In this document: piece by piece, positions 1 to 64,000 of the stretch
How the letters are laid out: each line of letters begins with the position of its first letter
Numbering within the stretch: position 1 is the stretch's first letter
Source: Actinernus sp. WN-2022
Taxonomy: Eukaryota > Cnidaria > Anthozoa > Actiniaria > Actinernidae
Direction: 5' to 3'
NCBI GenBank assembly: GCA_030867875.1
Contig: JAOWCC010001501.1
Location: 18,505,524-18,569,523, forward strand
DNA: 64,000 bases
Program-made: the position numbers and the translations under genes
The notes under the pieces: generated by a model
The model's input: only the letters and a program-made list of their open reading frames with translations
Database searches by the model: none
What the model was told of the DNA's origin: nothing

Positions 1-184
1 GTAGTTTTCTTATTTTTTGACAAAACAGTTCACAAATGGATACTTTTAAGCAGAAATTTTAAAATCACGGGTATGTGCCTGTTTCATTTCAGTTTTCGCG
101 GGAAACTGGGGGCGGCCGCGCGCCGACAAGAAATAGCAAATACGCATGCGCGTAACGTTTTGCCGCGGTGTGTATAAATATAGT
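1..184. repeat. dispersed repeat copy flanking a MITE
   Basis: The stretch around 90-171 contains a GC-rich block ending in ACGTTTTGCCGCGGTGTGT. Variants of this block recur at 22280-22310, 41120-41165 and 56940-56968, so it is a dispersed repeat family. Positions 176-184 are the left copy of the 9-bp target duplication of the next element. No coding potential is seen. Confidence 0.6.
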
Positions 185-661
185 CAACCTCGTTCCCAGG
201 GGTCTTTACGCGCCTAATCAAAGATGGCGTCGAAAGTACCCCTGGTACAGGCTGGTCATGTGACCCAAAAATATGCCCAATATATGGGCATATTTTGAAG
301 CACATCCGCCATCTTGGATTCATCATCGCTGAAGAACGGTTAGCAGTTGAAGTGTGATCCCAATGAATTCCAACCGTACATTATTTTACTTGTACCCAGT
401 TGCGAAGTGAGTATTAAAAAAGGCAAAAACGCTAAGTTCTGATGAATTTCTATCTGTTTTCAACGAATTTTGAACGCGCAATGCGAAAGACGACATCACC
501 AGTTCATTTTTCAAATCAAAATGTACGCGCTATTCAAAATTCTCCAATCAGCGCGCGCAAAATGTCTAGCCAATCAGTGGCCGAATCCCACCAGCCTGTA
601 CCAGGGGTACTTTCGACGCCATCTTTGATTAGGCGCGTAAAGACCCCTGGGAACGAGGTTG
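185..661. mobile_element. Mutator-type MITE with 72-bp terminal inverted repeats
   Basis: The first 72 bases and the last 72 bases are reverse complements, starting CAACCTCGTTCCCAGG. The element is flanked on both sides by the identical 9-mer AAATATAGT (176-184 and 662-670). Long inverted repeats with a 9-bp target duplication are typical of Mutator-like (MULE) elements, so this is most likely a non-autonomous member. It encodes no transposase. The near-identical arms suggest fairly recent movement. Confidence 0.75.
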
Positions 662-1027
662 AAATATAGTCCTCTCACTATGACCCAGTCCCTTTACCGT
701 GCGACTACAGTAACCAGGGCTACTTGAACAACGAGAACTGAACACATTGGAAAACGAAAATATAGCGTCCCAACTTACGAATCCTAGCACATCCACGCGA
801 TTTTCTTCATTCCAAAGACGTTGACTTCAGACAGAACTAGTCCACCAAATGTGCCTTGAAGCTCGAACAAGTTGAAATGCTATTCGGTCTTTAACTCGAC
901 ACTCGTTGGCTTAAATAACCGTAAGTTGGAGTGCTGTTTTCGTTCTGCAATGTGATTGGCTTTCGTTGTCTAAGTGGCCCCGGTTAAAGTAGCAGTCGCA
1001 CAACAACCTTTTTTTTCCTTTTACCAG
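662..1027 (+). other. intron sequence before the transporter exon
   Basis: No open frame or repeat of note. The stretch ends in a pyrimidine-rich run and CAG at 1025-1027, which forms the splice acceptor of the next exon. Confidence 0.5.
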
Positions 1028-1359
1028 GCTGGTTGTACGATGGGTTTGGCTCATATAACGGTGCCTTTTATTCGTCTGGTGGCGTGGCTATCTTCTCGGC
1101 TTTCCTCGTCTCTATCGTCTCGTACATGTTACGACGTAGAAAGTCAAGCACGGAGTACTCAGGCCGACAGTTACTTCCAATGGTCAACAATAATGAGGAA
1201 ACTAAGAACCAAAACAATACATCATCGCAGGAAAGCTCGGGATACGCGTCGAGAAATAGTACGTTTGAATGTCTGTCTCTGCTGGAGCCAAAGGAAGCCT
1301 TGAACGATAGTAAGGAACAATATATCACGAGGCAAATCGAGCGCGAAACGGTTTTATAG
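1028..1359 (+). CDS. last coding exon of a monocarboxylate-transporter-like (SLC16/MFS) protein
   Basis: A good acceptor (T-rich tract, ACCAG) precedes this exon, which is open to a TAG at 1357-1359. After two bases completing a split codon it reads GWLYDGFGSYNGAFYSSGG, followed by a hydrophobic stretch (VAIFSAFLVSIVSYML) and an RRRK stop-transfer sequence. The G-W-L-Y-D-x-x-G-S-Y pattern with an adjacent final membrane helix is characteristic of the last two transmembrane helices of MFS monocarboxylate transporters, which move lactate- or pyruvate-like acids across the plasma membrane. The following 80 residues are a hydrophilic Ser/Asn-rich cytosolic tail that would not be conserved. All earlier exons lie left of the window, so the exact subfamily cannot be named. 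It could also be an MCT-related orphan transporter. Confidence 0.65.
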
Positions 1360-1850
1360 CCCCTTATTAAAAGGGCACTGTAACCCCCAAATGATAAACT
1401 TTCTCATAACGACAGACTAAAATAGCTACTCGTGATCGATCAGATTAGCATGCTTTCTGCAGAGTATGCTTTCCCAGGTATACTGGAAATATTTTATACA
1501 ATTTTGATGCCGAAGGATGGCAAAGATTCTGGTGCATGGATGAAAAATACTGCTTTTAAGTAATGTTTAAAAGCCTCCAAGTCGAACTGGGGATTTCAAC
1601 GTACAAGCAAGTAGTTCCAGTCCGAGGCGAAGCGGAGGACTTAACTTAAACTAATTGGTTGTACTTTGAAATCCCCGCCCAGTCCGAATTGGGGGGCTTT
1701 TATACATTTATGACACAGAGGACAATGATATAAAAATAACACTAATTGAGCCATTAATATAAACAGGAGCCCAGGCTCTTGATATAAGAGGGAAAAAAAT
1801 GAAAGTGATAATTCCATCGGATTTGTATTAGAGTTCGCTGAATCAAAACT
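1360..1850. other. 3' flank of the transporter gene with a dispersed repeat
   Basis: Positions about 1365-1560 are a diverged copy of sequence at about 17815-17990, which lies inside intron 1 of the secreted-protein gene. No coding potential is seen. An imperfect inverted repeat lies at about 1575-1705. Confidence 0.5.
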
Positions 1851-2724
1851 TTTTCATTAGTGACGTCTCTCTGAGGCTATATGCTGACGACACGACAGAA
1901 TATTGTGCTCATCAATGCCCAGTCAGGTTACAAGTCATTGTACAAAATAACCTAGACTTACTGATTTCATGGTTTAAGAGCAACTATCTCAGAGTCAATG
2001 ACACCAAAACCAAAGTCTTGCCTCTGGGACGGGAGCAAATACCTTACCAGTTGTTCACAGAAATAAATGGTCCACCTTTAAACATTGTTAATAACATCAA
2101 ACGTCTCGGGCTAACTATCGACAGTAACCTTACTTTTAAACAGCAAGTGAAGTTGATTTCAAATAAGGTTAATGCTAAAGTAGCCACGTTGAGGAGGGTC
2201 AGAAACTTTATTCCAACTGAAGTTATGTTAGGAATATATAAGGCTTTTATTCTACCACACCTAGAGTATTGTTCCACAGTTCTAGTTAGCATAACTACTG
2301 GCCTATCCAATAAACTCGAGCTGACTAACCAGTACGCCATCAGGACATTGCTGAAACTAGCAAAAACTACTTCATATGATAGCTTATTGAACATGGTTGA
2401 GCTTAAGCCCTTAGAGCACCGTCGGTACGTCCAGTCTGCTATTGCTACACAAATGTGTCCACAACATCGCTCCAAAATATATAAAACATTTTTTTTCCTT
2501 TCCGGTCTAGCACATATAATCTTAGGGGTGATATGATTCTTAAGTTGCCAAACTATAAGTCTAAGTATTTTCATAATTATTTTACTTACATAATAGTTAG
2601 GCTATGGAATAGCCCACTTAACGAATTTCGCATTATTTCTTCCTCGATTATTTTCAAGTCTGAAATAGATAAACTTGCGTTATCATCAATGGCACATGGT
2701 GCTATTAGCATGCGTGTTACCTAG
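1851..2724 (+). pseudogene. reverse transcriptase fragment of the LINE
   Basis: The frame reads SLRLYADDTTEY, containing the YADD catalytic motif of reverse transcriptases, and continues through the thumb region (LGLTIDSNLTFKQQV). A frameshift lies near 2530: the frame ending at 2536 hands over to the one at 2533-2724, which holds the LWNSPLNEFR box usual near the C-terminus of these enzymes. The N-terminal endonuclease and the fingers are absent. Confidence 0.75.
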
Positions 2725-3000
2725 ATACATTTTACCCTAGCAAGCGCGATATTTTGAAATACTCTACATTTATTAATATTTATTATTATTTGTTGTTGTT
2801 ATTGATATCATTATAGTGTTGTTATTAATATTACTAGTATTATCTAATTGTAAATAAGCAAACATTGATTGTATTCTTAGAATTTAATATCAAATTTTCA
2901 TCCTCTATCTTAATTAGTTGACTGCACGTACACATTGTAAACGAGCTTATGCTCATTAGTGACTACGTGGTTAAATAAACTACTACTACTACTACTACTG
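1851..3000 (+). mobile_element. 3' remnant of a non-LTR retrotransposon (CR1/L2-like LINE)
   Basis: The 5' two thirds of the element is missing. What remains is the C-terminal part of a reverse transcriptase, an AT-rich 3' untranslated region and a terminal (ACT)n microsatellite at 2980-3000. Microsatellite-like 3' tails are usual for CR1/L2-group LINEs. It is 5'-truncated and frameshifted, hence inactive. Confidence 0.7.
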
Positions 3001-3311
3001 AACCAGTTCATATAATCAAATTGGTCAGCGTCCGGCGAAAGTGCTGGAGAGAAGCGAAAACGCAAACGATTTAGAGAGCACTAAACGGAAGAAGAAACCC
3101 GTATCAAATCAAATGTGGCAAGGATTACAGAGTATAAGAATTGCTGGGGCGTGTAGAAATTTGAAGAATGGAAATCTGGGCGGCAGAATGTTTCGTCAAA
3201 GCGCGCTGAAGAAAATTATAATTACAGCAAACCGACCTAATAATTCTAGAAAAACCGGCAACCAAATGAAAAGTAAGGTGGACACTTTCTTCGCCTTGCA
3301 TGAACATAATA
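3001..3311. other. short intergenic stretch
   Basis: A frame beginning at 3041 is rich in Lys, Arg and Asn and runs into the transposon that starts at 3312. I see no splice or family evidence that it is a gene. Positions 3310-3311 are the TA target site of the next element. Confidence 0.4.
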
Positions 3312-5556
3312 CAGTCGAACCTCCGCTGACGGACACCTCCCGTAAGCGGACACCTCCTGTAAGCGGACACCTCCTGTAAGCGGACACCCGTAAGCGGACA
3401 CAATTCCACGGTCGCGACTATTTACTCGGGCTGCCTGTGGAAGCGCCGAGTCTTAAAATGCAAGTCGTTATTATAATTTTTATTTTTTATTTCATGTCAG
3501 ACGGATTCTGCGCATGCGTTATAGGTCAACTTCAAACCAATCAGATTGCACTGTGCTGGTCACGCAACAATCGCCAGGTTAATGTATTTACATAAGTAAA
3601 TACAGTAAATCAAAATGGTCGACCCGCGAGGGCGAAAGCCTTCCAACAGGCTCAGGATATTTCAACTGGCGCTCTTGTTGACCATAAAAATACATGAACA
3701 ACCAGGAGCCGTAATACATTCGATCAGCGCTGTTTGGACAGATCCAATGTACATTTAGAAACGTAAGCGAAATACAATATCCAAACACGTTTGGATATCA
3801 ACGGGTATCGAATTATAATCAAAGGTTAGATCTCGTCAGGCGCGCTCAGATAAGAAAGTTCAAAGCTCTCAGACTAGGCGAGACAAGGAGATATCACTTT
3901 CAATGAGTCATTGTCGGAAATCTATTCCATCGTGGGCGGTCTTGTACAGCTAAGGCATGTTTTACGACAGAATAACCAGAGTCTTTCTACTGGATTGAGA
4001 GCTCGAGACATTATACATGTCGGCTAATATGGGGAAAACTGAAACAAAAAATGAACTTTGACGGCAGAAACCCTCAATTGAGCCAAGCGGAATATTTACA
4101 TGATCCGCTAAGATTGTTACAAATCTTAGTTAAGCAGATGTTTTCAGTGTATGCCAACTGAAATGCGGCAACTACACGAACAAGAAGCATGAACTGCCAG
4201 CAACGAGAGAGGAAAAAGTATTTGAAATGCACAGCGCTAGCTGAAATAGGGCATATATATAATATCTGAGACGTTAAATTACGTTACTGTGAAGAGGATC
4301 AAAATTCAAGTTTTGTAGCTTGAGACTGTCTTCTGCCGTGACTCGTGAGAGAAATTGGAAAAGATCTAGCTGTTTCATTCAGACACTGGCAAATTTATTG
4401 AAAGCTACGGGCTTACTTTATGAGATTATTATTCATTGTGGAATGAAAGGAAACAGGTTAGCTGAAAGTTAAGTTCGAGGTAGGCTTCGACTTTCATTCC
4501 GATTCAGTGCATATGTGCACGAAGTTGGGTGCTGTCAACAACACTACCAAAAGATCCAAAACGAAAGTTCAGTTACGTAAGTACTGTAAGTAAACTCTTT
4601 TTGATTTGAATAAATTTCCTCTCAGTTTGTCTGTTAATGTACTTTTCCTTCTAATTATCGCTTTATTTAACATCTGTGATTTAGAGTATGCGTACCTCAG
4701 AATAAATTATTTGAAAGGTCAACTGAATTCTTGTGTCGATAAGCGCAAATGTTTTTTGTGAAACAGTCTGTGTATATGAGAAGCGGCTTAATAGAAGAGC
4801 TTTCTCATTTATAGGAATTACATTTTTTTTTCTTGCTATGAAATTTATGTTTCATTTCACATTTATTCATACAGTTTTAGCCGGACATTTCCCCGAGTTT
4901 TTGATCTATTTTCAATCAAATTCAAAGTCTGAATATGTCATTGTATTGCATTTATACACTTGAATTGCCAGTATTCTGTTGTTCGAATCCTGCGTTATCA
5001 GTCATGCCATAAAAGCGATTAATAGACCAGTCTGTTTTTTTGACGTTCTCACTGGCGAATTAAAGCACGACTTGATACTAAGAGGATTTCAAATGAAAGT
5101 GTATTTCATCTTCAATCTCATGTGGCCCGAGTGAAAGCCCAGATGGGCTCTTGTTCTCTAATAAAACCGGCACTACATTTGCCAACTCCTGTAAGCGGAC
5201 ATCTCTCGTAAGCGAACGCGGGCGCCTATCTCTAGGTCCGCATGAGCAAAAGTAACCAAAATTAACCTCTCTTAACAGCAGACACCCGAAGAGGTTGAAG
5301 TTAATTATTTCTAATGTATGCAGTTTTATCTTTGAATTCTAGCTAAATCAAGGTCAGCTTAGTAAAAAGACAACATATTTGAGCTATGAGCCTTAGATTG
5401 AACCTATATAGCCGTTAAAGCATGTGGTTTACAATTCCACAATTGCTTGTAACTTCCTACCCCTCATTGTCGACCTCCTGTAAGCGGACACCTCCCGTAA
5501 GTGGACAGCTACGCTATATAGGTCCCAAGGGTGTCCGCTTACGGGAGGTTCGACAG
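3312..5556. mobile_element. TA-flanked DNA transposon (mariner/Tc1-type ends), non-autonomous
   Basis: The ends CAGTCGAACCTCC and GGAGGTTCGACAG are inverted repeats with one mismatch, and a TA dinucleotide lies outside both. Next to the ends are short repeats of CCTGTAAGCGGACACCTCC type, at 3330-3395 and 5470-5540. TA flanks fit the IS630/Tc1/mariner superfamily. No transposase frame is present. The interior is filled by a second, unrelated element (about 3422-5155). Confidence 0.6.
3422..5155. mobile_element. nested repeat element, copy A (inverted copy at 34270-35712)
   Basis: This segment matches 34270-35712 in reverse orientation. An open frame of 76 codons at 4733-4963 is translated identically from 34464-34694 on the other strand. 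The shared boundaries run from TACTCGGGCTGCC to GGGCTCTTGTT. No enzyme motif was found. It is an uncharacterised mobile element inserted in two places about 30 kb apart. Confidence 0.6.
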
Positions 5557-5950
5557 TACATATACCGTTTTAATATGTAACATATTCTTGTTACAATTGT
5601 GTCCCATCGAAAACCAGTGACCACACTGACAAAAAATCTTGACTCGAGACCTACCACAGGAAGCCTGCAAAATTCGAAAATAAGAGATGCCTGCGGAAGA
5701 GCCTATTTACTATTTATATTTATTAGGCTTCTCCTGAAGGAAAAATACATATCAGAAATGATACCACGAACGATAGTTTTAACAAAATTACAATGTAGAA
5801 ACAAAGTGATAGAAGGCAGAGTGACCGCAACAGCTAATGCCAATTACTGCGGGCCCATGAGACTAAATTAAATTATAAAATAATAGGCAAAGAAATAACT
5901 GATGATATCTTTATTTCACAACCACAAGGTGACTAAAAACGACAAGTTAA
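5557..5950. other. short gap between two transposons
   Basis: The frame at 5599-5871 matches no family I know and has no splice context. The stretch ends in TTAA at 5947-5950, the target site of the next element. Confidence 0.4.
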
Positions 5951-8052
5951 GGTATGGCAAAAGGTTCACGAGGTCACTTGGGGAAAAAAATCGTGTAGCG
6001 TCAATATTTACGCTACAAAGACATACTATATATCAATTTAAAGCTCAAAGATTGAAGAATAAATATGAATGTTTAAATTTACTATTTTAAAAAATCTCTC
6101 AATGATGTATTTTTTTATTTAAAAAGCGACCTCTCACACTATCGTAACTTCAAATCCGGAAATGTTTAATGAATGACAACTAAATTCTTTGTTTTCGAAT
6201 CTCAGGTAAATTGTCCCAAAAGTGTGTCAGCGATTTTTCATACGTTGCGTATTACAAGAATTATCCGTAGGTAAAGTTGGAGTAAGTTTTTTCATGCTAG
6301 CAAAACGCAAACTACATAATAATTACGAAATGAAGCAAAATTTTGCAAAACGCTGGCACACTTTTGCAGAAATTGTGGTTTTTTGGCTCTCGCGAAAATT
6401 TGGATTTAATCGAACAAAACGTTCTCGAGTTTTGATACGCCAAAGTTGTATTTTTTGCATTAAAACACAAACGGAGAAACAAGGGATTTTAGTTTTCTGA
6501 CCATTTCACGGTTGAGTAAAAAGCCCCGCCTCCAAAGATAATCTTATTATATTCAGCCAATTGAAATACAGTATTAGGCTGACAGGCGGGACAGGCGGAG
6601 TTGTGAATAGGCTTAGATACAAATATCCAGATATTTTTGGAGATATTTAGAAGCTCCTGGGATATTTAGAAAATTCCGAGATATTTAGAAAAATATATGA
6701 TTTTCTGGAATATTTAGGACTTTTAAAGCATACTTTGGGCGTTTTCTGGCTTTTTCCCTTGATTTACCCGAGCCAGCATTATAATTATCCAGCGGTGTTA
6801 CTTTTCAATAATGTATCCCACAATTCCAATGCTAGATAGTAATCCAATATGGCGGATACGGACAATATTAAGGCAAATATTCGCATAAACGTTAAAATAA
6901 CATAGATATGTATGGCGATATTTAGGAAATTTTACGAGATATTTAGAGCTTTTTTGGAGAATTTCCGGAAACATATTTAGGCCATTTTTTGAGATATTTG
7001 TATCTAAGCCTAGTTGTGAATGATCTGCTGTGACAGCTTTCGCGGTAATCTTCAAGGAGTTTCATTTTACACTCGAGACTGGTCACAGACAAGGGTCACA
7101 GAGGTCGTAAAGCTCGTGGGGAAAACACAAGGTCAAATAAATATGAAGGCCAAACGCAAGTTACTGTTAATGATGCTATTATCAAAGCCATCATGCTAAA
7201 GGAGAAAAACAGTTCTGGGTAAGTCGAACACAAGTTATATTCATTCAAACGGCGCAACTTCTTGCTAAACATCATAAACAAACCGCAGGCTTCATATTGC
7301 ATATTATTTTTATACTCTGGAGCGGTAAAGATCATGCTGAATCTACCTTCTCTTGACTGCCTTATAATTGATAAACATATCTGACTCCTTTTCTAGGTAT
7401 CAGGGCGATCACTTCGCAGAGAATTTGGTTGCAAGCATAGAAAACCGTAAAAACCGGCAAACAGCAGCTTGATCTAATGCCCGACTCAATTACAGTCAAG
7501 GAATTCGAAGTTCGCGGGTGAACTTCATCACTGCTAGTCCGAAGCTTCCTAGAAGTGATGCTTTTTGGCCCGGGCTCATTCGTTTCAGTCAACAGATCTT
7601 CTTCGCTTGGCCATTGTTTTTGTTTGAACCACGAGCCTTTATCGCTCGACGCCAAACTTGCCTTCTTAGTCGGCCTAAATTTACCTGTTTTCAACTTCTT
7701 CTTTTTCTTCGAAGATACCCAAGAATAGCCTCTATTAAGTTTCGACGACATAATTTTAGATAGAATGCAATTCAAGAAAAACAAACGAAAACGAAGCGTA
7801 GCGTACTATAAAGACGAGCGTAGCGTATGTTGTTTTAGTTTGTTCGCGTGCCGCTGTCACGTAGCTGTCAGCGTCTGTCAATCATGTTTCGCGCGTCATT
7901 TTTCGCGGGAAATTAAAACATGGTTTTTCGGGGCGTTAAAAAGGAATTTTAGTTTGGATTTTTTTGCTATAATACAGCTAAGACCAAAAGCATTTTAAAT
8001 ATGCGAAAACAATTTTTTTGGGAAGTTTTGCCTGTGAACCTTTTGCCATACC
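5951..8052. mobile_element. TTAA-flanked DNA transposon (piggyBac/Kolobok-type)
   Basis: The ends GGTATGGCAAAAGGTTCAC and its inverted counterpart at 8034-8052 are flanked by TTAA on both sides (5947-5950 and 8053-8056), the hallmark of piggyBac and Kolobok insertions. A minus-strand frame of 140 codons (7362-7784) is Lys/Ser-rich and may be a leftover of the element's own coding region. No intact transposase is seen. A smaller MITE is nested at 6609-7012. Confidence 0.6.
6609..7012. mobile_element. MITE nested in the TTAA element
   Basis: AGGCTTAGATACAAATAT at the left end is matched by its reverse complement at the right end. The sequence AGTTGTGA lies next to both ends, suggesting an 8-bp target duplication and a hAT-type origin. 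The interior consists of degenerate repeats of GAGATATTTAG type. Confidence 0.55.
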
Positions 8053-8056
8053 TTAA

Positions 8057-8724
8057 ATGACTAAGCGGTAGGTTACGGACAGAGTTACATTTTACACAAA
8101 CTGACTTCCCTGAGGCAGGTTGGCAATATCGGTTTTAATTATATATATTCTTCTCAAACCGCATCTTGTGTTAGTATGTGAATATAAAAATGCCCTGGAT
8201 CGATAGAAACCAGAGGAAATGCCATTTATCGGACAAATTGTAAGCTTTTTTTCGGGCTTTGTTCGCTTGAAAATATTTGTTGAGGAAATCACGTTCCGTT
8301 TTGTCGACGTGTGTGCATCAAATGGGACAACAAAGTGAGTCGGTCCAGCTGTCGTAAGCGGATAATTCATTAACCCACTGTTGCGTTTTTTTCTACGTAC
8401 GTAAAAACGGGGGTCGCGCGCGGTTAAGAGATCGTAATTTAAAATACCGCTATCTTTTTTACTTACGGGAGTTAACGTGCCCACACTTTGGGATTCCAAT
8501 TAAACCACAGTCAGGACAATGCAGCGTTAGTAAAATCACCTCAAAGAACAATCGATCATTCTTAATCTCGATAATTACGGCACGCATATGCACGATCGCA
8601 GCAGACTGAGTCAGAAGGCAGTTACCCGGGAAACATGTTCTAAAAATAGCTCAAACCGGTCATACGCGGACTCACGGGTAGTTTTTATGGACGCTCCTGG
8701 TAATGGGCTCCTGTACAACGCATC
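8057..8724. other. intergenic, no gene recognised
   Basis: A 135-codon minus-strand frame (8092-8499) has no recognisable domain and no splice support. Nothing else stands out. Confidence 0.4.
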
Positions 8725-9156
8725 CTCGCTCTACAATTACCAATAATCAGTAAATTGCAAACACGCTTGAAATACCGGTTATTGGTAATACTGCGACAAA
8801 TCTTAACCCGAACCCTAACCATCGGACGAGTTCGCGGGTAAACGACGGGTTCTCACTCACTAGAGCTAGGGTTCGCAGGTAAACAAGAAGAGAAGGTAAA
8901 CGAGAGAAAGATTTTTTTTGAACGCTCCTACTCGGGCTTGAACTCGTAATCGTTTGCGTGTTGTGCTTGGCAGTGCAGGCGTCACGACCACTACACTAAG
9001 CGCGTCTACCGCCGTTCGGATTTGGACAATTGTTTATCTTTATCCTTTACTGGTTTTAAGAATGTCATTGTTTAATTTGTGTTCCAGAATTAGCGATTAT
9101 TGATCATTGAAGAGCAAAAGCCAATTACTGATTATTGGTAATTCTAGAGCGAGGAT
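8725..9156. mobile_element. MITE-like element containing a tRNA-like segment
   Basis: The ends read ATCCTCGCTCTACAATTACC and, inverted, GGTAATTCTAGAGCGAGGAT, continuing as matching AATAATCAGTAA-type sequence for about 30 bases. The centre holds a tRNA-like stretch (8926-9004). It may be a SINE or a composite element. Confidence 0.45.
8926..9004 (-). other. tRNA-like sequence, probably SINE-derived
   Basis: Read on the minus strand this segment has a box A-like TTAGTGTAGTGGTC near its start and a box B-like GAGTTCAAGCCC near its end, spaced as in a tRNA gene. The acceptor arms pair poorly, and the copy sits inside a repeat, so it is more likely a tRNA-derived SINE or tRNA pseudogene than a working tRNA gene. 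Confidence 0.3.
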
Positions 9157-10069
9157 ATGTTGTCCTGTAGCAGGCTAATGTCCTGGCGACAAAATCAGAA
9201 AATGGTTTCACTGACAACTCAAGCATGTTAAGGCATGGTTTGAACATGAAAACGAGGCCACAGCTATTTTGTTAAATATAGTCACTTAGTATTAGCTCAA
9301 ATCCTAGAACAATGGTGGTTATAACTAATTCCAGCGTCTTTAGTTGTCCAAATATCAAATTTTGGCAAAATGTCTATCACGTGACCAACCACGTGATCAC
9401 AAAAATTTGAAACTTAAACTAAAAACGGGGTGGTCCATTGTATATTTTAAGTAACGATTTTGTGTTTATCTGATTACGCTTTTGGTTGACTTTAAAGATA
9501 AGTTCGGAATGGTAAATATAGAAAACAGGTACGTGACCTATTCTTGGAACCATTTTTCGCCATTTATATCCTCTTCAGTGGTAAAAAGTCAACCATTCCG
9601 GACACAGCCTCATTTCCCATAACAAGCTTAACATTTCGAACCGAAAATCTGAAACAAAACAATAACTTCCGCCACCCCATTTTTATTTCTTTGTTTTATC
9701 ATCCTTAAGGTCACGTGACCTTCAAAACACCAAAATACCGATCCTTAAGTGTTAAGACCTACGGTTACCGTATTATTCCAAAGTTATAGGGTATTTCATA
9801 CATAAATGACAGAGATAGCGAATGTTGAATGTTTTATCAGAGCTACTATGGCGCTCTCAATTCGGCGGAGCTCTCAATTCGGCCGAAGACCCGCGTATCA
9901 ATACACGATGGTGTGGGTCTATTGCGCATGCTCACTTGATAGTGCGCATGTTCAGTTGCAATCTCGTACCCAGACCCCATTTGTTTCTTACTGCGCACGC
10001 ATGGAGTTTGGGTACGAGATTGGCTCAGAACTATAAGTGGACACGGCCAAACCTGGGACACTGAGTTTA
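9157..10069. other. intergenic with a small inverted repeat
   Basis: AATCTCGTACCCAGACCCC at about 9959 is matched in inverse orientation near 10008-10021, giving a small hairpin element. Short overlapping frames at 9806-10064 are by-products of it. Confidence 0.4.
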
Positions 10070-10316
10070 GACAATAGGAGATATTGTAGTTGAGTCTACG
10101 AATAGCAGTTTCAGCGGTATTGACCCGAACGCCTCACTTCAATGTAATGAAGCGCCATTGAAACCATCATTCTTACACGACACCAACACCCTCCTAAACA
10201 AGCACGACTAATTTAGATACACAGTTTGAATAGCGCTTCATTACATTGAAGTGAGGCGTTTGGGTCAATACCGCTGAAACTGCTATTCGTAGACTCAACT
10301 ACAATATCTCCTATTA
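10070..10316. mobile_element. MITE with about 80-bp inverted arms
   Basis: The left arm, starting ACAATAGGAGATATTGTAG, is matched by its reverse complement at the right end through CTACAATATCTCCTATTAT. The arms match almost perfectly, and only about 80 bp separate them. It is non-coding. Confidence 0.65.
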
Positions 10317-13316
10317 TGAGTTGACTAAAGTGTGACGTAATTGATATACTTCCTGTTTACCTTCTCAAAAACACAAAAGGTTATTTGTTATTTCAAACCG
10401 TCAAATATGCTATTACGTAAAGAAAATCTCCCTTCTTCTTTTCTCATTAAACATAAAAAGGAGAGCCCAGTTGTCAATCGGCCTTTGTGGAGTGAGCTCC
10501 GCTTGAGTGCTCCCTACTGTTTGCTTAGCGCGCGAAATTCAAATGAAACACAAAAATGTTTAACTTCAGAGTACGGGCTACAGAGTTCGCAAACAGTCAT
10601 AAAATACCATTGTCATAAATGGTCAACTATCTTCCTTCTGGTCACTTTTTTATGGCTTGTTTAATTGTAAACCTTAAAAAAATTAGCATTTTAAAGGTAT
10701 GCTCGCTTGCTTTCTTCACTGCTCAGTAATTTGAATTTTAAATTTCGAACTCGTTATGCGTGAAAAGAGGAGGGGCTAACCTATTTATAGCGGAATTCGT
10801 GTTTAACGCCCCAAATTGCAATTTTACGATAAACAGACATCCCTTTATGACTAAAGGCTAAGAGCAAATGTCCTGTATAAACAAACACTTAAAGATGGTT
10901 GTACGTAATACGCCTGAGTGGGACGTATTACGGCTGTAATACAGAAAATATACAGTCAGCTATTTTTATGTATAGGCCCGGCCGCCTTAAGGCATATGTG
11001 GGTTGTGAATGAGTCTAGATCAATACCGTTTGGCATTGCCTCAATAACATGGAAATGTTTCCCCCAATATTTTCGACATTTCACCACAAATCAATTACGC
11101 CCCATGCTATGGTGCTAGCGTAAATCCACAGCGGATGACAACGCTAATACTGAAGACTGTGATTATATTTGTTTTCGTACGAAAAATGTATGAGGAAAAC
11201 TTAATGTCATTCACCCACATGTTGATGGGAAAAGCATTTGAATGTCAGTAGGAATTGAAATGTTTCTTGTGAAGAAAACAATTAAATACGATATTTTTTT
11301 ATCGATAAATAACGATTTATCGATAAAAATAAAATTTTCTGGAGCACCTACGAATGCGCAATACTTGTACAAGTCATTGAGATGAGAAAGGGGTTGAAAC
11401 CCCATGATGATTTAGGCGCCTGTTTACGCGAAGTCTTGCCCCACTGTTCTCTCTATGCATGTTGTCTAGCATTTCAGGTGGGAATTGCTGTACAATAAAA
11501 CCAATACCTGTTTTCTTGGGTCATTAGGAAGTATTCTTTGCCTCGGATTTTGTTTCTGACACAGTTCTCGATCCCAAGGTTTCCGGCATTGTTATTTTCT
11601 CTTCCACGCTTTAAATGCACTGTGAGAGCCCACAGGGAATAACCCAGGTGCTTAGAACATAAGAAATATTGAGCTTTCATTGCTACGGAGTAATTATAAT
11701 TTCAATTCCACGAAATAAAAGAGCGTTGTATGAAATCAGTCACACATGCATGGCCCTATCAGCCTCCGGCACTTTCATGTTTTCCCAAATGTTTAAATGC
11801 TAATAACTTTGAAACAAATTGTTATAAAACTACGAAACTACATACTATAAACAACTTTGTACTGTGCTTTCTGGAGACTGTTAATGTGTCTGCAAATGTT
11901 TACAATCTGAATGTATGCAAATTAGTGGGATCGATATATCGGATTCCCGATAACTGAAAGTATTTTCTTAAATTCACTTGAACTCCGCCAAATATTCTCC
12001 ATATAATAAAATCTAAATTACCCGTTGGCTTGAAGATATGAAGTTTAACTTCTCGTGTCAGAACCGAAAAAACGAACTCACTCGGTGTCTTTTTCGTTCA
12101 AAGATGGACTTCATATTTCTACACACCCCGTTCACGCGAAATGTGTTAATCATCTCGCAGTTCTTTCCTGTAGTCTGTACAGCGTAGTTGTCCGATACGG
12201 TAAATCTGAACAATTCAGATCAGAATTACTAAAACCAGTTGGATAGAAAATGGAATAACCACCCGTTTATATGGGAATCCAGAATCGAATAAAACTTATA
12301 TTTTTGGCACGTGGCACCAACCGAAATTCATAGAAGTCAATTCAAGGCAATCCACTCCTGTTCGCGGTTTTGCCGACATTTTGAATGAGGTCCACTGAAA
12401 GTGCTCGATTTATAAGAAAACATATGGAAATGTTGGAGAGTTTTGGACTCAACAAAAGAACATCAAATTTTCCGTATAATGAGATATTACAGTGTGTCAA
12501 TAAATGGGTGAAATATGAGCGAGATTGAGTTGCTCTTTCAAACATATAAAAACAAATGTTAGTTTTCTATACATGAATTGTGGTATAATTATAACGACTT
12601 ACTCACAAAGGAACAGGTAAGATTTTAAAACGTTCTCATATGAACAGTAGCAATGTAATTACATTTAAACTTCATACACTTGTTAAAACGAACACAATCT
12701 TGACACATGGCAAATTTGAGGTTGTTTGGGTAAATATTCACGTTTCCTTATATATAAGTCTAACACTTTTGCACCTCATTCAAAATGTCGGGGGAAAAAC
12801 TGAGGACTGGTGTATTCGGTCCTGCGTACTTCCGTCCTCTTTACTGTACTTCACATGAGCCGACGAAAATCATAAACATTTCAGCTACAATATCCATTTT
12901 CAGTTCTTCTTGAAAACATCGTCACTCGATGAACCTTAGCTTATCAGAAAACTGAAATAGCAAACTCTTTAGCAGTTATTCAATGTGAGTTCTATTGCAT
13001 TAAAACAGCTGAATATACGTTGTTCCTCAAATCAAACTTTGAGGGATGTAGCTGTGATGGGAAGCGTGCAATCGTGTTTTCAGTTTTCCATACATTTGTC
13101 TGTGGATTTTCCCGCGGACTTTGACTCGTTGTTACAGACAAATTTTGTTCGGTTAATCTTTTACCTGGTATCTTAAGTTTGCAGACAGTGAATATTTCAG
13201 AAATTCGATTTTACGGAAACTATTTGGCATCGGATTCCCATACAAACACTGTATTTCGCGCCATGTTTGCTCACCTTTGAAAGCTACGGAATTAACCGCG
13301 AACTGGTTTCAAGAGT
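10317..13316. other. 3-kb gene-poor stretch
   Basis: Only short frames without domain or splice evidence are present. A short palindrome built of TTATCGATAAA lies at 11290-11330. Diverged inverted repeats lie at about 12360-12550 and 12690-12800. Positions 13190-13275 share sequence with the inverted repeat at 39003-39422. Confidence 0.4.
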
Positions 13317-13564
13317 GCTGAAGTGGTGTCAACTGAAGTTTAAGTGGCATACAATGTTTTTTTCTATTTCTCTCTCGTTACATCTGATTTACCACTTACT
13401 GCTAACTTAGGCCCTTTTCAAGAGTCGGTCAGTAAATTTAAGCTGAAGTGGTGTCAACTGAAGTTTAAGTGGCATACAATGTTTTTTTCTATTTCTCTCT
13501 CGTTACATCTGATTTACCACTAACGGCTAACTTAGGCCCTTTTCAAGAGTCGGTAAATTTAAGT
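13317..13564. repeat. tandem duplication of a ~123-bp unit
   Basis: A unit starting GCTGAAGTGGTGTCAACTG occurs twice in direct orientation with few differences, including a three-base CAG indel near the end of the first copy. It is non-coding. Confidence 0.8.
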
Positions 13565-14546
13565 TGATATCTTTAAGGAATCGAGAATAACTGATACCAT
13601 CTTTCTCAGCAATAAAAACATTTAGTACTTCTTGGATCACAGTAGTTTTCAAAATCTTTTTTACTTGTGCTGGGTGTTTTAATTAAACCGAATTTATTTC
13701 TAACATCATCCTTCTTGATTATTTTCTATGATCTACCCAAAACTTCGGAACTGCATGAACTTCACATATGGTTAGGCGAATGTTCAGTTCTCGTGGGGGG
13801 CAGAGTATTAATTTCTGAATTTAACAAATGAGGGCATTGCAATAAATTGACAACGCATTATATACTTAAACAACAATACTGTAAGATAAAAGGGAAAAGA
13901 AACAACTGTCAGTTATAGAGATAAATTCGTTCTCCTAGTTTCAATATCTATATGGAGATCCTGTTTTAGTATCTTTTACTTCTCGTGGTGTTAAAACTTT
14001 GAACTGTTTCAAATTTTTTCTCACGGTCACGGAACAGATGATAAATATCTTGAGCGACCAAAATTTAACCCCAGCATCTTAAATGCACTTGTTTAAAGCA
14101 ATTAAATAAAATGAGATTAAATAAAGCAAACAATATTTCTCTCAGCTTCTTCTGGAAGTTTTAGCTTTCTTTAATCCGCGAAAGAAATAAACGATCACTT
14201 CTGACGCGTGAATCCAACCCAATATTGAGGTACAAGTATTGATATAATTACCGGAAAAAGGCCATGTATTTTTCACTCAAATATTTTAGGAGATATATCT
14301 TCCGCCCAAATACGAATTGTCGCGCTATGAGGGGAAACATAAAATCAATAATTGTTTCCTGGTTTGGAAGTACTTTGGGATCTTAATTCGTACAGCCAGT
14401 TTCCTATTGTAGGAATTACTAGAGGATAAATAGTCGAGCGGCCTTTGAGTTTTCATTCGCTTCCTTAAGTTCAACCGAGAGTGCACAGCTAATCAGTACT
14501 CTTAAAGGAAGGTAAGGATTTGAGATTATACTTGTAATATTCTGAA
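13565..14546. other. AT-rich intergenic stretch
   Basis: No open frame, RNA gene or clear repeat was recognised. Confidence 0.4.
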
Positions 14547-14733
14547 TTAGTATATACCACACCAGTGAATATCACTTTTCGCGCGCTCTGATTGGCTACT
14601 CAAACAGTGAATATGATTTCATTTTCACCTCCGAGCGAAGCAGCGATCACTTCGCGCGAGTTTTTGTCCATTTGACAGAAAATAAAATAACTATTTGGTG
14701 CTGGCTATAATTCACCTGTGTGGTATATACTAA
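14547..14733. mobile_element. short MITE
   Basis: TTAGTATATACCACAC at the left is matched in inverse orientation by GTGTGGTATATACTAAA at the right. The interior contains GCGCGCTCTGATTGGC. It is non-coding. Confidence 0.6.
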
Positions 14734-16204
14734 AGCGGCGAGGTAAATATCCAACATCCAACACTATTCACCGACACTGAGGTGAATAATTGTTAAATAT
14801 TCGGCGAGACTTTAGTTAATTAAGTAATTTGTTAATTTTGTTTTTGAGCAGTTACAAACGTTTGTCGGTTTACTTCGTATCGAATAAATTGACGAAAGTA
14901 CGAATAACTGAAAAATTGCCTATATCTTGTCTACAAAATCTTTTCCACTGCTTGTGAAAATGAAGATTTTACGGAAAAAGGGAGTAATTTTAAATTCTTG
15001 GGAAAAAAATGTTGTCAGTTTACCGTAATAAAATGACAATTACTTTTACTCAAAATTATGTGAAAAACCTTTATTTTATGAAAATAAATTCTAACGTTTG
15101 TGCGAAAAAATAATTTTCTATTCTAACAACTTTTTCCAATTTATTGATTTGTGTTTATCAATGGTGATAACATGAAACACAAGTTCAATGTTATGTGACT
15201 TCGCGTGATATCTACACTGGCTGCCGTGTGACCAGAGGCTAAGAAAATCGGCGATGCTGAAAGTCATAAATTTAGATTAGGTTTTCGGCGACCCATTCGC
15301 GGAATAATCATTTGTTCTAGTTATATTTTCGTTAAAGAAAAGCGAAGAACAACACTCGTTCGTTTTTTATATATATATATTTTAATATAAAGGCATGACA
15401 AGCAAATGCTAGGACTATTTTTCTTAGTTCAGTTGTTTACGACGTTTGCATGCTAGGACGATACCAAAGGAGCTTGGAAACAACTTTTTTGAAAATTCAG
15501 TGTTGACTTCTTTTTGGTGATATTACTTTCGGGTTATGGAAGGTGAGTTCCGTACACTTTATTGGTCTACTGATTCTAGAGAAGTACGGCTGACATCTCA
15601 GCTACACGAACCTCACCTCAGCCTTTTTATCCATATGATTGTAATCACTTTTATACTTATATACAAGATGAAAACTAAGTGATTTTAATGGTAATTCCTT
15701 TCGATCGAGCTAGAATTCAAGGTTTTACGAGTTGCTAGTTTCTGATAAGAGTGCCAATTCATGATCAAGTTCTTAATTACAAAACTTCTTGTAGGCATAC
15801 AAACAACGGCGAACATAATATTTCGCGGTAACATTTATTTCTTTTGCTGTAGAAATTTCCATCAAACCGATAGTGTTAAAACATGTTACAAACAAAGCTC
15901 ATGGGTTAGTTAATCTACAACAGCATTTTCTAAAAAATATATTTCCTCGTTTTGAAGATTATCAGTTTACGTAAAAACAAGGGTTCGAAAGAAGCACTTT
16001 TATCTCCAAATATATTATGTATTTTGGAATTCTGTTTTATGCTTACTATTCTTCAATATTGGGAAATTCATGGTCCAAAATATCTCAATGGTCGGCCAAA
16101 AACTTCCCACTGAAAAGTACGAATCTCCGATGTCCATTCGGCTGTATTAAATACCCGCGAGCCACCTGAAGTGTAAGGCACAACTTCAAACCATCAACTG
16201 CTAG
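14734..16204. other. AT-rich intergenic stretch
   Basis: No feature beyond simple AT runs (for example TATATATATATA near 15370) was recognised. Confidence 0.4.
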
Positions 16205-16942
16205 CAGCCGCCATTTTCGGTTCTTTTAATACTGGGGCTATGTTCGAATTCATTATTTTGTACTCTCTCGAGACTGTTTTGCATATTGATAACAATGCTG
16301 CTGGTCCAAGCACTGGGGCTATCTTCACTGTATTGTAATCCCTCGAGAACGTTTTACATATCGACAACAATGCTGCTGGTCCTAGCACTAGGGCTAACTT
16401 CATTGTATTGTAATCTCTTGAGACTGTTTTACATATTGACAACAATGCTGCTAGTCCTAGCACTAGGGCTATCTTCATTGTATTGTAATCTCTTGAGACT
16501 GTTTTACATATTGACAACAATGTTGCTGGTCCTAGCACTAGGGCTATCTTCATTGTATTAATCCATCGAGACTGTTTGTTTTGTAATCCCTCGAGACTGT
16601 TTTGCATATCGACACCAATGCTGCTGATCCTAGCACTAGGGCTATCTTCATTGTATTAATCCCTCGAGACTGTTTTACATATTGACAACAATGCTGCTGA
16701 TCCTAGCACTAGGGCTATCTTCATTGTATTCAGTAATCCCTCGAGACTGTTTTGCATATCGACAACGATGCTGTTGGTCCTACTAGCACTAGGGCTATCT
16801 TCATTGTATTAATCCCTCGAGACTGTTTTGCATATTGATAACAATGCTGCTGGTCCTAGCACTAGGGCTATCTTAATTGTATTAATCCCTCGAGACTGTT
16901 TTGCATATTGATAACAATGCTGCTGGTCCTAGCACTTTAGCA
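16205..16942. repeat. 75-bp minisatellite, about nine copies
   Basis: AACAATGCTGCTGGTCCTAG recurs with a spacing of 75 bases (16291, 16366, 16441, 16516) and then at slightly variable spacing to 16913. Because 75 is a multiple of three, parts of the array are open in both strands: 137 codons on minus with a 25-residue repeat, and 91 on plus. The frame breaks where the period changes, so I regard the frames as by-products. A decayed extra copy lies at 17247-17310. Confidence 0.85.
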
Positions 16943-17246
16943 AATTTCCTCTGGTTTTCCGTGGTGTGGACTCTTATTTACCACGATTTACGTCATCACA
17001 TGGTCAAAATTTGTTGTGGACTCACGAGGCGGAGCACCACGGAAAACCACACCACGGAAAACCAGAGGAAATTTGTTTTTTACAACAATATTAGAAAACG
17101 TACGGGGAAGTTTCGTTACAAAGCGTGACAGCTTTGAAAGAGCCAGCATTGTCTATAACTTTCTCGCGTCAGCACCGTTGTCTGGACTCTCATTTACCAC
17201 CGTACTTCAACCAATCAGATCGCGAGATTACCGGCAGTTGTGGTAA
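16943..17246. other. insertion splitting the minisatellite
   Basis: AAATTTCCTCTGGTTTTCCG at 16950 is matched in inverse orientation at about 17046-17075, giving a compact hairpin element. The insertion separates the main array from a decayed repeat copy to the right. Confidence 0.5.
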
Positions 17247-17310
17247 AAAGGGCTATCTTCACTGTATTGTAATCCCTAGAGACTGTTTTGCATATCAACA
17301 GCAATGCTGG

Positions 17311-17700
17311 GTTCGGTTGTTCGAAGCAAGGGTAACTTTATCCCCAGGATAGCACTAAATCTGTAATTGTAATCTGTATTGTAATCTGTATGTAATCAGA
17401 TGGTAGTGGCTAACTCGAAAGCTTCAATGCTACTTTGGCCACTACACACAATTCCTGTAAACCATATATAGTACTTTTGTTAATTTTCTTTTCTCGCAGT
17501 AATCTTATGTCAAATTTCATACCTATATGTACCTGTAAATAGTGTAAAATATAGAACTTTGAACCTTGAACCTCGGGTTAGTGGTAGCGCTTACCCTTGC
17601 TTCGAACAACTGGGACCTGCTGTTCAACCTCCCTTCATGTGAACAGGCCCCTTCATCTTTTCTCTCCTTTACTTTGACTCAAGGGTAGAGGTTTTGCAAG
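17311..17700. other. upstream region of the secreted-protein gene
   Basis: This holds a repeat-derived stretch and the presumed promoter and 5' UTR of the next gene. AAGGGTAGAGGTTTTGCAAG lies directly before the ATG at 17701. No TATA box is obvious. Confidence 0.35.
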
Positions 17701-20339
17701 ATGCTTAAACTCATCTTGGCCAGTTTGCTGATCCTGTTCGTAATTATACACAAAACAGGTAAGACTGACAACACAACGTACGTACATCCCATTAAAAAGA
17801 ACTCAGCCGGCGGCTTAACGGGACACTGTCAACCACCAAATGATAAACTTTCTCATGACGAAAGACAAAAATAACTACTCAGATTAGCATAACTTCCTTT
17901 CCAAGTATACTAGAGAAAATATGAGAAAATTTTGATGAAGGATGACAAAGATTCGAGTTGATGAAAAATACTGCTTTTATGAGAAATTAAGAGCAACTTA
18001 AAATCGGTTCACTGTAACCTAAATCAAGTTTCTATATAGGATAAGCTTTTGTAATCCACTTTAATATTTGCCATCCTCGATCAAAAAAGTTTGAAAGGCA
18101 TATCAGGACATTCACATGGTATTCCCTCTTCTATCTCAGGGTGTTATTTTTGTAGCTTCGTTGTAAAGAAACTCGAAGGCTCGATTTGAATGACAGTGAG
18201 GCCCGACGAAGCAAAAACAACTACAGCCTGATAGCGTCACTTCGACATCTTACAAACGTCTTTTGTCTATCTTTTTGTAGCCTGCATGGAAACAGAGCTT
18301 TACGATGATTTTGGTACGCAGGAAGAAGTGATGGCAAATGAACTAAGAGAATTAGAAAAACAGAAACGTTGTCTCAGAGGACCGGATGGGAAGTGTGTGA
18401 ACAGATGGCGAGATGACCGAGAAGAAACCTTGAATCACAAGAGCGAGGAAACGAAAGAGCTCCTCTTTAAACGCCAGTCCAGCTGTAATAGGAAACAGGT
18501 GCCTCTTTGTAAATTAACGATTGGAAGGAAGAGGTGAGCCTAATGACTGCTTGTATTCGGTTGCCAAGGAAGTTAGAGTTCAAAACGAGGAAGTGTTTCT
18601 TCCCAAACTAACATTTGTTGTTCGCATTCAGTTCATTGCTTTAAACATTCAGGTTTTCGAAACATGGGAAGTGTATAGTTTCGTTCAGGCCAAACATAAA
18701 ACCAAATATAATTATAACAACAACAATAACAACAACAATAATAATAATAACAACAACAACAAAGAGGATGCATTACATAGCAATGTACCTCCCTATCAAA
18801 GATCTCGCGTTCCATTTTTTCCCAGACATCTAAAAAGTATGAAGAAGACTTTCTCTTCACGTATAGTGATTAACACTTTGCGATTTCTGTGTACGACTGT
18901 CCTATGTAAGTTTGTATTTCGCCTATGACTTGGTTACGACTATGATTGGACCATTTTAAACAGTCCAGCGCTTTCGTGAGGTTTCAAGGTAAGTCAGCTT
19001 TGAAACCGTAAAAGCATACCGTAAAACGTAAGTAACATAAGCAGACGTAGTGTTTAGCGCAACCGCCTTTCACGCCGAAGACTCGGGTTCGTACCCCAGT
19101 CAAAGCAGTGATTCTTCTCAAGGTGTAAAAACCTGGCTCTCTACACTAGGGCCTGTTCTTGTGGCTAGGATGACCATGTAGAATCGCGGTCCCGTCTCCA
19201 AAAATGGGAACGTAAAAGAACCACCGAGGACTAAAGAAACCTCTGTCTGTAACCACAATACCAACCGGAGGTCTCATTCGCTAGTCAGACCAAGAATATC
19301 ATGCCAAGTCGAGCTCATTTGCCGACACGGAGTAGTAACCACAAGAGATTTGTTTACGTCCTCGGTGGGTCGTTTATGTACCCATTTCTGGAGACGGGAC
19401 CATCATTCTACGTTGTCATCTGAGCTCCGGGGGATTCTGTCCCCATTGTAGAGAGCCTGGTTGATTTGAGAAGAATTACCGCCAGTTGAAGGCGGCACGC
19501 AAATTCACTAATCACTACACCACCTTCAACCCTTTTTTTCCTTTCTTCAACAAATAATCCTGCTTCCATAAGTAAAGTATGATGAACAAATAGCCGAGTT
19601 AACTTTCAAATTAATCTTCTTTAACCTCTACAGGGACACAAGACCAATCATAAGACGTGACGACCCAGGCGACCGTGCCAGATCTAAGTGCGAGCGAGCG
19701 GTGGGCCGCATGAGATTTTTGTGCAGAAAGCTAATCGGGTCCGCTCGATCAGCTGGTTCTCTGGGAAGCCCTAGAAAGTTCTGTGATGAAAGATCTGGAA
19801 AATGCAGCTTCATAGACAACTCGAAAAGGAATACAATTCCGACTGGGAAAAAATATAATTTTAACAGGCAATATGACACCTGCAATCCAAATTCTCCATT
19901 TTGCTACCTTCCTTATCCGGGTAAGCGGGCAGATTCGCGAGAGAATGATGCGCGAAAGTTTCACATCCCTAGCGTAAGCAAGCAAGAGGACACCGTGACC
20001 GTCACGAACACAGGTAGCGGTCCCATTTCCGTCACGCACCTAGGCCTTGTACCGGATGTGGTCATCCAGGAATGGAGCAAGCAGGAGGAGCCTATGAATA
20101 CGAACCATTCCCCAGCACGAAGAAGAAAGTCTGGAAAAAAGGTTCCAAAGCCGTTCAAGAACTGCGACCCGCGAAAGGATTACTTCTGTCGATTCAGGAT
20201 AACGGGAAGGCGCCGAGACGAGGTTAGGAAAAAAAGGGTCTATAGATTCGCAGTTCTTCGTTCTTTGTTTTCACGTAACGTCATCGCCGCCATCTTGGTT
20301 GACGTTAACAAAAGATGCCTCGTTAGCTTCTCTTGTTAA
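17701..20339 (+). CDS. predicted secreted basic protein with repeated cysteine pairs (3 exons, 338 aa)
   Basis: Exon 1 (17701-17758) encodes a textbook signal peptide, MLKLILASLLILFVIIHKT. It ends in CAG/gtaaga. Exon 2 (18281-18533) follows a TTTTTGTAG acceptor and ends in AAGAG/gtgagc. Exon 3 (19634-20339) follows CTCTACAG. The split codons join in frame (phases 1 and 2), and the three exons sum to a whole number of codons, which supports the model strongly. The mature protein is rich in Arg, Lys and Asp and carries six cysteine pairs separated by six to ten residues, for example CLRGPDGKC, CNRKQVPLC, CDERSGKC, CNPNSPFC and CDPRKDYFC. Dibasic sites (KR, RR) could be processing sites. I do not recognise the family. 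It may be a lineage-specific extracellular matrix, venom-like or prohormone-type protein, but nothing shows which. The last 40 codons run into a dispersed repeat (from about 20270), so the natural C-terminus may be shorter or repeat-derived. Confidence 0.7.
18715..18762. repeat. AAC/AAT microsatellite in intron 2
   Basis: A run of CAA and TAA triplets. The 135-codon frame across it, with a poly-Asn tract, is not a gene. Confidence 0.85.
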
Positions 20340-20600
20340 TCAACAAACATGGCCGCCATCTTGGTCAGTTGACGTTAACAAAAGATGCCTCGTCAGTTTA
20401 TCTTGTTAATCAACCAACATCGCCGCCACGTCTTTGTTATTCGATGTTACACGCGATGATTTGTAACGACTAATTGCATAAATGGAGTCCAATTGCTGGT
20501 TTGCACGTGACGTCATAGCCGCCATGTTGGTGCCCTTAAACAATAGATTCCTCGTCAGCTTCTTTTGTTGGGGCACCAACATGGCCGCCATGCCCTTTGA
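20270..20600. repeat. degenerate tandem repeat with GCCGCCATCTTGG motif
   Basis: GCCGCCATCTTGGT and GACGTTAACAAAAGATGCCTC recur three to four times. A related copy lies at 27745-27800. The repeat supplies the last codons of the preceding gene. Confidence 0.6.
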
Positions 20601-21940
20601 ATCTCTGGGGATCGAGTGAAAACCAGCAATTTGTAGAGGCAGGAGCGTCCATACTTGGTCTGAGTCAGCACAATCTCAGATCAGGTTATTTTTAGAACAC
20701 CCGAGAATAAATCCCATACCCACGAGCGGAAGGCCGATAAAATGCTTATTTCTTCACAATAAATAGCAATAACAATATCTCTTTTCATATCAGTATCATT
20801 AGGAAGCATTGTTTGCCCAAGGCATCTCGGACTTTCTTTTGTTCGCGGCAACCTAACACGCTGGCTCACCGATGCATAACAGATGACGCTCCTGGTAGAG
20901 GTTAAACTGAACATATTCAACAAAATATCTGGATTCTGATTGGGCAATGACGAGTGTATAAAAAGGTTAATATAGCGTGCACAATCGCATGCTCTCAGCA
21001 AATGTTTGCTCAGTATATATTATAAACAAGAAAATCGTATGAACTGCTCGTGCTATACGGGATTCATAGGCACAGAGTAATATTTTGAAACGAGCCTTTA
21101 GGCGATCTTTTTATGCACTCGTTATTGACCAATCAGAATCCAGATATTATGTTGAGTATGTTATAAAAATACGCATTGCACTGGAGACTTTAGCCTCGTG
21201 TTCACGTTGTTACACAAAAGCGTTTTCACATGAATGTGAGACTAAAGATTCCTAAACAATGGTTATTCACATTGGACGCCATTTGTTCAATGGGTCTACG
21301 GCGCACTGGAAGATTTTTTAACGCAGTCTTCGTTGCGGCAACACGTTGCAAGTTTTTAAATTCAAAAACCTGTAACATTGTTTCCCGAATTTTGTCGGAG
21401 TTGCTTCGTGTAACACTCTCGCCGTTAACGTTTCGTCGTTTCTCAAACCACGGAAACGAGGCTACGTCAACAAACAAAGATCCCATTCGTCCGCCATTGT
21501 ATTAACGAGGGTGTCGGAGTAGGAGCTCGCAAGATATTGCGTTAAAAGTTGTTTCATGTAACATGTATTAAAAAGCGTCGCGAAAAATTGTCGTTAAAAA
21601 ATTGTCGCGTGTAACTGGACCTTGAATCTCTGAGGATATTTTAAAGCAAATAATACAACCTCAAGAATATGAGGCGAGACTATGACATCACAGTCCGGTT
21701 CTGTGACCAGGAAACAAAAAACATTCTATAGACCACATGCAAAACGCATTGCGAGGTCCTGGGGTCGAATCATGAAAGCGATGTCAGTCCGTCCAGGATG
21801 GTAAATGAATTTACCTGATTTCATATATTTTAAGGCACGTGTACAAGATCGATAGTGTTATTAGCAAAACCTGTTTGTAAATGCTATGTTTGGAAGTTTG
21901 TTTGCCGTCCAGTAAAGCCTTTCCCATGGGTACACTGCGG
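20601..21940. other. intergenic, no gene recognised
   Basis: Overlapping frames at 21226-21505 on both strands lack any recognisable domain. No RNA gene was seen. Confidence 0.4.
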
Positions 21941-21944
21941 CAAA

Positions 21945-22320
21945 CCGTCACGCGCATGATGAGCCGGTCACGCGAATGATGAGCCGGTCACGCGCATGAT
22001 GAGCCGGTCACGTGCGCGTCCGCCCAGTTTCCCGCCGAAACTAAAAGAAAACAGAGGAAATCACCCGTTTCTAGTTTTACGTATGTACGCGTATTTAAGT
22101 GAAATATTTCGCGAAAAACAAGAAAACTACTTAAAAGCTAAGCCTAAGACTTTAACAGGTTGAAGTTTTCTTCATTTGCAATTCACTGTGAGTTTACTAA
22201 GTTATAAAATTGTTTACTAGACCTCGGAAACTTGTATTTGAAACCAGAGCCTTCGTTCTTTCGGCCAGCGGAGCATAACGTTTTGCCGCTGTGTGTGCCA
22301 TTACTTATTGAAGTGATATA
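21945..22320. repeat. 21-bp tandem triplet followed by a dispersed repeat
   Basis: CGCGCATGATGAGCCGGTCA occurs three times at 21948-22012. From about 22080 to 22310 the sequence is a reverse-complement relative of 41150-41400, the host DNA immediately left of the Polinton. The shared part includes the Polinton-proximal TTCGCGAAA region. Confidence 0.65.
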
Positions 22321-22599
22321 TCACCTGACAGTTTCCTATTGTTTTTACGATTTCAAGCTCTGAATATCATACGAAATTCGCTTGAGGTTTGCTAAGCGTA
22401 ATGATCGACAGAGAGTCTAATAGTTTAGTGAGTTTACATATTTTATTGCTTGAATGATTTCGATTCTTCTTCAATCTTTTTTCTTGTAGGATAAACAAGG
22501 TCCACGCGACTCCGAATGACCCAAGAATGAATGACTGCAGACGGAATTAATAGGAATCAAAATAATACGATATCACGAAGACGTAAAATGTCACAGCAA

Positions 22600-23890
22600 A
22601 GGATAATAATAATATAATAAAAATAACACTTATATAGCGCTTATCCAAACTGTTCTAAGCGCTTTACAATAATTACAATAGTAACAATCTGAAGTTTAAA
22701 ATTTTTATAAAAACCTAACTAATCTAATAAAAGCACATAAAATATAATATAGAAAATGAAATAGAAAATAGAAAACTCTTTGCTATACTAATGACTGATA
22801 CAAATTTCTAACTTATCTAAAAAATAGACATAACATGTAATATAAAAACATTATGATAAAAATATTCAAGTTACAGGCCCTGCATGAGTTAATTTAAGTT
22901 ATAAGAAAGTTTAAATAGATAAGTTTTTAACCGAGATTTGAATTTCGAGAGACACGAACACTTTCTTATGTTTATGGGCAGTTTGTTCCATAAGTGAGGA
23001 GCTGTAACAGAAAAGGCACGACTTCTTGTAAGTAAAAAGCATTGGATGATCTTAGGTTTCTGGTAGGCTTGTAGTGATTAATCATTCCATTATATAATTA
23101 GGTGCAAGTCCATTTAGTTCCTTGAAGGTTAAAAGTAGAATCTTGAAGATAATCCGTTGTTCTATTGGTAGTCAGTGCAGTTGAATAAGGACAGGGGCGA
23201 CATGATCATATTTACGTGTACAGGATATAAGACGTGCAGCCGCATTAAGTACATATTGTAATTTCTCTGTTTGATTCTTTGGTAGTCCGTACAACAGTGA
23301 ATTACAAGAATCTAACTTAGATGTCACGAATGCATGCACAAGCTTCTCAGTGGTCATGAGTGATAAGTATTTCCTAATACGAGCGATGTTCCTTAGATGG
23401 TAGAAGGCAGATTTACATATGCTCTTAATATGTAAGGACATGGATATCGTTTTATCAAAAAGAACTCCAATATTTCTGGCTGAATCCGAAGGACGTATAA
23501 CATCAGATCCAATATTGAGTGAAGAAAATGATGGCTCTGAATGATATTTGGAGCTTAATATAAGAAGTTCAGTTTTATCTGTATTCAGCTTGAGCTTGTT
23601 CAGAGTCATCCACTGGAGTATATCCGTTAAGCATTTTTCCACACGCAACTTGATGTCTAATTCTTGACTGTTTTTGTACGCGAAAGATGCATAAATGTGT
23701 GTGTCATCCGCATACATATGGAACCGCATATTGTGTATACGTAAGATATAAGTAAGTAAAGCATTGGTCCCAACACTGATCCTTGAGGAACCCCACAAAC
23801 CAAGTCACGGCTCAGTGATGTTGTCCCATTAACGCAGACAAACTGGGTACGCTCAGTTAGATATGACCTAAACCACCTTAAGGCAATGCT
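22600..23890 (-). mobile_element. 5'-truncated LINE (CR1/L2-like), minus strand
   Basis: The minus-strand 3' end carries AAGCGCTATATAAGTGTTAT followed by an ATT-rich tail at about 22600-22650. The upstream part is a reverse transcriptase remnant. It is truncated at the 5' side near 23890. Confidence 0.7.
23172..23880 (-). pseudogene. reverse transcriptase remnant of the LINE
   Basis: On the minus strand the frame gives [17 protein letters not shown] (the conserved PQGSVLGP box). After a frameshift near 23740 it gives [12 protein letters not shown] (YADD catalytic box), then the thumb region to 23172. The frameshift and truncation make it inactive. Confidence 0.8.
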
Positions 23891-24181
23891 TCTTTATTTT
23901 TTTTTGTTGCAGTCAAGCTTTCTCCAAAATCCATGCTATCGGATTTTAGCTAAGAATATACAACGACCCGCATAAATCGACTGAAGATAATTTTCACGAC
24001 TGGCTATGTAAAACGTCGTTCACCCGACACAACAACTCAATTTTAAATCTATTTTAATTCTGAGCCATAATTAGTTCTATGATTGTATAGTTAGTCATTA
24101 ACACATTTTTTATTTTTACTTGTATTGCAAAGCGCTTAGAACAGCAATTTATAAGCGCTATATAAATATTATTATTATTAA
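23891..24181 (+). mobile_element. LINE 3' tail, plus strand
   Basis: AAGCGCTTAGAACAGCAATT followed by AAGCGCTATATAAATATTATT and an ATT run is the 3' end of a second LINE copy in the opposite orientation. No coding part is left. Confidence 0.55.
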
Positions 24182-24317
24182 CAATCCGTAGTGCCGTATT
24201 TTTGTCCATTCACACGAACTCCGCTCTGTGTTTTAGGCTGTTTCAAACGTCGTTCTTCTCATGAGACGAACCTAATTAGATCAAAAGAAGCCGCATAATT
24301 ATCTTGTTTCTGTTTCA

Positions 24318-24513
24318 ATAGCCCACTTCCGAGATATGCCTCACTTCCTACATACAAAGGCATCAATACGAGGCTCCGTGCATAATACTCAGTCATTCGT
24401 GACAAGACTACAGCACTTCTGTAGTTTGTCAAAAACGACTGATCATTATGCACGGAGCCTCGTATTGGTTCCTTTGTACGTAGGAAGTGAGGCATATCTC
24501 GGAAGTGGGCTAT
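24318..24513. mobile_element. palindromic MITE
   Basis: TAGCCCACTTCCGAGATATG at the left is matched by its reverse complement at 24494-24513. The arms are about 85 bp with a short centre. Frames on both strands here are mirror images of the palindrome. Confidence 0.7.
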
Positions 24514-25668
24514 TAGGCTCAATCCACCGCACCAAAAAATATGTCGGTTTGTATTTTACCCACAATCCGTTGCGCACGAAAATATTTAAATCCGTTATAA
24601 AATCTCTGTAGAGGTTTTATATCTTAAAAAAACGAGCCAGTACAAGTGCTGTTGCCAATATACTGTCATTGAAAAAAAAACGGGATTTCTTTGTGTGTGT
24701 TTTACTGAGTTAGGTTCGCAAGGGATTGTGGGTAACAGTACAAGCCGGCGCCAACTTTTACAGTACTGTGGATTGCGTTCGGCGCATGAAAAGTTCGACG
24801 TTTGAAACGGGCCTTTGCGATATAACTAACTGTACGGCAACTCTGTAATTTGAATGGATCAGAAAAGACAAAAACGGAGAAACCATGTCAACGTCATGCC
24901 ATGCCGTAAGTCTTTGCTGTAACTTGCCTACTCATACGAAATCCAACTCCTATTACCGCCTTATATCATCGATTCCTAAAATGTAGGTTGAAAAATAGGT
25001 TATCAACCTCATGAATGTATATGAGTAAAGCTGATAACCTAATTATCAACCGGTGAATCCTTTTGTGTCCTCGTATATGAATGTTAACCTATCTCATTGT
25101 GGGAAAGTTTCGCGACAACTTAAATTTCGCTATTTTGAATGGGCGATATTTCGCGACACTTCATTGTTGCGAATTTGGAGAATTTGTTTAAACCGAGTCA
25201 CTTAATTTTTGCGTGGTAACTCTTCCACAAAGATTTATATTTATTTCGAATACATGTTTGTATAGACATTGGGTTGATTTTAGGGTTCAGTTCCCCTTCA
25301 AGTCGCGAACTTTAGTTTTTGACCCATTTATACGAATCATTCGCGGCTTTGGTAAGCCGTGGCTAACATCTTCCTGTATGAATGGCCCTAATGTCCATAC
25401 CTCCTAAACTGATACACGTGATAAACTAGTCAGAAAGCGGTGAAAAAAAAATCGACATGTGCTGTAATTAATTTTTCGCGCATAACCTTTCGCAACCGTT
25501 CTTCCGTCTTTCGCTTCACTAAATTTTCCAAATCCCGAAAACCGCGAATAACTTGGCGTCGCAAATATTTCCTACAATAAGGTAGATCAAACAGCCTGGT
25601 TTTTCACTTACGACATCAGCACAAGCAACATACGCCTGACACTTAGGCCATGTGTACACCATACCGGC
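24514..25668. other. intergenic, no gene recognised
   Basis: No domain-bearing frame, RNA gene or clear terminal repeat was seen. Confidence 0.4.
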
Positions 25669-26553
25669 ATGCACAAAAAACTACCCTCCATAGTGTTAAC
25701 AGGCACGGAGCAAGTCGGCACAAAAACGTATCCGCTACAAAGTATATCACTTACAAGACCGGAGCGGCGCGACATGGCTCAGGCACAAAAATCGCGCCGA
25801 GATGCTGGCACAAACCCTATGCGGTATAATGTGTACAGGAGGCTTATCCGTTATGGTTTTCATGCCGGCATAAACCATATACGGTATAGTGTGAACAGGA
25901 GGTTTATCCGTTATGGTTTTCATGCCGGCATAAACCCTATACGGTATAGTGTGAACAGGAGGCCTATCCGTTATGGTTTACGTGCCGGCATAAACCCTAT
26001 ACGGTATAGTGTGAACAGGAGGCCTATCCGTTATGGTTTACGTACCGGCATAAACCCTATACGGTATAGTATGAACAGGTGGCCTATCCGTTATGGTTTA
26101 CGTACCGGCACAAACCCTATACGGTATAGTCTGAACAGGAGGCTTATCTGTTATGGTTTTCATGCCGGCACAAACCCTATACGGTATAGTGTGAACAGGA
26201 GGCTTATCCGTTATGGTTTTCATGCCGGCACAAAACCTATCCGGTATAGTGTGAACAGAAGGCTTATCCGTTATGGTTTTCATGCCGGCAAAAAACCTAT
26301 ACGGTATAGCGGTGTGAACAGGAGGCCTATTCGTTATGGTTTTCATGCCGGCACAAAACCTATCCGGTATAGTGTGAACAGGAGGTCTATCCGTTATGGT
26401 TTTCATGCCGGCGACACAAAACCTATACGGTATAGTGTGAACAGGAGGCCTATCCGTTATGGTTTTCATGCCGGCACAAACCCTATACGATATAGTGTGA
26501 ACAGGAGGCCTATCCGTTATAGTTATCGTCCCGGCACAAAACCTATTCTGTAG
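25669..26553 (+). repeat. 60-bp minisatellite, ~12 copies, open as a 294-codon frame
   Basis: From about 25800 a 60-base unit (GTGAACAGGAGGCCTATCCG and neighbours) repeats about twelve times. It stays open on the plus strand as a 20-residue repeat, NPIRYSVNRRPIRYGFHAGT, and over 123 codons on the minus strand. Two copies carry three-base insertions (near 26310 and 26413) that keep the frame. This could be a repetitive Arg/Tyr-rich protein, but no start context, splice site or known family supports one. A palindromic ACCCTATACGGTATAG sits in each unit. Confidence 0.75.
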
Positions 26554-26560
26554 AGTGTGA

Positions 26561-28902
26561 ATATGGCCTCAGTAATTCATTGATCATTAACGGCGCTATT
26601 TCTACTCATGGGTGTGAGATTAGAACAACTACCGCTAATGGTCAAACATTACTGAGTCTGCGAAAGTTGATTGTGCTTATCCTTATGACCAGGCTTAAGA
26701 GAACAGAAAAGAAACTGGGCCAACGATGATATGAGGTCAATATATCGACATTCTAACTTCACTACGAAGCTAACTGCAAAATACTTGTACGCAGGTTTTT
26801 GTTTCTGACATTATATAAAAGCAATAATGATACTACTATAACTAATAACGATAATACTACTGCTAAGAATAATAAAAATACTAATACTACCAATAATAAA
26901 AATACTAATAATAAAAATACTACTAATAATAATTATAAAAAATATGGATGATGATGACGATGATATCACATGGTCCATTACAATGTTGTAATTTACAAAT
27001 GAAAAAAAAAGGCTAAATACGAGAATAACTAAAGCTAAGAGAGTAAAGTAATCATAAGCTACGAATACATTTGAACCATTCACACGTAAACTCTGTACAA
27101 TATACTAATCGATAAATTATAGTGTTAACAAACAACGCCGGACCCGCAGCAAGATGTAAAAACGTTTGAAGTGTCAAATAAAGGAATAGCATTGCACATG
27201 AAACTTAGTCTGCCTTGTCATGAGAGCCGACAACAGATTCCATTGGGTACATTTCTCGCCCGAGTTCCTCGAAGTCCGATTAGCGTCAAAGTGCCTATAA
27301 GCCCACATGTTTTAAATCATTATCAAACTCATTAATAATTCATGAAGCAAAAACAAAGGAAATCATAAAATCTGATCTGATACAGATTTCGTCCTGATTT
27401 ACATAAACTTTTGCTTCGATTTTCTCGGCCAAAATAAGTCGTATCGCCAAAATAACTGAAAAAATGACTCTTTACATCTAGACGTTTCATATTCGCGTCC
27501 GATCTTTATGGGAATTACAAACTCTCGCTCATTCTTTCTCTACTGGTACTTAAAATCAATTCTACATCAAGTAAATAGGTGAATAGGAAAATATTTCTTG
27601 ATTTGAGTGTAACGTCTGAGTTATAACACGTGCCCATAACCAGGAGAGTCCATATCTCCTATATAGCTGTCACAGCGTTTTCACAAGTTGGGCTATTTTA
27701 GATCATTTCCCCCGCCAATTAGTAGGTTAGGGTTAATCGTGGACAAAAGATGCCTCATTAGCTACTTGTTATACAAACAACATGGCTGCTATGCTTTTGT
27801 GATTTGATTTCCTTAGGAATGACCATAAAGATCGTCCGCTTATATTTTATCTACCATGTCAAAATCCGCAGATCAAACTCATCAACTTCACTACTTCCAC
27901 CCCGTTATCTGCATATGCCTGGGAGACCAGAGATCGTATTACGAATCCGCGCCAATCCGGTTTCGATTGTCGTCACTGTTCGAATGTATTACGTTGTGCT
28001 TTAAAGATTCATGTATTCTTTGGTGGCCAAACGTTCCTTTACAAGAATCATAGAGTTAAGAAGTAGTTAAAAGGAACCGATAGATTCTCGAAGTCTCGCA
28101 CGTTGCTAATTTCATATTCCCTCTTTCGTAATTATCATGTGATGATGGTATGCGCTGTAAACAGTGTAAAATAATTTGTAACATTGATGCGCAGCGTACT
28201 GTTTTATCGCTCGACCAACGCGTCTCCAACCCACATGGTTAACGGTGAGCGCCAGTATGTAATCTTTTTTTCTGTAGACCTTAGAAAAAAAATGACAGTC
28301 GATATTTTAAGACTCCAGCGGCTGCCTAGCAGCGCCGGAGTAATTAGCCTATTAGACTACAACCTTATGGGATGATAACTGACGAGTAGTGGAGCTTGGA
28401 TACTTGCCTGTTTGTTGTCCATTTCAGTTCACCTGACTTTACCCTTGAGTAATGTTTTGTTTTGTTTTTCTGTATCCCAAGAGGAAATGCATAAATATAT
28501 AGAATTAGAACACAAAGCACTAAATCCCCTGGAGAACTGTCACGTGGTCTGAAATGGGGCAACAAACAGGTAAGCTGAAAGGGTCTATTATCAGCTGAAA
28601 ACACTGACAGCGAGGAGGCTACTTGTTTTAGGAGGAATGTTTATTCATATTTTGAACATTCCAACATTCATAAAGTCACATTTACGGTGAGATATCACAG
28701 CCCCTCAAGAAGTTGTATTTCCTGTTCTTGATAAACTTCATCTTCTTGATAAACTTCATCAGCACATGCATGCATGCTATCCATGACACATCATTCACTC
28801 TTATCAAGCGGCGGCCATGTTGTCTAGAAACAATAGATTACCCACGTGTAGCCTCGCACTGAGCAGTTTCAGAACGAGGTTAGATGGGAGAAAACAAAGA
28901 TT
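26561..28902. other. intergenic between minisatellite and TRAPPC10
   Basis: A TAATAATAC microsatellite lies at 26820-26960. The rest holds short frames without domain evidence and a GCC-GCC-ATG type repeat near 27780. Confidence 0.4.
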
Positions 28903-28908
28903 TTTATT
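28903..28908 (-). promoter_or_regulatory. candidate poly(A) signal for TRAPPC10
   Basis: AATAAA on the minus strand, about 95 bases past the stop codon. This is a plausible distance, but no cleavage site can be verified from sequence. Confidence 0.4.
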
Positions 28909-29002
28909 CTCCTGGGATTAAACATGGTCGCCGTTTGAATAAGGTCTACAGTTTGAGTTCGAAGAGAGTCGAATTTTAATTCTGCACGTGACAGCTTTCA
29001 TA

Positions 29003-29557
29003 TCAACTGTAAACAGTCTCTGTGTTGCCAGGTAACACGAGCACTTGAATGGCTTGCGTACAGTTATACACCTGACCGCATGCCAAAGGCTTAACGATCG
29101 GCGGCTCCTTGAAGGCAAATTTACCCTCTTTTTGCTGCTCACCAGAGGATTGTTCACTTTCATCTTTACCAAATTCTTTAGAATCAGATTCTTTCCCCTG
29201 CTTATTCTTCGAATCTGGCGATTCTTTCGCATTTTCTTCAGGCCTCTCGTAAGATTTTAATTTCACGTTTGGCACCGGGAGATGACCGCCGGTCAGCGGC
29301 ATCATGTCTAAGGTGACATCACACGTTGCCATGGAAACCGTTGGCATGGCGATTACGCCGCTATTTTTCCCTGATATCATCCACATGTTTGTATCAACAT
29401 CAACTTCGTATAACAAGTCACGTGATTGGGTTTGGTTTGGGGTCTCTTTGCCTTTGGATACATTAGTGAACGTAACACAGAGTTTACACATTGTTCCTAC
29501 TTGAAGATTGTTGGTTGCTCCAGATGGTTTGACTCTCGACTGGATTGTAAACAGAGT
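29003..29557 (-). CDS. TRAPPC10: TRAPPC10 terminal coding exon
   Basis: Acceptor TTTCAG/ACTCTG, phase 0. It encodes the conserved LLYEVDVDTNMWMISGK and MPLTGGHLPVPNVKL blocks, a Lys/Glu/Ser-rich linker, and the final ACGQVYN...VLVLPG motif usual at the very C-terminus of TRAPPC10. Confidence 0.9.
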   Translation of the reverse strand, partial: TLFTIQSRVKPSGATNNLQVGTMCKLCVTFTNVSKGKETPNQTQSRDLLYEVDVDTNMWMISGKNSGVIAMPTVSMATCDVTLDMMPLTGGHLPVPNVKLKSYERPEENAKESPDSKNKQGKESDSKEFGKDESEQSSGEQQKEGKFAFKEPPIVKPLACGQVYNCTQAIQVLVLPGNTETVYS

Positions 29558-32500
29558 CTGAAATAAAAAGGTTTACCTTCATGTTACTCCCGTCCATGCA
29601 AGGAGGATTGGAAGGCATTCTCATAATCCTTTGCGAAGCTAGCTCTATATTATCAATTTTCCCGGTCACGTGAGCAATTCATTTTGCATTGAATTTCGTG
29701 GAGATCGGACCTCAGCAGCCCAAATTTCACAAAGCATCTCAAAACTAAACTTTTTCCTGTATTCCTGGCAAATATTTTATAATGAAAGCCTAAGAAAAAT
29801 GGGAAAACATGCAGACAATTACCTGTGATTTGTGTGAAGAGCTTTCAATTTTAGTTCGCGCGCTGCTGACGTAATCTGATCACGTGGTAGCATTAGTTTT
29901 CCTCTACACATTCATCTTCCAAATTATGCAAATTAGGAGGCGGCCATTATGAATTCGGTCTATGCATAAGTCTCCTGGTAACTAGCATGTTAACGAGGCC
30001 GGTAGGTCCTCTGGAATGTTGAAATTGAAGCGCCCGGGGAGATTGTGAAATGCACTGAACGAATGTTCAGTGAAACAATGTCGTTAATTTACTATGCGCC
30101 TGGCTGATCGTACTATAAAGAAAAATAAAGGATAAATGTGGACAGATTAGCAACATTTTTCAACTAAACAATCGTGTTCAACACGTTTCACACCTCCTGC
30201 TAGTATTTCAACTTCAACATTCCAGAGGACCTACCGGCCTCTTTTTCGTGTTGTGACCGCGCGAGTTATGCGTAGTGTGTATTGACTTGTTTTTTTAAAT
30301 AACGACTAACCTGAGTATTGTCTATCTGAAAGTCATAGATATAGGTGTAACTTTCTTGTGACGCATCGCTACCCTAAAATGGTGCAAGAAAACATGACGA
30401 ATATCAGTAGGGCTTCACTGCGATCAAATTACACTTTTCCCGTTTTCTTCAGTTTCGGATCTTCTGCTTATTTTAGCCATGAGTTGGATAATATGATATC
30501 ATAGTAGCAAATAAATGGCTACGTTAGTCTAATATGCAGAGGGAAAGGGTATTATCTTATATATAAATGTCTAGAGAGCTTGTACACAAAGCTGTTGCTC
30601 AGATGGCGTCACGAAAAGACTCGCTCGTTTCTAGATAAATAATTAATTCACGTGACATTAGGCACTAGAGAGATTAAGCACCACGTTTTACAGGAAACAT
30701 CAGAAACATCAGTTTAAGTTTCCTAAAAGTACTAAATAAATCTGTAAGAAAAATGGAAAAGAATTCCCACGGGCACAACAACGCACGTTCACGTAAAAAC
30801 TGCAAGCGGCCAACCGCAAGCGGCAAACGCGAGAAAACTGCGGTTGAGTGGTCTTCTGCATTTCGCGGTTAGAAAAAACGTGATGCCTAATCTCTCTAAT
30901 GTTGAGGGGATGAAAAGGAAAGGAGAGGGAAGGGGAAGAAGGGAACGGAAGGGCAGGAGAGCTACAGGCGCTTAATCAAAAATCGAAATTTGGCTGATAA
31001 AAAAGTGAAAAGTGTAAGAATGTAACAGTTTTAACAACCAAAATACCATCAGCAATAAACACATATCTGCCCGAGTATGCAACAATGGGAATTATCACCC
31101 TAAATTCTCGAATATGAAACTCGATTCATACTTACATTAGGCCGGAATCGGATTCTTAGCTCACAGTCCAGTAGAGATACCTCGTCAACAGCTGAAATAC
31201 AATGTTTGATAATAATCGAATTTTACCGCTCATATCGGTCACAACAGGGGAAAGAATAACTCGAACATAGAAATCTCTATCGGGAGAAAAAAAGACTTAC
31301 GGGCTTCCGGTAGACACTATTTCACAAATTGGAAAAAAACGCATGCACATGTCATGAATTCATTAGTAATTAATGTTCTTATTCACACCTTCACTCCAGT
31401 TTTTCTAAAGTATGGAAATATCATGGAAACACCATGGAAAAAATGCTGTATTTCCAATTTACATAGTATGGAAATACCATGGAATTTCATGGTTTTCCAA
31501 GTTTTTTCCACAGTTTTCCAGGTTTTTTTCATGGTTTTCCAAGTTTTTCCCCAAGATTATTCCATGGTTTTCCCCCATAGTTATTCCAATTTTTTTTTCA
31601 AGGTTTTCAAAGTTTTTCCATGTTTTCTCCAAGTTTTTTACATGATTTTCCCATGGTTTTTCCAAGTTTTTTCCATGGTTTTCCAAATATTCCCATGGTT
31701 TTCCAAGTTTTTCTAAGTTTTTTTTCATGGTCTTTCCAAGCCGGTTTCCCCCCAAGCTATTTCCAGTGGACTATGGACAGATGTTACTCATACCTGTTTC
31801 CCTTTCGATCTTCCACAGCAGAGAAATCTCCTGGCCATTTTTGACGATCTGAAAGTCGAGATAATTCAACGCATGATCCTTAAAATGAAACATAAGTTTA
31901 CTCCTCACAAATTACAGGGTTCTGGCTAGGGCTGCGCCTTGCGCCACTGGCGCAACAGTTTCAGAAATGACTCCTTGTCATTATGTATTTGGGGTCGTAT
32001 TGTGCATACTGCACTATGCGACCTTATACGAATATTCATGGTGGCTGATTCACTCTTTTCACCTGGTGGCCATCTTGGATTCAAAGCGAGGCAATCCTTT
32101 GTTTTTGCCAGGTTAGCCTCGTTTTGACTATCCCTCACTACGAGGCTGACCTGGCAAAAACAAAGGATTGCCTCGCTTTGAATCCAAGATGGCCACAAGG
32201 TGAAAAGAGTGAATAGAAATTTCAAATTGTGCCATAGAAATGAGATATATGTCATTTGACACATCGAACCAGCACTCCTAGCCAGACCCTATATTAACAC
32301 TTGGGTTTTTAACTGTATGACATATGAAACAAGCTCAAATACATGTCATTCTGCCGTGTGTCTGTCCTCCTATAGATGACGTCACAACGTAACGAAACCA
32401 AAGAAGTACGCCACGAGACACGGTCGAGTAGTGCGAGTGTGTTCTAGTCATGTTGTGACGTCATCTGTACGGAGGACAGACCCACAGCAGAATTACATTA

Positions 32501-35500
32501 TTTGTTTTATATGATAATTAGCGCAAAAAGAAGGCTACGAAATGACTTTGTCCATAACGTGACGTCATCTGTACATCTATACTATAACAACACATGACTA
32601 CCGACCAATCAGAGCGTGCGTTTCACATTGTTTATTGTATAATTTAGAAACTTTTTTTAAGCTACTCTCTTTTTTAAGCTACTCTCGCGAAGTGACACCC
32701 ATTAAAAGCGCGAAATCTTATCTGAGAAAGTGGAGTACCAGCAGATCTTGTGGTGCCATAGAGGAAGAATGAATAATGTCGAGCAGTTTGATTCAGTCCA
32801 ATTTCACCTTCGATATTCAGGAAACAAAGCGAACTATGCTAGGTCCGTAGACCTCAAATTTAACCTCACGTCCTTGCTGATCCATGAGAAGAATCATATA
32901 GACAACTTACAGACGAGATAGGGATATTGGTCAACAAAGGACCTTTCTTCCAGAGGTTTAGACAAATATAGCCTGTAATCATTGGTCCAGTGACTCTTCA
33001 CGGCGGCCCGGTTGTTCGAAGCTAATCCAGGATTAAGGGAAATTTTTAACTTGTGAACTACATGTTTGAGGTTAAAAACTTGTTCACAGAGGAGAAATAA
33101 CAAGTAGTTTTCTATTTGTCTTGCTAGATTTGGAAACAAATACCTTCTTCTACCAAGAGAACCAAAACCATGGGTTAAGACTTAAAGGGGCTGTGTCATG
33201 ATGAAAGGCCTTTATATTTGCATTCCAGGAAAAGACAGTGATTTTCATATTAATTGATGAACCTTGAGCACATAATCTTGTACACATAGGCTTCATTACA
33301 TTATACTGTGTATCATTTGAATCAAGTCTTGAGAGGTAATATATACAACACTGTCAGCCGTGTTTTATCACATATCCAAACACTGAGAACTGAACTTCTC
33401 AAACTCATTAATAATTCATGAGATAGTCATCCAATGGAGGAACTGTATTTGGTCACATGCATGGGTCTTGATACCGGGTGAAACCCTTGTGTTTGATCAC
33501 GTTTCCAACCCTAGTGATCAATATTTCTTAATCATCATATTCATGAACCACTAACTAATTACATACTGATAAACTACAAGTAAGGAGCGAAGAAGTAAAG
33601 AAATAAAGAATGACAGAGAAAGAAAAAGTCTGCCTCCACTGGAGTTCGAACCACGACCCTTCCGACTGCTTGTACTAACTCTTGTCCACTACTCTACTAG
33701 TACGCTAGTTGAAATCACTGCCATCAAAAAAGAATAATAAGCCATCTATTGAATAATTAGATACAACAGTCAAACGGTAAGCAATACTTGCTAATGAAGT
33801 TTGAAAAGAAACGTATTTCAAAAACTCATGAATAATTAATGAGTATTTTGTCCAATCAGATGAAGTAAATCAGTCACGTGCATGCTCCTTTATACCTGAT
33901 AAAATCTCATCATTCTAAAAGGCCCGCGGAGGGATTTGAATTTTGTCCAAGGGGGAAACGGGGTTAATGATTGAGACAATGGAATTTCTATTGATGTTTC
34001 AGCTTTCTCATTGAATTGCTAATTAGGATGAACGTTTTATATAAAGAATACTAATGAACATGAAATTTTATATAAAGTTTCATCCTAATTAAGAATTCAC
34101 TGATAAAGACCCAAAGATAGCAAAAAGTACACGGAACATAAGGTACCTAGATAATAAATTTTGCACTAAATTTACTAATATCAGCAGACTACCGCGATAC
34201 ACAGATAATATTTTTAAAATGAAGTTATCCAACTACCATTACTTGTTTACCGAGCCACTGTTTAGTTCCAACAAGAGCCCATCTGGGCTTTCACTCGGGC
34301 CACATGAGATTGAAGATGAAATACACTTTCATTTGAAATCCTCTTAGTATCAAGTCGTGCTTTACTCGCCAGTGAGAACGTCAAAAAAACAGACTGGTCT
34401 ATTAATCGCTTTTATGGCATGACTATGATAACGCAGGATTCGAACAACAGAATACTGGCAAATTCAAGTGTATAAATGCAATACAATGACATATTCAGAC
34501 TTTGAATTTGATTGAAAATAGATCAAAAACTCGGGGAAATGTCCGGCTAAAACTGTATGAATAAATGTGAAATGAAACATAAATTTCATAGCAAGAAAAA
34601 AAAATGTAATTCCTATAAATGAGAAAGCTCTTCTATTAAGCCGCTTCTCATATACACAGACTGTTTCACAAAAAACATTTGCGCTTATCGACACAAGAAT
34701 TCAGTTGACCTTTCAAATAATTTATTCTGAGGTACGCATACTCTAAATCAGATGTTAAATAAAGCGATAATTAGAAGGAAAAGTACATTAACAGACAAAC
34801 TGAGAGGAAATTTATTCAAATCAAAAAGAGTTTACTTACAGTACTTACGTAACTGACACCTTCGTGCACATATGCACTGAATCGGAATGAAAGTCGAAGC
34901 CTACCTCGAACTTAACTTTCAGCTAACCTGTTTCCTTTCATTCCACAATGAATAATAATCTCATATAGTAAGCCCGTAGCTTTCAATAAATTTGCCAGTG
35001 TCTGAATGAAACAGCTAGATCTTTTCCAATTTCTCTCACGAGTCACGGCAGAAGACAGTCTCAAGCTACAAAACTTGAATTTTGATCCTCTTCGCAGTAA
35101 CGTAATTTAACGTCTCCGATCAATTCCTCTCTCTTTGCTGGCAGTTCATGCTTCTTGTTCGTGTAGTCGCCCCACTGAGCCGTAACCACAAAACGAGCAC
35201 AGCATTTCAGTTGGCATACACTGCGTACATCTGCTTAACTAATTAGATTTGTAAAAATCTTAGCGGATCATGTAAATATTCCGCTTGGCTCAAATATGAG
35301 GGTTTCTGCCGTCAAAGTTCATTTTTTGTTTCAGTTTTCCCCATATTAGCAGACTTGTATAATGTCTCGAGCTCTCCGAATCCAGTAGAAAGACTCTGGT
35401 TATTCTGTCGTAAAACATGGACCTGACCCAAATTTAGGTTGTATTGCATCATTGCCCACGATGGAATAGATTTCTGACAATGACTATTTGAAATTGATAT

Positions 35501-38500
35501 CTCCTTGTCTCGCCTAGTCTGAGCTTTGAATTTTCTTATCTGAGCGCGCCTGAGGAAATCTAACCTTTGTTTGCGTGACCAGCATAGTGCAATCTGATTG
35601 GTTCGAATTTGACCTTTAACGCATGCGCAGAAGCCGTCTGACACTGATTAAAAAAAATAATAATAACCACTTGCATTTTAAGACTCGGCGCTGCCACAGG
35701 CAGCCCGAGTAATTATGAAACCAAACTCAAAGCCGTAAAATAATAAAAACGTGCATTAAACTTACATATTTTGTGCCGGAGTCAAAATTTAGAGTCTGCC
35801 GTCATGTCAGTCACATCGCCTTTTAGTTCCAAGTCTTGAACTTTATCGAGGTAAGCCACTATGGTTGCCGGATTGTTGCAATATTCAGTAAACCTATTTT
35901 ACATTCAGTAAACCCGATTTTATATTCAATAAACAGGTTTTATATTCAGTAAACCATTTTATATTCAGTAAAACCGATTTTATATTCAATAAACAGGTTT
36001 TATATTCAGTAAACCGATTTTATATTCAATAAACCCGATTTTATATTCAATAAACAAGTTTTATATTCAGTAAACCATTTTATATTCAGTAAAACCGATT
36101 TTATATTCAATAAACAGGTTTTATATTCAGTAAACCGATTTTATATTCAATAAACCCGATTTTATATTCAATAAACAAGTTTTATATTCAGTAAACCGGA
36201 TTTATATTCAATAGAAACGATTTACGTTCAACGTTTTAGTTCAATAAATTATTCCTTAATATGTTCAATCCTCAACCATTATTTATTCAGTAAACGCCAT
36301 TTATATTCAATACCTATTATTTTATTCAGTAAATTTCATTTATATTCAATAATTTCTGCAGTCCAACATGGTCAGCGGAAGACCAAATTCGTGGGTAGCT
36401 ACTTCGTGTAACGTACACAAAGAGTATTGTGGGAGGTCACTAAACAACAAATATATAAATATATAACTATAATAAATATAATGCTTCTTTAATGCTCCTT
36501 TAGACTAATACAAACCCTACCCCTACATTTAAAAAAAAACTAACCGTCAACTACGGGTTCAATACTCTTTGTGTACGTTACACGAAGTACCTGGAAGTAC
36601 CTAGGAATATTCGTGGGTCACTTTTCGGAACAAGATGGCGGGTGATCACCCAAGCTTGCACGAGATCGAAGACTGAGTGGCGAAGAGAGGGGTTAGTAGA
36701 GCAGTAGCTCCGGGAGTAGCTGCAGTCAGAAGTGTTTCTACTAATGATCTAACTCAGGATTCCTCGAGAAGCTTAGTTTCAGGTACTATGATGGTTCACT
36801 TCTATTTATGATATAGACCGACTTGGCTATCGACACTATCCTCTGTAGGTTTGGCAGTCCATGTCCCTTTATCAAGAAACATAGCTGGAATGGTAGGTCG
36901 TTCCCGTGATCCGCTCCGTGCACATGTGGTAGACATGGCCGGAACGCTGTGTCTGGTTTGTTGTCGCAGGGTCCAAAGCGTCGAAGACTTGGTCACCAAT
37001 ACGTACACTGCGTACAAATCAAAGGTGAAACATCCTGAACTGAGAAAAAGACACTTGAAGTAGCCTGTGCCGACTAGGTGGATCCATCAGAATTTGCTGA
37101 CGATGATAGGAACAGCCCTTGGATGTGAAATCCCTTGGGTGTGAAAGCCTTGTAGGGGACTTCGTGTCCTAGTGTTTTCCCACCTGGGCGAATCTTGAAA
37201 TAAATAAATAAAGCTCTCGGGTAATTCAAGATTATCCTTTTGGGGAAAATGACATCTTGTTTTCCGGAACAGTGATACTATTGTCATGACGCTTTGGACC
37301 CTGCGACAACGAACCAGACACTGCGTTCCCCATGGCTACCTACCATTCCAGCTATGTTTCTTGATGAAGGGATAGTGTAGTGATAGCGAAATCGGTCTAT
37401 ATCATATATATTTGTAAGCTTAAGTGAACCATCATCAGTACCTGAAGATAAGCTTCTCGAGGAATTCTGAGTTAGATCATTAGTGGGAACACTTCTGATA
37501 GCAGCTACTCCTCTCCTTATCCTTCTCTCCACCCCCTCCCCATCTCGTTCTCAATAAGCAAGTCACGTGATACAAATGGCGCGCGAATTTGGTCTTCCGC
37601 TGACCATATTGGACTGCAGAAATTATTGAATATAAATGAAATTTACTGAATAAAATAATAGGTATTGAATATAAATGGCGTTTACTGAATAAATAATGGT
37701 TGAGGATTGAACATATTAAGCAATAATTTATTGAACTAAAACGTTGAACGTAAATCGTTTCTATTGAATATAAATCCGGTTTACTGAATATAAAACTTGT
37801 TTATTGAATATAAAATCGGGTTTATTGAATATAAAATCGGTTTACTGAATATAAAACCTGTTTATTGAATATAAAATCGGTTTTACTGAATATAAAATGG
37901 TTTACTGAATATAAAACCTGTTTATTGAATATAAAATCGGGTTTACTGAATGTAAAATAGGTTTACTGAATATTGCAACAATCCGGCAACCATAAGCCAC
38001 GACACCAAATCCTTCAAGTGCATTGCGAAACGCCGCTTCAAACGACATAGTATGGTAATTTCTTCATGTCATTCCCTTGAGATGTTCATCAGTAATTGCA
38101 GGCGGTGATTACTCGAATATTTTGCATGGCGTTGTCAATACAAAAGTTCAATGGTTCATTAAGTAACCATTCCCTTGAGATGTGCGTCTTTCTTTCATTG
38201 CATTCTTAAAGCGTTTTTGAAGCCGTTTAAAACACTCACAGAACGTGTTTTATCAAGTCTAAAAATTCTCGGGCTTCGCCCTCGAATTTTTAAACTTCAT
38301 AAAACACTGCTGTTCGTGTTTTAAACAGTACGTAAATTGTCGGTTTCGCATTCGCATGAGAAGACATGTCAAACACTCATTGTTCGTCTTTCGAGCTACG
38401 CCTCTCGGGTTTCATTTGTTTTCTCAATATTTGGAACCCCTGATGAAAGACTCCAATTCGTGTTTGACATAGTTCTTGAAAAACGATGCGAAGCGGAGTT

Positions 38501-41500
38501 TTTTAAACTCAGTTCGAGGTGTTTGGATATGTGATAAAACACGGCTGACAGTGTTGTATATTGCTTCTCCAACAAATTTACCATTGAAGAGAAAACGGAG
38601 AAGAAAGTTTGGATAATTTATGCAAGTGTTTCATCACATATCCAAACTCCTTCACGCTTGTGATTTTCTTTGTAATATTCTCATTAATTATTCATGAGTT
38701 TGAGAAGAGACAAGTAACAGCTACCAATAGCGCTGCGCGTGAATGACGTCACGAAAATTAATACCCCCCGCATGACTCAGACAAATTTACCACTTTTCGC
38801 GCTAGAACTTACAAGAATTGACTAGCACTTCAGTTCGTCGTCTGACTATTCTACCAGAAATGACGGCTTTCCTGCATTATATTTCGAACGAGAACCTGAT
38901 GATTGTACTGTCGAACAGTTTAAACGTTGGCTAAAATACAGAGGATTGAAACAAAGCGATAAACGGCGATCTTATCAAGCGAGTTTCGCGTCTGGGGGTG
39001 CAAAGATCGCGCGAAATACAGTGTTTGTATGGGAATCCGATGCCAAATATTTTCCGTAAAATCGAATTTCTGAAATATTCACTGTCTGCAAACTTAAGAT
39101 ACCAGGTAAGAGATTAACTGATCAAAATGTGAGGGATGTAGTTGTACTGGGAAGCGTGCAATCGTGTTTTCAGTTACATTTCGGCTGTAACAACGAGTCA
39201 ATCACTCGATGGCCGCGGGAAAATTTACAGACAAAGGTATGGAATTGGAAAACTGAAAACACGATTGCACGCTTTCCACCATAGCTACATCCCTCAAATT
39301 TGGATCAGTTAATCTTTTACCTGGTATCTTAAGTTTGCAGACAGTGGATATTTCAGAAATTCGATTTTACGGAAATTATTTGGCATCGGATTCCCATACA
39401 AACACTGTATTTCGCGCCATGTTTCCCCGGCTCCTACAAGATAGAGTAGTGGAAATTATCTTGGACTGACCTATTCGTTGCCGTAAACCACGTTTAATAT
39501 AGTCAAGCTCTAACTGAATCCCAAACTTATCTTTTCCCATTGAATATCGTCGTAAGACTTCACCTAAACTTTGAAAAGTCAGGTTTTCCGTAAGAGATTC
39601 ATCGGCGAATGGGAATATTGACTGTATATTGTAGCCAGCAGGTAACATAATATTTGAAATTCTTTAAAATTAAATTCATCGGAGACCAAAACTAACGTAA
39701 TGGCTGGAAAATAGATACCAACTGTGCAAGATTTTGAACAGACTAACAAAGGTACGAGCTAATCATTTATGGTTAGACAAATCTTCACAGACAAATATGC
39801 CCGGAATTTTCTCTGTAATATTTCTCTGTACAAATGATATTTTTGTTTGCAAATTTATAGCTTTGTAAAACAAAATATTACCCTAAAATTAAGCAGTCTT
39901 GCTTTATATTTTGGTGTGCTCTTTCAAGCTATTATATTATGTTTTGCATTTGTCGAGTTTTCAAATTACCTGCAAGATACCCAATGATTCCGTGCGACAT
40001 TTCGGAAAGAGATTTTAAAACTTCATTTGTGTTCGTAAAATAAATCAAAGCATTGTAGATGTACATGAGTCAGTTCGCTTCAAAACTTTATTTCAAATCC
40101 ATAAATTCAAGTAAACTATGGTTGAACTGTAATTCCTTCTCGCTATGTTTACTGGCGGGTAGTGTATAGTTCAGACAAACTCCCCCTTGCATTTCAATGC
40201 ACTTGTCTCGTTATTATTCTGTGCTTTTAAAGTCTCCTGTAAAAACATTTATCCAACGCTGACATTTCTCACTGAGAAGCACTGAGAAAAGATGAGAAAC
40301 TCTGCTAGCGGTGAACCAATCGATGCTTCCATCTCCGAGAGGATATCTCTTTGAGCGATTTATAAAGGTTTTTATACATCTAGAGTCACTCTTACATCTT
40401 CCCCAGCAACAGTGCTTGGTAGTTACCATTTCAGGTATTTCTTCTTTTTTTGATCGAAAAACCTATGAATCATGTTCTAATACGACTCTCAAAGTCACTG
40501 AAATACTGTAAACAGCCGCGTGTGTTTGTCTGAGTTTTGCGGGGGGTCTCGTTTCAGACAATCTATTTTTAGACTTCACGCGCAGCGCTATTCAAGAGTG
40601 ACTCAACATGCACAACACCATGACACAGCCCCTTTAATCCAGGATTAGCGCTAGTCGTGCTTCCAACAACTGGGACCAGGTTTATTTTCCCCTCCTCTCG
40701 ACCCCAGTGCTCTCACGTCCCCGACACAGGCACAGGAAATTCAAACTTCGGGTATTATAGTAGAAGTAGTGCACACAGCGGTCAAACGTCTGCGCATGCG
40801 TCAAAAGTCTTGCAACAACAACATATTCCAAAACAAATTCAAAGCGAGCCGGCGGCCGTCATTGTTCACACACCCGTTTTCAAACCTTGAGAACTTTTTT
40901 GTTAAATTATAAAAAAAATAGTAAACTCACAGATTGAAGTTTGTTCAATTTCCCGTCGACTGTGAAAATAAAAAGCTTAACTTTCACGTATTTTTCTTAA
41001 CTTTTGGGAGTAAAAGTTCACAAGCCGAGTTTTTTTTTAAACGCCGGGTTGCCGTAATATGTTTTAAGGTAATTTTGCTCGGGAAATTCGCGCGGCCGCC
41101 TACCAGACTGACCGTATAAATACGCACGCGCAGACGTTTGACCGCCGTGTGGAAGTAGTGCACCGCGACAAAACGTTATGCTCCGCTGGCCGAAAGAGCG
41201 AAGGCTCTGGAGTTCAAATACAAGTTTCCGAGGTCTTAAATTATAAACGTTTTTTTTAGTAAATAATTTAATAACTTAGTAAACTCACAGTGAATTAAAA
41301 ATTAAGAAAACTTCAACCCGTTACAGCTTAATAATGTCTTAGGCTTATCTTTTAAGTAGTTTTATTATTTTTCGCGAAACATTTCACGTAGCGTGTTTTC
41401 ATTGTATTTATCTGACTCCGACTATACTACTAGGGGTAACTAAGGGTCATTCAAAGTGTCACTAGACATTCTTGTACGTAAAATCCAACTTGATAATCCT

Positions 41501-44500
41501 ATTAGAGATATGATTACATATAGTTATATCGATCTCTTCCACTATGGATTATATATCGTGCCTCCCTCTAGAAATTCTGACTAAGATCGTAGAGCATGCA
41601 GATCCTTGGTCATTCGCAAGCATCTCAAGGACATCGAAACGCCTAAAAGATGCCGCAGCTCTCTCGCGCTACGAGAACACGGACAAGGAGTTCCGCACGC
41701 GAGTACTCACACTAGGTCTTGAGTCCACCCACGACGACGCCGATCGAGACGGCTTGGTCAAAAAGTTCGGCGTCCCCAAAGAGGAAGACTGTTCAGGCCC
41801 CCTAGCTCGTTTTAGTGGACGTGGCAACCTCGACGTCGTTAAATGGCTTATCAATTACTTCCAGCTTACCATAGAGGGTGAACTTGCTTGTTGTGCTCTG
41901 AACAAGGCCTCTACGAATGGTCACCTTGAAATAGTAAAATGGTTCATCGACCACTTCCAGCTTACCATAGATAGGGGATATACATATAATTACGACCCTA
42001 TGGATGGTTTTTTGGAAGTAGATAAATTTGGATACGTTTTCAACATTATAGAGAACGCCTCTATGAATGGCCATCTCGAAATAATTAAGTGGCTTATCGA
42101 GCGCTTCCAGCTCACATCGCTGGAAAGACCAGAAACTTGGCATGCTCTACAAACTGCCTACGAAGGGCGCCATCGTGAGGTGATTGAGTGGTTCGAAAAG
42201 CAATTCAACATCACCCAAAGGATCACTAGATATTCTTACACCTAAAAATCCAAAACTTGAAGTATATGTTAAAGGAATGATTACTATACTGTATATTGCC
42301 ACCAAATGGTATTAGTATATATTCTTTATTCCACAATACTAGTTTACGTTGTCATCTTAGTACACATTAACGCCATACAGATCAAACATGTCGAACGTAG
42401 CTGCCGCCGCCGTAATAACTTGTGATTGGTTGATGAGAGGGAAGGACACGAAATGCACAAAGAAGATTTCGAAGACAACAAAGTTCTGTTCCCAGCACAA
42501 CTACCAAATCTCAAAAGGCTGTGCCCCATATGTACCATGCTCGAAGTGCGGTAAAGGATGTCGTACTGATTACGAGCTTTGCTCAGGATGCGACCGTCTC
42601 ACCATCAAGGTGAAGTCTTCCGGTGTCTATATAAGACGCGCTAAGAAGTCCAGCAAGAAGCTAGAGGATCCAAGAAAGGAGGAGCCAAACATGGTGGAAC
42701 CGGAGGTAGCATTGCCCGCAGAACCAAGAGTGCTGGAACCAGTGGAAGGTCTTGGAGAGTCTCTCAACCATGCGCTCAACGAGGTGTTGGCTGCCTTGAG
42801 GAACGAGAAGGACGCTTAGGAATAGCCACGAAAAAAGAAAAAAAGAAGAATGAAGAAGGTCGTTGCGTGGCCCTCTTCATTCTTTTTTTATTTTATTTTA
42901 TTTAAACATATAAACATCTATAGTTGTATCATGGACGAGCTAGTCAGCTTGTTTGGTCCTGGAATTTGTAGAAGCCTGAATATCAAACCACAAGTGGAAC
43001 ATATTAACACCAGTGAAACATGTTCTGATTGTCTCTGCCCCTTGGAAATACAAGGAACGGAATTCGTGTGTCCCACATGTGGTCTTGTTTCTGAGGTCGA
43101 ACCATGTGAAGAAACTAAGATCGATATTATTACTACTCGACTGCGTATAGTAGGTCCGGATGGATTTCAGTATCAAAGTGATCTAGACCGAGCAAAACCA
43201 AAGCAAAGCGATGATGACATAGAACTGAAACGACGAACGCTCCTACAAGAACTACGAGCATACAACACTATTTACGAACAAAGTTATGCCCTATCGTTCC
43301 CTATGAACACGTTAGGAATCGTAGCCGACGCATTCACCCAAATAATGAAAGTTTGTCTCAAGCGTAGCGATGCTAAGAAAAATATTTTAGCTGCTCTACT
43401 CTACCATGCATGCATACAATGTGGATTCGTCCGATCTAAAGGTGAGGTCGCTCGCTTCATGCAACTAAGAAACGAAGGCATCCATAGTGGAGAGGTCTTC
43501 ATACGTTCTCTGTGTGACGACGATAAGATTGATGTAGACTTGGATGCTGAGCGCCTAGTTCCTCACATTGCAACGACTTTCCTACAACTAGATCTTGTAG
43601 GAGTACCTAGGGACGTTCAACAAATAGTCCACGAGGTCGTTACTACGGCAATGGAAAACAATATAGGCCCAAAATCAATGCTTAAGACGAAAGTCGTTGG
43701 AGCAAGTTACGAGGTGCTACGTCGCTCCGGATCGTCTATGTCTTTTAAGGATGTCGTTAAGCGATGTGGCATATTTGGAAATGCGGTCAAGCGTTTTGTC
43801 AAGGAGTTGTCTTCTTACCATTCCCACTTCGAACCAATCTACACTAGACATAGGCTAACTAGCAGTAGGACTTGGCAAAGTGAAAGTGCGAACCATGTTC
43901 GTTCCTTTCATAGGAAACGTTGATTCTTACATTCCAAGTTTTTCTCGCATTTCCTTTTGCACTTCTTGCTTGAGTTCGGCTCGAACCCGATCCGTGCTTT
44001 TTTCACCTATGGAAGCCTTGCGACGAATTTCAGATCTCATGATCTCATACTTATTCGCTTCGTTCAGGATGAGACTGTATTCGGAGTCGGATATGTTTTC
44101 ATCGCGTAAGGCCTTCGATACTAGATCGCGAATCGTATTGATTTTTGCCTTTGCCAACATAGTTGTCTTTTCATGCTTAGAAACCTTCATTCCTAACTTT
44201 TTAGCTCCAAGGGTCGTAGATGCTGAAATTAATCCACATAGCCCACCAATAACTCCAAGTGGTAGACCAATCACTATTCCAACCCCAGTTAACGCTGCTC
44301 CCAATCCAGATCCAGATAAGATCACAGATAGACCTCCAGTTACCACTGCGATGCCATGAACTATTCCTTGAGAACGTGCATATTTCTTGCGCACACCTTC
44401 GTAGTGCCTTTCTTGAACTTCTATGTCCGAAAGCGTGTCTCGGATTGTTTGCAGTCTAAAGTTCTTTCCAGTGTCACTAGCAATCTGTGGATAGATACTT

Positions 44501-47500
44501 GGTGCTGATGGAAACGGTTGAATCGAGTCGCCTTCCATTGTACGTTATACATATAACTTATTCAAGCTTCAACACGTACAGTATGGGTCGACCACGAAAG
44601 TCTATCAGATTGCCTTTCTCATCGAGAATTGTCAGACGAAGACTGCTTCGTATCGTACCTAGAGCTTTGACATCTAGAGGTCGTAGTGAGGCATACGTCG
44701 TTTTCATAAATCTATCGCCTCGGATATGTATTCTACTTAGGACTTTAGATTGCTTTCCATCTTGAATCGAGAATCTGGAATCCACAACGTCGCAGCAGAT
44801 GTACACTATATCGATTCCATCTTGGATGGACACTTCGTGCGAACCTACTTCTAGTTGCTTAGCGCTCCCATCTTGATTAATACCCAGCAGTTTGCAGAGG
44901 TTTCCACTAAGTAGGATCGATTGCTTGACATCTAGTTTCCAAGCCCTCCTATGAGGGGGTTTCTCGATTCTTATGATGTCAGCACTAACTGCAGGCGTAA
45001 AGAAGTGTCGAAGGCTCCCCATAGTATGGTTTCCCTTAGAAATTCGGTATGGAAACATCACACCATTGACATTCCAATGAAAGCTCCCTGGCTCTTCTAG
45101 GTTCCACCAACTATTCTCAATAGTGACCTCGACTAGTGAAACATTCTGTATGAGAATAGGGTTGTCGAAGTAGACAGTATGGTCGGCCAATGTTGTGGTG
45201 ATATATAAGAGAACCATCTTATATGTTGAAGGTATAACTATATGTATGTATAGCTTCAACACGATGCCACCAAAGAAGTATCAGTTCGAGGATAGACTCC
45301 ACCATTCAGGATTCATTCCGTGGCCTAAGGAACAACAAAAATTCGCTCTCACAGCACAACAAAAATCTGATGTTCTCACTGAGTTCAACAAGGGGGTAGC
45401 ACCACGCAACGCAAAAGCTTTCGCTACCTTTCGGAAGAAGTATCCCCATGCCGACTACTCGAAATTCTATGCTGAGACAAATGCCAATGATATACAGGAT
45501 GAGTCGACCTATAGAACTAGGATTACCTTCAAAGACAGAAGTGAGGAATGGTTCGTCGACGATCTCCACATTCCAACAGATGTACAGACCAGGTTAGATA
45601 AGGCATTAGATGTGGGGGGTTTCCCAACTACGTTGATACTAGACATGAGTGTGAAATATCCCATTACAGCAGTTCCTTCTACTGAACCGGCACAAGATAT
45701 TGATCTCACTAATCTATTGATATATATCACACCAAAGCAGAATTTCAAAGCTGGCGTTCCAAATATATTCAGGGAGATCGTTGTAAAGCATACAACAAAA
45801 AAGGAGTCCCAGCATTGGTTGGCCGGTCCGGATTTCCACTACTGGCCTCAACAACTTAATTTTGCAACGTGGTGTGCAACTTCCGGATGTGGAGTGTCGT
45901 TGTTTGACCCCACTTTCAAAACGTATCCACCAGTCGTTCAAGGGTTCCTACGATTCCACGTATATTTCACGATACGAAGAATTCTACGTGAACTTGGTGG
46001 TACTCATGGAGTTCCTTTACCTGGTGAATCTCATTTCAAGCAAAGGGATAACCTCTATAACAAATCAGCTCTTGAGAAATTGTGCATCGAATTCGGTATA
46101 TCTCGAACACCAGACTTTCGGTGGAATGGCTTAGGAGACGTCTATGTAAACTCTCATGGAAAAATGGTGAACTATACGGAGAAGTATGCACATAATACTT
46201 CGTTCTCTGCAAAGTGGCCTGGGGGTGACTTTAAGTTTCCTGAGGAGAGTCGTACTCCGTATCAGTTTTCTTTAGCGTACATTGGCAATAACAACGGTAA
46301 ACAATACAATTGGTTTACGCCACCAATCGGAAAGGGTTTGACAGATGTTGGATTGGGTAGGTTGAATAGATCTGTCGAGGCTTTTGGACATTGCATACTT
46401 GGTGCACAAGCAGATCTGAACGACTCCATCATACATAGCCATAACGTCAAAGAAAAGTTTAAGAGCTTAGTCGAAGATGCTATTCTCGAAAACGATTTAG
46501 TGGTGAGCTACAATAACTATCTTACTGCTATAACGAGGACGCATAAGAGGCTCGATTTAGCAATAGCTGTAGATGTGCGACTTTTGCCAAGCGATCTAGA
46601 GTACTATCTTGGTAAGAAAGATGGTTATAAGAATCCAATCCCGAAAGCCACGAAAGATATGAGGCTAGGCACTAACGCCATCAATGTAGAAGTCAAAGGA
46701 CACCAACCTCTTCTTATGGAAGGATCATCAGATAAGAAATCGTTGCCGCATCTCGAGACGCACAAGAAACAAGTTCCTGTACCAAACTCACCTCTTCTTA
46801 TGGAAGGATCATCAGATAAGAAATCGTTGCCGCATCTCGAGACGCACAAGAAACAAGTTCCTGTACCAAAGGCAAAGGCAAAGGCAAAGGCAAAGGTAAA
46901 GGCTGTCGTCTCACAACATGAGATTAATCTCGCAGTGACATCCATTGCTGCAGCTGGAATCGCATGGACGTTGTTTCGTTAACGGCGTTTGTATTGCTCC
47001 ACTACGAAGACCACTGCTGCTACGATTAACAACCAAAGGTTGTTTGCTAAGACTCCAACGACGTCAGCAGCCATACTGAATATGAAACTCACAATTGGCC
47101 CAATCATCTTAGGTAGAATCTCCTCTAACTTTTTGCCTATTGCTTTTAAGCCTTTGACAGTTGTTTTAGCAGCTGCTTTGGCAGCATCTCCAAATCCCGG
47201 TACTATCGCGGAAACTGTCTTCGTCAGATTGGAAACTATTACGCCGATCACAGTACTTACCGCAACTACCACGCTAATTATACTGACCCCATACTTCTTA
47301 AAGATGATTCTTATACGATCCCTAAGTGACATCCGTTCTACTATAGCTTCTGCTATTTGCTCTAGGACTGCTTGCTCCTCCTGAGCGGTCTTTATTTCAT
47401 TAGTAGCGTTTTCTTTCTGAGTTTCGGTAGCCGTAGGGTCTTTGAGTATTCCTTCATTTTGTTCGACCCTCTCACTCAATTGGTTTTGAGCTACTATGAC

Positions 47501-50500
47501 TTCTTTTAACATTTCTTCCCTCGAAGGTCCTAAGACTCTTTTGAGATCTTTTCCCATCTTCTTATATAACTCACCTTTCGTGGTGGTCAAAGGAATAGCT
47601 TTTTCTTTACTTCCATACTCTTTGATAAAGACTCTACCATCAGACATGGTTGCAATCTCAAGCATACCTCGAATTCCCACATCGTGGTATTTTTCCCAGA
47701 CAGTCTCGAACATATCCTGTCTTGCATTTTCCGATAAACCCTGTTTGAAGATCACACTTCGATCGGTATACTTTGGGATTTTCTCTTTCTCCAGCCTCTC
47801 CAGGATTTTTTCATTTTTAGAAACGTTCGAGCCTTCCGAGTCGAAGAGTTCATCGAAGTACTCATCATCTTCTCTAGAAAACGAGGTTTCCTGATTCTTT
47901 GGTCTAGCACCTTCTTTGCCGTAGTTGCGTCTGGTTTTCATTGGGACCATTTCTCCTGACTCTTCTGGAAATATTGCATCCCACTCCTCATCCACATTGA
48001 TAGTATCATCTTTATCGTAGTCTCCACCTTCATCAGTTCTTTCATCGGACCTACCCTCAGAGGCCATGTTAAACATATCTATATATATAGTTATATTCAA
48101 CATGATCTCATCAAAGTTGGATCCCACACAAGTACGAAGAGAGCCTCATGCACTCAAGGCTCCACGAGACTTGTATAGGAAAACTTTCACTCGATCGTCT
48201 GCCAATCCAGGTGAGACTCTATACGTAGAAGTCCCAAAGCTAGCAGAAGATGTAGTACTAGTACCTGGTAGCTTAGCGCTATTGGGCGACATCGTACTAT
48301 CTGGTGGACATGCGAATAACAGAGTCGTTTCGAACGTTGGACGCTGTTTGGTCATGCGTAGAATCTGTAGGATGGGAGCTGAAACAGTAGAAGACCTTGT
48401 CAGGCCAGACCTCCTACAAACATACTCCGATGTGTACCTATCTACACAGGAGAGAGAGTCTAGAATACAACAAGGTATTCAATCAGAGAACTTGAATAAG
48501 CTACGATCGAAAGCTGGTGACGCAAGTACTTCATCTGCTGCAGACAACGCGCTCCTAGCTGCATGTGGTTCCAAGTATAGGATTCCATTAGATGTTGACA
48601 TTCTGACACAACATGGAGTTCTATATCCACATGCCTTAGAAAATACAATTACATTCGAGTTGACTCTAGCGGCTGCCAACGAGGTAGTAATTGGATCGGA
48701 TACGACGAAGATAGGTACGTACCAACTTACCAACATCCAACTAGAATACGAAGCAATCAGGAACGAAACGCTGGCTAGTAATGCACTTCACAAATATGAA
48801 ATAGGTACTGCATTCCTATACAACTACGCTGTTCACTTCAAAACAGTAGATATCGCTAAAACCTCTGATACTTTGATATCTCAAAACGTTAATGTTCCAC
48901 GACGATCCTTTGCTGGACTGCTTCTACTATTCATAGATCCACCTACCATTGGCACGCGAGATAGTGAAGCATTCTCGAATCCAGATATATTGAAGGTAGA
49001 AGTAGATGTCAATGGGATTCCCAACAGACTCTTTCCAAGCGGCATGCTTCCCCTAGATTTCTGGGAGGCTGCAAGAAGCTGGTTTGGTACACCCAATACT
49101 TCTATGACTCCAAAGAAGTTCTTTGAAAATAGATTCTCTATTCTAATCGATTGTCGCACAGCAAAAGATTCCACCGTTCATGGTGATGGCTTGGCACAAA
49201 CCGGCAGTGGAAAGGACATCGACATTCGCATACATAGAACTGCTAAGGGAAGTGGAAATGTGAAAATGCACATCTATGTCCTTGCGGATGCTCAGGTCAC
49301 GATATTGAACAGATCTCTGCAGAGTATATTATACTGATGGATTCTCTCGTAGAGCACGTACCGTTCAACGCACTCATAGTCGGTCCAACGAATTGTGGGA
49401 AGACTGCGTTTCTCATAGAACAACTTCGTGGAGCATTTCGTGGTAAGTTCGATTACATAGTACTGATTTGTCCTACGTATGCCCACAACAAAACTTATCG
49501 TGGATTCGCAAATCGAGATCCTCATTTCTTCGTCATATCGCCACCACAAGATGCCATTGATGCTACTTTGAGTATTTGCGCAACGTTTTGGTCAGGTACC
49601 AATACTCTATTGATTCTCGATGATTGCGCCGCATCGAAGGACGTCAAGAAACGAACTGAAAAGCTAGTGGACTTAGCCTTTTCTGCACGACACATAGGGC
49701 TTTCCGTTTGGGTGCTGTCCCAACAACTAACGAGCATATGTAAACCCTTCCGCGAGAACGTAGCTATCGTAGTAGCGTTTCATACAGCATCGGTCGTAGA
49801 TGGTAAAAAGATATTTGAGGACTATGGAGGCTCACAAGAATGTAAAGAGTTACGAACGATACTTGGATCCCATAAGTTCGCTCGCATGTGCTTCTGTCTC
49901 CGCCATCCTTTCGAGGTAGTGTTAGAGCTCCCAGCATCTATAACATATTATCATGGATAGTAAAGAAATACTCGAGATATTCGGTGAGGATGTAACAGGC
50001 CCACCACCAACCGATCTAGACGTTACGTCAGACAATCGCGAATCACTTTCGATCTTAGCCGCAACAGGCGTAACGAAAGAATACTTAGGTAAGAACTTTT
50101 CCCTAGGGGACATCTCTAGGCTTCCCGAGAAAGAGGTAGACAAATTGTATAGGAGGTATCAGGCCGTCCTAGCTCAGCAAGTAACAAAAGGCTTAGTCGA
50201 CGGTGTGACGCGTCTAGCTACCCGCCTAGTTGCCTACCTAGTACCAATAGATTCTCAAGAAGCCCTGATCAAGGACCTACAAGAAGACCCTCTAGTCCGC
50301 AACGAAATCAGTGCTGCAACTGGCCTACTATCACTCAAAGCAGGTCGCCTTGTAGCTCTAGCTAGCGTCCTATTCCACATATCTGGTCACGTAGTCATTC
50401 CTGGAACAACTGTTGAACCTCCACATATACCTACTATATCGAATCAAGATGGAAGGACAGACGGATCAGATAACTGCGAATCCTCCAACGACTGTACCAA

Positions 50501-53500
50501 CTAAGAAAGGAAAAAATCCAAAGCGTGTTGCAGCAGGAAAATTAGCTTGGGAGAAGGTCACTGCCCGTGCAAAAGAAGCTCAAAAGATGGAGATAGAACG
50601 TGAAAATGAACCGTCCAAAGAAACTGACGTAGAGAAAGGTCGGTTCGAAAACCTGACTATCCTCGCAGTCATCGGTACTGGCGCTACATTGTTTGGCACG
50701 TACTTTGCGTACAAGAAGTATGTAGATGGCAATAAGCGTGTTGCCGCCATTAGCACGATACAACCTGCAGCTCCGGCAAAGCCAACGGCACTAGACATGG
50801 AGTAACACTTAAAGACTCGAGACCATAGTAGTATATATCTAGATGGAGAAGGAATTGACGAAGACGGCAACCGATGCAGTCAAAATCGTTGGACTCGCTG
50901 CTGGTATTGGGTGGATCGTAAAAAAGACTACCAAGGAATCTATGCTTAGCGATCCTTCTTCTTCCCTAGTGAATTACGCAAAGTGGACTGCCGTGATACT
51001 TGGTAGCTTATACGCAAAGGAATATCTTGAGAAACAACTTGAGAAAGAAAAGCCCAAACCCAAACCGTAATGGCGGCAGCAATTGGAATGGCCATCCTCG
51101 GGGCTATATTGAATGCAACGGCATTTACTGGTGGTGGCATACTAGCTAGAATGATTGGAAAGGGTGATATGGATGCAGAACGAGAGAGACACAATAGGGC
51201 CATCGAAAAACTAGCAAGCGAAACGAAAGCCTATAGAATCGAACGTCAAAGACGATACGACCATGCACAAGAGCAGGAAGGTCTTGAACGTGACGCATAC
51301 AACGCTCAAAGAGATACCAACGAAGCCTTAGTGCGATCCGATAAGTTACGTAAAGAGCTAAAACGGCTCAAAGAGATGAAAGAACCCCGCTTATCTGACT
51401 ACTACAAACCCTCAAACAATCAGAAGACTGGTGAGTTGCTCTACGTTGGTGGTGGAATGTTAGGCGTTGGATACGCTATTAGTAAATGGATATAGAAACG
51501 TACTAGGTACTACTAGTAAGCTACTACTAGCTACTAGTAAGCTACTACTAGCTACCCTTAGCTACTACTAGCTACCCTTAAGCTACTACTAAGTTACTAG
51601 TAAGCTACCCCCTAAGCTACTACTAGCTACTACTAAGTTACTAGTAAGCTACCCCTAAGCTACTACTAGCTACTACTAAGCTACTAAGCTACTACTAAAA
51701 AAAAAAAACGGAAAAAAGGAAGAATGAAGAGGGTCACGCAACGACTTTCTTTATTCTTCCTTTTTTTTCATCTGTTGAAGGTTGGGACGTATAGATGTAT
51801 GATGGATTCTAAACTTGCGAATATCTTCTATGGGCCTATGGGCTATTGGAAAGGTCACTCTGCAATTGGCAAGCTATCGGTAGCAGCGAAAGCATCAGAA
51901 GACGTGGCTAGGAGTTGGTTGGAAAAGCAATCTATGTGGCAAATATATCTACCACCACCAAAACACATTCCACGACCACATTGGACTGTATCGAAACCAA
52001 ATGAAGTCCACCAAGCTGATTTGATATTTCTACCACACGATCGTCCTGGACGTGGAAGGAAACTATATAAGTATGCATTAGTGGTAATCGATGTAGCTTC
52101 TCGATACAAAGAAGCCGAACCTTTGGCATCTAAAGATAGTGGTGAAGTTTCTGCGGCATTCGAACGAATCTATAAACGTAGTCCACTCGAATGGCCAAAG
52201 ACGTTGCAAGTAGATCCTGGTAGAGAATTCATGGGACGTATGTCTGAAACGCTAGAACTACATGGTACGAAAGTTCAACGAGGTGAGGCTGGTAATCATA
52301 GAGCGCAAAGTTTTGTTGAAAGAGCAAATAGGACTCTAGCTGAGAGATTGTTTGGATATCAATATGCACAAGAGATGGTACTTACTTCGGAAGGATCAGA
52401 TGAGCGTAGTAGAGAATGGGTAGTTCGTTTACCAATGGTTATCAAAGCCATGAACAGTGAGGTGACTAGGTTGACTGGTAAAGAGCCTTCGAATTCTGTA
52501 GTGGCGCAACAAGTAGATCTGAAGACTCCTACGTATTCGCGCACCGTTGGATTGAGAGAAGAGCGTCTACCATTCGACGTTCTAGTTCGATATCTTTACG
52601 CACCAGGAGAATTGGAAGGAGGTGAAAAACGTAGAGCTACTGATCCTGTGTGGAGTTTGCAGATATACACCATTTCGCGAAGTGTAGTATCTTCGGGACA
52701 GCCTGTGCTGTACTACCTTGCGAAGCGAGAAGGGAAGAAGGATGCACCCAAACGTGGATTCGTTCGTGAAGAGCTACAAGTCGTTCCTAGGGATACGGAA
52801 CTACCACCAAAAGGAATTCTGTTTGTACCTAGACGCTAGACAGCGTACTCTATTGGCTCGGTGTGGATTCCATCGGGAAGAACTCGTCTTTTGTCGTAGT
52901 AAGCCGATAACCCAAGCTTCCATTGGTCGTAGGTTACCACACCTTCTGGCAATAGGCGGAAGCCTCGGTTATTCGCTACGTCGATACTACCCTGGAGGGT
53001 TTCTTTGAATCGATCCCACGAAATGTCGTTGTGCCGTCTAGACATACCTTTAGCGGAATACTTCTTGCTGCCACCTGTATCGACGTAGTAGGCTTTCGAG
53101 CATAGGGCAATGGCGCGATGTCCTTCGAATTCGAGTTTGAAGAGTCCTGGTGTACGACTGCTCCATTCGTCCCAAGCTAGCCATTCATTCCTTTCGGCTT
53201 CGAAATCTTCTCGCAGTTCCGGTCTTACAACCTCATCGAGGCTATTTCCTGAGATGGCAATGTAGGCACTGTCTGTGTCCATCTGTATATATTCGAAATC
53301 ATTGCGATCAATGTACTTGTCGATGAAGTCATAGTAGAACTCAAGCATACGCAGCTTTGCGAGCTGGTACACAGCGATACCTACTTGGAAAGGCCGTTTG
53401 ATTCGGATCTGGTCTTTCCTACTCTCTAGTTCGTATGCCTCTCCAATCTCTTCTAGGTCTTCGAACCAAACACTTCGCAATGCCTTGTCCACAACCTTCT

Positions 53501-56500
53501 CATCTTTTGTATAGGTGACCTTTGTTTGGCGGCCCAAGTCTTCGAGCAACTTTCCATAGGCGCTGTTTCCTAGTAGCTTGAACACATCTGCCAGCAAAGC
53601 CTCACCTTTGTCTTCATCTCCCAGGCGTCGCGCCTCAGTGACTTGGTCCACGAACCATCCGAAGATTTCTTTGGGTTCGTAATCTATCGTGCGGTAGACA
53701 GCAGTGATCACTGCGCCGTGATCTACATACCAAAGTAGAAGAGGAGCATAGAGTAGCAACTTCTTTCCAGAGAGACTTCCAACTAACTTCTTTTCCTCGC
53801 TGAGCTTTCTACCAGTCTTCTCAAGGTAGGCTATCATTTCTGGAGGGATTGCTTCTTTGGGGATTTTCTTGTTGTAGAAGAAGGGGGGCATCTCCTCAAA
53901 TTCCTTCCACAATTTCTTTGGTATCTCGATGTCTACTTCTGCATATCCAAACCACGTTCCACCAAGTAGACATTCAACGAATCCTTTGGTGGCTGGACCT
54001 GGATCGTCATAGTGCACAACCTTTTCTTTTCCACAAGGCATTTCGAATTCCATGGTAGAAAGATATAGGGCGTTGGCATCGTATCCAAGAATCTTACGAC
54101 AAGTCTTAGTTCCTCCCTGATGACTACGAATCTTAGTTTTTCCCGCTTCGTGGAGTCTGGTGAACACTATGCTTGGACCTCCCACTACAGCGTCTTTCAG
54201 CATGCGGTAGGCTTCCTTACTTGGAGCGTACATCTCAGCTCCCCTTTCTACACTACCTCGAAGCAGGAACTGTAGTGAGACTCCTGGGATGGACACTGCG
54301 TCTTTCAGCATGTCTACTCCTTTCTCGTGATAGAAATCTCGCATCTTTTCGAGTGCCTCTAGGAATGGAACTACATCTAGGTCGTTGTAGTATCGTAGCC
54401 AGTCTGCAAAGGTTTTCATTCCTTTGTCGAGAAAGGTGCACTCACAGTCTTCGAACTCTGACATAGATAGTAGATGTTCTCTTTTCAACTTCGAACCCCA
54501 CTCTGGATAGTCTGGTAATCCAATGTGATCCAACTTGTCTGGAGAATCGAACCACTCATATGGGAAGAAACTCTTTTGCAACTCACAGCCATAGGCAGCG
54601 ACCCAACGTTCATAAGAAGTTCCGGGTCCAAGGTAGTTGATCACATCAAGGAAACGGAAATCTGGGGTCAATAGGAACATAGTGGAATTGGCTTTCTTTG
54701 CTACCAGGATCTTTGAACAGGTGTCGGCAATGATTCCTACGAAGTGCTCCCTGATCAGATTAAGATCGTACCTGCCAGAGTTGAATCCCACTACTGGAAC
54801 TTGGCTGATCCATTCATCGATCTTCGCTTGTTGTTTCTTTGGTAGGGTGTCAAAAGAGAATTCAGGTGTCTTGGGGCAGAACTGTTCCACAACGACTTCT
54901 TGGATTGTCTCTGCTCTTTGCTGGAGTTCTTCGACGAAGGCTTCGATGAGTTCTTTTGGATTGCGTCGACAGATGTGGGTTGACTTTCGATTGTACGTGT
55001 CGGCAATTGATACTGATATTGGGACATGGACGTTTTCGATGGTCAGGTGGTCTGTTGGTTGTCTTCCTTTTGTCGTGTCGAGATAGGCTTCGAAATCGTA
55101 AACTATGAAGTGTGGGTAGACAGTTTGTGTTGGTGTGGGGACCGGTTTGTTTTTCTTCTTTGTGGAGCAGCCCCAAGCTTCCACTACTGTATAACCGGCT
55201 CCTTGTAGCTTTGCCGTTCTTTCACAGGTCTTGAGATAGAGCCTCCTTTCCCTAGGAAAACATTTCGGGCAGCCATGGAAATAGCATCCATGAAATTGAA
55301 AGATGGTTTTCGAAATAGGTTCGTAGCCGTCGACCGGCGCTCCTTCTATCCAATGCTCTCCACCATGCCCACAAGCTGCATGATGAATGTGTTGTCCAAT
55401 CCTTTTGGTTTCGCGTTCCAACCAGCATAGAGCGACTTTGTTGGCTGTGCTCTCTGGCCAGAAGGCTTTTTCGTATGCCGACTGGGGTACTGTAATTACT
55501 TTTCCGGGGCAAACAATCTTCGTTTCGCCACGCCTGCAACGATCTGCATGGCGGTGAAGGTTCGAGGCTTTTGTGAACCGTTGCTTACAATCGTTGCATA
55601 CGTAGACACTCCCTATCTTGTCGATGTTCTTGATGTAGAAGGCATGTCCTTCGTATATCCCAATCGTCATCGTATGCTTGTAGTGAGCTGCATGTCGCGT
55701 CAGATGCCAAGCGCCATCCTCCGTGGGTTCATACACCCGAATGCCGATTCTAAAGTGCAACTCGACTTCCTCCAGCTGGTCTAAGGAAGTTCTGGGAACG
55801 TCTTGTGTGAGCGCTGTCAGGCGATAGAAGTGCTGGGCAAGTTTTCGAGCTTTGACGCAACACCTATCTACTCTTGCTCCTTCATGCATGGCAAGGCAGC
55901 GCCAAAGACATAGGTTGTCGCCATATCGATCAAGGGCAAGTATTCCTCTCTTATAGCGAAGCCATTGGGGCAGTGGACCTGTTCCCAACAGAAGCTGACG
56001 ATCGATCACAACTTTAACATCCACATATATCCAACGAATGAAGGCCCATTGGGTATTTGGGCGATTGATGTTGTCGGGATTCAAACGAGCTGTCTCCTTG
56101 CTATTGACCCACTCTTCTGCATCTTCTAGGATGTTCACCCATGGAGAGCCTGGGACAGTCTTGGAGAATAGTATCACGCGTCCGTCATTGACATTGCGAA
56201 TGCGATAGGTGTAGCTGTAGCGCAGATAGAAGCTGGTGTTTACCTTTGCAACTAGCTTTTCCATGATCCTAGGGGTCAAATCTCCTGCCACACCTTGGAA
56301 GAAGCGCCATCGGATAGTACGGCGACCTATCTCCATCCCCTCAAGCATTCCATCTCTCTCCTCTAGAATAGCACCTGCCTCTCGAGCTAGACTCCGTGGA
56401 AGTGGTTCACTACGTGGTCTCACCATTCTCCCTTCGATATAACTATGTGTTAGGATAGCTTTAACAGATACTCCAAATTTGGATTTTATGTGTAAGGATG

Positions 56501-59500
56501 TTGCAGCGATATGACTATATGTAATTATATCTCTAATAGGATTATCAAGTTGGATTTTATGTACAAGCAATCGATGTCGATATAACTAGATGTAATCATA
56601 TCTCTAATAGGATTATCAAGTTGGATTTTACGTACAAGAATGTCTAGTGACACTTTGAATGACCCTTAGTTACCCCTAGTAGTATAGTCGGAGTCAGATA
56701 AATACAACTTTTTCTTGTGCAACAAAACTCAAACTAGCGACCACTAAAATCGAAAATATTCTTGCACAAGGGGCGTCATGAAGTGGATTTCTGAATTCAC
56801 TTTATGACGCCCCTTGTGCAAGAATATTTTCGATTTTAGTGGTCGCTAGTTTGAGTTTTGTTGTGCAAGAAAAAGTGGTATTTATCTGACTCCGACTATA
56901 CTACTGGGAGATCAGACGCGTGCGGTTCATCAACAGCGCATGCGCGTGACGTTTTGCCGCGGTGTGTAGTAAAGATAGCCTATGGAGAGGCTGGCTAGGT
57001 GGTACTTACGAATGAGTTGTCTCTGTGCATAGCTAGGGCCTTAATAGCACAACAGTCAGGAGTTATGAGTTCAAGGGATTCGATGTACAGATCCACAGGG
57101 TTCACCCCAGAAACGATCGCCTGCACGAACCGTCTGCAACAACATCAAATACATACATCTTGTTATTTTATTTTATTGTTTGTATATGTAAAAGAGTAAT
57201 TTTGTTGCCGTCTTGGTATATTTACGAGTCAGGCCCAAAATTTGAAATTGTTTATTCTATATACGATAGCTAACACACAAAAAGTTTATTTTCGTTTACC
57301 TTACAGCTCTGTTTGAAGAAACTGTCTTGAAACCAGAAACTAACAGCCTTTTGAATGAAAAATATGTTTTCGCGTGCTAAATTACTGAAACAGCCCCATT
57401 TTGAATGGCTCAAGCGCTTACATAACCTTTTAGGTGCTGAATAAACCTATGCAAACCTGTTTGTGACCCGTGTAATACTCTCGCTTATTATATGGATAGT
57501 GTTTTACTGAGATATAAACCACTCATAGAACTCATACGAAACTACATCCGGGTACTGAGTAGCGTATTCTCCATATCCTGACTAGTGAAAATATCGATGA
57601 CGTCACGTTTACCGCCTTTTGAACTACAAAGATGGCAGCAGGTTTGTGAAAATCACAGAGGAAGAATGTAAACAGCTTAAATGAGCTGCATGACAATGAA
57701 TATTCCGAGCACAAAAAAACAAATACGATCTAAACCTCGCTAAAGATTTTCTCGACTGCAACGAAGAGACAACAAAACCCGATAAAACTTCCCAGAACAG
57801 CTAAGAAAGATCACGAAGAAGTTTGTACTGACAGTAAGTAAAATAAATAGATAAGAGTTCTTAACTCAGTTTAATTGTCGATATAATAAAAAGAAAATTA
57901 CACGGTGGTTTGAAGATATGAAGTTTATCCTCGAGAGTCGAAAACATTTCACGAGTGAGCGCAGCGAATAAACTTCATCTTCTCACCACCGTGTAATATC
58001 CTCTCTATATTTGCATTCGCTTCATTGATCATTGATCGTATTTGCACTCGAAAACACCAAGTCATATAATAATATCAAGTATTACTTGCTGTTTCTAGTA
58101 GTACATATGTTGTTTAAAGTGCATATGAAGCGAAAATTAAGTTTAGCTAATGTTAAAATGCTTTCGAAATGAGGAATGACATTTTCCGTTTGTCAACATC
58201 TCATCTCGTTTCAGAGATATTCAGGTTTTTGTAATATGTAAATGAGATGACCTATGACGTCATATTGTTTGCATTACCTGGAGACAAATCACAAAATGAA
58301 GAATATCTCTACAAGTATTGGATAAAAACTATTGAAACTTTGCACATATGTGGTACTATGGAAAATGCACATCATTGTGCAAATTATTATGTTACCATGG
58401 AAACACTCTGGCCCCAGGCTTCCACTACAAATAACTCAATTTTCCCTAAATTCTCCTTTGTCAAACACAATTTTTTTTATGTGGGTCCAAAATAAGATTT
58501 GGAACAATGTAGGCATTGCATGTGAGTAGTTTAAGCAACTTATTTTTGTAACAAGGAAAGAAATTGGAATTTTATGTTCAAGGTGAAAGGTGCGTGGGGC
58601 CATGAGAGTTTCCATGGCAACACCATAATTTGCACAATGATGTGTACTTTTCATACATGTGCAAAGTTTCAGTAATTTTTATTAGAGATATTCTTCATTT
58701 TGTGATTTGTCTCCAGGCTATGCAAACAATAGGGCGTCATAGGTCATCTCATTTGCATATTACAAAAACCTGAATATCTCTGAAACGAGATGAGATGTTG
58801 ACAAACGGAAAGTGTCATTATACCTCATTTCGAAAGCATTTTAACAATAGATCAACTTAATTTTCGCTTCATATGTACTTTAAAGTCTATGACGGTACTT
58901 TGTCGGCGCTGCATGCCATTTAATTAAGCGAAGACCATTCAATGAGCTGTCAATTTACCTGTCATCGCAGCAATGCAACATGTGTTTAACGGTGAACGGG
59001 CGGTGGAATGAACATGTTAGCTCCGATGTCGACGTCGGCTGTAACCATTTGCAACAAAACGACAGCTGGAGAAAAGGAGCATTCGTATGAAAAGTTAACA
59101 TCTGATGTCGCAGTTGAGTAGGCCTTTTAAAATGGCGTGTATACAGTGCTTCCCCGTCAAATCACTCAACTGAACACTGGAATAAAACAAAACCTCAAGA
59201 GCAAGGGAAAGGTCTAAAAGACAGGGACTATATGACAGCTATATCGACAGTGGTAGAAACAGAAACTGGTAGCACTACAGGAGTATTTGCCACTGGGACT
59301 TGGAGGGGTAAACATGTACAGCTATTTCAAAACCGTTGTCGGTCAATTTCACTCAAGCCAACGCGACCACACCGAAAGGGATTATGGGAATTTGGCAGCA
59401 GATTTAAATTCTGAAATCGTCAAGTGAAGCGGCCCTGTCATTTGTTCTTGCTTGCTTGATTTAAAATAAATGTATACATTTTGTATCATTTGCCGTTGTA

Positions 59501-62500
59501 TTAGATGGTAAAATAGACCTTCTACCCATGATCCCTTTCGGTCTTGTCTTTAACTTAAGCGTAGACTTAAGTAAACTCACCGACAACCTTTATTTCAAGT
59601 CATCGTTGCCTTTTTTTCCTTTTAGTAAAAGCACGTATTTTACTAGCTAAGGCCTATATACCTAGGCTATTATGATTACATAATGTCTTTGTGGCCGTGT
59701 TTTTTTTAATTTTCAGAATACTAAAGTAATAATAATAATAATCAACTATATTTATAGAGGGTAGACACATAACAGTATTACAACTGAAAAACCAGTGGCC
59801 CTCCAAACGTCTTCGTCCTCTTACAAAATTAATTTTCTCTCCCTTCCCGCTCACTCGATTCCTTTTCTACCTGATGCTCCGTAGTTTCTGGCTGCAAGCT
59901 CTGCTTTTCCAGAGCTGACTGAACAACAAGCTCAAACTCCAGCTTCTGATAGGGTCCACACGCTGGCAACTTCACCATGGCAACCGAGACAGGTGTGTCG
60001 TCATCACCTTCATTAGCCAATGGGACGTTAGCCAATGGGACGTCGACTTTGTACGGCTGTTCTATTTTGGCGTCATCAGGATCCAAGTTGGAGGAGAGAA
60101 GAGCAGTGTCAGCGGTCACAGCATGGAATTGTAGTCCCGATTTGGAGGTGACTTGTAAGACTGAGTCCTCAGCGATTGATCCCGGGCCAATTGAAATAGC
60201 TATCTTGATTTGTTGGGGTAGCCCTGTTAGTAGGTTCATTTCTACAGAAGAAAAGTGGACATATAATTCGTATTACTTGTGCTCAGAGGCAGTTATAAGT
60301 GTAGTTTTGGAAACAAATTCCAGGAGGTTGGTTAAAGACCCTTTAGCACGCCCCGTGATACTTTGCGCGAAACCCATGTTTTTGTTTTGATTTCGTGTTC
60401 ACTGACTGTAACGAGCGCCTAACTCAACAACCGTCGTCAAAATTCTATGGACCTCTAGGAAACTTTATATAAACGAAAATAATGCCTAGTTTAAGAAAGC
60501 CCTAAAATCGATTCAGCGTTGAAAGCTGAGACTTATTCATTAATCAAACATCCACATAGGTAGAACTTGGAAGAGAACTTGATGCAGGACGTTATTTAAT
60601 TATTCAGCGCGTTCTAGGATTTTAAAACTGATGCACGAACACTTACATGCATTTCATATCAGATTATAGAGCACAAACAGTTCGATTATTGATCAAATAT
60701 ACATCTAACTAATAATCTAGATGAGGAATAAGTCAAGCAACAGCATACAGCAATAGAAAATCAGTAGCAGCAATAACTTTATTTGTTCGCTGAGGAGAAT
60801 ATTATAATAGTGTGTACTGACCGATCTCTACAAAGTATTTGCGTTGACTTGACTTCGGTTTGAACACTTACAAGCTACTAAATATCGGAATTAGTGAGCA
60901 CGGATACAACGGAGGAATGGCAAGGTATTCATTGAGTTTATCCACTGATATACACGCAACTAGAAAGCTGAACCACAAATATCATACCGTTGGAGAATCG
61001 ACAGCCTTTGAACAGCCAGAGTCATCCGCTCGGCATCCGCTAAGCCGCCGGCTATTTACAAATGTACTCAGAAATGCAAGAATGCAGAGTACTCTCCAAA
61101 CTCACCGCAGTTGCTTGTGTTTCCCTAACTGGAAGATCGGAGAATTATCGGCGAATGATCTTCTTACCTTCGTTTTAGGAAGGAAGACAGACCGCGACAA
61201 TGTTCTCGGCGGTTGTTCTTCGCTGGCGCCATCTCGGATTTGCTAGGCCGTTGGATGTCACACAAAATCTGTCAGCAAATTTTGGTTCAATATTTAAAAG
61301 AATGCCCTAAATAAGTTCTTAAGAAGAGTATTTATCGTATGTGCGTATATAATAGTAACTATCAGCAGTAACAACGACGATGCAAGCAGATTCTTTACAT
61401 GTAGACATTGCTGGTCACAGAACTGAATTTCGTGGTCCACGAAAATACTTGTTTCGCGCAAAGCATCACGGGGCGTGCTAAAGGGTCTTTAAGTCTAAAT
61501 GTTTCTCAGAAGTCGCGTTAAAGGGAACCTCGGCTGAAAAACAATGTTTGCTCTCAACTGCTCCTTATGGGTGCCCAAATCTACTGCTGTGGTTGTCCCT
61601 GTAAATTGTACACTAGATATCAGAAATGGACCGATTTTCCTGTCCCTAAAATTTCCGTCCGCCGCCATCTTGGATCTTATGACGTCATAATGTTGTCTCT
61701 GTTACGCTCTCGTACGAGTTATATTTAACGCCAAACTGTTTATTTTGTTGTTTACTGTATGGATACGCCATTATAACGTTTCTCATATGTACACAGTATT
61801 CTGGTTAAGTAGAGCAACTTTATATAACGTCGGTAACTCGTGACAGTCTGGCGGAGACTGATAAACTTGAGGCCGACGTGGGACCTACGATTTTATGTCC
61901 TTATCGAGTGAAGGTCTAACCATTTGCAGTTCGTGAACGAGATTGTTTCACAAAGGCAGGACCTTAGCTTCTACTCAGTTATTTTAAGACACCGAGAGGC
62001 GGTACAATAGCGGTCAACATGCCCAACCCATCCACCCCTAACTTGATATTCTGTTAAAGCATCATCATCCCAATGTTCCCTGTGTTGGGTTGGCATTGGT
62101 AAAAAAGTATATTCCACCCTACTCACCCCCCCCCCCCCCCCAAAAAAACACAAAAAACACACACACACACATTGTACTTTGACTCTACTGACCTTTATCA
62201 TCCCGCGACCAAATCAATCTAGGAGGATCAGAGACGATAGAAAATCCCTTGGCCTCCCGGGGTAGGGTCAGTTGTGGCCAGACGAAGTTCAATTGGCCAA
62301 TTTCTACACAGAGCTGCTTTAAGAAGTATTGCCCTTCTTCTGGTACCTGAAAACAAGACGTTTGTCATATAACCTTAAATTATGTGCTTATTCTCATTAA
62401 CATTTTCTTAGATAAAACGCTCGAGGGCCCCCAATTTATACATACAATAGGACATTCCGGGATAAAAATAGTCGGAATTGGCCACGAGAAAGAGTAGAAA

Positions 62501-63696: not shown

Positions 63697-63739
63697 CTAA
63701 CAACAACACATCGTGTAGAAATAAAATATTAGTATAACG

Positions 63740-63960
63740 TTTGACTCAAATCTACGCGACCAGACCGAAAGGCAGTATGGGAATAGGACAGCAGATTAAA
63801 ATTATGGAATCTTCTCGCGAAGCTCTGTCATCTGTTCTTGCTTGCTTGATTTAAAATGCACAATGTATATTTTGTTCATCATTTGCCATTATATTAGATG
63901 GCAAAATTGACCTACCCATCAGGATCCCTTTTGGTCTGGTCGCGAATGCTTAAGTCAAAC
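63740..63960. repeat. dispersed repeat, copy 2
   Basis: Diverged copy of 59340-59575, with GACCAGACCGAAAGG at its left and an inverted CTTTTGGTCTGGTC at its right end. It lies in the intron entering the window. Confidence 0.65.
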
Positions 63961-64000
63961 TTAGCGACCGCGTTTTTGAAATAGTTGTATATTATCACTA

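Follow-up and report, generated by a model that had tools for sequence, protein, structure and literature searches.

To our knowledge, the mechanism of Polinton gene expression is an open matter; these elements are thought to stand close to the base of many lineages of eukaryotic DNA viruses, and the locus described here raises the question of whether a Polinton can carry an initiation factor for its own genes. The window (the whole 64,000-nucleotide stretch analysed, positions 18,505,524 to 18,569,523 of contig JAOWCC010001501.1 from the cnidarian Actinernus sp. WN-2022) holds an element of ~15.3 kb bounded by 131-nt inverted repeats, with a TFIIB-like gene inside it; TFIIB is a factor of the type that sets RNA polymerase at the starts of genes. 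In window coordinates the element and its surroundings are as follows; family B denotes a second, Polinton-like family of the same genome, which is treated below.

29006-29491, minus strand: host TRAPPC10 exon, C-terminal part (Pfam TRAPPC10, E 6.7e-16)
41402-41532, plus strand: left terminal inverted repeat, 131 nt, 99% complementary to 56577-56707
41544-42245, plus strand: F-box and ankyrin-repeat protein (Pfam F-box 1.1e-6, Ank_2 6.1e-11)
42388-42819, plus strand: Cys-rich 143-aa protein, without significant Pfam match
42931-43923, plus strand: TFIIB-like gene, 330 aa, open from the ATG at 42931 to the stop at 43923
43927-44538, minus strand: 203-aa protein with a hydrophobic stretch, present in both Polinton families
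44558-45217, minus strand: p234, 219 aa from the chosen ATG, with a family B homologue at 29%
45264-46982, plus strand: p595, 37-42% identity to family B
46979-48067, minus strand: p382, a conserved Polinton protein, 40% identity to family B
48102-49337, plus strand: p423, a presumed capsid-protein candidate
49337-49960, plus strand: A32-type packaging ATPase (Pfam Pox_A32, E 2.8e-11)
51802-52839, plus strand: rve (retroviral-type) integrase (Pfam rve, E 6e-10)
52836-56426, minus strand: B-family DNA polymerase (Pfam DNA_pol_B_2, E 7.3e-11)
56577-56707, minus strand: right terminal inverted repeat, partner of the left arm at 41402-41532
59832-60239, minus strand: host TRAPPC10 exon, Ig-like part (Pfam Ig_TRAPPC10, E 2.8e-12)

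The rve integrase, B-family DNA polymerase, A32-type ATPase and terminal inverted repeats are hallmarks of Polintons/Mavericks, and in these, as in its size of about 15.3 kb against the usual 15-20 kb, the element resembles those already described. The original prediction had placed the TFIIB-like gene among Polinton genes inside an animal intron, and both points are borne out: the ATPase, integrase and polymerase genes stand with it within the 131-nt inverted repeats, and the minus-strand TRAPPC10 exons on either side (29006-29491 and 59832-60239) place the element in a TRAPPC10 intron. A check for a target-site duplication gave a 5-bp TTTTC match only, against the expected 6 bp, and 5 bp is attainable by chance. 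The Pfam scan covered 13 element ORFs (a 130-aa ORF at 50413 lies outside it), among which no match to a protease, an RNA polymerase subunit or TBP was found; several of the element's proteins gave no significant match at all. Polintons also encode a double jelly-roll capsid protein, for which p595 and p423 are presumably candidates, and p234 is presumably a minor-capsid candidate. According to a passage of one report, the capsid genes of cnidarians lie apart from the main Polinton cluster (PMC10120064).

The F-box and ankyrin-repeat gene (41544-42245) is cargo at the left end of the Polinton and differs among copies. A palindrome with two 115-nt arms (56675-56908) abuts the right terminal repeat on the outside, its outer ends copying the outermost part of that repeat; in copy L140 a palindrome of similar form but different sequence is found at the opposite end. 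At 35860-37994 the element is adjoined by clustered long inverted repeats, the largest of 390 nt and up to 98% complementary, and the minus strand at 23175-23798 bears a reverse transcriptase fragment (Pfam RVT_1, E 1.8e-5).

The 330-aa product has the following parts; an in-frame ATG further upstream would yield 357 aa, and the start giving 330 aa is the likeliest.

43021-43080, plus strand: zinc ribbon, C31/C34/C47/C50, aligned to the TFB zinc ribbon
43096-43206, plus strand: linker, residues 56-92, with the family motif RLRIVGP....Q.DLDR
43207-43860, plus strand: two cyclin-like repeats, residues 93-310, from predicted structure and profile comparisons

The paired Cys-x2-Cys ribbon and the two cyclin-like repeats that had been read from the ORF are confirmed by a 35-sequence alignment, in which the four cysteines (C31-x2-C34 ... 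C47-x2-C50) are each at least 90% conserved, and by the predicted structure, in which the block averages of pLDDT for the cyclin-like repeats (residues 91-310) run from 82 to 98. From its position, the linker would be the equivalent of the TFIIB B-reader/linker; a conserved VGP...Q.D.DR stands at that place, where the alignment is loose. The PEW B-reader motif, which family B and archaeal TFB have, is not recognisable in the linker of the window protein. Fold and domain order are those of archaeal TFB and eukaryotic TFIIB, from which the protein differs in having its own linker and C-terminal motifs and no recognisable PEW motif.

The resemblance within the family exceeds what chance would give: with a profile of four sequences, 33 proteins score E 1.7e-59 or better (three are members of that profile), and one further protein scores 1.6e-18. 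Against Pfam TFIIB the window protein scores 18.0 bits, under the curated cut-off of 23.6 bits, and membership is therefore claimed only as a divergent, TFIIB-like lineage; the same model matches 22 of the 35 family members at E 1 or better, the best at 9.2e-10. Profile, profile-profile (with P0034 and P0029 excluded from the family) and structure comparisons, on which the TFIIB assignment had been made to depend, agree on TFIIB, with matches that span the zinc ribbon and both repeats; when aligned by structure, the protein is 10-18% identical to TFIIB and TFB chains. VLTF3, the zinc-ribbon family named originally as the alternative, found no support: it is absent from the four Pfam matches of the window protein and from the best 25 of the 56 families matched by the 35 family members, although a missing profile match alone does not exclude it; the A2L zinc ribbon is matched in only two of the 35, at E 0.059 at best. 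VLTF2 and VLTF3 are described, in part of one source, as undetected outside Nucleocytoviricota (PMC11253617). The gene product is probably a transcription initiation factor of the TFIIB fold and a standing part of the Polinton family.

Relatives of the protein were also sought in virus collections. PHROGs gave no match, nor did tblastn against a phage collection, and scans of IMG/VR with two family profiles (A1, A2), with the P0034 group (A4) and mimivirus-like group (A3), and with the polymerase and p595 gave no confirmed relative; these scans use two short peptides per alignment and six per single protein, and the IMG/VR negatives are weak because A3 found nothing either and few peptides were used.

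In a tree of 49 proteins, whose long branches are flagged by the tree program, the family (32 rows) is split off by one branch with support of 100/99; it adjoins the P0034 group and is separated, at 100/98, from archaeal TFB and the mimivirus-like pair. The window protein groups with P0026-P0028 at 94/81, and in a smaller tree its neighbours are not fixed. A tree with viral and cellular TFIIB had been envisaged from the start; the one built includes archaeal TFB and mimivirus-like TFIIB and leaves out eukaryotic TFIIB, P0029 and P0022. One relative, P0005 from Elysia marginata, is 36% identical to the window protein and is named by its source after C315R.

A search of the 1.39-Gb host genome with the TFIIB-like protein gave 2946 loose first-look candidates, the best-scoring 121 of which were scored: all 121 are full length at 95-100% identity, 120 are without internal stop, and the copies lie across many contigs. 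For the integrase the best 117 of 6409 first-look candidates were scored, and none falls below 98% identity; the match takes in the entire query in 116 of them and residues 3-345 in the last. Both samples were drawn from the best-scoring candidates and are therefore valid for close relatives only. Twenty of the 121 TFIIB-like copies, about every sixth, were read for 7.5-11 kb downstream, and in 20 of 20 a full integrase (97-99%) is found at the expected place together with the end of the polymerase. Conversely, among 20 of the best 117 integrase copies, chosen without regard to TFIIB, 19 have the TFIIB-like gene at the right place with 81-95% identity, 18 of them as one open frame; the exceptions are L137, in which the gene is split, and L138, in which no gene is found within the slice. 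The TFIIB-like gene is a fixed component, conserved in position, of a high-copy Polinton family.

Other genes of the same integrase-anchored copies vary more widely. The F-box/ankyrin gene is found in 18 of 20 at 30-51% identity and p234 in 17 of 20 at 43-84%, and the elements (L129-L148) are considered mosaic because their integrases are at least 98% identical while these two genes diverge. The 203-aa protein is present at 95-99% identity in 19 of 20 slices (two partial), and is 50% identical to its family B counterpart. Immediately 5' of the TFIIB-like gene, 19 of 20 slices hold the gene of the Cys-rich 143-aa protein, at 46-96% identity; its product is a possible candidate partner of the TFIIB-like protein.

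Selection on the gene was examined in 25 copies, a set from which L081 (the window), L087, L088 and the indel copy L091 were removed. There are 50 non-silent and 36 silent changes, where 71% non-silent would be expected (ratio 0.57, p 0.008). The signal is carried by the changes common to several copies (32 non-silent, 26 silent, p 0.008); single-copy changes (18 non-silent, 10 silent, ratio 0.74) show no significant depletion (p 0.28), as expected if copies decay after insertion. A ratio of 0.34 from a 15-sequence set was discarded because that set counted some sequences twice (L081 being the window, and L087 and L089 a single locus). In a more diverse set of 27, made up of the window, 18 one-frame copies anchored on the integrase and eight earlier copies, with L137 and L138 excluded, dN/dS averages 0.52. 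The parts differ: residues 1-55 (N-terminus and zinc ribbon) have 0.40, the linker has the lowest value, 0.24, and the two cyclin-like repeats have 0.62 and 0.59, the differences between parts being given without a significance test. These substitution patterns show purifying selection on the TFIIB-like gene; the constraint appears moderate, and strongest where TFIIB contacts polymerase.

The same genome holds a second TFIIB of mobile-element type. The Pfam TFIIB model gave 150 scored matches, four of which lie in host genes, read from their exon sequences as TFIIB on contig C1706 and Brf1 on C635; about 100 others are intronless ORFs, mostly of 325-376 codons, a count made after setting aside the four host matches, one doubtful match and matches to the second repeat of an ORF already counted. 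One of them, L172 (321 aa), scores 69.1 bits against Pfam TFIIB, matches human TFIIB at 8.7e-18 and has scant similarity to the window protein; it is 37% identical to P0040, which is judged from its sequence to be mimivirus-like. A p595 homologue lies beside the family B TFIIB in five of five copies viewed (L172-L176; 37% identity in the two compared), and L177 holds homologues of the 203-aa protein (50%), p382 (40%), p595 (42%) and p234 (29%); in ~8 kb of one family B copy (slices L173 and L177) no match to integrase, polymerase or ATPase was found. The evidence from L172-L177 therefore points to another, related Polinton-like family within this genome, with a more canonical TFIIB of a different lineage; the grouping of that TFIIB with the mimivirus-like pair is at most tentative, the two sharing one side of a branch in 43% of 200 bootstrap trees. 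Family B elements are AT-rich, have a different gene order and contain two p234-like genes; their upstream regions have no significant shared box.

If the factor acts in initiation, its targets may be sought upstream of the element's genes, where the following segments stand out.

42899-42930, plus strand: promoter-like segment of the TFIIB-like gene, a weak TTTAAA box followed by CATCTATAGTTGTATC just before the ATG
45225-45260, no strand assigned: near-palindromic promoter-like site between p234 (minus) and p595 (plus), in 10 of 10 further copies
48068-48101, no strand assigned: near-palindromic promoter-like site between p382 (minus) and p423 (plus), in 10 of 10 further copies

Upstream regions were taken from start codons chosen by hand, and the polymerase gene was omitted from the motif set because its upstream region resembles the terminal-repeat region that also serves the first gene. 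The best 10-letter motif in the 11 regions is TGTTGAAG-like and lies 26-40 nt before the ATG in the clearest copies; its likelihood is 39.3, whereas 80 shuffles reached no more than 31.7 and 80 flank sets no more than 32.1, every set being given 100 restarts. The first motif run gave the real set 120 restarts and the controls 40, and for the width-14 motif, from the run with unequal effort, 1 of 100 flank sets was equally high. The exact box TGTTRAA is found in five of the 11 regions, and within one mismatch in seven; TATAG stands at most 70 nt from the start in seven of 14 genes, four of these within two divergent pairs. An upstream k-mer scan was unimpressive after allowing for the many words tried, and exact GTTGAA..TATAG is weak by itself (4 matches where 1.23 are expected, a count equalled in 4 of 100 shuffles). 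With one mismatch allowed, ATAGTTATA shows mild enrichment across the window (36 against 23.3, 1 of 100 shuffles equally high); it has a perfect copy in the left terminal repeat, a copy that also sits just 5' of the first gene, and a one-mismatch copy in the right repeat, and related TATAG sites lie 5' of internal genes.

Conservation among copies adds to this picture. Just ahead of the TFIIB-like gene, 17 of 19 copies, window included, have CATCTATAGTTGTATC letter for letter, and the box upstream of the 203-aa gene is found in 18 of 18. Of 11 upstream regions of p234, two were truncated where the slice ended and L140 was wrongly anchored; the count for the others is eight of eight. The search for the near-palindromic sites in 10 integrase-chosen copies required their outer boxes, and thus shows presence and a conserved middle; at the p234/p595 site nine of 10 copies are letter-identical to each other, next to a p595 start of five types. 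The element's genes share a promoter-like signal, a TGTTGAA-type box joined at several genes by TATAG near the ATG, as judged from motif and copy comparisons.

The main reading, to which a probability of roughly 0.6 is given, is that the TFIIB-fold factor, when made, directs host polymerase to the element's own genes. The cyclin repeats would sit on element promoters, probably with host TBP, while the zinc ribbon and linker would dock on RNA polymerase; the factor would in this way recruit the polymerase to element promoters, most likely host nuclear Pol II, an assignment made because the element yielded no polymerase subunit. As the original prediction proposed, such a factor would relieve the element of full reliance on host promoter recognition, and the promoter-like signal supports this. 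The TFIIB-like gene itself has TATAG and a weak box, so that feedback is possible. A fuller version, in which the Polintons of this genome run their own promoter system on host polymerase and the element TFIIB reads TGTTGAA/TATAG, compact bidirectional promoters included, is put forward tentatively, at a little under even odds; the same tentative reading holds that the factors were gained or swapped more than once, because two Polinton families in one genome have TFIIBs of different lineages.

The most serious competitor, itself unlikely, is that the factor serves the RNA polymerase of a co-infecting giant virus, the element being virophage-like and quiet until a viral factory is present. TFIIB is a giant-virus marker gene in the portion of PMC12638062 that treats it, and the family B TFIIB resembles P0040 at 37% identity; however, the element copies are scattered across numerous contigs of a genome of animal type, and a helper virus would supply its own TFIIB. 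Roughly half as probable is a decoy that binds TBP or Pol II and damps transcription of the host or of rival elements, with no initiation on the element; a TFIIB fold without a clear B-reader motif would suit it, as would cyclin repeats that are more variable than the zinc ribbon and linker, but a promoter-like signal common to the element's genes speaks for initiation there.

The terminal repeats suggest another use of the fold, such as bringing DNA polymerase to them, since ATAGTTATA is perfect in the left repeat and one mismatch away in the right; this is rated somewhat below the decoy, the left copy lying also just 5' of the first gene and related TATAG sites 5' of internal genes. Least probable of all is a functionless pseudogene captured from host TFIIB or Brf. 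Exons named as TFIIB- and Brf1-like from their sequences do exist in the host, yet 120 of the 121 best-scoring copies are free of stops, the dN/dS near 1 that such a gene needs across copies is disfavoured by purifying selection, and the protein groups with metagenome and assembly proteins in the tree that leaves out eukaryotic TFIIB. Direction of host polymerase to the element's genes is the preferred reading, and can be set against known systems.

Giant viruses generally encode RNA polymerase subunits, whereas none was found in the 15-kb element; what the element has in common with Nucleocytoviricota is a TFIIB encoded by a DNA virus. Virophages are small relatives with shared promoter signals, and rely on giant-virus transcription, unlike what is proposed here. 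The zamilon virophage apparently encodes no transcription factors, according to part of PMC11464507. Among viral TFIIBs, C315R of ASFV is called a TFIIB homologue in a passage of PMC11458487, and mimivirus-like TFIIB is set on a separate branch from the window lineage by the 100/98 split. The nearest parallel in proposed function is Chrysochromulina parva virus CpV-BQ1, with two TFIIBs and a TBP, for which redirection of host polymerase is proposed by its authors (PMC12085832, in part); CpV-BQ1 is a giant algal virus that also encodes TBP, whereas the Polinton here has no TBP-like gene found. Poxvirus VITF-3, an atypical TBP/TFIIB-like pair (PMC12917281, in part), is likewise a virus-encoded, atypical TFIIB-like means of promoter recognition, but uses a viral polymerase and a TBP-like partner, neither of which was found in the element. 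Thaumarchaeal integrative-conjugative elements carry TFIIB genes (PMC6563490, in part), so TFIIB-bearing mobile elements are not new as such; these are also integrated mobile elements with their own TFIIB, and differ in having archaeal hosts, in being conjugative and in lacking Polinton genes. The open-licence literature on Polinton or Maverick together with TFIIB yielded no report of TFIIB in a Polinton, which does not prove its absence from print; the excerpts in which both polinton and TFIIB occur concern giant-virus TFIIB or archaeal elements.

A fixed TFIIB in a high-copy Polinton family, together with a conserved promoter-like signal, makes the question of Polinton expression testable, and a TFIIB in a small element in which no RNA polymerase subunit was found bears on how giant viruses acquired their initiation factors. 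That two element families of one genome carry distinct TFIIBs suggests that a factor of this kind has been selected for repeatedly; on the fuller, tentative reading, the redirection of host polymerase that has been proposed for a giant virus would here serve a 15-kb integrating element of an animal as its strategy.
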